Notes under the pieces: model-generated
What the model saw: only the letters and a program-made list of their open reading frames with translations
Database searches by the model: none
What the model was told of the DNA's origin: nothing
Shown here: positions 1-64,000 of the stretch, piece after piece
How the letters are laid out: each line of letters begins with the position of its first letter
Position numbering within the stretch: position 1 is the stretch's first letter
Assembly (NCBI GenBank): GCA_037447655.1
Contig: JBBHKE010003506.1
Coordinates: 94,585-158,584 of the forward strand
From: Zygnema cylindricum
Taxonomy: Eukaryota; Streptophyta; Zygnematophyceae; Zygnematales; Zygnemataceae
Length of the DNA: 64,000 nt
Reading direction: 5' to 3'
Position numbers and translations under genes: made by a program

Positions 1-627
1 GAGGCTTCCCGGAAAATGCATCCTCCTCCAGCCAGGTCACTCTCAGCTGCAAATAAAGAGAAAGGGAAAAGGGAGAAGGGAAGTAGGGAGAAGGAAGAAG
101 GAAGAAGAGAGAAGGAAGAAGGAACAAGAAAGGAAAAAGTTGAAACATGATCGAAGTTCAAAGGACAAAAGGAATGCATGAAAATCCTAAAAAAGCTTAA
201 GCGAGAGCCAGATTACTCTGAGCTGCGGAGCAGGAGAAAGGAAAAAAGGGGGGGGGGGAGGGGGAGGGGGAGGGAGAGTGGGAGGAGAGGAGAAGGAGAA
301 GAGGGAAGAGAGAAACAGAAGCAACACTCAGAAAATAGAGAATGACAAAAAGGACCATTTCTGTACCTGATCATATACAATCCTCGAATTCAAATCGCTT
401 AAAACCGAATAAGCCTCATTCAACAACAAGGCCATATCGTGACCAATAGATCCTGCCACGTCAGGATGGCATCTTTTTTGGAGCCATCTGTAAGCCTGTT
501 TGATTTCCTTGGAGGACGATTTGGAGTCAACTCCTAAGAGCTCATAGTAATCATATCCGTGACTCGGAAGGTTGACTTTTGTTTGCGCCGCAGCGCAAGA
601 AACATTCAACGTCTTCTTTTTTGTCAT
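1..627 (-). CDS. J-domain (DnaJ-type) protein, probably plastid-targeted; 3' end outside the window
   Basis: Seen: the ORF starting at 627 contains a J-domain from about residue 25 (YDYYELLGV) to the RIVYDQ end, with the HPD motif at residues 54-56. The coding exon stops at 367 in a CAG/gtacag donor. The next acceptor (tttgcag) lies at 49-47, so exon 46-1 resumes in phase and reads LRVTWLEEDAFSGKP before the window ends; the intron is 47-366. Known: plant plastid proteins with this layout have a J-domain followed by a ferredoxin-like 4Fe-4S domain, and J-domains stimulate Hsp70 ATPase. The ferredoxin part would lie outside the window, so membership of that group is inference. Just upstream an ORF with transit-peptide character overlaps the start codon by ATGA in another frame (see 624-938). 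The annotated Met may therefore be internal to a longer, spliced N-terminus. Confidence 0.8.
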
Positions 628-938
628 CTTTCGAGAAAAGGCATGAAGGTGTTTGTTTCCGGTGGAAGTAAAAACATCTGAACCGTTGAAATGGTTTCTG
701 ATGATGTGTGATCTGGAAGCTTTTGAGGATTTGAAAATTGAAGATTTGACAATTGAAGTTTTGAGATTGGAGGATGGATAGTTGCAGGAGGAGGAAGAGA
801 GAAATATGACTCTTTTAAGACTGTCTGTTTTTGATTGGAATTCACAGATAGAAAGTTACAAATGTTAGATCCGGCAAATCGATGATTTTGTGATACCAGA
901 GCATTAGAAGAAGGGAGAGAGAGAATAATTTGTGCCAT
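624..938 (-). CDS. Transit-peptide-like ORF upstream of the J-domain
   Basis: Seen: 104 codons beginning MAQIILSLPSS, rich in Ser, Asn, Gln and Pro with almost no acidic residues near the start, as plastid transit peptides are. Its TGA overlaps the ATG of the J-domain ORF (ATGA) in a different frame. A TATA-like stretch (TATATAAT on the minus strand) lies about 35-45 bases upstream near 971-985. Inference: this is the 5' exon of the J-domain gene and a short intron or frameshift brings the frames together; I found no convincing GT..AG pair. Alternatives are an upstream ORF or a pseudogene break. Confidence 0.5.
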   Translation of the reverse strand: MAQIILSLPSSNALVSQNHRFAGSNICNFLSVNSNQKQTVLKESYFSLPPPATIHPPISKLQLSNLQFSNPQKLPDHTSSETISTVQMFLLPPETNTFMPFLER

Positions 939-2683
939 TGAGGATATTTTTAACAGATGGAAAACAAGGGAGGTGTATTATATATGATACAAAAGCTTAA
1001 TACAGTTTGCCAGTTTAATATTGACAAGAAAATCAAATACTGATAAAAAGTTTGTTACAAATGCTATAATCGATGGTATTTATTGAAACATTCAAAATGT
1101 CTGGGAGGAGAAAAAATAGAGACGGGTTATTTCTCTGCTGTAGAAGATAAAATAAGAAAGTTTTTTCTATCTGTTTGATTACTTGTTAAACACAATTATT
1201 AAACATAACTAATGACAAATCAGCCAGAGATCTGACATTATATCATGAAAAAAATAACAATTTATAAAAAATATATTCCTGCACAAGTTCTGGACGCCTG
1301 TCAAAAGACTTCAAATTTGAACAAAGTATTTAAACTTGGAAATTGATTTCATATGAGATATTCTTATTTGCAGGAAAGTACAACTATATATATAAAAAAA
1401 AAAGGACAGTGCCTGAGAAACCTCTCAAATGATGAAAGCTTAATACTACGAAAGGCACAAGTTTGAGATTCCTAATTATATAGATTACAAGCTTTTTAAC
1501 TTCACAGAAAAGTGCAAAACACAAAAGCAAATTGATGATTCGGCTACCAAGCTGGAAAGATTTTGAAACTTTAAAGCAAAAAGTGCAAAAAATGTCAGCA
1601 GGAAAACCACAGCTTCCTAACAGGTGGATGACGATGATTGCTTCAGATAACCAAACGTAAATGCTATAAATATCTTCAGCACAAAAGCGTTTACAAGTAG
1701 CAGGAGAAACTGGCGTTGGCCACGTGGACGCCATCCAATCGTCAATATCCTACCCTAGAACGTCGGTCAGCACAGATTATGTGGCTGAAACTTGGCAATC
1801 TGATCAGCCAGATTGCCACGTCCACCCCAAAGCGTTGGAGATGCGAGTTGGGAAGTAGGAAAGCACGAGAAACGAAACTGCGAGCCGGTTCCATGTGAGG
1901 TATCCACGTTTCCTCGAACGAAAACACGCTCAGCTGAAGCGTGAAAAACACATGGCAATATGCGATCCAGAATCTAGTCAAGCCTCGATAATTCAAAATT
2001 CGTACAGTTGTAGAGCATGGACACATGCATTCCCAACTCCAGGTCATGCCATGTCATGCACCATATTTTAGATGTGCCTCGCATCGCATATCGCAGGCTT
2101 TGAATATCGTACAAAAAAAAGCGGTACAGAATGTCGATACGATAAACGTAAAGGATTATAATGGATGAAATCGAAGAAACGTCGATGCAATACACTGCAC
2201 CGCATATCTTTAATAGTATTGAATAACTAATCTAGTGTTGTTACCGCTATTTTTTGTATAGGCGTCGAAATAATAAAAAAACCATTACCATGAATTTCGG
2301 CACTTAACGCCAATTTGTGTGTCGACATTTTAAATTAGGGAATTGATCATGGCAATTATTGTTTTGGTTGCGCACAGTCAGTTACGTCATTTTGTCAAAG
2401 ATTGTACGTTTAAAGTACACATTGGTACAAGGAAAGTACCGTTGAGTCAAAATTTTACGGTCAATCGGTTGGACAGCTTTGACTTTCAAAATATTGCTTC
2501 AACCGCTTAAAATTTTGCCGCGCTTGCGAACGTCGACCATCATAATAAAATCAACAATTCACACGGTCGGCTAAGGTTTACGGTAACAAAACTGTGGCAA
2601 CCACATGTAAATAAAAGTGTTGCGCACAGTCACTTTTTGTCTTTACGTGAGCTCCACAGTGAGAGCACATGCTGGATTTTAAC
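939..2683. other. Intergenic, no gene recognised
   Basis: AT-rich sequence without convincing coding potential. The short ORFs at 1384-2195 have no recognisable domain and overlap each other on both strands. The first 100 bases probably include the promoter of the divergent J-domain gene. Confidence 0.5.
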
Positions 2684-2686
2684 TTA

Positions 2687-3481
2687 GGGTAGCCTTCCAT
2701 CAAGCGTTCCCAGTAATCGTACGGTCACGTTTACTGGCAGTAATATTTGTAACACCTTTCCATCAAGTCGTGTCAACGAGGCAAAAATTGCTTACGTGTT
2801 GGATTGCGATTGGTACCACGTAGGATCTTGTTGAGCCGGAAGAGAATAATGAAAGTTTTGAAAAGTACAAAATCTCAACTGCGTATCTATACGGGCGGAT
2901 GCCGATTAAAATATCTAGTAGCCTCGCGCTAACGTACAATCAAAATGTTATTGTATCTGTCGTTGTACCAACCGCCACGAAAACTGTTGCAAAATGAAAA
3001 TTTGTACAAATGTCCATTCTAATGGGAAAATGGAGGAGATCGCGGTGTACTGTAATGAACTTGATTATGCACATTTATAAAAGAGGCGTGACAAGATGTC
3101 CTACAACCATGATTTTGTCGTTGAACATGATGGCTTTGATGTTAGAAGGTACACGCCATTTGCCACATGTAAGTTTATAACTTCACGTCAGTTGTGGATC
3201 AACTCGAACTTTTACAAGTGGACCAATACACACGTCCAGTAAGCGCAAAGTGTTGTCCTTCTGATGACAGTAGGAGGAGACTCGTCAGGTACTACATATA
3301 AGGGGCGTTTGCGTCGAAAATTCAAAATCGGACGGTGGAAGTTTTCGCCAAATTTTTTGGAGAATCTTAACGAATTTCTGGTAAACATCTTTTGTAAAAA
3401 AAAAAAAAACAGTACGGTTTAGTAGGAAAAGTTAGTTTCTCCAGTAAACATCCCCACTTTTCGCCTGATGGAAGGTTACCC
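2687..3481. mobile_element. PIF/Harbinger-like non-autonomous DNA element
   Basis: Seen: the left end GGGTAGCCTTCCATCAAGCG and the right end, reversed GGGTAACCTTCCATCAGGCG, are 20-bp terminal inverted repeats with two mismatches. Both ends are flanked by TTA (2684-2686 and 3482-3484). Known: a TTA/TAA target duplication with GGG-initial termini is typical of PIF/Harbinger and Tourist elements. The 795-bp interior has no transposase ORF. Confidence 0.75.
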
Positions 3482-3815
3482 TTAGCCAAATTGAAATTTA
3501 ATCTTCAAGCGTTACATTGAACTTAGATGCAAATTGGAACGAAACCTCTCAAAACTGAAGTATTATAAGTCTTGTATGGAAATATTAAAACGCACGAAAC
3601 GGAATAAACTTTGTACACTATAATACAACTGTAATAGGATCTCCTACCTCTCAGAAAATCCCATTACTACAACCAATATTAACCACACATTCCACACATT
3701 GGAAAAATACACATCCACATTGGAAAGCACTCACATAAGGATAAACTATAAATTAGAAGATGCTTCTGTCCACATAACATTAGCTTGGTGTCTTGCCCTC
3801 GTGGCTCAACCCTTC

Positions 3816-3907
3816 TTTTTAAAGTGTTTTCCACTACCCTCCATTCTTAATAATTCTCTTATTTTTAAAGTGTTTTCCACTACCCTCCACTCTTAATAAT
3901 TCTATCT
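3816..3907. repeat. 46-bp tandem duplication
   Basis: Two adjacent units starting tttttaaagtgttttccac differ at only a few positions. Flanking sequence to 4800 is AT-rich with nothing recognisable. Confidence 0.8.
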
Positions 3908-4887
3908 CTTAACTACCAAAACACTACTTAGTTTGTAAGAGATTTCAATGCCAAAATGCCAATGCTCCAATTTGGTTTTAATCGCTCAAGACCAAGATCA
4001 GTCAAAATTTCCACCAACTTTTCCCAAAGGAAAATATGTCTACTCTTCTCTTAAACTTCACTATTTATCCATCATCGCCCTAGACTCGCCAGGCCAGAGT
4101 CAACGCTTCGTTGAACAGGTTTTACTGGGCCAATCATTAATCAGCTAAGACTCAGACTGACCAATACAAAAACGTGCGAAATCTCTTACTAACTACGTAG
4201 CATTTACTAACCAATCAAACGTTACGTTTCACTACATAACATTTACGTGCAAAAGTGCGCGCCAAACGAAACGCGACTTCGCACGAACGTGCGTCGCAAA
4301 TTTTGCACGTTAAACTACCTACGAAATTCCATTAAGTGAAAGCGACGGTTCGTACTAAAAATTGTACGAAACGAACCATTGTGTGCACTAAACGACTAAA
4401 TGTTTCATTAGTACTTTATGAAACGTACACGCCAAATTTCAGTACTAATTTGACCCTTAACACGTTTTATGATACCCACTTGTTAATTTGACCGCGCGCT
4501 GTCACCTAAATTCACCCATCGCTATTTCTTTTGAATTATAACTCCAAATCGCGTGATTCTTTTGCGGACGTCTACCAAATTCATAACTTTATTTTCCTAA
4601 CCTTTAAATATCCATTTACAACCAAGTTCGATCCACTATTATTGTTACATAATCCCCTCGTTATTTTTAACTAACCTTAGGTAAAACACATTTCATTCTC
4701 AAGACGGAACTTCTATATTATTATCCCTCCAATACTATTGTAAAAACTCCGGTCTCTTATCTTCTAAATTTAACTCATCTTCTAGCCTTCCTAGATAATG
4801 CACTTGCCAGAATATAGTATTGTCGACCTTAAACTGTTGACCAACCCAATCTATTACCCATCTGTGAACCTCAGGTTCTATAATTAT

Positions 4888-5580
4888 TCAGGGATCCAAT
4901 TCGAATTCTCCTTCAGTTGGTCGAAGATTTGCTGGTTTCAGCTGACTAATGTGTATTACTGGATTAATTTTTGTTGAAGGCGAAAAGTCCAATTTGGCAG
5001 CAATTGACGATATCATCTTGATTACAGTAGATGGTCCAATATACTTAGGAGTGAATTTCCCCGTAGGATCCGATTGTCCCTCGATCTTACACTTGTAATG
5101 AGTTGTAGAAAGCCAAATTTTGTTACTTGCGCTTACCACCCAATCACCCCGTTTGCCGTTAGCATTTAACTCTTGCCTCCTTTTTGCCTCCACTCATGCA
5201 TCCCGTACTGTTTTCCAAACTGTATGAATGTATTCCCAAAACTCTGTTCTCGAATTTCTACTCTCTTGAGTGACCCCTGTTATTAAGTCTAATGCTTCTC
5301 TAGGTTGGTATCTGTATGCAACTTAAAACGGTGAGAATGTTGTACTAGCATGTTTACATGAATTGTATGCAAATTCCATCGATGGCAGTTTAGATTCCCA
5401 TGTGTTCTAAACTCCAATGCAAACAGTCTTAAGCATTTCTTCCAGTGTACGGTTAAACATTTCTGTCTGTCCATCCATCTCAAGATGATAAGAGGTATTG
5501 ATTTTTAATTCAGTGCCTAAATTTTGCTGCAATTCTTTCCAAAATGCCAACGTAAATTTAGAATTTGTATCACTGACGCA
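4888..5580 (-). pseudogene. Ty3/gypsy integrase relic
   Basis: Seen on the minus strand: from 5580 the reading SDTNSKFTLAFWKELQ, then the integrase hallmark DGQTE followed by MFNRTLEEML, interrupted by stops (for example after CIGV and after TTFSPF). After a frame change comes the C-terminal region with WLSTTHYKCK, PKYIGPSTVIK and INPVIHISQLKP, ending near 4888. Known: these are the catalytic-core and C-terminal regions of Ty3/gypsy integrases, the last stretch preceding a chromodomain in many plant elements. No reverse transcriptase or LTR is visible; the 5' side ends abruptly near 5580. It is of a different subgroup from the element at 44.8-54.7 kb, whose C-terminal reads APCHLL. Confidence 0.85.
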
Positions 5581-5652
5581 GTTTGCAGGTTTTTCCCGTT
5601 AAATGAGGAGTAAAAAAATAAACTTTTTAAAGTTTTATCACACTCTCCGCTA

Positions 5653-5850
5653 CATCGCGAATCGTTATTAGCGTTGAGAAATTAGTAGTGTAAAGAAAAA
5701 ATTAACGTCATTCATTCTAATTTAGTGCCAGAGACGTGGCAGATTATTGTCCACGTCCTTAAATAGTGTCGTTTATTCTATTTAAGGTATTAATGTCAAA
5801 ATTTTGAGGTGCCGATATATAGTTCATAACGCTAATAACGATTCACGGTG
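5653..5850. mobile_element. TA-flanked MITE, copy 1
   Basis: Inverted ends related to CACCGTGAATCGTTATTAGC, flanked by TA on both sides. The interior has tttagtgccagagacgtggc, which recurs inverted in the copy at 31655-31826. TA duplication and AT-rich interior suggest a Tc1/mariner-derived (Stowaway-like) element. Confidence 0.65.
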
Positions 5851-5980
5851 TAGTATCGGAACTTCTTCACTAACTGGTAGTCCAGACGTTCACCTTGAGG
5901 TACACTGCGCACTTGACGTATCCGAGTTCGAATGCCACGAAGGCAAAATTTTATGAAATTTCGTTTGTCCGAGCCTATTT

Positions 5981-6084
5981 GACAGACAGACATGGCCGAG
6001 GATAGTAAAAAGCTAGGGAGGGAGGAGGATCTGACAGACAGACATGGCCGAGGATAGTAAAAAGCCTGGGAGGGAAGAGGGTAG
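5981..6084. repeat. 52-bp tandem duplication
   Basis: The sequence beginning gacagacagacatggccgag occurs at 5981 and again at 6033, with a few differences toward the end of the unit. Confidence 0.8.
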
Positions 6085-6119
6085 GGTATGGGGAAGCGGC
6101 TTCCTCGCAGTTTCGTTTT

Positions 6120-6530
6120 CAATGTTCCATGGCGTCTTCTTTAAAAAAAATTTGAAGAAGACGCCCGTACAAATTTCAAACTGAATGCGCGAAATTATTG
6201 TGATGTTCAACGTCTCATTTCAAAATTGTCCGTACATTTTCGATTATATAACGTATAGTTTCCGTGGTATTCTTGTTCAGTTGACTGAACAGAAAGTACC
6301 AATAACTACGACGCATATTTCCCGTTATATTCCGTACATATACGTAAAAAAATGTGCAGTTACAGTGATTTGTTTACAGGTTCCCGTAAATTTTCAGTTT
6401 TTCAGTTTACAGTACACATTTCTTTTACGATTTTTTCAAAAGTCAAGAATTATACGTTTCAATCGGAAAAAAAGGAAAAAATCGCGCGATTTGAACAACT
6501 ATAGTTATAATCATAGTTAAAAAGTAGGTG
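6120..6530. repeat. Diverged copy of the repeat at 7139 and 11914
   Basis: The series gaagaagacgcc, a stretch rich in tccgtac, a ttgttcag..gactgaacag palindrome, and ttcagtttacagtac follows the same order as in 7139-7510 and 11914-12285, at clearly lower identity. No coding potential is recognised. Confidence 0.55.
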
Positions 6531-6564
6531 AGAGTAGGCCCATACAATATGCCTATTGTATGTA

Positions 6565-9500
6565 AATCATAGTTGTTCAAAACGTATTTTACGCACGTTT
6601 CGAAAGCGTGTACAATACGTAGAAACTGGAGAGGTCGATTTGAAAAAAACGATAATTATTTTTTTTCGTACAAATCCGTACATTTAAAAAAAAATGAATT
6701 GAACATGTACCGCAGTATGTACGCTTTCCGTTAAACGAGCGGTGAAAAACATTATTTAGATATATTATTATCACACTCAACACATGCATTGAAACATCTA
6801 CATCAAGTTGTTAAGGACGTCTCTACCGGTACGTAGTACACAGGCGCAGGTTCAATTCCTTCGAAACGCAAGCAGCCATGGCCTTCTTTCTCTACCTCTC
6901 CGATAGCAAGCAACTTAAAAAAAACAAAGTTCAGGCCATATGCAGATTCAATTTTTCATCATTCAACATTGCACGACGTAACACATTGATAAAACAAAAC
7001 AAAAACAATCACATTAGAACAAAAACAATATATATTTATGTCCTTTAACTATTTTTACTCTAAATCGTCTTCCCTTCTTGCCGTGGCGTCGGTAATGGCG
7101 TCTTCTGTGATTTTTCGCGTTCAGTTGTTCAAGTAATAATGGCGGCTTCTTTTCGAAATTTGAAGAAGACGCCAGAACAAAATTTGAACTCACGGCGCTC
7201 AAATAGTGTGACGCCGCAACGTCTCTTTTTGGAAATATTTGTAGACGTCACATTATTTTCCCGTACAATCCATGTACATTCTGTTCGGTTTACTGAACAA
7301 AAAGTACGGATACGTGCATCGATTTTTTTTTTGTAAACTACCGTACAGTTTCCGTAAATAATCTAACAGTTACAGTATTTTGTTTATTATTTTCCGTAAT
7401 ATGTCAGTTACAGTTTACAGTAGACGTTTTTTTGCGTATTTTTCAAAAGTCACGTACAATACGTAGAAACTGGAAAAATTGGAAAAAACCCGCGTATTGA
7501 ACAACTAGGATGTAAATTGTAAAACATACAATATGACCTTAAGACCCGTATTGTATTCGGACCTATTCGAACCAATTAAAACATTCAGACCAAAAATTGG
7601 ACCAATTAAAACATTCGGACCAAAATTTTTTATTTACACCGTCAGATTCGGTCGCTGATCAAATTAGCGATCTAAGAAGATCACATGGAAAGCCTATAAC
7701 ACAACTTACGATAAAGGCGCCGACCAAAGGCCTAACATAAAAAACGCCTACTTTTGAACTATACTTCTATTCTGGCGCTTGGAGACAAAAACCCATTTTT
7801 TCTGCTTTTGCCCCGATTTAAGATCGACGCGTGTGACAGAGGTTAGGAGTTAGGACAGTTCAATATGTACGATCGTGTCGAAGTTCGCAAAATGCTTTCA
7901 TATTTTGTCGGTGGTCACCCACTGTACTTTATTTGTAATGGTGGAAAAAACTGTAACTCATCCAAAAATTGGTAGGCTATGACATGCTTTGAGTATTTTG
8001 TGATTTTGTCATGCCCCCATGTCTGGATAGTCATAACTTCTTCAAGTTCATAGACGAGCAATTTCATCTTTTCATGCTGCGTTCATTAGGCTTAACTGGT
8101 GTATAGTACATAACTGTACGAAATCGTACAATCGTACATTACATGTTGTTATTTTCATACTTTATCGTACTTGTTGAGCCAACCCTAAAACGCTTCATCT
8201 TTCCTCCGACCTTCCTATTTCTCCAGGGGATTCCCATGGAGGCTCCTCGTCCTCCTTCCCCTCTCATTCCCTCTAGCTCGTCTTTGACACGTGCACCTCA
8301 TTCGCAAACAGAAGGGTCGGTAAGGAGTGGTTCTCCTCCTCCTCCCGCCCATGCCACGTGGCTTTCCCAGGCACTGCCACGTCAGATTTCTTCTCAGAAT
8401 CCATGGCCTAATCCTCCTCGTTCCTCCACTGCTCCTTCTGGAAGCTTTAGTGGACGGAGAGAAGAAGGAGAGATCTCCAGGAAGGAGGCAATTTCAGGAA
8501 GTATGAGTGGTAACTACATTCAAACAAGAGATAATTCCCTTTTAGGAAGAGGACCCTCTCTCTCTCCCTCGCCCTCTCCTGCTTATTCGTATTCTATCCC
8601 TCATTCTCGGTCTTCTCTCCCTTTGGAAACTCTCTTACAAAGAGTAAAAAATAACCATCCCAGTCAGGAACCCGGGGGAGATTCTAAACCTATGCAAGTT
8701 TATGGAGGCAGGTTTAGTTTTGGAAACAGTCAAGGAAATGAGGAGGGAGGGGGAAGGAGAGAGGAAGATCAGCCTGGCTACCATTCTGAACCTAATTACA
8801 ATCGTAACTTCAACAACCCTAATTTGAACCCACATGTAAACCCTAAACTTAACCCTAATCTGAACCATGCATTTAACCCTAATTTGAGCTCCAATGCAAC
8901 CCCTGACATGCATGGCCTCTCTAATCTTAACCCAAATCCTAACCCTAAACCTAACCCTAAAATTAACCCTAAATCTAACTTGAACGCTAACCTAAACTCT
9001 AACCCTAACCCTGACACTAATTTTGGCAATGCAAATCTAAACAACCGCGGTGGAGTCGATCATTTTTTCGAAGGAAGCCGACGTAATAGCCATACATCTG
9101 AAGGTACCCACGACTTTTTTACGAATAATGGAGGAAATATAAGGGAGATGAGTAGAGAAAAAATGGAGGAGATAGGAAAGAGAAGCCATGGAGGAGGAGG
9201 AGGAGGAGGAGGAGGAGGAGGAGGAGGAGGAGGAGGAGGAGGAGGAGGAGGCGGAGGGGGAGGAGGACCTTCATCTGGAAGGATGACGTCAGCGCCTTTG
9301 GTGGATAGTGGGTCATCAGAAAATTTAAGATCGGTTTTGGGGAGGAGTAGAGAGGCTTCTCCTGGAAACTATGGTTTCTCTTATAGGTCAATTTTAGGAG
9401 GTTTAGGGGAGGGAACAGGGTTCAGAGAATCTGGTTTAGAGAGAGGACATATAAAAGAGGTTATGGAAACCGAACGGGACCTTTCTTTCGGTATCGATCA

Positions 9501-9985
9501 TTCGAGATCGCTCTCAAGGTCTAGAGTTTCAGGTATGTTTTTTAAACTTTTATTTTTTATTAATTCAAGTAATTGCCAAAAAAAAAAAACTTAGAATTTT
9601 TTTTTGTTGCTTGGAGCTTTACTCACGCGTCTTTTAACTTGTTTTCGACCAGTCGAAAGGTAATGATCCCATCTTTCGATGGTGATGTCACGATTGAAAA
9701 TCATAAAATTCTTTGATGAGAAAAAGGACTTTTTGAGTGACCATAAAATGTCTAACACTAGAGCGGTTGGCAGTGTAGGCTTCTTGCTTGACATCAAATC
9801 CTTATCCTGTTATCATAAACCCAAGAAGACAAAAAAAAAAAAAAAAAAGTCGAAACGTGAAGAGTGGGAAAAATTTGAGCTGATTTTTGACCGTTTCTGG
9901 CCCGTTTGTCAGGATCCGAGCATTCTGGACAAGCTTTTGTCGTTTCTGGCCTTAAACCCCGATCCAGGGAGACGTCTCCCCCGGG
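6565..9985 (+). repeat. Segmental duplication, copy A
   Basis: Nearly identical to 10725-14718. Homology begins near catagttgttcaa (about 6568 and 10731) and ends after the shared gtctcccccggga near 9985 and 14718. Copy B is longer upstream because it has extra units of a roughly 290-bp repeat, and shorter in the glycine codon run. Promoter, exon 1, intron 1 and the first bases of exon 2 of the large gene are included. Confidence 0.9.
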
Positions 9986-10016
9986 ACTTTCACCTACTTT
10001 TGAACTATGGTCTTAA
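8236..10016 (+). pseudogene. Truncated 5' duplicate of the large low-complexity gene
   Basis: Seen: exon 1 (8236-9532) and intron (9533-9912, GT..AG) match copy B closely. Exon 2 starts at 9913 in phase, but homology ends near 9985. Nine unrelated codons then run into TAA at 10014-10016, giving a predicted product of 466 residues. The start was set at the ATG in cccATGG, 31 codons inside a longer open frame, as in copy B. Relative to copy B the protein has about ten substitutions and a longer glycine run (about 27 versus 14). Because the upstream region is duplicated too, it could be transcribed. Its reading frame is intact, so truncation is the only clear defect. Function unknown. Confidence 0.7.
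9203..9268 (+). repeat. GGA codon run in copy A
   Basis: An almost pure GGA microsatellite encoding about 27 glycines; the corresponding tract in copy B (about 13961-14000) encodes about 14. Confidence 0.85.
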
Positions 10017-10042
10017 CTCCCATTTGTAAAAAGAAAGCAGTA

Positions 10043-10088
10043 CACCATGCATCGCTATTAGTGTTAGCAATAACAGCGACACACGGTG
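10043..10088. mobile_element. Minimal TA-flanked palindromic MITE remnant
   Basis: The 46-bp segment between two TA dinucleotides consists almost only of the two inverted ends (caccatgcatcgctatta and its mate), as in the larger copies at 30218 and 39022. It lies just after the break that truncates copy A. Confidence 0.6.
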
Positions 10089-11005
10089 TACTTTCCAAAA
10101 TGGGCGTAAATCAGAAATTAAATGAAGTTACGAGTGGGATACATGCGCCTTGGTTACATCGGAAGGTTTTGAGTCCGGAAGCTCTTGACAACACGTGGCC
10201 TGATTTGAGTCGCTCATTGCTTGAGTGTTTAAACCTATAGGTCAAATGTGCGAAAACAATTGAAAATGTTACATGTGGTCACTCCTCCATCACACGTACT
10301 ATACCCTAAAAAGTAAAACTATGACATACGCTTAATAGTATAGAGTAACCGTGCATATAGCGGTTCCAACTGATTTTGCACATTTGAATATGGTTCAAAG
10401 ACGTGGCGAGCAGATAGGTCTGCACGTGCAGGTAGTAATTTTGAAGTCACAGCAAAAGACAAAAAAAAAAGACGGACGAACAAAAAGCAATCTTAGGGTG
10501 ATGTCTGAACTTCGACAGTAGAGATGCTGGCCGATCTCGTTCGTGGACTGACGTGGATTTCCATTTTGCATTCTGTTCTTGTCCTATGAGCATGTAGCAG
10601 ATTTCTTAACGGCAATTCCAACGCCAGACTGGGTTAAGACTGGGGGGATGGACAATGAAATTTTTAGCAGGATCGGAACAAGGGAGTACGCCCAAAAAAC
10701 GACAGGTATCGACATATGAATGATAATCATAGTTGTTCAACACGTATTTTACGCACGTTTCGAACGGGCGTACAATACGTATAAACTGGAGAGGTCGATT
10801 TGAAAAAAACGTTAATGATTTTTTTTTTGTACAAATCCGTACATTTTAAAAGAATTGAATTGAACATGTACCGCAGTATGTACGCTTTCCGTTAAATGAG
10901 CGGTGAAAAACATTATGTAACTATATTATTATCACACTCTACATATGTATCTAAACGTCTACATCAACTGGTTAGACGTGACTACCGGAATGTAGTAGTA
11001 GACGC

Positions 11006-11870
11006 ACTCAGGCGCAGGTTTAATTCCTACGAATCGCATATTTATTATAATAAACTTGCCTGTCCATCACAGACGGGCAGCCATGGCCATCTTTCTCTAC
11101 CTCTCCGAGAGCATGCAACTTCCAAAAAAACAAAGTTCAGGCCATATGCAGATTCAATTTTTCATCATTCAACATTGCACGACGTAACACATTGAAAAAA
11201 CAAAACAAAAACAATCACATTAAAACAAAAAAAATATACATTTATGTCCTTTAACTATTTTTACTCTAAATCTTCTTCCCTTCTTGCCGTGGCGTCGGTA
11301 CAGGCGCAGGTTCAATTCCTACGAATCGCATATTTATTATAATAAACTTGCTTGTCCATCACAGACGGGCAGCCATGGCCTTCTTTCTCTACCTCTCCGA
11401 GAGCATGCAACTTTCAAAAAAACAAAGTTCAGGCCATATGCAGATTCAATTTTTCATCATTCAACATTGCACGACGTAACACATTGATAAAACAAAACAA
11501 AAACAATCACATTAGAACAAAAAAAATGTACATTTATGTCCTTTAACTATTTTTACTCTAAATCTTCTTCCCTTCTTGCCGTGGCGTCGGTAATGGCGTC
11601 TTCTGTGATTTTTCTTATAATAAACTTGCCTGTCCATCACAGACAGGCAGCCATGTCCTTCTTTCTCTACCTCTCCGAGAGCATGCAACTTTCAAAAAAA
11701 CAAAGTTCAGGCCATATGCAGATTCAATTTTTCATCATTCAACATTGCACGACGTAGCACATTGATAAAACAAAACAAAAACAATCACATTAGAACAAAA
11801 AAAATATACATTTATGTCCTTTAACTATTTTTACTCTAAATCTTCTTCCCTTCTTGCCGTGGCGTCGGTA
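11006..11870. repeat. Three direct repeats of about 290 bp
   Basis: Units start near 11006, 11300 and 11616; the third is partial at its left end. Each contains gcagccatggcc, ctctacctctccgagagcatg, a cDNA-like stretch around gccatatgcagattcaattt, and cttcttcccttcttgccgtg. Copy A has a single unit at about 6840-7100. The spacers are far too long for a CRISPR array. Confidence 0.85.
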
Positions 11871-13010
11871 ATGGCCTCTTTTGTGATTTTTCGCGTTCAG
11901 CTGTTCAATTAATAATGGCGGCTTCTTTTCGAAATTTGAAGAAGACGCCAGAACAATAGTTGAGCTCACGGCGCTCAAATAGTGTGACGCCGCAACGTCT
12001 CTTTTTGGAAATATTTGTAGACGTCACATTATTTTCCCGTACAATCCATGTACATTCTGTTCGGTTTACTGAACAAAAAGTACGGATACGTGCATTGATT
12101 TTTTTTTGTAAACTACCGTACAGTTTCCGTAAAAAATCTAACAGTCACAGTATTTTGTTTATTAGTTTCCGTAATATGCCAGTTACAGTTTACAGTAGAA
12201 GTTTTTTTGCGTATTTTTCAAAAGTCACGTACAATACGTAGAAACTGGAAAAATTGGAAAAAACCCGCGTATTGAACAACTAGGATGTAAATTGTAAAAC
12301 ATACAATATGACCTTAAGACCCGTATTGTATTCGGACCTATTCGAACCAATTAAAACATTCAGACCAAAAATTGGACCAATTAAAACATTCGGACCAAAA
12401 TTTTTTATTTACACCGTCAGATTCGGTCGCTGATCAAATTAGCGATCTAAGAAGATCACATGGAAAGCCTATAACACAACTTACGATAAAGGCGCCGACC
12501 AAAGGCCTAACATAAAAAACGCCTACTTTTGAACTATACTTCTATTCTGGCGCTTGGAGACAAAAACCCATTTTTTCTGCTTTTGCCCCGATTTAAGATC
12601 GACGCGTGTGACAGAGGTTAGGAGTTAGGACAGTTCAATATGTACGATCGTGTCGAAGTTCGCAAAATGCTTTCATATTTTGTCGGTGGTCACCCACTGT
12701 ACTTTATTTGTAATGGTGGAAAAAACTGTAACTCATCCAAAAATTGGTAGGCTATGACATGCTTTGAGTATTTTGTGATTTTGTCATGCCCCCATGTCTG
12801 GATAGTCATAACTTCTTCAAGTTCATAGACGAGCAATTTCATCTTTTCATGCTGCGTTCATTAGGCTTAACTGGTGTATAGTACATAACTGTACGAAATC
12901 GTACAATCGTACATTACATGTTGTTATTTTCATACTTTATCGTACTTGTTGAGCCAACCCTAAAACGCTTCATCTTTCCTCCGACCTTCCTATTTCTCCA
13001 GGGGATTCCC

Positions 13011-16000
13011 ATGGAGGCTCCTCGTCCTCCTTCCCCTCTCATTCCCTCTAGCTCGTCTTTGACACGTGCACCTCATTCGCAAACAGAAGGGTCGGTAAGG
13101 AGTGGTTCTCCTCCTCCTCCCGCCCATGCCACGTGGCTTTCCCAGGCACTGCCACGTCAGGTTTCTTCTCAAAATCCATGGCCTAATCCTCCTCGTTCCT
13201 CCACTCCTCCTTCTGGAAGCTTTAGTGGAAGGAGAGAAGAAGGAGAGATCTCCAGGAAGGAGGCAATTTCAGGAAGTATGAGTGGTAACTACATTCAAAC
13301 AAGAGATAATTCCCTTTTAGGAAGAGGACCCTCTCTCTCTCCCTCGCCCTCTCCTGCTTATTCTTATTCTGTCCCTCATTCTCGGTCTTCTCTCCCTTTG
13401 GAAACTCTCTTACAAAGAGTAAAAAACAACCATCCCAGTCAGGAACCCGGGGGAGATTCTAAACCTATGCAAGTTTATGGAGGCAGGTTTAGTTTTGGAA
13501 ACAGTCAAGGAAATGAGGAGGGAGGGGGAAGGAGAGAGGAAGATCAGCCTGGCTACCATTCTGAACCTAATTACAATCGTAACTTCAACAACCCTAATTT
13601 GAACCCACATGTAAACCCTAAACTTAACCCTAATCTGAACCATACATTTAACCCTAATTTGAGCTCCAATGTAACCCCTGATATGCATGGCCTCTCTAAT
13701 CTTAACCCTAACCCTAACCCTAAACCTAATCCTAAAAGTAACCCTAAATCTAACTTGAACGCTAACCTAAACTCTAACCCTAACGCTGACACTAATTTTG
13801 GCAATGCAAATTTAAACAACCGCGGTGGAGTCGATCATTTTTTTGAAGGAAGCCGACGTAATAGCCATACATCCGAAGGTACCCACGACTTTTTCACGAA
13901 TAATGGAGGAAATATAAGGGAGATGGGTAGAGAAAAAATGGAGATAGGAAAGAGAAGCCATGGAGGAGGAGGAGGAGGAGGAGGAGGCGGAGGGGGTGGA
14001 GGACCTTCATCTGGAAGGATGACGTCAGCTTCTTTGGTGGATAGTGGGTCATCAGAAAATTTAAGATCGGTTTTGGGGAGGAGTAGAGAGGCTTCTCCTG
14101 GAAACTATGGTTTCTCTTATAGGTCAATTTTAGGAGGTTTAGGGGAGGGAACAGGGTTCAGGGAATCTGGTTTAGAGAGAGGACATAAAAAAGAGGTTAT
14201 GGAAACCGAACGGGACCTTTCTTTCGGTATCGATCATTCGAGATCGCTCTCAAGGTCTAGAGTTTCAGGTATGTTTTTTAAACTTTTATTTTTTATTAAT
14301 TCAAGTAATTGCCAAAAAAAAAAAACTTAGAATTTTTTTTTGTTGCTTGGAGCTTTACTCACGCGTCTTTTAACTTGTTTTCGACCAGTCGAAAGGTAAT
14401 GATCCCATCTTTCGATGGTGATGTCACGATTGAAAATCATAAAATTCTTTGATGAGAAAAAGGACTTTTTGAGTGACCATAAAATGTCTAACACTAGAGC
14501 GGTTGGCAGTGTAGTTTTCTTCACATCAAATCCTTATCCTGTTATCATAAACCCAAGAAGACAAAAAAAAAAAGCAGTCGAAACGTGAAGAGTGGGAAAA
14601 ATTTGAGCTGATTTTTGACCGTTTCTGGCCCGTTTGTCAGGATCCGAGCATTCTGGACAAGCTTTTGTCGTTTCTGGCCTTAAACCCCGATCCAGGGAGA
14701 CGTCTCCCCCGGGATTTGCTTCAGCTTTTGCTCTGGTCCCACCGTCAAGGGTTCGTCAAGTAAACCGCTCTCATTCGGAAGCCAAGGATAACGGAGAACC
14801 TCAACTGAGTCTTGAAAGGAAAGGGCAAATCAACATTTCGAAAGAACCACATGCGGAGGCTCTTTGGAAGCCATGGTGTAAACTTTCTGGAACTTTGCCT
14901 TCCTCAGTCGACTCTTATGGGTTGGAACGATCTAATTTGGAAAGGTCTAGTTTAGAAAGATCGAATTTGGAAAGATCTAGTTTCGAAAGATCAAATTTGG
15001 AAAGTTCTAATTTGGAAAGATTGGATTTGGAGAGTTCAAGTTTAGAAAGATCTAGTTTTGAAAGATCGAATTTGGAAAGATCTAGTTTGGACAGATCGAG
15101 TTTAGAAAAGTCGAATTTGGAAAGGTCGAATTTGGAAAGGTTGACTTTGGAAAGGTCGAATTTGGAAAGGTCGAATTTGGAAAGGTCGAATTTGGAAAGG
15201 TCTAATTTGGAAAGGTCTAATTTAGAAAGGTCGAATTTGGAAAGGTTGAATTTGGAAAGGTCTAGTTTGGAAAGATCTAATTTGGAGCATCCATGGCTTC
15301 CGTTTTCGCAACAAGGAGGTCCATCGGGACTGCAATCTTCAAGACCTAATTTTTCGTCGCTCTCTGGGATGTCTTCACAACTTTCTCAACATCCATGGTC
15401 ATCCTCGTCTCTTTCGCAACAAATGCCTTCAAATTTTCAACTTCAACCGACTTCTGGACCTTTAGGATCTTCTTCCTCACCACAATTGGGATTCTTTAAC
15501 CTCGTACCTGGAGAAAATTTCCATTTGGAAAACGAAATGGGAAGGAGATCTCCTCCTCCTTCAGGAAGAGCTATTGATGGAGGCAAGTCAGATGGATTTG
15601 GGAGAAATTACGAAAGAATTTCTAGTAATAGTATTTCTAATCGACCAATCGAATGGCAACAAGCGTCAGAATTAGGGTTCAATTGGCTACCAAATGGGAA
15701 TTATGGAGGACATTCTGGGGGTCAGTTGAGAGCTTTATCGATTTCTCCCCCAAATGGAAATACAAATATGAGCGGTTTATTATCGGGTGATAATCATATT
15801 AGAGGAATTTTTCCCGAAAACTTGATGAGACACGGAGGAAATCTGGGTTTTGCCCCTTTTTTTCAAGGAGGAGGGATGAGCTTTCGAGACGGTAGTGGAG
15901 TAGGAGGGGGAGGAGGAGGAGGAGGAGGGGGAGGAGGAGGAGGAGAAGGATACATGTCAGGACCTTCTTCTTCTATGGGATTTGGATGGGGGGGAGGAGG

Positions 16001-19000
16001 AGGAGTTGGAGGATTAGCAGGAATTGGGGTTCAAAGTGGAGGAATTTCTTCTTCAAGGGAGGATGGATCTTCTGGCATGTTAATTGCACCTCAATTGGGT
16101 GCATATAGTAGAGCTCTTGCTGGTATTGGGACACAGAGTCCCAGTTTACCAAATGAAGAAGAGGGTAGAAATCGAAAGGAGGAAGGAGGAAGGAAGGAAG
16201 TGGAAGTATGCTTCGCGGCGCATCACGGATCTCGAAGGAAATGCGAGGGAAGGAAGAGATCCTATTCGAATAAAGTGAATGTCGGAAATCTCGAGATCAT
16301 AAAGGAAGGAAAGGAGGAATCTTTGGAAGCATCCGAACAGGAGACGAGGAGAGTAGGAGTGAGTAGGAAGAACAATCGGCAGAGTCGGTAATCAGATCAA
16401 TAGGTGGTCGTCCAGTCCAGATTTGGGTAGTCAAGGAATGTCAGATAAACCTGAAACAGGGAATATATCTTCACAAAGTATGAGTCAGACGAATTCCCAA
16501 AACAATGTTTCTTTACAAAATACGAGTCAAACCAATTCAAAAAGCAGTTTTGGAGGACATGGGAGTCCAAATTTGAGACTTTCCTCGAACCCAAGTGAGA
16601 GAGGAGGTACAGTTTCTTCGGCTCAAGGTAATAACAGTGATCAAATTTTTGGTGGAAACGGACAGGGAGGAAGTGGTAAAGGGTTCGATATTAACACAAC
16701 AACAGTTTCTGAGAAAAACAAACCGAAAGCTGCGAGAAAAAATGGTGGTTTGGGAGTAAATCGACTTCCAAAACCTCCCAAACCACCGAAAAATGGAGGA
16801 ATTGGAAATGGAGGAGGTAAGAATTTGAACAAAATTGGGAATTTAAATTCTTCTACCGCTAATACTTGTAATTCGCCCTCTATAGAAGGACATCATACAA
16901 ATAGTGGAGGAGTAGTGGGACAGGAGGCACGACCTTCAAATAGTTCTTCGACCACTTCTTCCTCTCCTCCCTCTCCAAATACAGCAAATGAAGGAGCCCT
17001 GAATGGTGAAAGAGGAGGGGGAGGAGGAGGAGGAGGAGAAGAGAGTGGTAGTGGTAATGTTACTGCAAAGGCCATTACTGCTGCTGCGTTACTTTTTTGC
17101 GAGGAAAGTCTGGAAAATGGTCCTAAGGGAAAAGCTAAAATTACAGTAAAAAAAGGAAGTTCTAAGGAGTTCACTAATAACACGTCAAACGTTGTTCCCT
17201 CAACCACTCTCTCTTCGGTTGTCGAAACATCAAAACTGCCTCCTCCTTCTCCTTCTCCTTCTCCTTCTCCTTCTAGTATTCAACCACCTACTCCTGATTT
17301 TCCATCTTGGAGAGAATCCTTATCGAAAGCTCAAAACACTTCTCAAATCCATACATCTTCTCTTTTACCTCCGTTTAGTTTTATGGTTTCTCCCAGTACT
17401 CCAAGTTCCGATGGGACATCCTCGTCTTGGGCACAAAATGTGAGTCATTCCTCTCCTTCTCCTCCTCTTTTATCCCAGATTGGACCCTCCAATTTGCCAT
17501 CAATTCCTTCTGTTTCCAGTGTTTCTGGGAAAGACTCCGGTTTCCGCAATTCTGATTCAATTTCCCAAAAATTACATTCAGAAATTAACATTTCTTCTTC
17601 ACATTCATTGGTCAGACATGGAAAGGGAGGCGGTGGTGGTAGTAATAGTAGACAGGAGGTAAGAGGACTTTGGAATAATAGTTCCTCTCCCTCCTCCCTC
17701 GAAATCGCTTTGGCTCAAGCTGTCGCAAAAGTGACTCAAAGTCCTCAGTCTGGAAGTGGGAGTTTTAGCGGAAACTTAAACGGAAATTTAAATGTAAATT
17801 TAAGTGGAAGTCCAAATTGGAAAACCCCAAGCTGGGCTTCGGAAGCTTGGGGAGTTCTTCAAGCTTCCGGAAAACTAAACAATCAACAGAGAGGAACTCA
17901 AGTTCAAAACCAAAGTATTCAAAACCAAAATGTTCAAAACCAATATGTCCAAAACCAAAATGTTCAAACCCACAATGTTCAAAACTTCCCCCATGATTCG
18001 TTAGTAATGCAGCAAGGAGATTCTCTCATCGAGTCAGGTTTGAAAAGTCAGGAGGAGGGAGGAGGGACAGAGGTTGCTGTACAGGAAAAAGGTACTGAAA
18101 CCCACACTAGTTTAAGTGGGCACACAGAAATTGCTTGTGGGAGGAGTTTTGAAACTTCTGAAAAACAGTTGGAAGACCCAGGATTTTCTTCGGACGGAGG
18201 TCCATTTCAGAAATCCGTGGGTATAAATAAGATTACGTCAGATTTTAGAGGAGGATCTTCAAGCGATGAACTATTATCAACTTTGGTCGAAGTCCAAAAA
18301 GAAGGTTCTGTATTGGAAGATAGAGATAATGTTGGGAGAGAGAATGTGAAATTAGAACCGAAAGATTTTAGGGAAGAAGAAAACAGTCCAGAAAAAAATG
18401 GAAACAGTAAGGTGGGAGTTTCCGCAGTTTTAGATACTTCGGTAGGTGAGAAGAACGAGTACCAAGCAAATGCAGCAGAGAGAGGAAGAGTTGAAATGGA
18501 TTTAGTTCCATTTACCAAAAGTATTCCTCACAAGGAAATGACCGAGAGAGAGGGAGTACAAGCAATGGATACTCCTACAGAAGTTGGAAAAGATATAGGA
18601 GCTAGTATTGACAATTGTAGTAGTTTGAAGTCTAGAGGAGGGGAAGAGGCTGTTGGGATTGTCCAGATTAAACAAGAGGTAACCAGTTATTTAGAACCAG
18701 TGGCTGAAGTTGGTAGAAAGAGGAAAAGAAATGGAAGAAAATCGAGTCAACACGATAACGAAATTAATAAAGTGGGTGACAAAGTTTCTGTTTTATTAAA
18801 TGAAAAAACGATTTCTGAAGAGGCCAAAGTTGTCGAAAAAAATGGTCATCCGAAAACTATACAGAGGACAGAAGAATCTGGAAAGAGTCGTAAAAAAATA
18901 TCAGTAGAGAGTGAAGGAAAAGTCCAACAAATCGGTGAAATCCCCTCGTCTGATTTGAAAGAGATTGCTTTAACAGCAAAAAACAGCAGAGAAATTGGTT

Positions 19001-21071
19001 CCGTTAAGAGTTTTGAGGGGTTAGAAATTCCCGCGGATTTAGTCGTCAAAGGGGGAATGCAAAAAGGGGCGAGAGCTGGAAGACGAAGGCTAAGAACTCG
19101 ACCGAGAGAAAACGTTTTTCCTTTTCTCCAATCGACTGAAGAAACAAAAACTGTGAGTGAAGAACCGGAGGGACAAAAATCAAGAGAGAGAGTGACTTCT
19201 GGAAATGTCCCAACCAAAAATACTCTCCGACACGAGGATTCAAATTTGGACCAAAAGAAAAGTCCACGGGGTTGCAAAAGACCGGCGAGAGTGGACCAGT
19301 TAGAGAAAGAGAGAGAGGAGGAGAAGGGGAGAGCGGAGGAGAAGGGGAGGTCGGAGGAGGGAGAATTGCCTCGACAAGGAGGTAGTCAACCTTGGTGGAA
19401 TGGCTTAATGTCAAAGGGAGGACTTTTGGGAGCTTGTTGTTTACTAGGAGTTTTAGAGAAAAAAACTGAACTTAAAAGATCTCTTCAGAAGAAACCTCTT
19501 GTTAATAATGAAAGTAGTAATGGACTCGAAGAGGAAATTGAGGATGTTTCTGGAGAGATTCGTCGACAAGCTGAGGATTTTGGTAAACAACGTCGCAAAC
19601 TTTTACTAAGGTGAGTTTGCTTTATCACTGTGGAACTTGGGGACATCTCCTTTTCTCCCTCTCCCCCTCTCTCTCCCCCTCCCTTCCCCCTCCCCATCCC
19701 CCTCCCCCTCCTCCCCCTCTCCCTCTCCCTCTTTTCTCCTTCCTTTTTTTCTCCTGCCTTTGGCAACCTTAGGCCACCACTGTTGTTTGCAAAGAAGACT
19801 TATGCAGTACGTTTTTCTCTTTTCTTTTTTTTGTTTTGTCGTTTTTTTTGTTTTTTTATGTTTTGTTTTGTGTGGTTTTCTTGTTTTATAGATTCTCAAC
19901 CGAAAAAAATCATTTAGAAACGCAAATTTCCGAGCAACTCGCCCGAGTTGCGGAAAGAGAAGCCGCAGCAAGTCTTTTATCTCCTCAAAATGAAAATTTA
20001 AAAAGTCCCGATCTCGGTGAAGAAATTAGGATTCAGGAAAAATCCAATGAAAGTCGAGCCGTAGTAACAAAAGGAGAAACGATTACGGATTTCAGAAACA
20101 AACCAGTTTTGTCGAAAAATGGGAACGGTGTCTCGAAAGGTAAGGAGAAGGAAAGTCTAAGGCTGGAAGGAGGAAGGGAGGTTCAAGAAGGCTTTGAACG
20201 AGGGAAAGGTGGCAAAAAAGACAAAACTTCGACCGGGAAAAGTTCTCGGCCTGGAAAACGGAGAAAAGTTCGACGACCTCGAGTGATGTCGGTGGAGGCA
20301 GTAGAGACTTTGGCGAAAAGAATGAGGGAAGAAATGTTTTTACGACAGTCCGGAGAAGTGGAGTGTCTAGAAAAACTTCATAAGTGAGTCTCTGTTTTTG
20401 TATCTTTTCTTCTTTCTGTTTTTTTTTGGGTTATATCCTCTTCGACCCTTAGCTATTTTATCGGGTTATTGATGAATGGAGAATTGTTGAAATTTTCTGG
20501 TCATTTTTTTGACTCTCAGAGCAAGTCTTAATGATACCAAACTGAAATTCTTAACTGTTTTTTTTTTAACGTTTTTTACACTTTTTCAATCGTCATTTTT
20601 CGTAAACTTTTTACGCTTTCTAATTTTCAGTTTTTGTTTTATGAGTATGAAGTTAACGTCTCGCCGTTGTTAACATGACAATGCCGTTTTTATTTCTGAT
20701 TTAGCTGTAAAATCCTGTCGTTTTTGGCTGTAACTTTTTTTTCCCTTTAATTGTAAACTCGCCCCATTTTTTTGCTTCAAACTTCCTTCTCATAAGTGTA
20801 AAAATCACTTTATTTTTCCCGTTAGAACCCTCTCCACTCCCCTTTTTTCTTTCCTTACTTTTTTATTTGTTTTCTTACTTATCTCCTTACTGATTTGTTT
20901 ATTTATTTATACACATGTAGGTGGATGGCTTCTGGAGAGGGTTTTCAAGCAGAGGCAGCTCGATTGGCACTTAAGGAAGTTCCATTCAACGACTCTTTTT
21001 CCGTTTTAGTTCCGTCTTCAGTTTCAGTTTTGGTTCGATGTGGATTCACGGATAACCTCCGAGACAGTTAA
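13011..21071 (+). CDS. Large low-complexity basic protein of unknown function
   Basis: Exons: 13011-14268; 14641 to about 16362; about 16421-19610; 19892-20383; 20921-21071 (TAA). The 14269-14640, 19611-19891 and 20384-20920 introns have GT..AG ends and conserve phase. The short one near 16360-16420 is certain only as an interruption. The start is the ATG in cccATGG; the frame is open for 31 more codons upstream. The product is about 2.3 thousand residues. In order it shows: an N-terminal Pro/Ser region, an Asn-Pro repeat, a glycine run, about 24 five-residue LERSN-type repeats, glycine-rich and Ser/Asn/Gln-rich stretches, then a charged C-terminal third with basic clusters (KRKRNGRK, GKRRKVRRPR) and a likely helical segment (KNHLETQISEQLARVAEREA). 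The basic clusters suggest a nuclear protein; that is inference. I recognise no catalytic domain or family. Confidence 0.75.
13600..13790 (+). repeat. Telomere-like AACCCT tract inside coding sequence
   Basis: Imperfect six-base AACCCT/AATCCT/AACCTA units translate in frame into Asn-Pro and Lys-Pro repeats. The same tract lies at about 8818-9015 in copy A. Confidence 0.8.
14925..15290 (+). repeat. 15-bp coding minisatellite, LERSN pentapeptide repeat
   Basis: About 24 units of TTGGAAAGGTCGAAT-type sequence encode [N/S]-[L/F]-E-R-[S/L]. Identity is highest between about 15110 and 15240, suggesting recent unit expansion there. Confidence 0.9.
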
Positions 21072-21900
21072 AACCCTGTCGGAAAAACCTGTTTATACTT
21101 GTGTATGATTATTCTCCTCTTCTTTTTCCGTTTCTTCTTGTATTTTCCCGTTTTTTACACGTTTTTCCCCATTTTTTTGTTTTTTTTATCGTTTTTTACC
21201 GATTTTTACTATTTTTTTTTATTACTGTACATTTTGTACTTGGACAGAAACAGTTTCTTACGTGTACAGTGGATAAAAAGTTAAATGTTAATCGGTTTTT
21301 GGTTTCTTATATCACACCAATACCGATGACCCGAATAAAATATCCCAAAGAAATCAATTTTTGAGTTTTTTAAAAACCATTAAAATTCGCAGAGAAAAAA
21401 GGAAAGTTAAAAGTAGAGTTTTAGTGTTCGTTAGGATTTTTCAGTGTTCATGATGAATATAATTTTTCAGTACTGTTTTATTTGAGAATGTATTTTTCCT
21501 ACCTCTCCACTCCTCTCCTCTCCTCCGCTCTCCTCCTCTCCTCTCTTCTCCTCTCCTCTCCTCTCCTTTCCTCTACCCTTGCTCCTCTTTTATTCCTCCT
21601 CTCTCCTTTACCCTCTTTCTATTAAGTTGGGTGAAAAGACTTTTTTAGAGTTTCTACTAATTTTTTCGGCGTTCCTTTTTTTTCTTTCTCTTTTTTGCCC
21701 TTTTTTATTTTTTTTGTTGCATTTTCTGTTTGCTGTATTTGATGTGGAAGATGCAGCAAGGCTTAGGACCACCGTTTTTTTTACCTCTTTTTTTCTTTTT
21801 TTTAAGACATGTGAATATGGATTCGGAAAGATTTTGTCAATTTTTTTATGAAAAGTTCAATTTTGGTAGCACAAGAGAAAAATTATGTTGAATGTTTTTT
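21072..21900. other. 3' flank of the large gene, T-rich
   Basis: Long T and CT runs (ctcctctcctctcc near 21510-21570). AATAAA at about 21336 could serve polyadenylation. No gene recognised; short ORFs here are low-complexity readings. Confidence 0.5.
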
Positions 21901-21906
21901 TGTTAT

Positions 21907-22088
21907 TTTGTCTCTCTCCATCTCCCTCTCCCTCTCCCTCCCCCTCCCCCTCCCCCTCCCCCTCCCCCTCCCCCTCCCCCTCCCCCTCCCCCTCCCCCTC
22001 CCCCTCCCCCCTCCCCCTCCCTCCCTCCCCCTCCCCCTCCCTCCCTCCCTCCCTCCCTCCCTCCCTCCCTCCCTCCCTCCCTCCCTCC
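21907..22088. repeat. CCCTCC / CCCT simple repeat
   Basis: A hexanucleotide (ccctcc) tract grades into a pure ccct tetranucleotide tract. Apparent Pro/Ser/Leu ORFs in three frames are readings of the repeat. Confidence 0.95.
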
Positions 22089-22273
22089 TGTAGAAACTAA
22101 TGGATTTATTAGTATTTTCTAGGTCTAAATAGAAATATAGAAAGAAGCCGAGGCAGTCTACCTCTAACTTCTCTCTCCAAATCTCAAACTTGTCGCAGTC
22201 ACTGAAAAATTGGAGAGGAAGCTAGAGCCATGGCTACCTTGGCTATCCTGAGGTTTACGGGAATTTTATACTA

Positions 22274-22392
22274 GGGTTTATTTATTTATTTAAAAGAATT
22301 GTGCCGGCTGTAGGATTTGATCCTTGAATCTACCGGCCGGCAGACAGGAAATAGCCGGTAGCCTTAGCCGTTAGATCTAGCAGTAGTATTAC
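22274..22392 (-). mobile_element. tRNA-derived SINE-like unit
   Basis: On the minus strand a possible A-box region (taacggctaaggc) is followed by a good polymerase III B-box match (GGATCAAATCC), then an acceptor-stem-like cagccggcac and a tail of AAAT repeats. This is the structure of a tRNA-derived SINE. The A-box is weak and no second copy is seen in the window. Confidence 0.4.
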
Positions 22393-23130
22393 GTGATATA
22401 TAGTTTGATAATTATATAAATTGGAATACGTACGATAATTCATTTAACTGTTACGATTTACGGGATACATAGATTCGGTACGAATGACAGTACGGATTAC
22501 GAATCAATACCGCGCATTTGTTTCGGAAGTGAAATAAATACCGCGCATGTATTTATTACGGCCACGATTAAATCTGAATTTAATCGGACGGCCGGGATTA
22601 GCGCCGAGATCGCGGAGGAAGATTTCGGCGGTTTGTGGCCATCGCCACATCGGATGACGCGTGGCGAAATTCCGTTGGATCGTAGAATCTCCGGAGATTA
22701 TGGCACCGAATCCGGATTTGACATGTGTCGACATTTAGGGCATGTCGTACAATTTCCGTACATAAAGTACACCGGCGGCTGTACTTTTACGTACGGAACT
22801 CAATTCTGATTGGTTCCGTACATCAGTAGATAGAGTCTGTGAGAGAGATAGGACTTAGAAAAATTAGAAGATAGGACCCCCTCTCCCAGAGAGCTTCTGT
22901 ACAAAAGGTCAACTTTGACCCCCCATAACTTACTGCTCAGGGGAGCAAATTCAGAGATTCTTTTTGCTACCGACTCAGGGGAGTCTTGCCTTCACAGGGG
23001 TGAAGTTGGTCAGCGTTTTTGTCTGCCAGGGTGGCAGTTATTTTTGCTTAAACACAAAGGGGTCAGGATTATCCTAGAGGCTTCTTGGAAGCTGTCCACT
23101 CTGAGGACTTATGGAGGTCTCAGAGTTACA
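22393..23130. other. Intergenic, no gene recognised
   Basis: AT-rich, with frequent gtac palindromes (for example gtacgtac-like words near 22430 and 22780). Short ORFs lack domains. Confidence 0.4.
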
Positions 23131-23278
23131 CCTCCCTCCCTCCCTCCCTCCCTCCCTCCCTCCCTCCCTCCCTCCCTCCCTCCCTCCCTCCCTCCCTCCC
23201 TCCCTCCCTCCCTCCCTCCCTCCCTCCCTCCCTCCCTCCCTCCCTCCCTCCCTCCCTCCCTCCCTCCCTGCCTCCCAT
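23131..23278. repeat. Pure (CCCT)n tetranucleotide array
   Basis: Almost 150 bases of uninterrupted ccct units, broken only at the end by gcctcccatcc. The Leu-Pro-Pro-Ser readings are not genes. Confidence 0.98.
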
Positions 23279-23561
23279 CCCTCCCTCCAAGATATCCTGC
23301 TCTCTTTTTTTTTGTCAAAGGAAAATCCAAGAAAAATATGTCATCTGAACTGATTTTTTAATCCTTTTCTTTTTTTCGTATGATTCTATTCCATAAGATT
23401 AGTTAATGATACGAAAAAACCATCGTAATGTCTTTGGGTAATATCTGGGAACACAGTTTCCCTTACATATTCTGAATTTAAGTGGTGCCACGAAAGTGAA
23501 AATAAATATATTGCAAATCGTCAAAGATTTTACAAACTGACCAATTCACATGTGAAATTTG

Positions 23562-24511
23562 TAGTGTTGTGTATCGGTAAGGATTTGCCGATAACCGATA
23601 TGGACCTTTTTTCGGGTACCCGATAATAGATATATTGGTACGATATATCGCTATCAGTATTATCGCCGATAAATACCCGATATTTATCGGTTTTATCGGC
23701 GATAACACCGATATCGATAACTATCGGCGATATGTGTACGGACCGTACACATAAATGTACGGCATGTACACTGAACTGTACGTCATATTCCCCGGACGCG
23801 CTCTACTGACAACCCCTATCTACTAAGGTGTCTACCAATCAGATCACTGTTGTTGTACAGTTGTACAAGCACAGAAGGTACAGTAGCCGCCATGAGGTGT
23901 GTACGATTTTGGTACGGATACAATAAAACGATGTACCTTTCACATCCGACGCCATGGCTTTGTCCCTTTCTTCCTTGGGATCCACTGGAGACTTGCCACG
24001 TGTCAAATTGTCGGGCTTTTTTGGCGTAAGCCGCCAAAAGAGCCATTCCGGGATGCCGGTGCTCACGCTGGCCGTCGGTTTTCTCATTCCAAGTCGTCCG
24101 TTCGATTCTGGCGGCGCGCAAAATGTTGTTTTGCGTCCATTGTACTTTGCGTCCGCCGTCCTTTTTCCGTTCCATGTTCACCAGTTTGTCGGTACAATGG
24201 CGTACGTTACTGTAAAATTTCTATTCAGTTAATTGGCCAGCATTTTCTGTGTTGCGTTGTCCGTAAACATTTTCAGTTAAATAGTTACGGAACAGATTCG
24301 AATACGTGGCATGCCACGCTATATAATGTAAATTGTATAATACAGTATACAATAAGGTACTATAGTATGCGTACTATATATTTTTAAAGTTATCGCCGAT
24401 ATGGAATTTGTTGGTCTCGGACCGATATATCGGTACCTCTGACCGTTCGATAACCGATAACTATCGGTATCGGTGTTATCGCGATAATTTTTTTACCGAT
24501 ACACAACACTA
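23562..24511. mobile_element. hAT-like non-autonomous DNA element
   Basis: Seen: 19-bp perfect terminal inverted repeats TAGTGTTGTGTATCGGTAA, flanked by the 8-bp direct repeat GAAATTTG (23554-23561 and 24512-24519). Known: an 8-bp target duplication and TAGTG-type termini characterise the hAT superfamily. The 950-bp interior holds subterminal tatcggtatcgg motifs in both orientations, which resemble transposase-binding repeats. No transposase ORF is present, so it depends on a source element elsewhere. Confidence 0.85.
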
Positions 24512-25090
24512 GAAATTTGTACTTTCGTACTATGTTGTTGTATCGCCGAAACCCTTTTTTTTCTTGTAGACACTCGTGGCTTTTAACGCCTGCTTTCCCA
24601 GGCTTATAACAAAAACTCAAAGCGCGAGAAACCATGAAGTTGAAGTGAAGACAAAAGAAGTCAAAAAGAGCGTGATAAGATATCTTTAAGGCAAAGACTT
24701 TCTGTTTTTAGGGTTTTTTAGGGTTGCCTTGCCTCTTGGATTCTTGCTGAACTTATCAAAAGGCACATAGCCTTTGCGATGTGATTGGTAGTCCATTGTT
24801 GCCCGAGTCAATATAATCCAGGTGTAATGATCCCTGATCTTACTCTATGTAGGTGACTAGTCACTTTCAGAGGTAGATACCCATTTATATAGTTGGATGA
24901 AGTGATTGCTTCATGGGGTGGGACTCGAAAATAATCAAACAATTAATGTTCGGGCCCGGACTCTTAGAGAATCTTGATGGAATCTTTTGTGATGTTGTTT
25001 TTCAAAAAAAGAAAAAACAATAGGACACGTTGCCGAAAAGTATGTTATATTGCGAACAATCTCACTTTTCGTCTGGTGAAAACTCACCTT
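24512..25090. other. Intergenic, no gene recognised
   Basis: AT-rich with no convincing ORF, RNA or repeat structure. Confidence 0.4.
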
Positions 25091-25094
25091 TACA

Positions 25095-25730
25095 GGGTGT
25101 GCCTATGTAACCGAACGTTTTGAAGTGGTAGTTTGTATTTTAGTGAAAATTTACGTATTAGAGGGTTAAAATGTGCGAAAATGAAATCGTCAATGGGTAA
25201 AACTTATGACGGTTGTAGACGATTTCAAAACTTGTGATAACTCATAACGTCTACAAAAGTAGTGCCGGTATACGCGTATTTTTCTGTGATGTTGTACATG
25301 TTTAAAAATTTGTGACATTTTGACGTCATGCTCACTTGTGACAACGTCCACGTCACTAATTCCAAAACTTTTCGCCATAGCTACTTGTTTTGTTTTTTCG
25401 TCTTTTATCGCTCGACTTGTCACCAAACTACCAAACCACAAATAGTAAAGAGACCACGCACGTGCCACAAGATTATGAAACTTATAGCACAAGGGAGAGT
25501 ACTAACTACTTTTTTTTCTTGCACTTCACGCGCATGTATGGAAAAGAAAATTGCAGGGGTTTCGGACCTCCACTTTTCTTCACGAGCCCTTTGCAAAAGT
25601 CTACGCAGTCGTCGTCTTTCCCTCTCCCTCTCACACTACCGCTCCTATCTCACAATTCTTAAAATGAAACACGACAATCCTGGTATGAAATGAAAGAGCT
25701 CTAAATTTTTTTTTTTTTGTCTTCCTTTGG
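25095..25730. mobile_element. DNA-element copy related to 57538-58452
   Basis: Shares the terminal run gggtgtgcctatgtaaccg, the subterminal ttttgaagtggtag, and the interior gacggttgtagacgattt and gacgtcatgctcacttgtga with the copies near 55155 and 57538. The right end is not defined. The stretch to 26590 shows only short gtac-rich tandem words (25900-25960). Confidence 0.5.
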
Positions 25731-26590
25731 GAGAACAACACTACAACATTGTATGGTGCTGTTCGCACTTCAATTCGGTTTTTCAATTTTAGTATTATCT
25801 AGTGGGCACTCAAACGTCTAAACGTTTAGTGCCTTCCGCACTAATTCGCTTAGTGTACTGGTCGCACTTTACGAACTCTAGTACAGTATTGACTTTTAAA
25901 GTACTGTACTTTACCGTACTGTAATGTACTTTACTCTACCGTACTGTAATGTACTTTACTGTTGTCTGGTGCGGAACGCTAGAATGATTTATCGCGAGCG
26001 GTATCATCATTATAATTATCTTGGTAAAAAAACAAAAATATACTTTTCAAGTTCCCAATCATCAACCAGAGTAATAATCCAGTATAAACCACTCTATTTA
26101 TACAGAATTCAATTTATTGAATTTCTGGTAATCAATCAATCATGATCACCTTTCTAGTTGCTCCTGTGCCCTGTGGCTGTCTCGACAGCTCTGATTGGCC
26201 AGATTTGCACATGAGCTCGTGTTTGCACACGATTCGTGAATCCGAATGTCAACGTACAAAAAAGTACAGATGAGCTCAAACGTCTGTACGAATAGTGTCA
26301 AAATCATGTGTAATCCGTAGTACAATCTGATACGAACCATGTAAGATTCTGTACGATTCTGTACATGTATGTAAAGTTGTATGACATGTAAAATTTTTCC
26401 AAAGATTGTTGCAGTGAATAATTTTTTTCTGCGAGTTTCTGCAAGGAAAAGTTTCTATTATCTTTGTCAGGAACACAATACTGAATAACACCGGGAAAGA
26501 TTAACTTTAGCTTTTTCTTTCGCATACGTTATTATCTTCTCTCTTTTCCTCTTTCTCTTTCCGGAATCTTCGGCATATTTTCGTCAAAAT

Positions 26591-27904
26591 ATGGCGGAAA
26601 CGAAGCAGTTTAATTTGAAGAATCCTGCAGTGAAGCGGATTCTTCAAGAAGTGAAGGAAATGCAAAGGGATCCAAGCAAGGAATATATGAGCATGCCTAT
26701 CGAGGTCTGTACTCACATGGAAATCCTAATCAGTTTCTAACCTTTATACGTTATCCTGGACCTGTTCACATGCGTTAATCCTGTTGACATATGTTTAGGC
26801 ATGTCTTTTTTCTGTAACTCCTTTTATGTGAGATTTTTCAGTGATTTTATTGCTGTTTGTTTGTTTGTCTGTTTTTTTTTGTTAAAATAACAGCTTGTAA
26901 CTGAATGTTAGGTCTGAAATGGTTGCTCTAAGATTAAATTTTTTTCTACCTTTCAAAACTGTTCATATGACCGTATTCCTGAGTTCAGTTAGTGTTTTTT
27001 TTTAACGTATCCCTATATCAAACGCTTTGGCTTTTGACGTTTTTTCTAGAGTTTGGTGCGGTTGGGTATGTGTCTGTGACATTTCAGTTTCAGTTCGCAC
27101 ATCACCTTTTTGTACTTAGGGTTGCTCAAACTCACTCCGCAATACCTCACATATAATGCTTTATTTTCTGTAGAATCGTTACTATTGCCTGTGCAAAATC
27201 ATTCAGCATTATCCGCACATAATCTATGTTGATCATTATCTGTACAGAATTTATGTTCAGTTTTATCAGTTCAGAATCTATCTCCATCATTATCCGTACA
27301 GAATCTGTTTTCATCTGTATTCGTACAGAATGTTTTGATGTATTTAACTTTCATAGGTCATAAAGTGAATTAGAATATCATGAGATGTGCCAGAATTATT
27401 GCTTATCCATGTTTGAAATTTAAAGTCTGTCGTATTAATTTAGGTTAACTCTTCTATGAATATTTGAAACAAGAAGATATTAGATCATGGTATCTATTTT
27501 TTGTTGCTATCGAAGCACTAAATGCGTATGTGGCTTAAACTTTTACTTTTTGGATTTTGTTATAGGATGTTGTAATTTTATAGTATTGCTTGGATTAAAA
27601 TGTCTAGGATTTTTTTTTAAAGGGATAATTAATTACTGACACTTGAAAAATAGGATTCAGGAAGACATATTTGAGTGGCAATTTGCCATTCACGGGCCAC
27701 AAGATACGGAATTTGAAGGAGGAATATATCACGGTCGAATAATCCTCCCAGCAGAATACCCGTTTAAACCACCTGCGTTTATGCTTCTTACTGTAAGTAA
27801 AATCTATTACAGTTTATGATCTCTGGTTTTTAAAATCGAGCTGGTTTGAACGATTCTTTGTCCAATTGTTTTCTGAACGAGTTCGTGATTTTCTTTTTGT
27901 AAAA

Positions 27905-27963
<59 letters not shown>

Positions 27964-30900
27964 TTTCTCTCTCTGACTCTCTCTTTCCTCTTTGACTCTC
28001 TCTCTCTGACTTTTTTTTCCTCTGGTTTTCTATCTTCTTTAACTCTCTCTGACTCTGTCCCTCTCACTCCCTCTCTCTTTCTGAATCTTCTGGCTCTGTC
28101 TCTCTCCCTCTCTCTGGCTCTCTCTCTATGTTTTTTTTTGTGTTAGCTTGCAAAGAATGGAGGGGTTAGAACTATTATTATGTTAACTGGGTCTGGTTTG
28201 CTTGTTGCTGAGATTTTTGTTCATAGACTGTTCCTGTTTCAGTTGTAGTTGTTGGGAATCTTTGTGTTTAAATTGTTTCCCTTTTTTTTGTCACAGCCGA
28301 GTGGCCGATTCGAGATTCTGACAAAAATTTGTCTCAGTATTTCGCAGCATCATCCAGAACACTGGCAACCCTCTTGGAGTGGTAAGTGGATGTTGTTCTT
28401 TTTCTTTTTTCGTTTTTCTAGTCGATTTGCTTGAAAGAGTCCGTTTCTAGTTCAGATTCTCGTTGATATAAACGTAAAATCTGGTTAAAATTGTAGGTTT
28501 TTTGTAGTTGATTTGTTCTAAAGATTAAACTATTTTTTTGAAGTCTTTCACATGAGGCCCAAAGATTTGTGTTATCGTTTGGTTTAAAGTCTGTTTCGTT
28601 GAATTGGTTTTCTTAGTGAGAGAAATGGAAGGGTTTTTTAATGAAGACTCTCTTGGCTGTGATTCCAAAAATTGGTTAATCGTACATGAATTCAAGTCAT
28701 AAGACTAGCACAAGTTTAATAATAATGTAAAGTAGACATTTATTTAACAGTATACTTCTTTTTGTCCTAATACAATGCTAAAACAATATAAAAACATCAA
28801 ATACAACAAAAGTAAATTTTATCTAATCGTAAGTTAATTTTTGTCTTATCTCATATAAAGCACATATAAGTCCAATTTTTATAATAATTTATTTTGTTTG
28901 TATTTCATATGAATGACACATTAATCTTTTTCTTTCCTGATTCATATTTATTTTTAATATAATTTTGGTCTAATTTAATACTAGTCACATATTAGTCTAA
29001 TTTTCATCTAATTCAGTGTAATTGTAGCTGAATTGTAATCTTATGTTTGTCTTATTTTGTATAAATCATACATAATCTAATTCTTAACTAATTCTAATGG
29101 AATCCCTGTATTATCTAGTATAAATCACGTATTAATCTAATTATAATCAAATTCTAATATAATTGTAATGTAATTGGAATCAAATAAAACGTGTCATAAT
29201 TCTAATCTTATCTAATTTAGTTTTAAACTTTTTCTCATCTATATCTTATCTGATCTCTGTCTTATTTTATATAAATCACATATAGCCCAAGTATATTCTA
29301 TTGTTTAATATTATTTTAACCTAATTTTTATCTAATTTGAATCTAATCTAAAGTTTATTTCTTTATATAAATCACTTACTAATCTAAGTATAACCTATTT
29401 CAACCTTATTTTTATCTACTTCTAGTCTAATTTAATCTAATCTGACTTATTTTATGTAAACCACATCTGACATTAATTATAATCTATGTTATCTAATTTG
29501 AATAACTTTTGTTAATATCTGATTAAACTCCTTTTCTAGTATGACTGTAATCTAATTCTAATACAATTATATAATTGTAATCTAATTCTTATCAAATTCT
29601 AAACTATTTTTTGTTGCAGTTTGCACGGCTTTTTGTTTTAATATGTTTATAAATCACATATCTTTTGCCATATAATTCCAATCTCATTGTAATTTTATTT
29701 TTGTCTTTTTTGATATAAATTACATATTAATTTAATTGTAATCTTTTTTTTTGTTGCAGTTCGTACGGCTCTGGTGGCCCTTATCGCATTTCTTCCAACG
29801 AAACCCGATGGAGCCTTGGGATCTCTCGATTATACAAAGGAGGAGAGAAGAGCTTTGGCGATAAAATCTCGAGAAGCTCCTCCAAAATATGGAAGTCCTG
29901 AACGACAACAGATAATAAATCAGGTCCCCTTTTCCCTTTTTTTTTTTTATTATTTGCCTCCCACTATGTCACTTTTTCTGTCAGTTGGTTTGATGCATTG
30001 CTTGTTGTAGTCTATCTTCTGGATGTTGATGTTTTTTGTTTGTTTGTTTGTTTGTTTTTCTTTATTCATTTCTTTCCGTTCATGGTTTCCTTTTTTTTTT
30101 CTTCTATTTCTATTTCTCTTTTTTGGAGGATTCATTAGGTCTTTAAAACCCTGAGAATGTCATTTCTGTGTGTGTGGTTTTCAAACTTGAGGCGGTTCAG
30201 ATGTGTTTGAGCCAGTACACCGCGAATCGCTATTAGCGTACATGACGCTAATTGGGGTACCCCTTTTTTTGGGGCAAATTCTCAAATAGAATAAAGTACG
30301 CTAAATGTTTTTGCACGTTATTTGAGGTACCCCGCTCAATGCGGTTCATAACTGTAATTTAGTTCCCTTTTAAATAGTGTGGTGTACGGATAGTCAGATC
30401 TGTACTATTTCGTACATTTTTAAGTTTAAAAGTACATAAAATATAATAATATATAATTGCGTAAATATTTTCCGGCATACGCAGATGTCAAAAAAACGCG
30501 ACGGCGTACGATTTGAACAGTTTCGTACATATTCATGTTTTAGCGTGGACATATTATGTGCTGAAAATTTTTATAAAGCAGTTTACAAATTAGAGTACAT
30601 GATAAATTAGTATCATGGTGTACCCGAAAAAACACAATTTACCGTAAAGTACGCTAATTGTTTCATTACGCTATCTATTTCATTACGCTAATAGCGATTC
30701 ACGGTGTAGTAGTAGTAGTAATAGTAGTAGTAGCCAGTAGTAGTGTAGCGTTTTTTTTCTTGATATTATTTGATACTGCAGGTCAGTAGGTTAGCGCCAA
30801 ACTTTAAGGTGTATTACGCGGCTCCTTTTTACGATATACTATTTGTAACACGATACACCACGCTACATTAAAGTATGTATAGTACACCGTGTATCGCTCT

Positions 30901-32606
30901 CAGTGTAAATGTTTTTTTCGTCACTTCAAACATGTTTTCTCCATCCACACTTCTCAGATGGTTAATCCAGCGGTAGCGATTGAAAGGCAAGATTCTCACC
31001 TTCCGATTGGTGGTCCCCAATCAAAAATCAAACAAGGGTGCACAAAAAAAAAATCGAAGAGGCGAAAAAAACATTAACTATAATAACGATACACGGTGTA
31101 CTATCTTGCACGCAGTATTTACTGCAGATTTTTATCGTAGCCATTTTGCCGGTGTATATTATGTATTCATGTATTCATGTTACTGCTTGGGCATCCTCCG
31201 TTGGATGCACCTTCATCCGATGGAAAGGAAAAAACTGTCAAAGACTTCTCATCAGTGGGGCGTACAAAATCAGGGAAAGTACAAAATTCTTTAAACCTAA
31301 AATTTTTAAGGAGTGTGCTGGATTCCTTTAGGCCTGGGATTCATTGGGTCATAAATCGCACATTTTTACATGATGGCCCATTTGCTGGGTCCATTAAAAG
31401 ACCTGGGTCATAACTTTGGCCAATCACAAATTTGCCCCGTGGCCATTATAAACAAACAGAAAAAAAAAGTGCAGGAAGAAACAATAAACAAAAATATATG
31501 ATTTTTTTTTTTCCGGCAGTTTTTAACATCGCAGGAAATCATTTTTGTACCGCGTGAACTTAGGTTTTTTTTTTTGGAGGTCTGTGTCAAATATTGCAGC
31601 CTGTTTTTGCTCATGTATTGAATAGCGTCCTGTTCTCCTCGGTGTACATTAGTACACCGCTCATCGTTATTAGTGTTAATAACACTAATTCGGTCGCGAC
31701 TATTTTTGGCCAAAGATCACAAAACAACATTATTTAAGGAATCTGCCACGTCTCCTTGCACTAAATTAGTACTATTAATTCTAATCAACACTAATAATTT
31801 TTTAACGCTAATAACGATGAGCGGTGTAGTTTCAGCCCCCCCCTCCTCCTTCCCCTCTGCCTCTCCTCTCCCTCTCCCTGTCTATTTTTTGCCTGTTTTC
31901 CTTTTTTTGTATCTTTTTTCCCTTGCGAATCTTAAAGAGTCCTTTTTTTTTTTTTTGGAAACAGATTCATCAGCAAATGCTCCTCTCAGCTCCTCCTATC
32001 CCAACTTTAAAACCGACAGAATCGACCGGAGAACCAATTTCAGAACCGGAAACGGAAGAAAATCCCCCAAATTTCCTACGAGTCAGTTGGGAAACCACAG
32101 GTAGTTTGGATAACAACAACCTCAATGGTACAAACAATAACAATGTGATTGGAAACATAGATATAGGTGCAAATCCGGGAAGCGTAATAACAACAACTCC
32201 ATCAAATGACCAATCCTCTTCTGTCCTCTCTTTAAAAAGTCAAATTCTTCCCGATTTGTCTCATGTTAATAACGGGGCGAGTAGTTCATCTGGTTCTTTC
32301 GGAGTCGGTGAAGAAGACAAAATTTCCCCAATTTTGAGAAATAGGACGGATAATTCGACAGATATTTCTCAAGTCTCGGAATCTTCTCCGGGAATAAATC
32401 CGGTTGGTGGAAGGAACGAAGTTGTTTCGTCTTCTTATGTGTCTCCGAATACGGGAACCGAAGTTCAAAGAAAAAGACAAGGTTCGGACGACGGAGGACT
32501 TACACTAATTGCGATTGGTCTAGCTGTCGCTATTTTGGCTTTACTTATTAGAAAGTTTATGAAGGCGGTTGGGGACCCTAGTTTCAACGATGTCCAAGAA
32601 TTGTAG
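26591..32606 (+). CDS. Membrane-anchored ubiquitin-conjugating enzyme E2, UBE2J/UBC6 family (UBC32/33/34-like)
   Basis: Exons 26591-26704, 27661-27792, 28297-28381, 29760-29923 and 31965-32606 join in phase to 378 residues. The core has IFEWQFAIHGP, TEFEGGIYHGRI and YPFKPP. The catalytic cysteine is Cys94 in TKICLSIS, the UBC6-type active-site context, followed by HHPEHWQPSWS and APPKYGSPERQ. After a low-complexity linker, a single hydrophobic helix (about 342-361) precedes a short polar tail, giving a tail-anchored protein. Known: this family accepts ubiquitin from E1 and works with ER-membrane ligases in ER-associated degradation. The second acceptor was placed after gattcag because this gives the family's EDIFEW start; the nearby tag would put the exon out of frame. 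Intron 4 holds three MITEs and intron 2 a CT microsatellite. It converges with the F-box gene, tail to tail. Confidence 0.93.
27908..27960 (+). repeat. (CT)n microsatellite in E2 intron 2
   Basis: A pure tc dinucleotide run of about 50 bases, followed to 28130 by degenerate ctctctgactctc repeats. Confidence 0.95.
28880..29740 (+). repeat. Degenerate TAATCTAATT-type tract in E2 intron 3
   Basis: Variants of taatctaattctaatc and ttatataaatcacatatta recur dozens of times through most of the intron, each diverged. It may be an old AT-rich minisatellite; it is non-coding. Confidence 0.75.
30218..30706. mobile_element. TA-flanked MITE, 489 bp, in E2 intron 4
   Basis: Inverted ends CACCGCGAATCGCTATTAGC are flanked by TA at 30216-30217 and 30707-30708. 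It is nearly identical over its whole 489 bp to 39022-39510, so both moved recently. Confidence 0.85.
30885..31098. mobile_element. TA-flanked MITE, 214 bp, in E2 intron 4
   Basis: The ends CACCGTGTATCG and CGATACACGGTG are inverted, with TA on both sides. The interior differs from the 489-bp type. Confidence 0.65.
31655..31826. mobile_element. TA-flanked MITE, 172 bp, in E2 intron 4
   Basis: The ends CACCGCTCATCGTTATTAG and CTAATAACGATGAGCGGTG are inverted, with TA on both sides. The interior tctgccacgtctcc..actaaatta matches, inverted, the copy at 5653-5850. Confidence 0.75.
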
Positions 32607-34580
32607 ATTAAAAAGATGAAATTGAAAGTACAGACAAAATGGTCCTTCGTCCTTTTGTGGCTTTTTTCTTTGGTTTTACCTTTTCTGGAAGAGCTTTATC
32701 GGTTCAACCGCGAAGGACTCAACTTCGAGTTTAGCTTGAAAGAGAGGGAGAGAAACAGGGAGAGGGAGAGGGAGAGGGAGAGAACAGGGAGGGAGGTGGA
32801 GCGAGAAGAGAGAGTGGGAAAAAAAGCGGGAGGGAGAAGAGTTTTCCTTACACATCTGAGAGGGACTAATTAGTTGTGTTTGAGGGGGAAATGTAATCAC
32901 TATTTTGACTATAGCATCCTTTGGAAGGTCGTTATGTAGTTCGAGGAGATGGGAAAAGAAAAAACCGTGGGAAGAAAAAATGGGGGTTTGGGACAGGTTA
33001 CAATCTGTAGTATTACAGTCAAAGGTAGATATGTATATTTGTTCGTTACTTGTATTATCACACAATTATTCTTGCATACAGTACGGAGAGGATTTCTTCG
33101 GTGTAGGGTTCACAATCTTATCGTTGAAGTACTAGTTTTATTTTTGCGTATTTTGGTGATTTGAATGGAACGACTGTTGTTCATAATACTATTTGTTTGT
33201 TCTTTTAAATGGCCTTTGCTGTAACTTGTTACTGCTCCTTAATTAAATTTTCCAGCTCTTTTCTGAGACATGGGTTTCTTGCTCCATTTTTTTTGCCACT
33301 AGCGATGAACACATTTCTTTATTTGGAAAAATGAAAAAAGGCGGTTACCTTACCAATAATGATTTTTTGCCATATTTCTTCGAGTGATGTGAATGTTTTT
33401 GGCAAATTGCGGTTGTTCTATTGCTAAAGAAACGTCTACCTCTATTAGGCTTTGAAGGGGTTTTATCATGCGGTAGAAACGCTCTATATCGTAACTTTTT
33501 ACGAGCAGTACAGAACTTTTCACTAATTTTGCACAACAGGACCAAGTTACAATACATACTGTTCGTTGAAAAGTGAATAGAACGAAATAAGAAAAAAATT
33601 GTAAACTTTTTGTAATTTGGCTGGAACTTTAATTGATTCAAACAAGAACAAATCGCATGAAATAAGAGTTCATAATAAAAAGGTTTTTTTTGTGTGACTA
33701 CATGTCATGAAAAAAAAAGCATGAAGCCATGGAAGAGAAGTATATCCTCTCCCCTCCCTTGCCACCCTACCCCTGCCTCTCTCCCCCTTTCCCAGTCGTT
33801 TCCAAGTTTATATTTATACTCACACACATTTTATGCATAAAAACCCATCAGCAATTTTCAAATATTTCCTTCAAAACAAAAAAAAAAAACTTGAATTCAG
33901 AAACAAGATCATAAAAGCAGTGAAAAAAAAGTACTTTTCATTAGTTTCAATATACGTAAAATACAATAACTGAAAACCAGAAAAAAAACAAAAAGTGTCA
34001 AAATCTAAATTGTAAAAAACGTGTCAGTTTTTGCGGTATAAACAAGAGAAAAAAAAAGAAGAAAGAACAAAGTTTTCAACCCGGGATCAAATTATACAAG
34101 GCGAAACGACTTAAACCCTCCCTCCCTCCCTCCCCTCCTCCCCCCTTTTCCTTCTTTTTCAACTCTACTTCTCCCTCCCACTCCCCTCCCTCTCCCTCCA
34201 AAATTTCCCCATTTCCCATCCTCTACCTCCCAGCAACAAAAAAATGACAATTTTAGTCCACACTAAAACAAAAAAGGAAGAGGGAGATTCCTCTCCCTCC
34301 ACTCCCTATAACTCCTCCATTTCCTCCCTTTCCTCCCTTTCCTCCCTTTCCTCCCTTTCCTCCCTTTCCCAAAATTCTTAAAACCCCAGAAAACCAAATA
34401 TCCCAAATACCCCAAAAACCCCAAAATCAAAAAACCAGAAAACTCCCCTCTCCCTTCTCTCCTCCCTCGTCTTTCTCTCCTCTTCTCCTCCTCCCCACTT
34501 CCCTCCTCTCCGTCCCTCCTCTCTTGTCCCTCCCTCCCTTAATTCGCCTGATAAGCCATCTTCCTCGCTCCCCCCCCCCC
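32607..34580. other. Space between the convergent E2 and F-box genes
   Basis: Contains a purine microsatellite (gagagggagagg, 32740-32790), likely 3' untranslated regions of both genes, and pyrimidine-rich tracts (cctccctttcctccc, 34320-34370). No gene recognised. Confidence 0.55.
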
Positions 34581-37500
34581 CTAATTCGCACTGATCAGCC
34601 ATCTCCCCTTCTCTCCCACCCCCGCCTCCCTCAAATTCTTAACCCTAAATTTTTGGGTATCCGGTTGCCATTTTAATTCCTTTAGCGAGAACATGTGGTC
34701 CTGGAGAGACATGCTGACGTCAGCATCCCTGATGTTGCTACAGTACGTCACAAAAAGACGACGCAAATCTTTCGATCCGACGACAACAGATTCCAAACTG
34801 TGGGCCGTGAGCATGGAACAGCCCTCGACGGAGAGAGACTGGAGCATTCTGAAGGGAGGAGAGAGGAAGGGAGAGAGGGAAAGGAGGGAGGGAGGGAGGG
34901 AGGGAGGGAGGGAGGGAGGGAGGGGAGGGAGAGATGAGTTTAATAGCTAAGAAAGGGATAAAGTAAAGAAATAAGTTGAATAGTTAAGGAAGTAAAGTAA
35001 ATAAATGAGTGAGTAAATGAGGGAGTGAAAGAAGAACAGCCCTCGAGGGAGAGAGATTGGAGCATTCTGAAGGGAGGAGGGAGGGAGGGAGAGAGGGAAG
35101 GGAGGGAGGGAGGGAGGGAGAGATGAGTTTAATAGTTAAGGAAGGGATAAGTAAAGAAATAAGTTGAATAGTTAAGGAAGTAAGGTAAATAAGTGAGTGA
35201 GTAAATGAGGGAGTGAAAGAAGAACAGCCCTCGAGGGAGAAGGATTGGAGCATTCTGAGGGGAGGAGGGAGGGAGGGAAGGAGAGGGAAGGAAGAGATAA
35301 GTTTTAATGGTTAAGAAAGAGATAAGTTTAATAGTTAAGGAAGAGGTAAGTTGAAAAGTTTAAGGAAGTTAAGAAAAGAAGCGAGTAAAGAAGTAAATAA
35401 GTGAGTGGGCGTAAAAGAAGTGAAAGAAGAACTCCTCGACTGGAGCATTCTGAGGGAAAAAAAGGAGCGAAGGAAGTAAGAGTCAAGTTAAATAGAAAAG
35501 GAAGAGATAAGTTAAATAGTTAAGAAAGAGATGAGTTGTTAAGGAAAAGATAAGTTGAATGGCTAAGGAAGAGATAAGTCTAATACTTCAGGGAGAAATA
35601 AGTAAATAGTTAAGGAAGTTAAGACGTGAGTAAATGAGGAAGTAAATATGTGAGTGAGTAAATGAGGGAGTGAAAAAAAAACAGTCCTCGATAGACAAAG
35701 ATTGGAGCATTATAGAGGAAAAAGAAGGGAGGCAGGAAGGAAGGAAGACAGAAAGACAGAAATAGTTAAGTAAATGAGTGTGTGTGTGAAGGAGTAAACG
35801 AGTAAATAAGTGAATAAGTGAGAGAGTGAGGGAGAGAGAGAGTGAGAGTGAGAAGAACGAGAGAAAGAAAAAGTAAAAGAAAACAAATAAGTAAATAAGT
35901 GAGTGAGTGAGTGAGCAAATGAGTTAGTAGGTAAAAGGTTAATGGGTAAAAAGTCTTAGTCGTGAATAGATAAAGAGTAAACTTTGTAAAAAAGGTAAAC
36001 AAATACCATTAGATGCAAACAAAAATTAGAACAAAAGAACCACAAAATCTGCAGAAATTCAAGTTTTAAGATTGTAAGAAAGGCAGGAAAATTCCTCTAT
36101 TACTACTAAAACATTGATTGAGAAAATTAGAACTAACTACGTGAACAAAAAAGAGTTTAGAAGAGACAAAAACAGGTAAACAAATAAAAGTTTTACATAG
36201 TATTCTTTAGGAAAAGAAAGAAACGTAAAAAAATTTGCCAAATTTTCTTGTGAAAAGTGGCTCCGAAAAACATTTTAAGGTCAAAGTGCCTGGAAAGTCC
36301 CTCTAATTAATAAATAAATAAATAAAACTAATGAATAAGTGAACAATTAAATAAACAAAGAAGTAAATAAATCCGCAATTTATGGAGTACAGTGTAATTC
36401 AGTAAATTGCAAGATATAAAAAATCTACGACGATTTTTGGCAAAAGTAGCTCCAACCACTAAAAACTCACTAAAAATAAATGGAGCAAACAAACGAGAAT
36501 AGTTTTTATAGAGAAAAGATATATTTTAGAAAAAAAAAAAAAGTCTACAAATTGAAGTAAAAGTAGATGTTAAACACGTTTTTAAGTTCCTTGAAAAGAT
36601 AGGAAATAAAAAAATAAAAAATAAAAAAAAGTCTAAAAAGGTAAGGCTAAAAAAACTTTGTATTTCCAGGAAATAAAATAAATAAAATACAAAAACACTC
36701 ACTTGCAATTCGCCACATACACAAACTGCTCGTCATCGAGTCCCCAACAGTTCTTTATACCCAAATGCCGTATTCCAGAACAGACAAAAAGTAACGCCAA
36801 AAACCCCGCGTGAGGTCTCACATGGCACAGTACCAATTCTAATTGGTCAAGACAAGGACAAGCCACGAGTTCTGAAAGATTTCCGGGATCTTTATCCATA
36901 TTTTTTAAACCCTCCAACCGAAGAGTTTGTAAACTTTGATAGTATTGAAGAGATTTCAACCATCCGTTGCGTAACCCTTTTCCCCCGAGCACAAGAGACG
37001 AAAGCATGGGACAATTTTGTCCTATTGCTGCTAATCCGGAATAACCGACATCACATCCGTTGAGGGAAAGAACCATAATTCGCTTACTATGAATGGACAG
37101 ATGGGTTAAACCAGCATCTGTAAATTGACCGTAATAGAAACCGGTCGAAACTCCCACGAGACGGAGGACTTGTAAATGACTAAATTCTGCGATCGATAAA
37201 GCAGTAGCATCTGTACATTGTCTTACTTCCAGTTCCTGTAAATGGGGAGAATACTTTGCAAGTATGTCCAATCCCTGTAAATTACTTCTTCTAGGTTTCG
37301 GAAGCTCCAAAGTCCCATTTTGGACTCTTCCTACTAACCCTAACGGAGTCGCTGGAGCCGACATCGTTCCGTTTCTTCCGTTTATTCCGTTTTTTCCGCC
37401 GAAATTTGCTCCCATATCTTCTCCTCCGAAATCGAGAGAACGAGTACTTCCCAATCTTTGGACGTCGACAACACAAAGACCTCGAAGTTTTGAACATCCT

Positions 37501-37967
37501 CGAACCAATTTATAAAGTCCTCGATCGAAAGAAATCGGAGTCGGCCATTGTTCGTCGATACTTCTTTCCAAATCGAAAGGATTATTCGATTCGGCTCGCA
37601 GTCGAATCGTCACATTATTATGGGACATCGTTACGAAAGAAATATTAGGGTTTCCTTTCGAATCGGTTCTCGATCCCGTCCAGGCAGGAGAGAGATCGAC
37701 TTCTGTGAGGTTCGGAAATCTTTGAACCAATCTCCCGGACTCGAGAAAACTCCATTCCAAAAGTTTTATGGTTGTTTTGAGAAAACCGAGGAGTCGAAGC
37801 CATCGCTTGTTGACGAGAGAGAGAGATTTTAGGGTTTGTGAATCTTTGAAGTTTTGAAGAATTCGAATTAAAACATCGTCTCCGAAAAAGGCAGTCATAT
37901 CTTCCCCGGAGTTAAAAACAGAGAGGTCACTGCAGGAGGAGCTGGAGGAGCTCACACTCCAAGCCAT
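34581..37967 (-). CDS. F-box / leucine-rich-repeat (RNI-like) protein
   Basis: Two exons, 37967-36703 and 34848-34581, join in phase (TGC AA / A ATG) to 510 residues. The start is the ATG in cccATGGCTTGG; an in-frame ATG 20 codons upstream lies in a weaker context. An F-box-like segment at about residues 26-62 (DDVLIRILQNFKDSQTLKSL, then VNKRWLRLLG) is followed by irregular LRRs, including ELEVRQCTDATALSIAEFSH, LSLNGCDVGYSGLAAIGQNC and LGIKNCWGLDDEQFVYVANC. Exon 2 continues with LSVEGCSMLTAHSLESVV and FSLKELKWQPDT. This matches, from memory, the Arabidopsis At5g51370/At5g51380 group of RNI-superfamily F-box proteins. Known role: substrate receptor of an SCF ubiquitin ligase; the substrate is unknown. 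The frame ends in low-complexity residues. The intron carries repeated copies of the exon-2 acceptor region. Confidence 0.9.
35034..35720 (-). repeat. Array of copies of the exon-2 acceptor inside the F-box intron
   Basis: On the minus strand, copies of the acceptor plus the start of exon 2 (cttcag-AATGCTCCA, then a TCTCTC..CGAGGGCTGTT-like stretch) occur with their agcattct cores near 35059, 35247, 35442 and 35704; the true one is at 34841. Spacing is about 190-260 bp. The units also share purine-rich and gagtgagtaaatgagg blocks. Confidence 0.85.
35760..36690 (-). other. Remaining 5' part of the F-box intron
   Basis: AT-rich with degenerate taagtaaataagtgag words up to about 36000 and nothing recognisable after that. 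Confidence 0.5.
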
Positions 37968-38119
37968 GGGGGAAAGATAAGGGGAGGAAGGAGGAAGAAG
38001 AAAAAAAGGAGCACGTTCTGAATACAAAAAAAAAGAGAAACAAGAGAAAAAAGGAAAGAGAAAAAAGGGGAGAGCGAAAAGGAGAGAGAAAATAAGGAGA
38101 GGGGTCTGTCAGATGAGTT

Positions 38120-38560
38120 TTTAAAAAATGCAAAAAACGAGGGAGAGGGAGAGAGAGGGAGAGGGAGAGGAGGGAGAGGGAGAGGGAGAGGGGGAGGGGG
38201 AGGGGGAGGGGGAGGGAGAGAGGGAGGGGGAGAGGGAGAGGGAGGGACAGGGGGAACAGAAGGGGGAGGGAGAAGGCGCGGAAAAAAAGGAGGGAGAGAG
38301 AAGAGCGAGGGAGAGGGATTGGGAGGGAAATAGTTAGAGGGAGGGAAATGGTTAGAGGGAGGGAAAGAAGAGAGCCAGGTTACAGAGCAGAAAAAGAAAT
38401 GCACAACAGGAGACAGAGGAAAGCCAGCATAGATATAGACTGTGAAATTTATGTGAGGAAAGGAAGAGGATGAGGAGAGGAGGAAGGGAGAGGGGGAAGA
38501 GGAGGGGGAGGGAGAGGGGAAGACACGGTAGAGAGAGAGATGATACTGTACTGAATTGTA
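38120..38560. repeat. Purine-rich gaggga tract upstream of the F-box gene
   Basis: Dense gggagagggagagg units on the plus strand, so CT-rich in the sense of the F-box gene. It may overlap the promoter or 5' leader. A telo-box-like aaaccctaa occurs near 38832. Confidence 0.7.
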
Positions 38561-39021
38561 CAGACAATTTGTTATTTTCACAAACAATTGGTCAACAACT
38601 ATTAGAAAAAAAAACAAGGTCAAAAAATGAAAAAGTGTGCCAAAAAACGAGATTTATTCAATCAGTCAAACTGGAATCTTTTTTAATTTAACCATTCAAA
38701 TTGACGTCTGCAAAAAAAATCTAACAAAATTCACAAAAACAAACTTACTGTTATTTTTCCAAAACAAGATTCCTTCCTGTTTTATTTTTCTCTTTTCCGG
38801 GCAGAAAAGATGGAGAAATGGCTAAGAAAACTGAAACCCTAATCGGAAAAGACTAACCCTAAAAAACCTGCTGACTTAAAAGTTTGGAAGATAAATAGAC
38901 TCGTTGGACTGCTCTCGTCCCTAGCATTCTTCGTCTGACCGTACACTTTCTCATTTCATCGTTTGTACCATTGAAGTACAATTTCACACGTGTAGCAACG
39001 GTCCTAATTCTTCGAAAAGTA

Positions 39022-39510
39022 CACCGTGAATCGCTATTAGCGTACATGACGCTAATTGGGGTACCCCTTTTTTTGGGGCAAATTCTCAAATAGAATAAAG
39101 TACGCTAAAAGTTTTTGCACGTTATTTGAGGTACCCCGCTCAATGCGGTTCATAACTGTAATTTAGTTCCCTTTTAAATAGTGTGGTGTACGGACTGCCA
39201 GATCTGTACTATTTCGTACATTTTTAAGTTAAAAAGTACAGAAAATATAATAATATATAATTGCGTAAATATTTTCCGGCATACGCAGATGTCAAAAAAA
39301 CGCGAAGGCGTACGATTTGAACAGTTTCGTACATATACATGTTTTAGTATGGACATATTATGTGTTGAAAATTTTTACAAAGCAGTTTACAAATTAGAGT
39401 ACATGATAAATTAGAATCATGGTGTACCCGAAAAAACACAATTTACCGTAAAGTACGCTAATTGTTTCATTACGCTATCTATTTCATTACGCTAATAGCG
39501 ATTCACGGTG
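39022..39510. mobile_element. TA-flanked MITE, 489 bp, second copy
   Basis: Same length and ends as 30218-30706, with about 15 differences by eye. Flanked by TA at 39020-39021 and 39511-39512. Confidence 0.85.
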
Positions 39511-39512
39511 TA

Positions 39513-41400
39513 CTGTAGAGGCCGTACGCGTCAGAATTCGGACGAACGTTCGCACGTCACATGTGAACACGCTTCAGTTTCGGTTTAGCCGTCACAAAAT
39601 AAAGAGTCAAGAAGCGTGGACCTCCAGTCTCTCGTTTGTAATTCGAGGTTTTGACTTTTGACGTTTTCGTACATTGCCGGTAAATAATTGACCGTACACT
39701 ACTCAGAAGACGTAGCAAAACTGTACCTTTTTCAAACGTTTGGAACCTGCCAGGCTGAAATTCCGTACGAAGTCAAGTCCGTTCCGTTCAAAAAACCTGA
39801 TTACTTTTGTAACTGAATTTAATCCTCCATGCTGTTAGTCTATGACGGTTGTACGGCCCTCAGTGGCCCTTGGTTGAAAACATATGGAAACTTGAAACGC
39901 TGGTTACGCCACAATATACTCGTACTATACGTATTTATTGGATTTTAATACGCGTTTAGTACGACCAAATCAAATAGTGCGACTTAAATTCCTCCCGTAC
40001 ATTTGAACCAGGGCTTCCTGGCGTTATACCTGACATTCCCGCGCTCCCGGTCAACAACCATCAGATATTCCAGCAGCTCTCGCAAGTCCTTTTGCTTACG
40101 TGGCGACGAGCTGTTAGAATCTTTTATATTCAATAACAGGATGACAGATCTGTCGGTGTAAAAGATCTGCATTTGGCGACAATATATAGTCCTATCATGA
40201 TTCACACGTGTAATGTACTGCAGCGGGATTTAAAAGAACTTGAGCAAACCCGCGCTCTGGAAATTCGGAATGCCAGTGTCGATCTCCAGCGTTGCCCATT
40301 AAATAGCCGTATCTCGGAGATACTATACTGATGACATCATATGGTTGAAGATTTGAAAATCGTACATTGTCGTACCATGTGACAGCCACTTGTAAGCATC
40401 TTGGGGGCATGTCCGTTTGTGGAAGTTGACGCGAATGCCAAGTTGCCGTCGATTTATTAAAGTTTACGACGAACTTGCCAGTTCGCCGTCAACGTCTTAA
40501 ATTTGACGCCGCAGTCGCCGTCAAAGGTAATCGAGGCACTGACGGCCATTAGTTGGCGCCAGACTGCCAGAATCCATAATGGCGGAGAGTTAAAACTTCA
40601 AAGGAATTCACGTAAATAACACGCTGTCCAAAATACGCTGTACGAATAAGTACATATGCCTGATTGTTACGTGCGTGGCGTTCTAAGAAGACACGTAAAT
40701 CACTAACATGTGAGCGTTCTGATTGGACGAGCAAAGTATCAGCCAGATCCTTTGTGCACGTCAATTTGTCAGTCGTTCTATCTAATTTAACGCTCCAACT
40801 GGGAGACAGCTTTTGCTATCCGTTTTGTCAATTGAGTTCACAGTTTCTATGCCAGCCAGTATTTTGTGGGATGTTGGAAAGAGCCGAACAATAACGTTGC
40901 CAGCCTTTTCTAGTTTCCTCATCCGTGATTTGAATCATAGTTCTAAATGCGGTATAAAACGGTGGGAGCTATTTTCGCCTCATTTTTGCTTTGCCCTTCT
41001 TCTAAAAGGGCAAAGCATTGTAGTCGCATTCGTCTCTGGTGACAACTATAATTGATCGTCGATTATTTTTGTGTAAGATCGTGAGTCGTTGAGTGATTTG
41101 AGTTTTGATTGGCTTTGTCATGTTCCATTTTGATGTAATGAAAAGAGACACGTGGTACAATCCTATTTGTTGTATTTCGCGTGGTTGTAGTGGTATGATA
41201 AATGGCCAAACAAAATCGACGTCACGCCAAAATGTCGTGATAGTGGCCCAACAAATTTTTTGGAGGTGGGAGCTAGCAACCAATAAAAACATAATTCCAA
41301 AGTTATCGTCGAAAGAAGCTTGGTACAGTGGACCCTTTACAGAAGGAAGAGTTTTAGCCAAAGAGAGACAATACTGAAAAAGCAACCGGTCTCCTTCGGC
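39513..41400. other. Intergenic, no gene recognised
   Basis: No convincing coding region. Short ORFs on both strands lack domains. Confidence 0.4.
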
Positions 41401-44058
41401 CCCAAGTGCCTTATACAAGCAAAGTTTGTCATATTGCAAGTGCCAAAGTTAAAGCAATTCCAAAAGACAATCAGCGACCATCAATTGTTATCGCACGGAC
41501 ATAAGACAAAACAGACTTTACCATACTCAAGGCAAAAAGTTAGGCGATTGGTTCCAGCAGGAATCAGAGCCACAAGTCCTTCTATGGTACACTAGTCAAC
41601 AACAAAGTTCTGAATGGATGTGAAACGTCTAACTTTGACCTGGTGACTTAAATGCTCAGCCCGTCTGTTGGGCCTGAACTAACATCCTACTGATAGATAA
41701 CAACAAGATCTACGAGCAATCCCTAAGGCTGCATGCCGTTCCACAAAGAACCCCTCCGCTAGAGCTACATAGAACAGATGTAATGTAATAGAGCGGCCAA
41801 CTTTGCACCGGACTCACTCCGCCGTTCAACCTCCGTTGACTGTGAACTAAAGTGCGTAGTGCTCCAAAGTGAAAATACAAAGAGCTGATCTGGCTAGTTG
41901 TCCTCCCCTCCTTCCTACGATAGAGTCCATACAAGGTGGAATGAGGCCGCGGAACTCCTGGGAGTGTGCAAATGTGCCGAAGATGCACACGAGCTTGACA
42001 TCCTCTATAGGTCCGGGAGCGAACATGCCCTCGGTGTCCTAATGATATAACTGATGCACTTTGTTGGGCTCTGGTAACCCACTTTGGCTTATCTTTCCTC
42101 CGGCTTGGGCCAGAGATGTCGCTCTGACTCTGGACGGTATGCTGGTTGCAATGTCAAGAGATTGGGTGGGCGGATGGCGTGAGATTGAGGCCATCACTTG
42201 TGGCTCTCGGACTGAGGTCGAAGAGCCGCTCTTGGTAACTCAGTATTTCAACGACCCCTCCCACTAGACGTACGATCTTGGTTCTATCAGTTGTGGCTAC
42301 TCGCTGCACCAACTCCTTAACCTTCAACTCACGGAGATTGTGAAGGGCTAAGATTTCTTTCCGACCTGGCCGGGTAGGATTTGCCAGTATCTCTGGATCC
42401 ATGTACATTTCATCTGTCAGGGATTTGGATCCGATATAGCGCTTGACCTCGAGAGGATGACCAGGGATGGCTTCTTTATTAGCCAAACCCTTCTTAGGTG
42501 ATTTGGGAGATATCTCCGCGGCCTGAACCTTGGCAGCCTTGGACAATGTAGGAAAATTCTCGAGAGAAAAGACAAGCGGAGGTGGGGCAGTCTGTTTCCT
42601 CTCGGGCTGTTTTGGGGGAGTCTTAGCCATAATGGCCGGATGCATCATTCCCTTAAGAAATTGCTCTATGTTTAAAAGAGAGGAAAAGGGGATTGATTCC
42701 TCTGGTACTTGTGACTTTTCTGTGGTGGAAACGTATCCTGACTACCTTGCTCCTCACATCCGATTTTCGCAACCCCTTTTTCTTGAGCTTCTCCCCCTCC
42801 CATGGAATGATGATTGATGGAGAGAACTTGATCGACTATTGGTAAAAAGAACCTTAACTCCTCCTTAGATGATGAGGTTTTCTAAACTGAAGTTCGTATC
42901 CCCTCTAAACCAAAGGAGAAGGTTGTTGTTTCAATACTGTGACGGTCTGGTGAAAGTCTAACAAAGTTATTCTCAAAATCCACTATTTTGGTACAAAAGA
43001 TTGTGGTTATCGACCCCGAAGGAAAACCAACCAAAGCCCCAAAAATGACTACCAAAGAAAGAACAAAGATACTTCCACTTAGAATAAAGAAAAGATAAAA
43101 AATAGATATGATGTCTCAGAATTAACAAAATCACCTTGCCCAGGAAAAAAAATAGAGAATAAAGGTAGAATGTGGAATGATAGCAAGCGAGCTCAACCTA
43201 CCCCCAAAACGTAACGTTGACAACAAGAAGAGACGTAATCTTTCCCGTTTACACCAAAACAGGTAAGGCCTCCTTGACTCCTCGGTTTCCGCAACTCGGA
43301 ACTTGCAAGACCCTTCTCGGTTTCCAATAGACACCAATCCCAAATCGCCGAAACAGGAAAGATAGTGCCAACTACCCAACCAGACTACGACTTCCAATAA
43401 GGACAAATGTAATCCAAGATGGCAATAGGGTCACAATCACATACCAAACAAAAGTTCTCCACAAGAAAGTTTGTATACAAGCAATGTTTCTCCTACTGAC
43501 AATACCGAAGTCAAAGCAATACCAGGAGCCAATCAGCGGCAAGGAATTGTTATCGTACGGACATAAGACAAAAAAGGTTGTACTACACTCAGGGCAAAAA
43601 GTTATGCGACTAGCTCCGGCTAGATTGGAAGCCAAATGTTATTCTATGATACACTCCTAAGCACAAAGTTATGAATGGACGTGAAATGCCTAACTTTGAC
43701 TTAACATAATAACGCTCTACCTTTCTGGTGGACATGAACTAGCCTCCTACAGACAGCCAACAGCAAAATGCACAAGATTATCCCAAAAGTTATGTAGCGT
43801 TCCACAATATAGCCCCCAAAGTGACAGGTGGAAACAGGTCGCATGTAACAGAAATGGTAATCTGGAAACATAATAACTACGTCTTCCGGCCTCTGTTAGG
43901 CGCAAAATAAAGTGCGTTCCACTTAGTTTGGAAAATAGAAGGATCTGCTCCGGTAGGGTACAATCTTTCCTCCGTACTCGGATGACTTTACAGGGGAGAA
44001 AGGGCCCGGACATCCATGGTGATCTAAAGAAGTGTCAGTAAAGCCAACGAGCTTGACA
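41400..44058 (-). mobile_element. Internally deleted LTR retrotransposon, inverted relative to the main element
   Basis: Two related LTR-like segments in minus orientation, about 44058-43470 and about 42000-41410, both begin TGTCAAGCTCGT and share many later blocks (for example the ctgttctatgtagctc / ctgttacatgcgacct region). Between them lies only leader sequence and a gag N-terminal fragment (42648-42154). LTR divergence is visible by eye, so the insertion is old. No protease or polymerase is present. Confidence 0.65.
42154..42648 (-). pseudogene. gag N-terminal fragment of the deleted element
   Basis: Reads LVFSLENFPTLSKAAKV and later NLRELKVKELVQRVATTDR and VGGVVEIL. The plus-strand element has the matching DLHELKVKKELVQRVARTDR and VGGVVEIV near 45460-45550, so both belong to one family. 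The fragment ends near 42154, close to its 3' LTR. Confidence 0.75.
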
Positions 44059-44824
44059 CACTTAGAGGAAAACAGTGATTATGAGGCACTTTTTAGAGAG
44101 GTGGTTTAATTAGGAGTCGTGGTAATGGATAATGGGCCATTTGCATAACTTTTTACTAATAATGTGGATTTTTATTTTTATTTTAGTTTTTTATTGATAG
44201 GTTAATACATTTACTTTTCTTTTATCGCAATATGCAGTATACATTTTGTTTCTTTTGTTGACGTTGAATAATATATATCCCTCTTTCAATTTCTATTTTC
44301 ATATTGTTTACGATACTTGAATGGCCAAAAATGTGGATGTAATGTATTTGTAGTTACGGTGTAAATTCGTATCAATGTTTGGAGTATCAAACTCCCATTC
44401 AGCGACAACACATTGTGGTCGTCCATTGGTCGAATGAGAAATATACCATTCAGCAACGACATTGCATCATCGCTGGATGGCATAAATTATAGTATGACAT
44501 AAAGACAACAAGGATAAGACAGACAGTGATATGAAATAGAGAGAAAATGTGATAGAAAGGATCATAACTAAATGAAAATAATGGGATAGAGACGAATAGG
44601 AAAATGGAGAAAGAAAAATTAAAAATGTGAAACATAAAAACACAAGTCAGATAATAGGAGAGCAAGATGGTCGGTTATTATGGTTAAGTTCAAAGTTAAA
44701 CGTAGATGAAGATTAGGGGAAAAATAATAATGTGATGAAGAAATGGATCGCGATATCTTCTATTCACATAATGTCGGTGGTGAATGGTGAAAAAGTCAAA
44801 CATTCCATTGAGCGACAAGACGTT

Positions 44825-45155
44825 GTCAAGCTCGTGTGCTTATCAGGCACATCTTTATACCCTTAAGGATTCCCGACCTTTTCTCCCTTGTACGGTCCTC
44901 AAAGTACGGGGGAATGAGCGCACCAGGCCGGACCAGATCCTTGTATTTCCTAAACTGAGCGGAACGCACTTCATTTCGTGCCTAACGGAGGTCGGACAAC
45001 AAAGTTCCACTGTCTCAAAGATTGCAGTTCCGTTACATAGTACCAGCTTCCGCTAGCTCTAGTGGGGGGTACATTGGGGATTGCCACTTAAACTTTCAGA
45101 TTACAGTTTAGATTATGATATGACCTGTCTCTAGCAAGTTAGTTCAGGTACAACT
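44825..45155 (+). repeat. Truncated 5' LTR of the plus element
   Basis: Starts TGTCAAGCTCGTGTGC like the minus-strand LTRs and follows them through ctccttgtacggtcctcaaag and agcggaacgcactt to ttagttcagg, with internal deletions. Gag-like codons begin right after, so the LTR 3' end and primer-binding site are missing. The 766 bases between it and 44058 repeat cattcagcgacaaca-like words. Confidence 0.65.
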
Positions 45156-45156
45156 G

Positions 45157-47046
45157 GCTTTTGGTCCACCATCTCCTCCTAGCCTCACTCCTGAACATTT
45201 TCCTTCTTTAGCAGAGGCCACCAGGGCCTTTGCCAAGGAAAGAAGGGAGTTCAGGGCACAAGCTCAAGAAAGAAACCGAGTGTCACCCAGGCCAGGCCCA
45301 AGAGGCAGGCTCAGCGGGAGCCCCATTTGGGTCCCCTGCCGGAGGTTGGGCTTCACACTAGATCCAAGATGCCCGGGCGGAGAATCTGATAAACCCCGCG
45401 GTGTTGACGGATCCACGTCGCCCAGGTTGGAAGGAACACCTCTCCCTTTACGACCTCCACGAACTTAAGGTGAAGAAGGAGTTGGTACAGAGAGTGGCTC
45501 GGACAGATCGAGTCCGGATTGTTAGACCTGTGGGAGGGGTTGTGGAGATTGTAAGCAGTTCTTCGGAGAGCGGCTCCTCACATTCTATGCAAGAGCGGTC
45601 ACAAAGAGCTCCATATTCTCGTCCTCCTCCACCTTCTTCTCAGGACACCGCATCCAGCCGACCTTCTCGGGGGCGCGCCTCTTTGCGGCCTCGTGAAGGA
45701 GAAGGGGATAGTGAAGGAGAATCTCGAGATCCATTGAGAGGAAAGCGGTTTGACCACAAGGACAGCAAGGGGAGATTTGCACCTCTTCCCAAGGAGGAGA
45801 CTTCCCCAACTCCTGTGTCAGTCCCAACCGAGAGAACTTCTCCTACCGCACCTCGTGACCGCCCTTTCGGAGGGCTCTGGCGATCCGAACTAAGTGATCA
45901 AGAGGTCCGGGTACGGGACCGGCAGATTTGTCCGAGGGATGGTGGCGGACCAAACCCAATGACCCCGAGATTCCGGGGGTGGGGATAGCGGATCTCACCA
46001 AAGTAGTTGAAAAGGCGAAGGAACTAGTGGAGGTTCTGAGATCCTAGGGACAGGCTATGGCGGGGGCCGGACCTACCACTCAAGATTGGGAGGCCTTAGA
46101 GGAAGAGAGGAGGAAAGTATGGGAACATGAACTGATGCTTATCCAGGAAGCTCGGCGTAGAACAAGCGGGATCCTCAGTGGGCTGACTCCTACACCTGAG
46201 ACAGGGCCACCTTCCAAAACGCCAGCTCGGGGAACTTCGCCCGAAGTTCCTCCCTCGGAAGCCAGCTGAGAGCCTCCTCTTCCTCGAGAAGGGGGGGAAA
46301 ACATTAATTTTAACTGAAAGGGTTTGGGTGCAGATATTCTTCCTGAGTCAGCTGCGGTTCCTCGGAAAGGGCCAACATTGGTCTCGGTGGAGGTGTCTAC
46401 GGCTTTGGAGGCCTTGGTGGAGTTACGACCAAACGAGAGGATTCACATTCCCTTGAGGCAATCAACACCCCCTTCGCCATCTTCCCAAACATCTCCGGAT
46501 CTTCCGTCTTCTCCCCCTCCTCATTCCTCTCACTCACCGGGTCCTACCACAAAACCCCGTGACTGCCTTTCTCTATCCGTTCCACGTGACTGCCCTTCTC
46601 CATCCGTTTCTCCCGCTGCCGCAGTCCGTGGGTCTCCGGAGCCACGTGTGTTGCCCTACCAACACGTCCCCGCTTACTCACCTCCTCACCGACATTCCCC
46701 ATCCTCCATTTCTGGAACCCCTCCTCTTGAGACCTCTCGAAGGAGACCAAGGAGACCAACCCGTTTCAGGAGACAGACACCTTCTCCCAAAATTCTCCAG
46801 TCGTCCCCTTCTCTGCCACCAACCCTCCCTCCAGGACCTAGACCTCGCCTCCACATCCCATCGGTGGAGCAAGTTCTCCGGGAACAATATTCTTCTGGAC
46901 ATATAGGAGTAGTGGGGAATATCCTTCCGCCAATAGTATTTTCGGGCGCTGGAATTTCCTCTGTGGGAAGGGAAACCACCCTTATTCGAGCAGCCCCTTT
47001 TACCGGGGGAGGACACGGCTCCGGTCCTGAGGAAAAGGATACATGA
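45157..47046 (+). pseudogene. gag N-terminal, Pro/Ser-rich region
   Basis: Reads PPSPPSLTPEHFPSLAEA at about 45160-45215, then DLHELKVKKELVQRVARTDR and VGGVVEIVSSSSESG. Segments 45401-45988, 46057-46269 and 46324-47046 are open but in changing frames separated by stops. The last part is strongly Pro/Ser-rich. It matches the minus-strand gag fragment. Confidence 0.75.
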
Positions 47047-47097
47047 GTCATTTCTCTATCTCAGTTTGTCAGCCCCACCGGGCCTTCCTCTTTTCAT

Positions 47098-48901
47098 TTC
47101 ACCAATTCTGTAGAGGAAGAAAAGGAAATTGGGGACGTCCGGATCTTTGCAGGAGATAGCTCGGGGATAGCCTTTTCAGATTTCGAGTTGTTGTGGAAAT
47201 CTTTCACACAATTTGAAATCAATAAATACAGGGGAGGGGCCATTCCGGATTGACTTCGAAACCACCCTCTTCCCCATGATGGTCAACTACCTTTCTGGAG
47301 GGGCGTTGTCGGCCAACAAGGAGCGTCAACCTCTTTTGATGGCTCTTATCATCAAGATCTCGGATCTGGCCCTTGATGCCGTTGTTTTGCAAGCGGAGGT
47401 TGACTTGTCCGCGGCTACGGTAACCACTGTGACTGCTTTCTTTACACAGGATATGAAACTGCAAGCACAAGGAAGTACATATGTTAACCATCTGCAAGCC
47501 ATTCAGGCAATAACCTGCATATGTGCTAATCCCAACCCTTGCACAACTCTGCTGAATATCTTGAGACTCCTCTACACAGAGAGGAACGAGTCCGCAATCA
47601 TGGAATTCGCAGAATTCCGATGTTTGAAGAATGAGACTTCCCAGACTCTCTTCAACCGACTCTCGAGCCATTGCCAGAAAACAAAACTGTCAATGATTGA
47701 CCTTCCGGCAATGGCAACTAAATACTTCATTGCTGTCCGTAATTCATTCGGACCGACAGGGCAGAGTGCTCAAGATAACTGGATTGCCGGACAAGCCGTT
47801 CAGGACGTCAACCCCTCCGCCAAAGAAATCTCCCTAGTGGTAATGAAATTATATGACCACTTTGTCCACAGTGAGGCAAGGGAGAAGGCCGTGACCGGCA
47901 AAGCCCGATCGAATTTTGTAAGATTCACAGGGGAGATCTCATTGAATGAGGAGGAACATGCTGAACTTCAAGCTTTGCGGAAGCTTAAAGGGAAGCAAGT
48001 GGCGTACAGTGGGTCACAACCAGCTATGGGAGTAGAGGAGCGAGTATTTCTCTATAATTGCATGAATTGTCAGTAACCGATTCATGGGTGGAAGCATTGC
48101 ACCCAGAAACGTAAACCGGAGTTGGCTTTGAAACTTAAAGAATGGGAGAAAGAACGGGCAGAAAGGACCTTAAAACAGCAAGAAAGGCTCAAAATATGGA
48201 GGGGAGAGGACAAGACACCGGAAACCAAAGAGACATACTATCCAACTCCCCGGAGCGAAACCACTAATATGTCCCAATCACAGTTGTGGCAAATCAAACT
48301 CCAAAAGGTTGATGATGCTCAAATCTCCAACAAAATTCGGAGTAAATATACCACCCAGGGTTCAAAGTGCGAAGCATGTGGATTTCTGGGGCACAAGGAA
48401 GGGCAATGTTTCCAAAAGAACAAAGTTCCCAAGGAAATGATGCAATTTGCTTTGTTTACTGGCGAGGGAGAACCGGCAGTCAACCCTCTCCCACTTCAAC
48501 TTCTTTACCCTTGGGGGCGCCAAGTTCTTTCTACACCGGAGAGACCTGAACGAATGCCCGCTGTTCCGGCAAGGCTTAGACCGGAGATCATCATACAGCA
48601 GCAGAGTTAGCAACTGGCCGCAATGGCTGCAGTGTTGGCTGCTCTCCGCTTGGGATCTTATTCTCGACCTGCTCCTCTCACAGCAGCACAACGACTCCAA
48701 AAGCAGAAACAAGAGTTGTTGCAAAAGCTCGCGGAGCTTGAGCTTCAAGGCACAGCGAGTGCAAATGATGATGATTTATTGAGCTGGGATTTGGAACCCC
48801 CAAATGCCCATCATGCCCAAACCTTCCTCACCGGGGCTTGGAATGTTGGGGTGGGAGACAGCCATCGCCAACTCCGCAATTCAACCTCTATGCAAAGATA
48901 G
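47098..48901 (+). pseudogene. gag capsid and nucleocapsid (zinc knuckles)
   Basis: A capsid-like helical region (about 47100-47900, with FSDFELLWKSFTQF at the start in another frame) is followed by two CX2CX4HX4C knuckles. The first, CMNCQ..H..C, is interrupted by TAA at 48074-48076. The second is CEACGFLGHKEGQC at about 48370-48410. The frame from 47213 stays open to 48901 apart from that stop and TAG at 48608-48610. Knuckles bind element RNA in particle assembly. There is a likely frameshift before the protease frame. Confidence 0.8.
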
Positions 48902-49098
48902 GACAGAGATCGTGTCAGAGGGACCACAACCGGAAGGCAGCTAGTCCTTTATCATTTACTCCCAGAGCCGTGATTCTGAACAGCGACGTCGGCCTCAGAA
49001 TCAAACCAAATTATCCTCCATCTCTTACCACCAAACATAAATTGCCTCCCGGTTTCGAGAATTACTAGAAAGAGAAACAGCAGAGGGAAAAGGAATTA

Positions 49099-50046
49099 GT
49101 GGAACAAGAGAAGAAGGACAATCAAGACTGGTTTGAGAGATACATGGCAAAACGCCTGGAAAATGACACTCTCCAAACACCTCCCATTCTAGATTCCGGA
49201 TCCGAAAGGGAGAACGAAGGACAAGGTCAGGACTTGCCGATATCGGATTCATCCCCATCCTCTCCGAAAGCTACTCTGCCATCCTCCAAGCCGGCTGTCA
49301 TGCTGGTCCGGCACCTCATGCCATACGCTTTCACGCATGTAAAGACACTGGCATCCTCCCACAACCTACCCAAGAAAATCCTCATTCAGGCATTGGGAGA
49401 GGAAATTTACTCTGGAAAAGTGGAAGTCAACAGGACCACTCCGCCAACCACATTCTTTTTGTCCGCGGACTCAAAAACCCCTATAGTGGATAGGGACTAC
49501 AAATCCTTATCAGTGGCTTTTATCTTAAACAGGACCGGTAACTTCAAGCTTAACAGGTATGGGGGATATCAGGACGCTGTGGTCGATACCAGAGCACTAC
49601 CCAATCTCATCACCACCTCCGCTCTGCAGAAAATGCCCGAAGAACTCCGGCCCGAAATCTGCCCAAGCAACATCTGCTTAAGCACCGTAAGCAGCGGCAG
49701 TTAACGAGTCCATGGAATTATCAAGGCCATGGAAAACAAACTTTCTGATGACGCACGCCAGCGGGTAAAGATTGAGCTTCCCTTCCTAGTGGTGGAAGGG
49801 ACTCAATTTGAAATTCTATTGGGAATGACAACTTGGACCAGATTAAATATGAGTTTGAGCGTTTGGAAGGAGCAATGTATAGTTCGGGACCCCGGAAATC
49901 CCGAAGGAACCAAAGTGGTGGTTCCTTTGGATTTATGGAACCGGGGGAAGACCAATGTCCCGGTAGCCGGATGCTACCCAGTGTATACTACATCATCCCC
50001 GACGGAACTATTTGTTAGTTCCACAAATATCGCCGCAGAAATCTAG
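49099..50046 (+). pseudogene. Retroelement aspartic protease region
   Basis: The frame contains GGYQDAVVDTRALPNLI at about 49560-49610, which aligns with the D-[ST]-G-A active site of retroviral-type proteases, and later FLVVEGTQFEILLGMTTW, typical of the conserved ILG region. The catalytic Gly is Arg here (aga for gga), which should inactivate it. TAA at 49702-49704 and TAG at 50044-50046 also interrupt the frame. The same frame runs on into the methyltransferase. Confidence 0.8.
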
Positions 50047-50100
50047 CAATTCCCCATTTCCAAGCGGTGAGAAGAAGAATACAAGAATAGATTACTCCAG

Positions 50101-51255
50101 GTGGCAAAACTCCGGCGGGGAGTGGATCAAGCTTTCTCGGCCTTAACATTAACGGAAGCCGTTTCTGCAGCACTCTCAAATGCTTCCACACCCAAGGCCA
50201 GCAACGAGGGGTTCAATCGACAAGTGGTGTCATTGGCAGTCCCCGATTCCGGACTGCGTATTTTATCCCTATTTTCGGGAATTAGTTCCAACTTGGAGGC
50301 AGTTTTATGAGCCGGATATATGGTAGAAGTGTACACGGCCGTGGAAATATCACTCGAGGCGCGAGCTGTCTGCGAGCACCGGCTCCACCAGCTCCATCAC
50401 CTATATCCCTAAAAGTTGCCAGTGACAGCATTTTCCAAAGCTTACCGAAGTCTTCTCCACAATGTCGACAACATTATGGCGCCCCACCTAGCCAGTTTGA
50501 GAAGAGTGGATTTGGTAATGTCAGGCTGGCCTTGTCAGGGATACTCCCTAGCGGGAGAAGGAAAAGGACGTCAAGACCGCAGAAGTGGAACATTTTAGAG
50601 GATGATCCAATTGATCATGTGGCTTCAACAGCTCAAGAGCACACCGGTGGGGTACGCTATGGAAAATGTACACCCGGGGGATGATAAAAGAAAACAGGTT
50701 GGTGACAGTTGGAATCACTTCACCCAGATTCTAAGAGCTCCCTTGGTTTTCAACGCCGCGCAAATGGGATCCCGCGCACACAGAGTAAGGGCATGTTGGA
50801 CTAATATGATCCCGCTGCCAATACTCCGGCAATTGTTAGATAAGCAAAAGCCAGACCCGAGGAATTCCGTGCAGCAAATCCTTGGAGAAGGCAGGATGGC
50901 CACCACGGTGACGCGACATGACCGCTCACCTTTCTTTCGGTGTAACCAGTCGGGACTACCACGGAAGGCACTCCCGACTTTGGCTTCTTTCCCTCACTGT
51001 CACGCTTATCAGAAAGGAGCAGCGGGGATGATTTTTGACAGTACGACTGGAATCTGGACAACACCAACAATTGCGGAACGGGAAACGACGATGGGATTTC
51101 AAAAAGATACCAAGGCAGCACCAGGAATTTCAGACCTTCAAAGGTGCAGCCTAATTGGGCAAAGTATGGATTTGAATTCAATCACATGGGTGATCAAGCA
51201 TGCACTCGCCTTTTCTACTCTCAAGTCCTCGGAGTCCTGGGCTATTTACCTTTAA
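50101..51255 (+). pseudogene. Cytosine-C5 DNA methyltransferase domain within the retrotransposon
   Basis: One frame carries the ordered motifs of C5-methyltransferases. Motif I is LRILSLFSG (about 50254-50280, SAM binding). Motif II-like VEVYTAVEIS follows. Motif IV is SGWPCQGYSLAGEGKG with the catalytic Cys (about 50521-50565). Motif VI is ENV (50662-50670). Motif VIII-like GSRAHRVRACW is at 50767-50799. The PTIAERETTMGF segment and the motif X-like RCSLIGQSMDLN lie at 51067-51170. The Cys-Gln-Gly-type motif IV resembles Dcm/DNMT1-type enzymes more than DRM/DNMT3. The domain is about 335 residues from motif I to the end. In-frame stops at 50308-50310 (TGA), 50410-50412 (TAA) and 50596-50598 (TAG) break it, but the frame is otherwise continuous from the protease and ends about 40 bases before the RT frame. 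It is therefore part of pol, not a separate gene. Target preference cannot be read from sequence. Confidence 0.88.
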
Positions 51256-51292
51256 GCTCCTCAGTTGTTAGCGATGCAGGCAACTTTGCAGC

Positions 51293-52981
51293 TTGAGGGG
51301 GGGAGAGAAAGGAGAAGAAGAAAAATTCGCATTTCACCACCGTAGGTTTTCCCAGTGGGGGGGGGGCGGCGGCTCAGATTGCTACGGCTTAGCAGAAGTT
51401 GTCAGCTGTAGCGTCCTAGCTGGAGGGGTAGAGGCAGATCCACCAGTAGGATTGGAATTCGACGTTAACCTCTGGGGTAGACCGTCGGAAGCTTGGGTTG
51501 CCACAGAGCCTGGGAAAATGGATTGGACCCTTCGGGAGCAGTTGGATCCTCAACAAAAGGCGCGGCTCTCTGAGTTATTGGCCGAAAACAAACAGGTTTT
51601 CTCATGGTCAGAAACAGACGTCAGTATCTACAAAGGAACCCCTTTCCGAATCGATTTGATCGATGAGACGGCGACTGTTTGGCAGAAGCAGTATCCTCTC
51701 AGCTTCAAGGAGAAGGAATTCATTACGGCTAAAGTCCAAACGTTGGTGGAAGCCGGATTGGTTTAGGAAAGTACAGGTCTTCACAGGTTCGCTTCCCCGA
51801 CAGTTCTGCCACCCAAGAAGGACTCGTCCGGGAAGACTGTAGATTTCCGGATGTGTAGAGACTATCGCATGTTGAACACGACAACCATCTCTGACCGGTA
51901 TCCGATGCGGACCCTGGAAGAAATATTTGAATCCCTTGCCGACGCCACTATCTTCTCCACTCTGGACATGAAAAATGGTTTCCACCATATTGCCATGGAA
52001 CCGAAGCATAGGGAGAGAACCACATTTTGGGCCGGTTCTCGACTTTATGAATGGATTTACATGCTATTCGGACTCAAGAGTGCACCGGCCAAATTCCAAC
52101 GGGCAATGGACGAAGCTCTCCGGGGGATCGATTGTGCACGGTGCTACGTTGATGATGTTATTATATTCTCCAAAATTTTTGAAGAACACCTGGAGCATGT
52201 TCAGATCGTTCTCATGGCACTCCAAGCAGCGGGCTTGAAATGCCACCTTGGCAAAGGGATCTTTGGAGTACAAAAAATCATTTACCTCGGACATGAGGTG
52301 ACTCGAGGGACTGTGGGTCCCCACATGGTCAAGGTGGCAGCCCTTGACGCTCTTCCCCCACCGCAGGACATCTCGGCCCTTCGCACTTTTCTGGGTCTGG
52401 CCAACTACTATCTGCGATTTATCCCTGAGTTTAGTAGTCACGCCAAGCCCCTCAACCAGCTATTGCGGAAGGACCAGGAGTGGCAATGGGCGGAAGAACA
52501 ACAGATCTCCTTCCAGTTCTTGAAAGACGCTTTGAAGCAACACCCCGTGCTCCGAATACCTGATCACCAGAGGCCTTTCCTCCTTTACACTGATTGGAGC
52601 AGGTTTGGATTGGGAGTGGTTTTGGCTCAAGTTCATGATGCGCGAGCTGAATATGTTGTGGCCTACGCTAGCTGGAGCAACAACAGGGCAGAGGGGAATT
52701 ATAGTAGTTACCACGGAGAACTACTCGCAGCGGTCTCGGCATTCCAGCATTTCCGACCTTATTTGTACGGGGTTCATTTCACCCTTATTACCGATCACGA
52801 ACCACTGAAATGGATCATGGAAAATAGTAAGTTGACCGGCAAACTCGCTAGCTGCGTTCTTATCCTGCAGGAATATGATTTTAACATTGTTCACCGAGCA
52901 GGGGAAATCCATGGGAACGCCGATGGACTTAGCCGGAATCCCGACCCCTCTTACCATGGATTCAATCGAGGCTCGGCATGA
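51293..52981 (+). pseudogene. Reverse transcriptase and RNase H
   Basis: Reads LSELLAENKQVFSW and TPFRIDLIDE, then (after TAG at 51764-51766) FASPTVLPPKKD, DFRMCRDYRMLN, FSTLDMKNGFHHI and the catalytic CYVDDVIIFS near 52138-52165. The thumb and connection have TFLGLANYYLRFIPEFS. RNase H follows with LLYTDWSRFGLGVVLAQ, HGELLAAV and ITDHEPLKWIM. All fit Ty3/gypsy. The frame breaks near 52960, where another frame continues (DSIEARHDEDPEI). Core catalytic residues are intact. Confidence 0.95.
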
Positions 52982-54440
52982 TGAGGATCCGGAAATCAGT
53001 CTGGGGATCATCCGAGCCTCCTCCGCCTTTATCTGGCTTCCCCAATCTGAGGGGGGGCTCTCAGCTTTCTCGGCAAACGTGGAGGGGCAGGCACTTATAG
53101 CGGCCAGACGTAAGGATATTTGGAACGATCCCGAGGCTCTCCAATCTTTTTTGTAGGGGGGCCTCTTCCCCACCTGACGGGAACTCAATTATCTCGAGTG
53201 CAGACCCGAATGGCGGCGTACGATTAGGACAGGGGGGTTTTTTCTCCGGAAATGGTCAGACGGCATAAGGAAAGTGGATCCTCCTCCCTCAAAGCGAGAA
53301 ACTCTGATTTCTAATCTCTATCAGCAATGTGGACACTTCGGGCAAAAGCGTACCACTTCTCTGGTAACAGGCTCTTATTGGTGGCATGGGTTGCGGACCT
53401 AAGTTAACCGAATTGTGCAGACTTGCTCCTCATGCGATGAAGTAAAGGCAGCTTTTGACAAAAAAGGCGGGACCGAGCTTCATTCGCTTCCTATCCGAGG
53501 GATGTTCTATCGGTGGTCGCTGGATCTTTTGGGACCTCTTAAGACTTGCAGGCGGGGGAACCGCTTCGTTCTTGTCATGATAGAACATTTTTCTAAGTGG
53601 ATCGAGTTGGTGGTTTTGCTCGGAAGGAGTCCAAGGCAATTGCAGATGCCTTTTTGCTGAGAGTTTTAGCACAATTTGGGGCGCCTGCGGAAGTTCTAAC
53701 CGACCAAGGCTCTGAATTCGCTGGAGAATTTTCTAACCTCTTGGAAAAATGTCTGGTCGATCATCGGCTGACCAGCCGTGACCACCCGGAAGCGAACGGC
53801 TTGGCTGAAAAGTGCGTCCAAACAGTGAAGCTGTCACTACGAAAATATGCAGTTGAAGAAGATTCGGGGGAGTGGGACAAGAGAGTGCATTGTTTATGCA
53901 TTTGTCCTAGGGTTTGTTTATGTCGATTATTCCATCAAACCTTAGATGTTGTCATAGGGTTTATTTATGTTGATTATTCCATGAAACCCTAAATGTTGTT
54001 TGTTGTGTCTGTGTATGTTAAATGGAGGATGCATTTCAAATGATTGTTCGTCGACCTATTTTTGCTTAGCTTTTTGCATGATAGTTTGGGTGGCTTCTGC
54101 TGTCTATTTTAGACCAAAGAACAACACCTCTCGCCATGGGAAATTTGCAAGCGGCTCAACACCGAGATCAGTTATGGTATTCTCAACGCCGGAGCGGGAG
54201 TTATGTGCCCCGCAGCGACGATTTGTACCTGGGGACTTTGTATATCAGATGCAACAGAAGAAGGACACGTTCGATATTTCTGCCGGGAGGGTAATTTTGA
54301 AAATGGTCGAAGTTTCCAAAAAAGGGGTTCTGACATTCAAAGGCAGGGATGGTCGAAGAATTAAAGAGAATCAGATCAATGTTGCCCCTTGCCATCTCCT
54401 GGGATTCGAAGACAAACCGAACTTCCACCTAACTTACTTC
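52982..54440 (+). pseudogene. Integrase, frameshifted and interrupted
   Basis: HHCC-like residues appear in pieces (HFGQKR, CSSCDEVKAAF near 53420). MFYRWSLDLLGPL and FVLVMIEHFSKWIEL (53500-53615) are followed by a frameshift into ESKAIADAFLLRVL and the core LTDQGSEFAGEFS and HPEANGLAEKCVQ (to about 53880). A foreign stretch (about 53885-54115) follows. The C-terminal region resumes with RFVPGDFVYQMQ, GRVILKMVEV and INVAPCHLLG at 54210-54410. That APCHL-type tail differs from the chromodomain class seen at 4888-5580. Confidence 0.85.
53885..54115 (+). repeat. Insertion in integrase with two tandem 47-bp units
   Basis: Units 53909-53955 and 53956-54001 both run from agggttt to aaac(c)cttag/aaaccctaaatg. 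Each starts and ends with an inverted agggttt/aaaccct pair. The rest of the insert is unrecognised. Confidence 0.65.
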
Positions 54441-54600
54441 GCCTACCCTCCTTCCTGTTCATCCACTTGCCATGGGTCCTCCCCGCTGACCGACATATTG
54501 GCTTGCAATCAGTGTGGTTAGTGTTGGCATTCATGCTGTCTCCCTTCCTCTTGGGAGCCACAGCCTCTACCCTCTAACACTAGGTTCTGTGGGAAGTGCG
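54441..54600 (+). pseudogene. PHD-finger-like cysteine/histidine cluster at the polyprotein end
   Basis: In the integrase C-terminal frame: CSSTC, then ILACNQCG, a stop (54519-54521), CWHSCCL, a short Pro/Leu stretch, and RFCGKCEW. Spacing fits the zinc-binding pattern of a PHD finger (C..C, C..C, WH..C, C..C), except that the first pair is C-x3-C. Known: PHD fingers bind histone H3 tails. Degeneration and the first-pair spacing leave room for another zinc module. Confidence 0.5.
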
Positions 54601-54643
54601 AATGGAGCGGGTAAAAATATTATTATCTTAGTTGCGGTTGACT

Positions 54644-54657
54644 AAGAGGGGGGGAAA
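54644..54657 (+). other. Polypurine tract
   Basis: aagagggggggaaa lies just after the coding end, where plus-strand priming occurs in LTR retrotransposons. The sequence after it (ttgggatatcag) does not resemble the 5' LTR start. 54660-55140 shows nothing recognisable. Confidence 0.6.
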
Positions 54658-55154
54658 TTGGGATATCAGCCTGATTACCGAGACCCAAATCCCTTTCCCC
54701 GGTCAAGGGGGGGAAGGAAACGGGGGGGGATCACTTTCGCTTTCCCCTTTCACTCTTCCTTATTCCCAGTCTGGGCGTCTCTCCTATTTTGCATGCATAT
54801 CTATGGGAGGGATGTGGGCAGCAGCAGGCATGTTCATCATTCTTAGGAGCATTCACATTTTGGGGTTTATTTGCAAGACTCCGATGCTGACGACTCCGGG
54901 TTGTGGACCCTTCCCTTACGTTACTCAGGCACGCTCGACAGTACCGAGCATTGAAAACTGTAGGTGTTCAAACATGGATTTAAGGCAATAAGCTTAAAAG
55001 ACAAAAAGGCAATTTTCACCATCGTCGCAAAAAAGAATATAGAGAGGTGGACAATATTGTAGTTGTTCGATATAAGTTTAAAAAACAACCGGTGAATGTG
55101 AAATCCAATGAAAAACACATTTTTTTTATAAGGGTGGTTTCAAAATATTTTATC

Positions 55155-56870
55155 CCTAAAGGGGTGCGCCCATGCAACCGCTACTTTGAAGTGGTACTTT
55201 GTATGTTAGTGAAGATTCTCCGTTCTACTTCGCATAGCGTTCCAATGTGGGCACATGTTTCCCCCGCTGCCTATTTTGAGAAGTTGGTGCCTTGTTGCCT
55301 CCACTCTCGTCTCTCGTTTTTTGGTTGGGGACACTCTTGTTCTTCGTAGTGTTTTCCCTCGTCTTTCGGGCGGCGTGTTTGCCTTATAATGGTCCATTTT
55401 GGATGTGTCATGTTCTATTCCTCCTGCTGATGTCGCGGACATGTCGATTCTTTCCACTCGTGATACGATATCAGTTCCGTGTGTCCAAAAATTCATTTTT
55501 GGTCGGGCTATCGTCGTCGTCAAGACTGACAACCTTGAGGCGCTTCCTTCCAATTCTTCCCGTGCACGCTTTCTATCTCGTGGTGGACCTGTTTCCGTAG
55601 CATGGTTATTGGCTACACTTATTTTATTCGCCCTTACATTTCGCATGTGCTGAATTCTCCACGACCTTCAAGTTTTTGCTTCGCCTCCCTCGTCCATCTT
55701 TGATTAGCTCTCATTTTTGCTTGTGTGACCGCATTCTTAAGCCCAACGAAATTCTCTTGCTTTGTTGTTCTTGCGAAGGCGAGTTCATTCAGGCGGACAA
55801 CATTATTCATGACACCATCGCGACTATTGATACGGAAGGGGGATTTTTTAGTATGTCGGGGGGGTTTCCCATAATATTATTTCGCGTCGAATTGGTATTA
55901 TACTTCTCGATGGTGCACGTCGTATATTTGGTGGCGTTGAATCCTACGTCGGATATAGTCGTCAGTAAAACAAGTCTACATATAAGAATGGTTGCTTATG
56001 ATGCGGCTAGAAAGAGGGAGACTATTTATGCCCATTGTGATGTTGAAGATGGCTTTATTTTGATGGCGGTCGAGATATTTGGTTGTTTTGGTGTGACTTT
56101 ATACGCGTTTTTCAATGTCTGTGGTCGACTCTCGTTTGAGGACATGGGAGCCCTCCTTCAATCCTTATTTTTTTTTATCGATTTTTCATCTTTGGCTTTC
56201 CAATGAGTTGAACCTTCTATCCCCCGTTTATCGTCTATTGCGGTGATGGATCGTCCGCTTATTTCGAAACTCCTTCCCCATGCTCCCCTGGATTTTGGAT
56301 TTTAGGACTTACACGGTTGCTTTTTATATTTTTTTGTTCGTAGATTTTTAGTTATGTTGGGGTTTGGTTGGTCCATTTTGGTTTTCACACTCTCTTAGGT
56401 GTTTGTTGCTTCTTTGAGTGTCTTTGTTTTAGCTGCCATTTTTGTGTGTTTGTTGCTTTTGCCTTGCTAATCCTTTTTGTTTGCTTCCCCCCACGTGTAG
56501 TTTTCCGTTTTAGCATTGTTGCCCATTTTTGTCCCCATGGAACCAGATAGCTCACCATCGTGGTTTTTGATAAAGTCGGTATTTCATAATATGCGGAACC
56601 GAAATTGATACCTTGAAATGTGGCGGTTGTAAACATGAGTAAAACTTGTGACGGTTGTAGAGGATTACGAAACTTGCAACAATTGGTGACTTCTACAAAA
56701 ATAGCGACGGTTGTTGACGCCTAGTTTTTTTTTGACAGTGTAATGGTCTAATGTTTTGTGATAATGTGGCGTCATGCTCACTCGTGACAATGTCGACGAC
56801 ATTGAATTAAGAACTTTACGCCATGGTTTCCCTATTTTGCTCTGTAGTCTTTTCTCACTTGGCTTACCAT
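55155..56870. mobile_element. Composite copy of the GGGTGTGCC-type DNA element with inserted sequence
   Basis: The left end ggggtgcgcccatgcaaccg with ctactttgaagtggtac and gtgaagattctc matches the family at 25095 and 58452. Interior family sequence (cttgtgacggttgtagagg, gcgtcatgctcactcgtgac) reappears at 56640-56850. Between about 55230 and 56560 lies sequence absent from the other copies. Confidence 0.45.
55676..56206 (+). CDS. Unrecognised ORF inside the composite element
   Basis: 176 codons beginning MLRLPRPSL, with CDRILKPNEILLLCCSCEGE near the start and two hydrophobic stretches. A partly overlapping ORF at 55399-55653 and a minus-strand ORF at 55646-55206 also exist. Composition is less repetitive than its surroundings, so captured host sequence is possible, but I recognise no family and no splice or start context favours it. 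Confidence 0.2.
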   Translation: MLRLPRPSLISSHFCLCDRILKPNEILLLCCSCEGEFIQADNIIHDTIATIDTEGGFFSMSGGFPIILFRVELVLYFSMVHVVYLVALNPTSDIVVSKTSLHIRMVAYDAARKRETIYAHCDVEDGFILMAVEIFGCFGVTLYAFFNVCGRLSFEDMGALLQSLFFFIDFSSLAFQ

Positions 56871-56984
56871 TAAATTACACCGAAAGGTAATCAAAATGTG
56901 TATTTTGCAAAGCTCTTTCAGTTCACACAAATATTGTTGTGTTTCATTCAAAGAAGTATGAGATAATAGCGTTAGTTTAGTGTG

Positions 56985-57074
56985 GGAGGGAGAGGGAGAG
57001 GGAGAAGGAGAGGGAGAGGGAGAGGGAGAAGGAGAGGGAGAGGGAGAGGGAGAGGGAGAGGGAGAGGGAGAGGC
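56985..57074. repeat. (GGGAGA)n hexanucleotide tract
   Basis: About 15 units of gggaga with occasional gagaag. The Pro/Leu reading on the minus strand is the repeat. Confidence 0.95.
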
Positions 57075-57537
57075 GAATACAAAGAAAGCTTTTGGAAAGG
57101 ACCCATGAATGAAAGCTGAAGTCCAAGACTCCTAACAAATTTTTTTAGGGACATGCGCGCGATGGGCAAAAAAAAACAATAGCGAGTACTGTACTCTCCT
57201 TCATGCAAAACAATTTCATATTAGTGTTGCACTTTTGTAAACGTTTTTTCAATAATTGTTCGATTGATATGGTACTTTAATGATCGTTTTTGTTTTTTTT
57301 AGGAGTTCATTTGCGTCCTCGTGGGTCGAAAAGAAAGACAACGCCAAAATGAACATAAATGACCACAAAATTGGAGTACATTCAAAGTATCAAGTTGGTG
57401 TTAATTGTACTCTGGGTAAAGCAACTTGCTTGTACGACAATTTTTTCGTACGACAAAAGATTTTATGGTTGGGGATTAAAGTTTGGAGGTAAACGACAGA
57501 AAAAACCCGATACTTTAACACACGAGCACACCTCTAA

Positions 57538-58452
57538 GGGTACTTTCGCATGTGCTAAATTTACAGTTATTTTCTGTCGTTTTCCTCCATAACTTGGAAA
57601 AAAACGAGAAAATGCAGCCGCACCAAAAAATAGAAACTACCACTGTACAAGTTGCGTTACCTTGAAATTTTATATGTATTAGGGTTTGTGGTCTAGCGTG
57701 ATGCAGTCCTTCCAGCTCATCTTCAAACTTTATATAAAACCACCTCGCGAGGTGATTTTAAATAAAGTTCCGTGAGGTGAGAGAATATGCAGATGTTGTC
57801 GCGCGTCCGGAAGTTTTTGACAATTTTTGTGCGCGGAGTACCAAAAAAAAAACCCATTGCACGTTTCCAGCCTGTGCGTGACATTTTTCTGTGCGTTTTT
57901 TTCCGCACAAGGGTCGTGGAGGGGGTCTCTACCAACGGACGCCATTTCGCAAAAGCCCGTGAAAGCGCCTCTCTCTCTCTCTCCCTCTCCCACTACCGCG
58001 TTTATCTCATGATTCTTCCACCGAAAAACGTCAATAATGGTATCAAATGAAATATTTATAAAAACCATTTATTTCGACTATCTTTGGGCGTAATTTGATG
58101 GCAAATTGAGTGAGAAAAGACTAAAAAACAAAATCGGGAAACCATGGCGGAAAGTTTTAGAAATTTGTGACGTCGGCGCTGTCATAATTTGAGCGTGACG
58201 TCAAAATGTCACAAACCCCAAACATCTACAATGTAACATCTACAATGTCACAAGTAGCTAGACGTCTACAACCGTCGCTATTTTGTAAAAGTCATCAATT
58301 GCTAGTTTTTAGTCGTCTACAACCGTCACAAAATACACCCACGTCTACATCCGTCACAATCTAAAGTAACGATTTCATTTCTTTACATACGAATGCTCTG
58401 AGAATCTTCGAAAGTTACAAGACTAAAGTTTCGGTTACATGCGAAAGTACCT
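57538..58452. mobile_element. DNA element with GGTACTTTCGCATGT ends
   Basis: The left end GGGTACTTTCGCATGT and the right end, reversed AGGTACTTTCGCATGT, are inverted repeats flanked by TAA (57535-57537 and 58453-58455). The interior has blocks shared with 25095-25730 and 55155-56870. The 3-bp TAA duplication again suggests the PIF/Harbinger superfamily. No transposase ORF. Confidence 0.65.
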
Positions 58453-58489
58453 TAAGCGTCAAATGATTTTGCTTACGCCACTCCCTTCC

Positions 58490-60215
58490 TTCAAATATAT
58501 CTCCCCCTCTTTCGCCCTCCTCCACTCCCTTCCCCCAGATGGGCCCAGCTCTGTCCCTCTCTTCCTCCTTCCCCCTCTCCCTTTTCCATAATATTTATTC
58601 TTTCATTTCCCACTCTCCCTCCCTTCTCGACTCCCTTCGCTCAAAGGGGTCTCTTTTCCTCTCTCTCCACTCCCTTCCTCCACATGGGTCTCCCCCCACC
58701 TACCTCTCTCCCTTCCTTCTCCACTCCCTTCCACGAAATGAATTTCGTTCCCCCACTATCTCTCCTTCCCAATCCAAATTCCTTTCCTGAAGCAGGTCTA
58801 TCTCTCTCTTCCTCCCCCTACCTTTCCCCAAATGGGACTCTCTGTCACTCTCTCCCTATCCATTCCCCTAATTGAGTTTCCCTGTCTCTCTCTCCCTCTC
58901 TCTCTATCACTTCCGTATGGGTCTCCCACTCTCTCACTCTCCCTCCCCAATCTTCTCCCGAATGGGTCTAACTTCTCTCTCTCTCTCTCGCCCCCTCCCC
59001 AACTCCTTTTTTCCAAATTGGTCTCTCTCTCTCTCCCCCTCTCTCTCTCTCCCTTCCTTACTTTCCCACGCCCTTCTCTCATATAAGTCTCCCTTTCGCT
59101 CTCCCTCTACCTCACTCCCTCCCCCACTACCTACCTCACATGGGTTTCCCTCTCTCCCTCCCTTCCCACTCCCTTCCCCCACATGGGTCTCTCTTCCTCT
59201 CTAACTCTTCTTCTTTCCATCCCTTCCCCACTCCCTTCCCCCAAATTGGTCTTTCTCATCTCTGTCCCCCTCCCTTCCCCACTTCCTTCCCCCAAATTGG
59301 TCTTTCTCATCTCTCTCTCCTCCTGTCCCGTTTCCCTTCCTTCTAACGAGTCTCTCTCCGCCTCTCTCTCCCCTTCCCGTCTCCACTCCATTCAACCAAA
59401 TGGGTCTCTCCCCCTCCCCCACTCCCTCCCATCCCCACTACCTTCTCTCAAATGCTTTTCTTACCCCTCTCTATCTCCCTCCCTTCCCCACTCCCTTCCC
59501 CTTCGTTCTCTCTCTCTCCCTCCCTCCCCCACTATTTTCCCCCAAGATGTGTCTCTCTCCCTCAGTCTCAACCTCTCCCTCCAATTCTTACTCCTGTTCT
59601 CCCAAATGTGTCTCTCCCTCTCTTTCCCTCCCACCGGACTCCCTTTCCCAAACGGGCCTCTCTCCCTCTCCGTCTCCTTCAATGCCTCCTCAAATGAGTC
59701 TCTCTCGCACTTTTTCTCCACCTCACTTCTCCACTCCTTTTTCCTAAATGGATCTCCCCCTCTGACTCTCTCTCTCCCTCCCTCCCTCTCTCCCTCCTTT
59801 TTCCACTCCCTTCCCCAAAACATGTCTCTCTCTGTCTCTCTCCCCCCTCCCTTCCCCCTCTCCCTCCTTTTCTGACTCCTTTGCCCCCAACTAGTTTCTC
59901 TCCCTCTCTCTCCCTCTCCCTCCCTTCAAATGGGTCTCTCCCACTAACTTTTTCTCTCTCTCGCCCTTCCCCACTCTCTTCTCCCAAACCGGTCTGTCTC
60001 TCTCTCCTTTTCTCACTTTCTTTCCCCAGTTTATTCTCTCTCACTCTCGTCCCCTCCCCCCCTTCCAGTCCCTTCCCCTAAACTGGTCTATCTCCCTCTC
60101 TCTCTCCCTCCCTCATATAAAAAATAGGTTTTTTCTATCTCCCTCTCTCCCTCCTTTCCCCATTCCCTTCCCCCAAACTGGTCTCTGCCTCTCTCCCTCT
60201 CTACCTCTTCTCTTA
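58490..60215. repeat. Pyrimidine-rich minisatellite, about 1.7 kb
   Basis: Some 25-30 degenerate units of about 50-65 bp, each with ctccctcccttcccc, actcccttcccccaaa and tgggtctctctc. The plus strand is almost free of purines apart from the aaatgggt block. Many ORFs in all frames are readings of the repeat. Confidence 0.9.
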
Positions 60216-60680
60216 TTTATTTATTTGTCCATTCATTTATTCTTTTCTTTCTTTATTTTATATTCACATTCAACTGGGAAATGTATTGGGTTTCAGAAAA
60301 AGACAAAAAAGAATATGGAGAGATCAGTTAAAAACAAAACATGTAGTTATCAAAACATTTTTGGTAGCTTGATGGTGTTTTTATCTCAAGAAAAAAAGAA
60401 AAATAAAACATTTCAACCTTGCCTTCTCTATTACTTTAAGAATTCCTATTTTATCAAACAGAACGTACAACATAAAACTAAAACACACTAATTTGAGTTC
60501 CTCCAACAAAAATATCAAAGAAAAAAGTGAATTTTATAAACTCTTCTCTCCAACTACCCAAAAATCTCTTCAAAAAACTAGTGAAAAAACTCGTTGAAAA
60601 ATAAGACTCTTTCGTTTTTACATATCACATTTTTTTTTTTGAAAAAAAAACATTGAAACTTAAGATTGAAATTTGAGATT
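60216..60680. other. Downstream flank of the bestrophin-like gene
   Basis: AT-rich with A runs; probably its 3' untranslated region and spacer. No other gene recognised. Confidence 0.5.
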
Positions 60681-60685
60681 GAAAT

Positions 60686-63600
60686 CTATGACAAATTTAA
60701 GAGAAGATTCGCTTCTGTTCCAGTTGTTTCGATCTCTTCTTCTCTTACAGGAACATCTTTTTCTTTTGAAAGTGGTTTCATAAATTCTAATTCATCTTCA
60801 TAAGAAGAATCTTTGTTAATTAAAAGAACCGATTCTTCCAAAAGTTTATATGCGACATCGAAAACCGCAATATCCAATTTGTCGCTTCCGAGAGGATTAC
60901 TGTAAAGAAAAAAAAAGGGCGAAGAAAAGGGAAAAAAAAGGGTGAAAAAAGGAAAAAAAGGGTTAAAAATGAAAAAAGGGTAAAAAATTGGAAAAAAAGG
61001 ATGAAAAAAAGGAAAAAAAAGGTGAAGGAAAAAAAAGGGTGAAGAAAATTAAAAAAAGTGTGAAGAAAAGGAAAAACAGGGTGACAAAAAGGAAAAAAAA
61101 GGTGAAAAATTGGAAAAAATGGGCGAAGAAAAGAGGGCGAAGAAAAGGGAAAAAAAGGTTAAGAATTGGAAAAAAACGGTGAAGGAGAGGAAAAAATAAA
61201 AAAGCAGGTGAAAAGAATGGTAAAAGCCGAAAGAAGGAAACTGAGGGAAAAGAGAAAAAATGAAATCGAAGGGGAAAAAATAGAATAAATAAATGGAGAA
61301 TCTAAATTTCAATTGTTTCAAAATATATTTCAACTTCGATTTCAATTTGAATTCTATTCGAATTTCCATTCAAGTTCCATTTTCAGTTATAACTTTAAAC
61401 TTAATTTCAATATCAATCTAAGCTAAGTTTCTTTTTTAATTTCAATTCCTTTTTAGGTTCTGATTCTAATTACTTAGGTCTAAATTTCAACTTCAATTCC
61501 TGTCGTAAGTTTCAATTTCAGTTCAAGTTTCTTTTCAAGTTTCGTTTTTAATTAAGTTTTTAATTTTCCATTTCGTTTCCATTTCGATTTCAATTTAGGT
61601 TTTTTGATTTGATTTCAAATTCCATTATGATTTCGATTTAATCAACAATGTCAAATACGACTTTAGTTTCAAAATTTCAATCTCGATTTTGAGGGAGAGG
61701 GAGAGGAAGAGGGAGGAGAGGGCGAGGGAGAGGGAACGGGGAAAGGGGAGGGAAAGGGATGAGAAGGAGAGAGGGAGAGAGGGAGGGAGGGAGGGAGGGA
61801 ATGAAGGAAGGAACAAACCTCATACTATTTCCGACTTCTCGAATTCCCAAAAGACCCACGAGAATCAAAAAGAAAACTGGAATCGGCCAATAGGGCGACG
61901 CGAATGCGAAAACATACGCCAAGATGAAAAGATAAACGAGAAGAACAAAATTGAGAAGATGGTAATATGCAAATGGCCTGGAAAAAGACAAAAGTTACAA
62001 AAGAGTCAAAAGTTACAAAAGAGAAAAGTTACGAAAGAGACAAAGAATGTCAAACTGTCGGAAGAAATGTCAAAGAAAAACTGATGTTCAAAGAGACCAA
62101 ACATGCCAAAAAAGAAGGAGAAAAACTGGAATTTGAACAACTTTCAGAGGACAAAAAAATTGAAAAAAAGAAAAAAACCATATCGAAGGAGTATGCATAA
62201 ATAAATAAAATAAAAACAAGAAAAAACTGCTAAATGAACTGAAAAAAATTACTCGAGACATATTAAAACATAAAAGAAAACAAAAAAACAAAAAGAAAAA
62301 ACAATTGATGTCAGAAAAAGGAGAACAACAAAAAGAAACAAAAAAAACAACAGGATTGAAAAAAAAAAACAACCAATAGAGGGAGAAGATAGGGGATAGG
62401 GATAGGGATAGGGAGACGGAGCGCGTGGGAGGGGAAAAGGGCGAGAGAGAGGGAGAGGGGTACATACACCGGACCACTCGCAAAAGTATAAAGACCGTCC
62501 AGATTCGTCCGAATCTCGAGAAGTTTTGTCGTAAATAAACTCGCTATAGGACTTGTAATGTGTTTTTTTGTCTCTTGTGCCCAAACTCCTCTATTAAGCC
62601 AAAGGAGAACTTCTTTAAAAACCAAATTTCCGGCTCCAATGTCCTCGAGAGTTTTCAGGTCATTTACCTATTTTTAAACCCATTTATTTCCGTATTTAGG
62701 GTCAGGTTTTTGAGCAGAAGTAATGAACAAAGGGATAGGAGGAGAGAGGGAAAGAGAGTGAGGGAGAGAGAGGAGAGAGAGACAGAGGAGAGAGAGGGTA
62801 GGGAGGGAGAGAAGGGGGGGAGGGAATGAGAGAGAGGAAATGAGAGGGGGATGTTTTTGAGAGGTAAAAGAAAGATTTTTGGCGGGTTTCGAGAGAGTTT
62901 TAAGCAATGTTCAAGAGGTTAAAAAGGGTCTTTTTAAAAAAATAAATGAAGGAACAGCGGAACGGAATTTTGAGGAGCGACAAGAAAAATTCTCTCGTAA
63001 AGCACTTGGTAAAGGGAGAAAAAGATAAAACCTCATTTCGTGTCTAACAAAAACAAAATTGCATCCGGTCATTACCACAAAATAATTAAAATCAATAGGA
63101 AAAAGATTCTGGAAAAAAAAAAGATTCAACATAAAAAAGACAACCATTGACATCCACATCCACATGGACATCATCATCATCACATTGACATTATCGACAT
63201 TGACATCGACATCCACATCATCGCCATTATTGACTTCATATCCCCCACATTTCACACCACCAACACAACTAACATTGACATCTCCATCAAAACCAACATC
63301 TCCTCCCACAACAACCTATCCCACTACAAAAAACAACAAAAAAAAAACAAAAAAAACAACAAAAAAAAAAACAAAAAAACAACAAAAAAACCTCACCTGA
63401 CTTTCCGTCAACAACCTACTATACCTCAAATACCACCACGCCCACTCATTAATATTCTCTTCACGATTATGCGGTAAGCACGAATACGACAAAATATGTA
63501 ACGCATTCGCCAATTTGCACAGATAATGACGAACGAGTCGCGCTTCCGGAAAAAGATGATCCGCCAGGTGGACTCGTAATAAGACAAAAAGTTCCCCAAA

Positions 63601-63723
63601 AGTGCCACGTGTCGTATTAACATTCGCCGATTGAGTTAAAAATCGAGAATACGTTTGATTTAAATAAAATACGAGAACGAAAGTGATAAGACTTCCCGGG
63701 ATTGCGACGTACGAAGAGTCGAT
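60686..63723 (-). CDS. Bestrophin-like (UPF0187/RFP-TM) anion channel, 5' part outside the window
   Basis: Four exons join in phase: 63723-63397, 62667-62468, 61977-61819 and about 60899-60686, giving 299 visible residues. Exon a has IPGSLITFVLVFYLNQTYSRF, the family's early membrane helix with N-x-x-Y-x-R-F, then LVRHYLCKLANALH. Exon b has RTNLDGLYTFASGPV. Exon c has PFAYYHLLNFVLLVYLF and a second hydrophobic helix, then GIREVGNSM. Exon d starts SNPLGSDKLDIAVFD, matching the bestrophin P-[FL]-G-x-D segment after the last helix. The C-terminus is short and acidic. The donor of exon b was placed at GT/GTATGT because it restores the VPFAYYHLLN reading. Known: bestrophins form pentameric chloride or bicarbonate channels; plant thylakoid VCCN proteins are distant members. 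Location here is not visible, as the N-terminus is missing. Confidence 0.7.
60900..61680 (-). repeat. Low-complexity intron of the bestrophin-like gene
   Basis: On the plus strand 60905-61260 is a degenerate ggaaaaaaagggtgaaaa array; 61300-61680 is a tttcaatttcaattcga tract; 61690-61800 is gagaggga repeats. All non-coding. Confidence 0.75.
63140..63300. repeat. Imperfect GACATC/CATCAC tract in the first visible intron
   Basis: Trinucleotide-based gacatccacatcatcatc repeats giving Met/Asp/Val-rich readings on the minus strand. Confidence 0.75.
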
Positions 63724-64000
63724 CTAGAGAGAGAGGGAGAGGGAGGGAGAGGGAGGGAGAGGGAGAGGGAGAGGGGGAGGGGGGAGGGAAAAGGGGAGGG
63801 AGTAGTCAGTCGGGTGTTAAGCTAGCTTTCCACCTCTACCACTTTCTCTCCTTCACTGCCCCCTTTTTCTACCTCACGACTGTTTCTCCCTTTCCCTCTC
63901 TTCCGCCCTCATCTTCCCTCCCCCTCCCTCCCTCCCTCCTCACTTGCCCTTTCCCCTTCCCTTCTCCCCGCCTTCCTCTACCTTTCCACTCGTCTTCCCT
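63724..64000 (-). other. Intron sequence at the window end
   Basis: Ends at the acceptor ctctctctctag before 63723. Purine tract at 63725-63800, then pyrimidine-rich on the plus strand. No exon recognised. Confidence 0.5.

Follow-up and report, generated by a model that had tools for sequence, protein, structure and literature searches.

The window, the 64,000-nucleotide stretch of Zygnema cylindricum DNA that was analysed, contains a decayed Ty3/Gypsy element. Between its protease (PR) and reverse transcriptase (RT) regions, at 50251-51252, lies a decayed C5 cytosine methyltransferase (MTase). The features are given below, with counterparts in L038, an open copy of the same family, where these exist.

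41412..44058, minus strand: 5′ piece of a related element (43729-44058 matches 44824-45152 at 70%)
47171..48073, plus strand: gag-like open frame (capsid region), without a Pfam match and named from its position
48077..48607, plus strand: frame with a zinc-knuckle-like CxxC...C motif (weak zf-CCHC_4 match, E 0.042, below cut-off)
49069..50043, plus strand: protease region with one internal stop (49702); counterpart in L038
50044..50046, plus strand: in-frame UAG between protease and MTase, followed by CAA TTC; TAG at 38/38 sites, the window included
50047..50250, plus strand: linker with one internal stop (50068), from translation
50251..51252, plus strand: C5 cytosine MTase domain, apparently DNMT3-type (PF00145, 5.5e-8; DNMT3 best in the PDB)
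51272..51763, plus strand: pre-RT linker, an open frame; aligned in the family copies
51767..52978, plus strand: RT and RNase H (RVT_1 5.1e-23, RT_RNaseH_2 1.1e-30, RT_RNaseH 3.6e-30)
53403..53989, plus strand: integrase pieces in two overlapping frames (rve 1.4e-5, 25.7 bits, below the cut-off of 32.6)
53902..53999, plus strand: 47-bp tandem repeat where the integrase piece ends
54456..54599, plus strand: PHD finger remnant with one stop, from translation; counterpart in L038
54645..54657, plus strand: polypurine tract read from the sequence, by analogy a likely plus-strand primer

Translated with X at every stop, 50251-51252 matches PF00145 with an E value of 5.5e-8 (33 bits against a Pfam cut-off of 22) and TIGR00675 at 3.3e-10 (40.1 bits, under that model's cut-off of 100.65); the piece 50413-50595 clears the PF00145 cut-off by itself (25.1 bits). 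The protease frame holds, in order, motifs I (LFSGIS), IV (PCQ), VI (ENV), VIII (HRVR) and X (GQSMDLNSI). Three internal stops (50308, 50410 and 50596) interrupt the domain, and a further stop stands at 51253. Searched alone, the C-terminal piece 50599-51252 gave no Pfam match and no MTase in the PDB; its MTase homology is visible via the family copies. The predicted fold of the window MTase alone has a mean pLDDT of 40.7, too low to use. A first-pass annotation of this DNA had proposed a cytosine MTase captured inside Gypsy pol, in the order PR-MTase-RT and with these motifs following one another in the protease frame. Translation bears out the motif order and, together with the above-threshold Pfam match and the family copies described below, confirms the capture. 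The start that it gave for the MTase, 49099, takes in the protease and had to be abandoned, since the MTase runs from 50251 to 51252. The distance of about 40 bases that it gave to the RT is right for the pre-RT frame, which starts at 51272 in another frame, and wrong for the RT core (RVT_1, only at about 51812).

Among solved structures in the PDB, the window RT is nearest to Ty3: its best matches are 4ol8 (5.1e-70) and the Ty3 Gag-Pol structure 7q5b (1.3e-69), followed by 8r0s (2.4e-49). The Pfam order PR-RT-RNaseH-integrase is found in both L038 and L100, a copy of the second lineage introduced below. The L038 protease lies in the frame preceding the UAG (2376-3212) and matches Asp_protease_2 below cut-off (2.1e-4, 22.3 bits against 24.3). 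The window protease region itself has no Pfam match and no credible PDB match, and its motif reads DTRA against DTGA in L038. A frame resembling the gag-like one (62.5% over 96 aa) accompanies a different RT copy, L066, and the minus-strand stretch at 41412..44058 gives 69-79% matches to L099. A long terminal repeat pair was found neither for the window copy nor within L038; C1374 has a single candidate, a 167-nt repeat (81%, 15.6 kb apart).

The MTase is a trait of a large Ty3/Gypsy family. The 352.8 Mb of genome searched hold at least 123 MTase matches, many of them in long open frames; no relatives of the window copy were found in viral_contigs or genome_contigs. An MTase lies upstream of the RT in all 19 of the nearest RT copies and in 11 of the 19 most diverged, while in the remaining eight it was not seen at the expected site, where decay and true absence are both possible. 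The proposed capture was to fall if other copies proved to be without the domain, and these counts leave it standing. A search for intact copies in the same order found open frames of 1520 and 2394 aa. The former belongs to L038 (lineage A) and comprises MTase-RT-RNaseH-integrase-PHD; the latter, from a lineage B copy, comprises Gag-PR-MTase-RT-RNaseH-integrase-PHD without a stop between PR and MTase. The C-terminal PHD finger is a feature beyond the first-pass annotation. It scores 38.1 bits in lineage B (L100), against a cut-off of 24, and 17.5-21.8 bits in L038, below that cut-off. A strict C4HC3 pattern is present in 6 of 12 lineage A C-termini, a similar one in four more and none in two. 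The MTase is under purifying selection, with a median dN/dS of 0.174 over 143 pairs, none of them at or above 1; the RT, with a median of 0.031, is under far stronger constraint.

By profile comparison the element MTase appears to be of the DNMT3 type, scoring 68.7 bits with DNMT3C against 38 with HaeIII, 29.1 with DNMT2, 24.7 with DRM and 18.6 with DNMT1. Vertebrate DNMT3A, DNMT3B and DNMT3C are the closest solved relatives of the domain and have an identical motif order, and the window copy shares 57 identities with DNMT3A over 187 aligned residues. The domain is not permuted as in DRM: the motif order from I to X and the profile scores rule out both a DRM-type and a DNMT1-type enzyme, and a DNMT2-type enzyme is less close by profile. 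The PHD-like ADD domain of DNMT3 precedes the MTase, whereas in this family the PHD finger follows the integrase, at the extreme C-terminus. It is unlikely that the MTase stems from a DNMT3-like enzyme of phage-like or bacterial kind and not from a host DNMT3 gene. When more copies are included in the tree, the element MTases join DNMT3A instead of the phages, with weak support (69/90), long branches flagged and DNMT3A as the single DNMT3; the phage rows, moreover, were selected as the best of 482 records.

MTase-bearing Gypsy elements are a kind already known. Klebsormidium nitens Gypsy elements with a DNMT3 in Pol have been published (de Mendoza et al., 2018; PMC5890265), a precedent that the first-pass annotation named correctly. 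As described there, KnitGypsy-Dnmt3 likewise has an unrearranged DNMT3-type MTase in the Gypsy Pol frame and occurs in many copies, with Ka/Ks below 0.2 (PMC5890265) beside the median dN/dS of 0.174 here. By the features that define KnitGypsy-Dnmt3, the present family is alike: a DNMT3-type MTase within Gypsy Pol, intronless and under purifying selection. The genome is another one: it has 352.8 Mb, whereas the K. nitens assembly measures 104 Mb (PMC9915684). The UAG, the PHD finger and the second lineage were observed in the present family and may set it apart from the K. nitens element, which was compared through its published text (PMC5890265). KnitGypsy-Dnmt3 is described with DIRS-like repeats (PMC5890265), whereas no terminal repeat pair was settled here. 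Another example is SymbioDIRS-Dnmt3 of dinoflagellates, which also has a DNMT3 in the Pol polyprotein beside the RT; according to the same source (PMC5890265) it is a DIRS element with a tyrosine recombinase, in contrast to the DDE integrase and Gypsy-type RNase H of the Gypsy family here.

The element MTase may methylate the element's own DNA, and methylation of cDNA by a retrotransposon DNMT3 has been proposed in the Klebsormidium study (PMC5890265). A rather improbable alternative is that the enzyme was kept to methylate RNA (the genome of the element or a primer tRNA) instead of element DNA, or to bind nucleic acid within the particle. All three lineage B rows have ECQ in place of PCQ at motif IV, which may alter catalysis and would suit this alternative, as does the fact that phage MTases and DNMT2 match as well. 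Published statements point the same way: RNA methylation was raised as a possibility for LINE DNMTs, and no activity was found for the Klebsormidium Gypsy enzyme, whose test in yeast showed no methylation, an outcome that the authors regard as inconclusive (PMC5890265). However, the catalytic Cys is retained in 26 of 27 rows and ENV in nearly all, and the profile is far nearer DNMT3 than DNMT2 (68.7 against 29.1 bits), which counts against this alternative.

In lineage A an in-frame UAG stands between PR and MTase in all 38 copies in which the site was found, the window copy included; 9 of 40 junction pieces were without an anchor. All 37 Gln codons following the UAG are CAA, and most copies read UAG CAA UUC. 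Compared with the type I readthrough context of TMV, UAG CAR YYA (PMC2754532), five of the six bases fit and the last is C instead of A; the strict type I signal is not claimed for the family. With the MTase behind the UAG wherever the site was found, readthrough is probably the sole route to the enzyme in lineage A; the context is close to the plant-virus signal and, by analogy, perhaps works like it. SIRE1 is likewise described as a plant retroelement that uses stop suppression (PMC2829016). An in-frame stop followed by a CAA-type context is common to SIRE1, the TMV type I signal and this family (PMC2829016, PMC2754532), although this stop separates pol from env in SIRE1 (PMC2829016) and protease from MTase-RT here. 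The open copies agree with the earlier suggestion that the enzyme is synthesised and processed as part of the polyprotein, with the addition that in lineage A it sits behind a UAG.

It is quite doubtful that MTase-RT is made without readthrough, through internal initiation, a spliced or shorter RNA, or decoding of the UAG by an unusual host tRNA. The fit to just five of six bases of CAR YYA would favour such a route, but all 38 sites are TAG, with no other codon or stop and with CAA fixed behind, and the same parts are fused in one frame in lineage B. Furthermore, no TAG occurs in the 1520-aa frame of L038, so that TAG does not serve as a sense codon there. A surplus of TAG in the stops caused by decay was considered as a sign of CHG methylation and dropped, as no clear excess was seen (TAG 114, TAA 50 and TGA 45 in the RT copies; 70, 45 and 30 single-step routes in L038). 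That a host MTase gene landed by chance in one element copy, although compatible with the window copy taken alone, is hardly credible given the same order in 19/19 nearest RT copies, the open L038 frame, the second lineage and the purifying selection, and is refuted.

The window element is a decayed copy of a large Gypsy family with a captured MTase, apparently of the DNMT3 type, for which UAG readthrough, self-methylation of cDNA and PHD-steered integration are proposed as the probable way of working. In lineage A, most ribosomes would halt at the UAG and yield Gag-PR, and a minority would read through to produce the MTase-RT-RNaseH-integrase-PHD part. Since the MTase and RT would be made together by readthrough, the MTase would be packaged alongside the RT in the particle, to be released by protease cleavage. 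The most likely targets of the MTase there would be cytosines in the cDNA of the element itself, methylated ahead of integration or in its course. New copies would thus arrive methylated already: self-like, quiet and tolerated. The PHD finger behind the integrase would read a histone mark and steer integration. More tentatively, the polyprotein could be seen as an epigenetic kit, in which a methylation writer and a PHD reader, combined with RT and integrase, would mark the element's own cDNA and pick its chromatin; writer and RT would be dosed jointly through the UAG in one lineage and fused in frame to Gag in the other. If so, each new copy would land looking silenced beforehand.

The role of the enzyme is left open in the published Klebsormidium case (PMC5890265). 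Two lineages with two expression designs, one UAG-gated and one single-frame, offer natural comparisons of the enzyme's purpose and dose, and of whether it works together with the chromatin reader joined to it in one polyprotein. Plants commonly silence transposons by cytosine methylation, and a selected MTase within an element therefore reverses the usual picture of an arms race: a parasite of the genome appears to have taken over one of the tools by which hosts silence its kind.

Between the protease (PR) and reverse transcriptase (RT) of a Ty3/Gypsy element, Zygnema cylindricum encodes a C5 cytosine methyltransferase (MTase) that is a trait of the element family. One copy lies in the window, where the following features were located:

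47.2-54.7 kb, + strand: decayed Ty3/Gypsy element
50251-51252, + strand: MTase, upstream of RT and in the same frame as the protease
51767-52978, + strand: RT-RNaseH frame
54456-54599, + strand: PHD finger remnant
41412-44058, - strand: 5' piece from a related element, inverted relative to the main element and adjoining it
6869-10012 and 11644-14738: 3.1-kb direct duplication, 96.5% identical

The MTase, recognized by the first-pass annotation from its motifs, matches the Pfam DNA_methylase family (PF00145; E 5.5e-8, 33 bits, cut-off 22) and, under that model's cut-off, TIGR00675 (3.3e-10). Its motifs I, IV, VI, VIII and X stand in the customary order. The coding sequence is broken by three internal stops and shifts frame ahead of RT, with more breaks in the protease, linker, integrase and PHD finger. 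The RT-RNaseH frame matches the Pfam RVT_1 and RNaseH models, and the closest solved structures are 4ol8 (5.1e-70), followed by Ty3 Gag-Pol 7q5b (1.3e-69); integrase pieces are found downstream (rve 1.4e-5, under the cut-off). The sequence CAGGCACGCTCGACA is common to window positions 54926-54939 and to 8018-8031 of L038, an open copy elsewhere in the genome, a little way 3' of the polypurine tract; the copies diverge beyond it, and the site is possibly the 3' end of the element. The reverse-oriented piece, perhaps a truncated or non-autonomous relative, is 70% identical to 44824-45152 and 69-79% identical to the 5' flank of a family copy (L099). Elsewhere, both units of the 3.1-kb duplication contain a long, exon-like frame (8107-9594 and 12882-14330) encoding a Pro/Ser/Asn-rich protein; a match to DnaJ and weak ones to F-box are also found. 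Purine-pyrimidine tracts of the GAGGGA/CTCTCCC type are numerous in 56000-64000 and elsewhere, giving rise to spurious long open frames such as 59087-59875.

The genome (352,776,454 bases, 2689 contigs) contains at least 123 PF00145 matches, all above cut-off (123 scored of 782 first-look candidates), and at least 104 RT matches (103 scored of 4331 candidates) with 76-91% identity, the window itself apart. MTase homology lies directly upstream of RT in all 19 of the nearest RT loci (20 with the window), at 61-75% identity in the best piece, several being partial and one partly masked. Among the most diverged RT copies, the expected site holds an MTase in 11 of 19. In one of the remaining eight the protease, UAG and linker are retained with the distance shortened, and the other seven have no recognizable element sequence within 501 bases, so that decay, deletion and true absence are indistinguishable in these eight. 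When the two match lists are paired, at least 28 of 102 RT places lie 1.2-1.8 kb downstream of a scored PF00145 match, a lower bound because each list is confined to its best-scoring candidates.

Open copies reveal two lineages. In lineage A, to which the window copy belongs, L038 (contig C1374) has a protease frame (2376-3212), a TAG (3213-3215) and a 1520-aa frame, all in the same frame, the last encoding DNA_methylase (48.9 bits), RVT_1, RNaseH, H2C2, rve and, under cut-off, a PHD finger. Contig C544 likewise joins MTase and RT in a single 1525-aa frame. Among 12 lineage-A C-termini, six have the strict C4HC3 PHD pattern and four more resemble it: two are spaced more widely, one is interrupted by a stop and one has a broken end. 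The last two show nothing of a PHD finger. In lineage B, L100 (C1344) is a single 2394-aa frame from Gag to PHD without UAG. It encodes DNA_methylase (44.4 bits), RVT_1, RNaseH, H2C2, rve and, over cut-off, a PHD finger (38.1 bits), preceded by a zinc knuckle and a protease that each score under cut-off. The MTases of the two lineages are 38% identical (L014 against L038); motif IV is PCQ in lineage A and ECQ in three lineage-B rows (L013, L014 and L100; contigs C2678, C82 and C1344), the Cys being kept. The open copy on C1374 is flanked by direct repeats of 167 nt (L099:2589-2754 and L038:9184-9350; 81% identity, ~15.6 kb apart), which may or may not be terminal repeats. A 5743-aa open frame in L027 (contig C961) is doubtful because masked N, 496 of 4191 bases there, reads as open.

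The UAG between protease and MTase is conserved in lineage A. In 351-base pieces from the expected site of 40 RT copies, the downstream anchor was located in 31, all with TAG; the nine pieces with no anchor include one lying in MTase and one in gag. With the window and L010, L011, L012, L017, L038 and L080 added, TAG is present in 38 of 38, even where the MTase is about half identical to that of the window or L038 (L012, 51%; a C1100 copy, 49%). This conservation is not conditioned by the anchor, which leaves TAG out. All 37 rows with Gln at the following codon use CAA (the remaining row has a stop there), compared with 26 CAG and 5 CAA at the neighboring Gln codon (+18), although CAA conservation is partly conditioned by an anchor that includes CAATTCCC. 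In plant viruses, a hexamer CAR YYA 3' of UAG is termed essential for readthrough (PMC2754532); the element has CAA UUC, matching at five of six bases. Stop-codon suppression between pol and env has been described for the plant Copia element SIRE1 (PMC2829016). We infer that the UAG is probably read through in lineage A.

Pairwise Nei-Gojobori dN/dS, taken from each row's single best alignment, has a median of 0.174 for the MTase (quartiles 0.125 and 0.308; 143 pairs), with 137 pairs below 0.5 and all below 1, and of 0.031 for RT (250 pairs); the inclusion of decayed copies pushes these values upward. The MTase set comprised 30 rows representing 27 places (L015, L020 and L038 coincide, as do L018 and the window), and the majority of its 435 possible pairs, together with some of the 378 from 28 RT rows, were excluded for fewer than 100 shared codons, dS <=0.05 or saturation. 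In the rows reaching each motif, the catalytic Cys is retained in 26 of 27, both the Glu and the Asn of ENV in all 27, and the two arginines of motif VIII in 26 and 22 of 27.

A profile of six open MTase pieces, two of them from one C1374 copy, scored highest with DNMT3C (68.7 bits), DNMT3A (up to 68.5) and DNMT3B (up to 64.9), followed by HaeIII (38), HhaI (up to 33), DNMT2 (29.1), DRM (24.7 to 19.9) and DNMT1 (up to 18.6). A 13-row tree unites the window MTase with DNMT3A and phage DNMT3-like MTases, apart from HhaI, two Dcm-type plasmid enzymes, DNMT1 and DNMT2 (100/99); of the manually entered reference rows, one (DNMT3A) was verified. Within that group the window copy is placed only loosely (47/77 at the base), and a grouping of window plus DNMT3A alone was not rejected (p-AU 0.39). 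A phage-like source is possible, as phage MTases outscored DNMT3A in pairwise comparison with the window copy, though those compared were picked from the best of 482 records. In a 19-row tree, seven element MTases from both lineages form one clade (100/100), which joins DNMT3A weakly (69/90; long branches flagged). A single capture predating the split of the two lineages is the simplest reading.

This kind of element is already known, since a Gypsy element of Klebsormidium nitens is described as carrying an unrearranged DNMT3 within Pol under purifying selection (de Mendoza et al., 2018; PMC5890265), and retrotransposon DNMT3s of streptophytes and dinoflagellates are restated in PMC12344493. 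The K. nitens assembly is listed at 104 Mb in 1,814 scaffolds (PMC9915684, Table 1), a different genome from the one searched here. The titles and abstract beginnings listed by searches of open-licence papers mention no UAG gate, PHD finger or second lineage in such elements, and all three may be present in K. nitens too.

In lineage A, Gag-PR would be the main product and MTase-RT-RNaseH-integrase-PHD a minor readthrough product. Such a split is a usual ratio control in retroelements. The MTase would then be carried in the particle next to RT, where double-stranded cDNA would be its nearest substrate. Methylation of cDNA has been proposed for DIRS DNMT3s, two of which produced CG methylation in yeast; the Klebsormidium Gypsy DNMT3 gave no methylation there, a result termed inconclusive (PMC5890265). 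The PHD finger may bind a histone tail and so direct integration.
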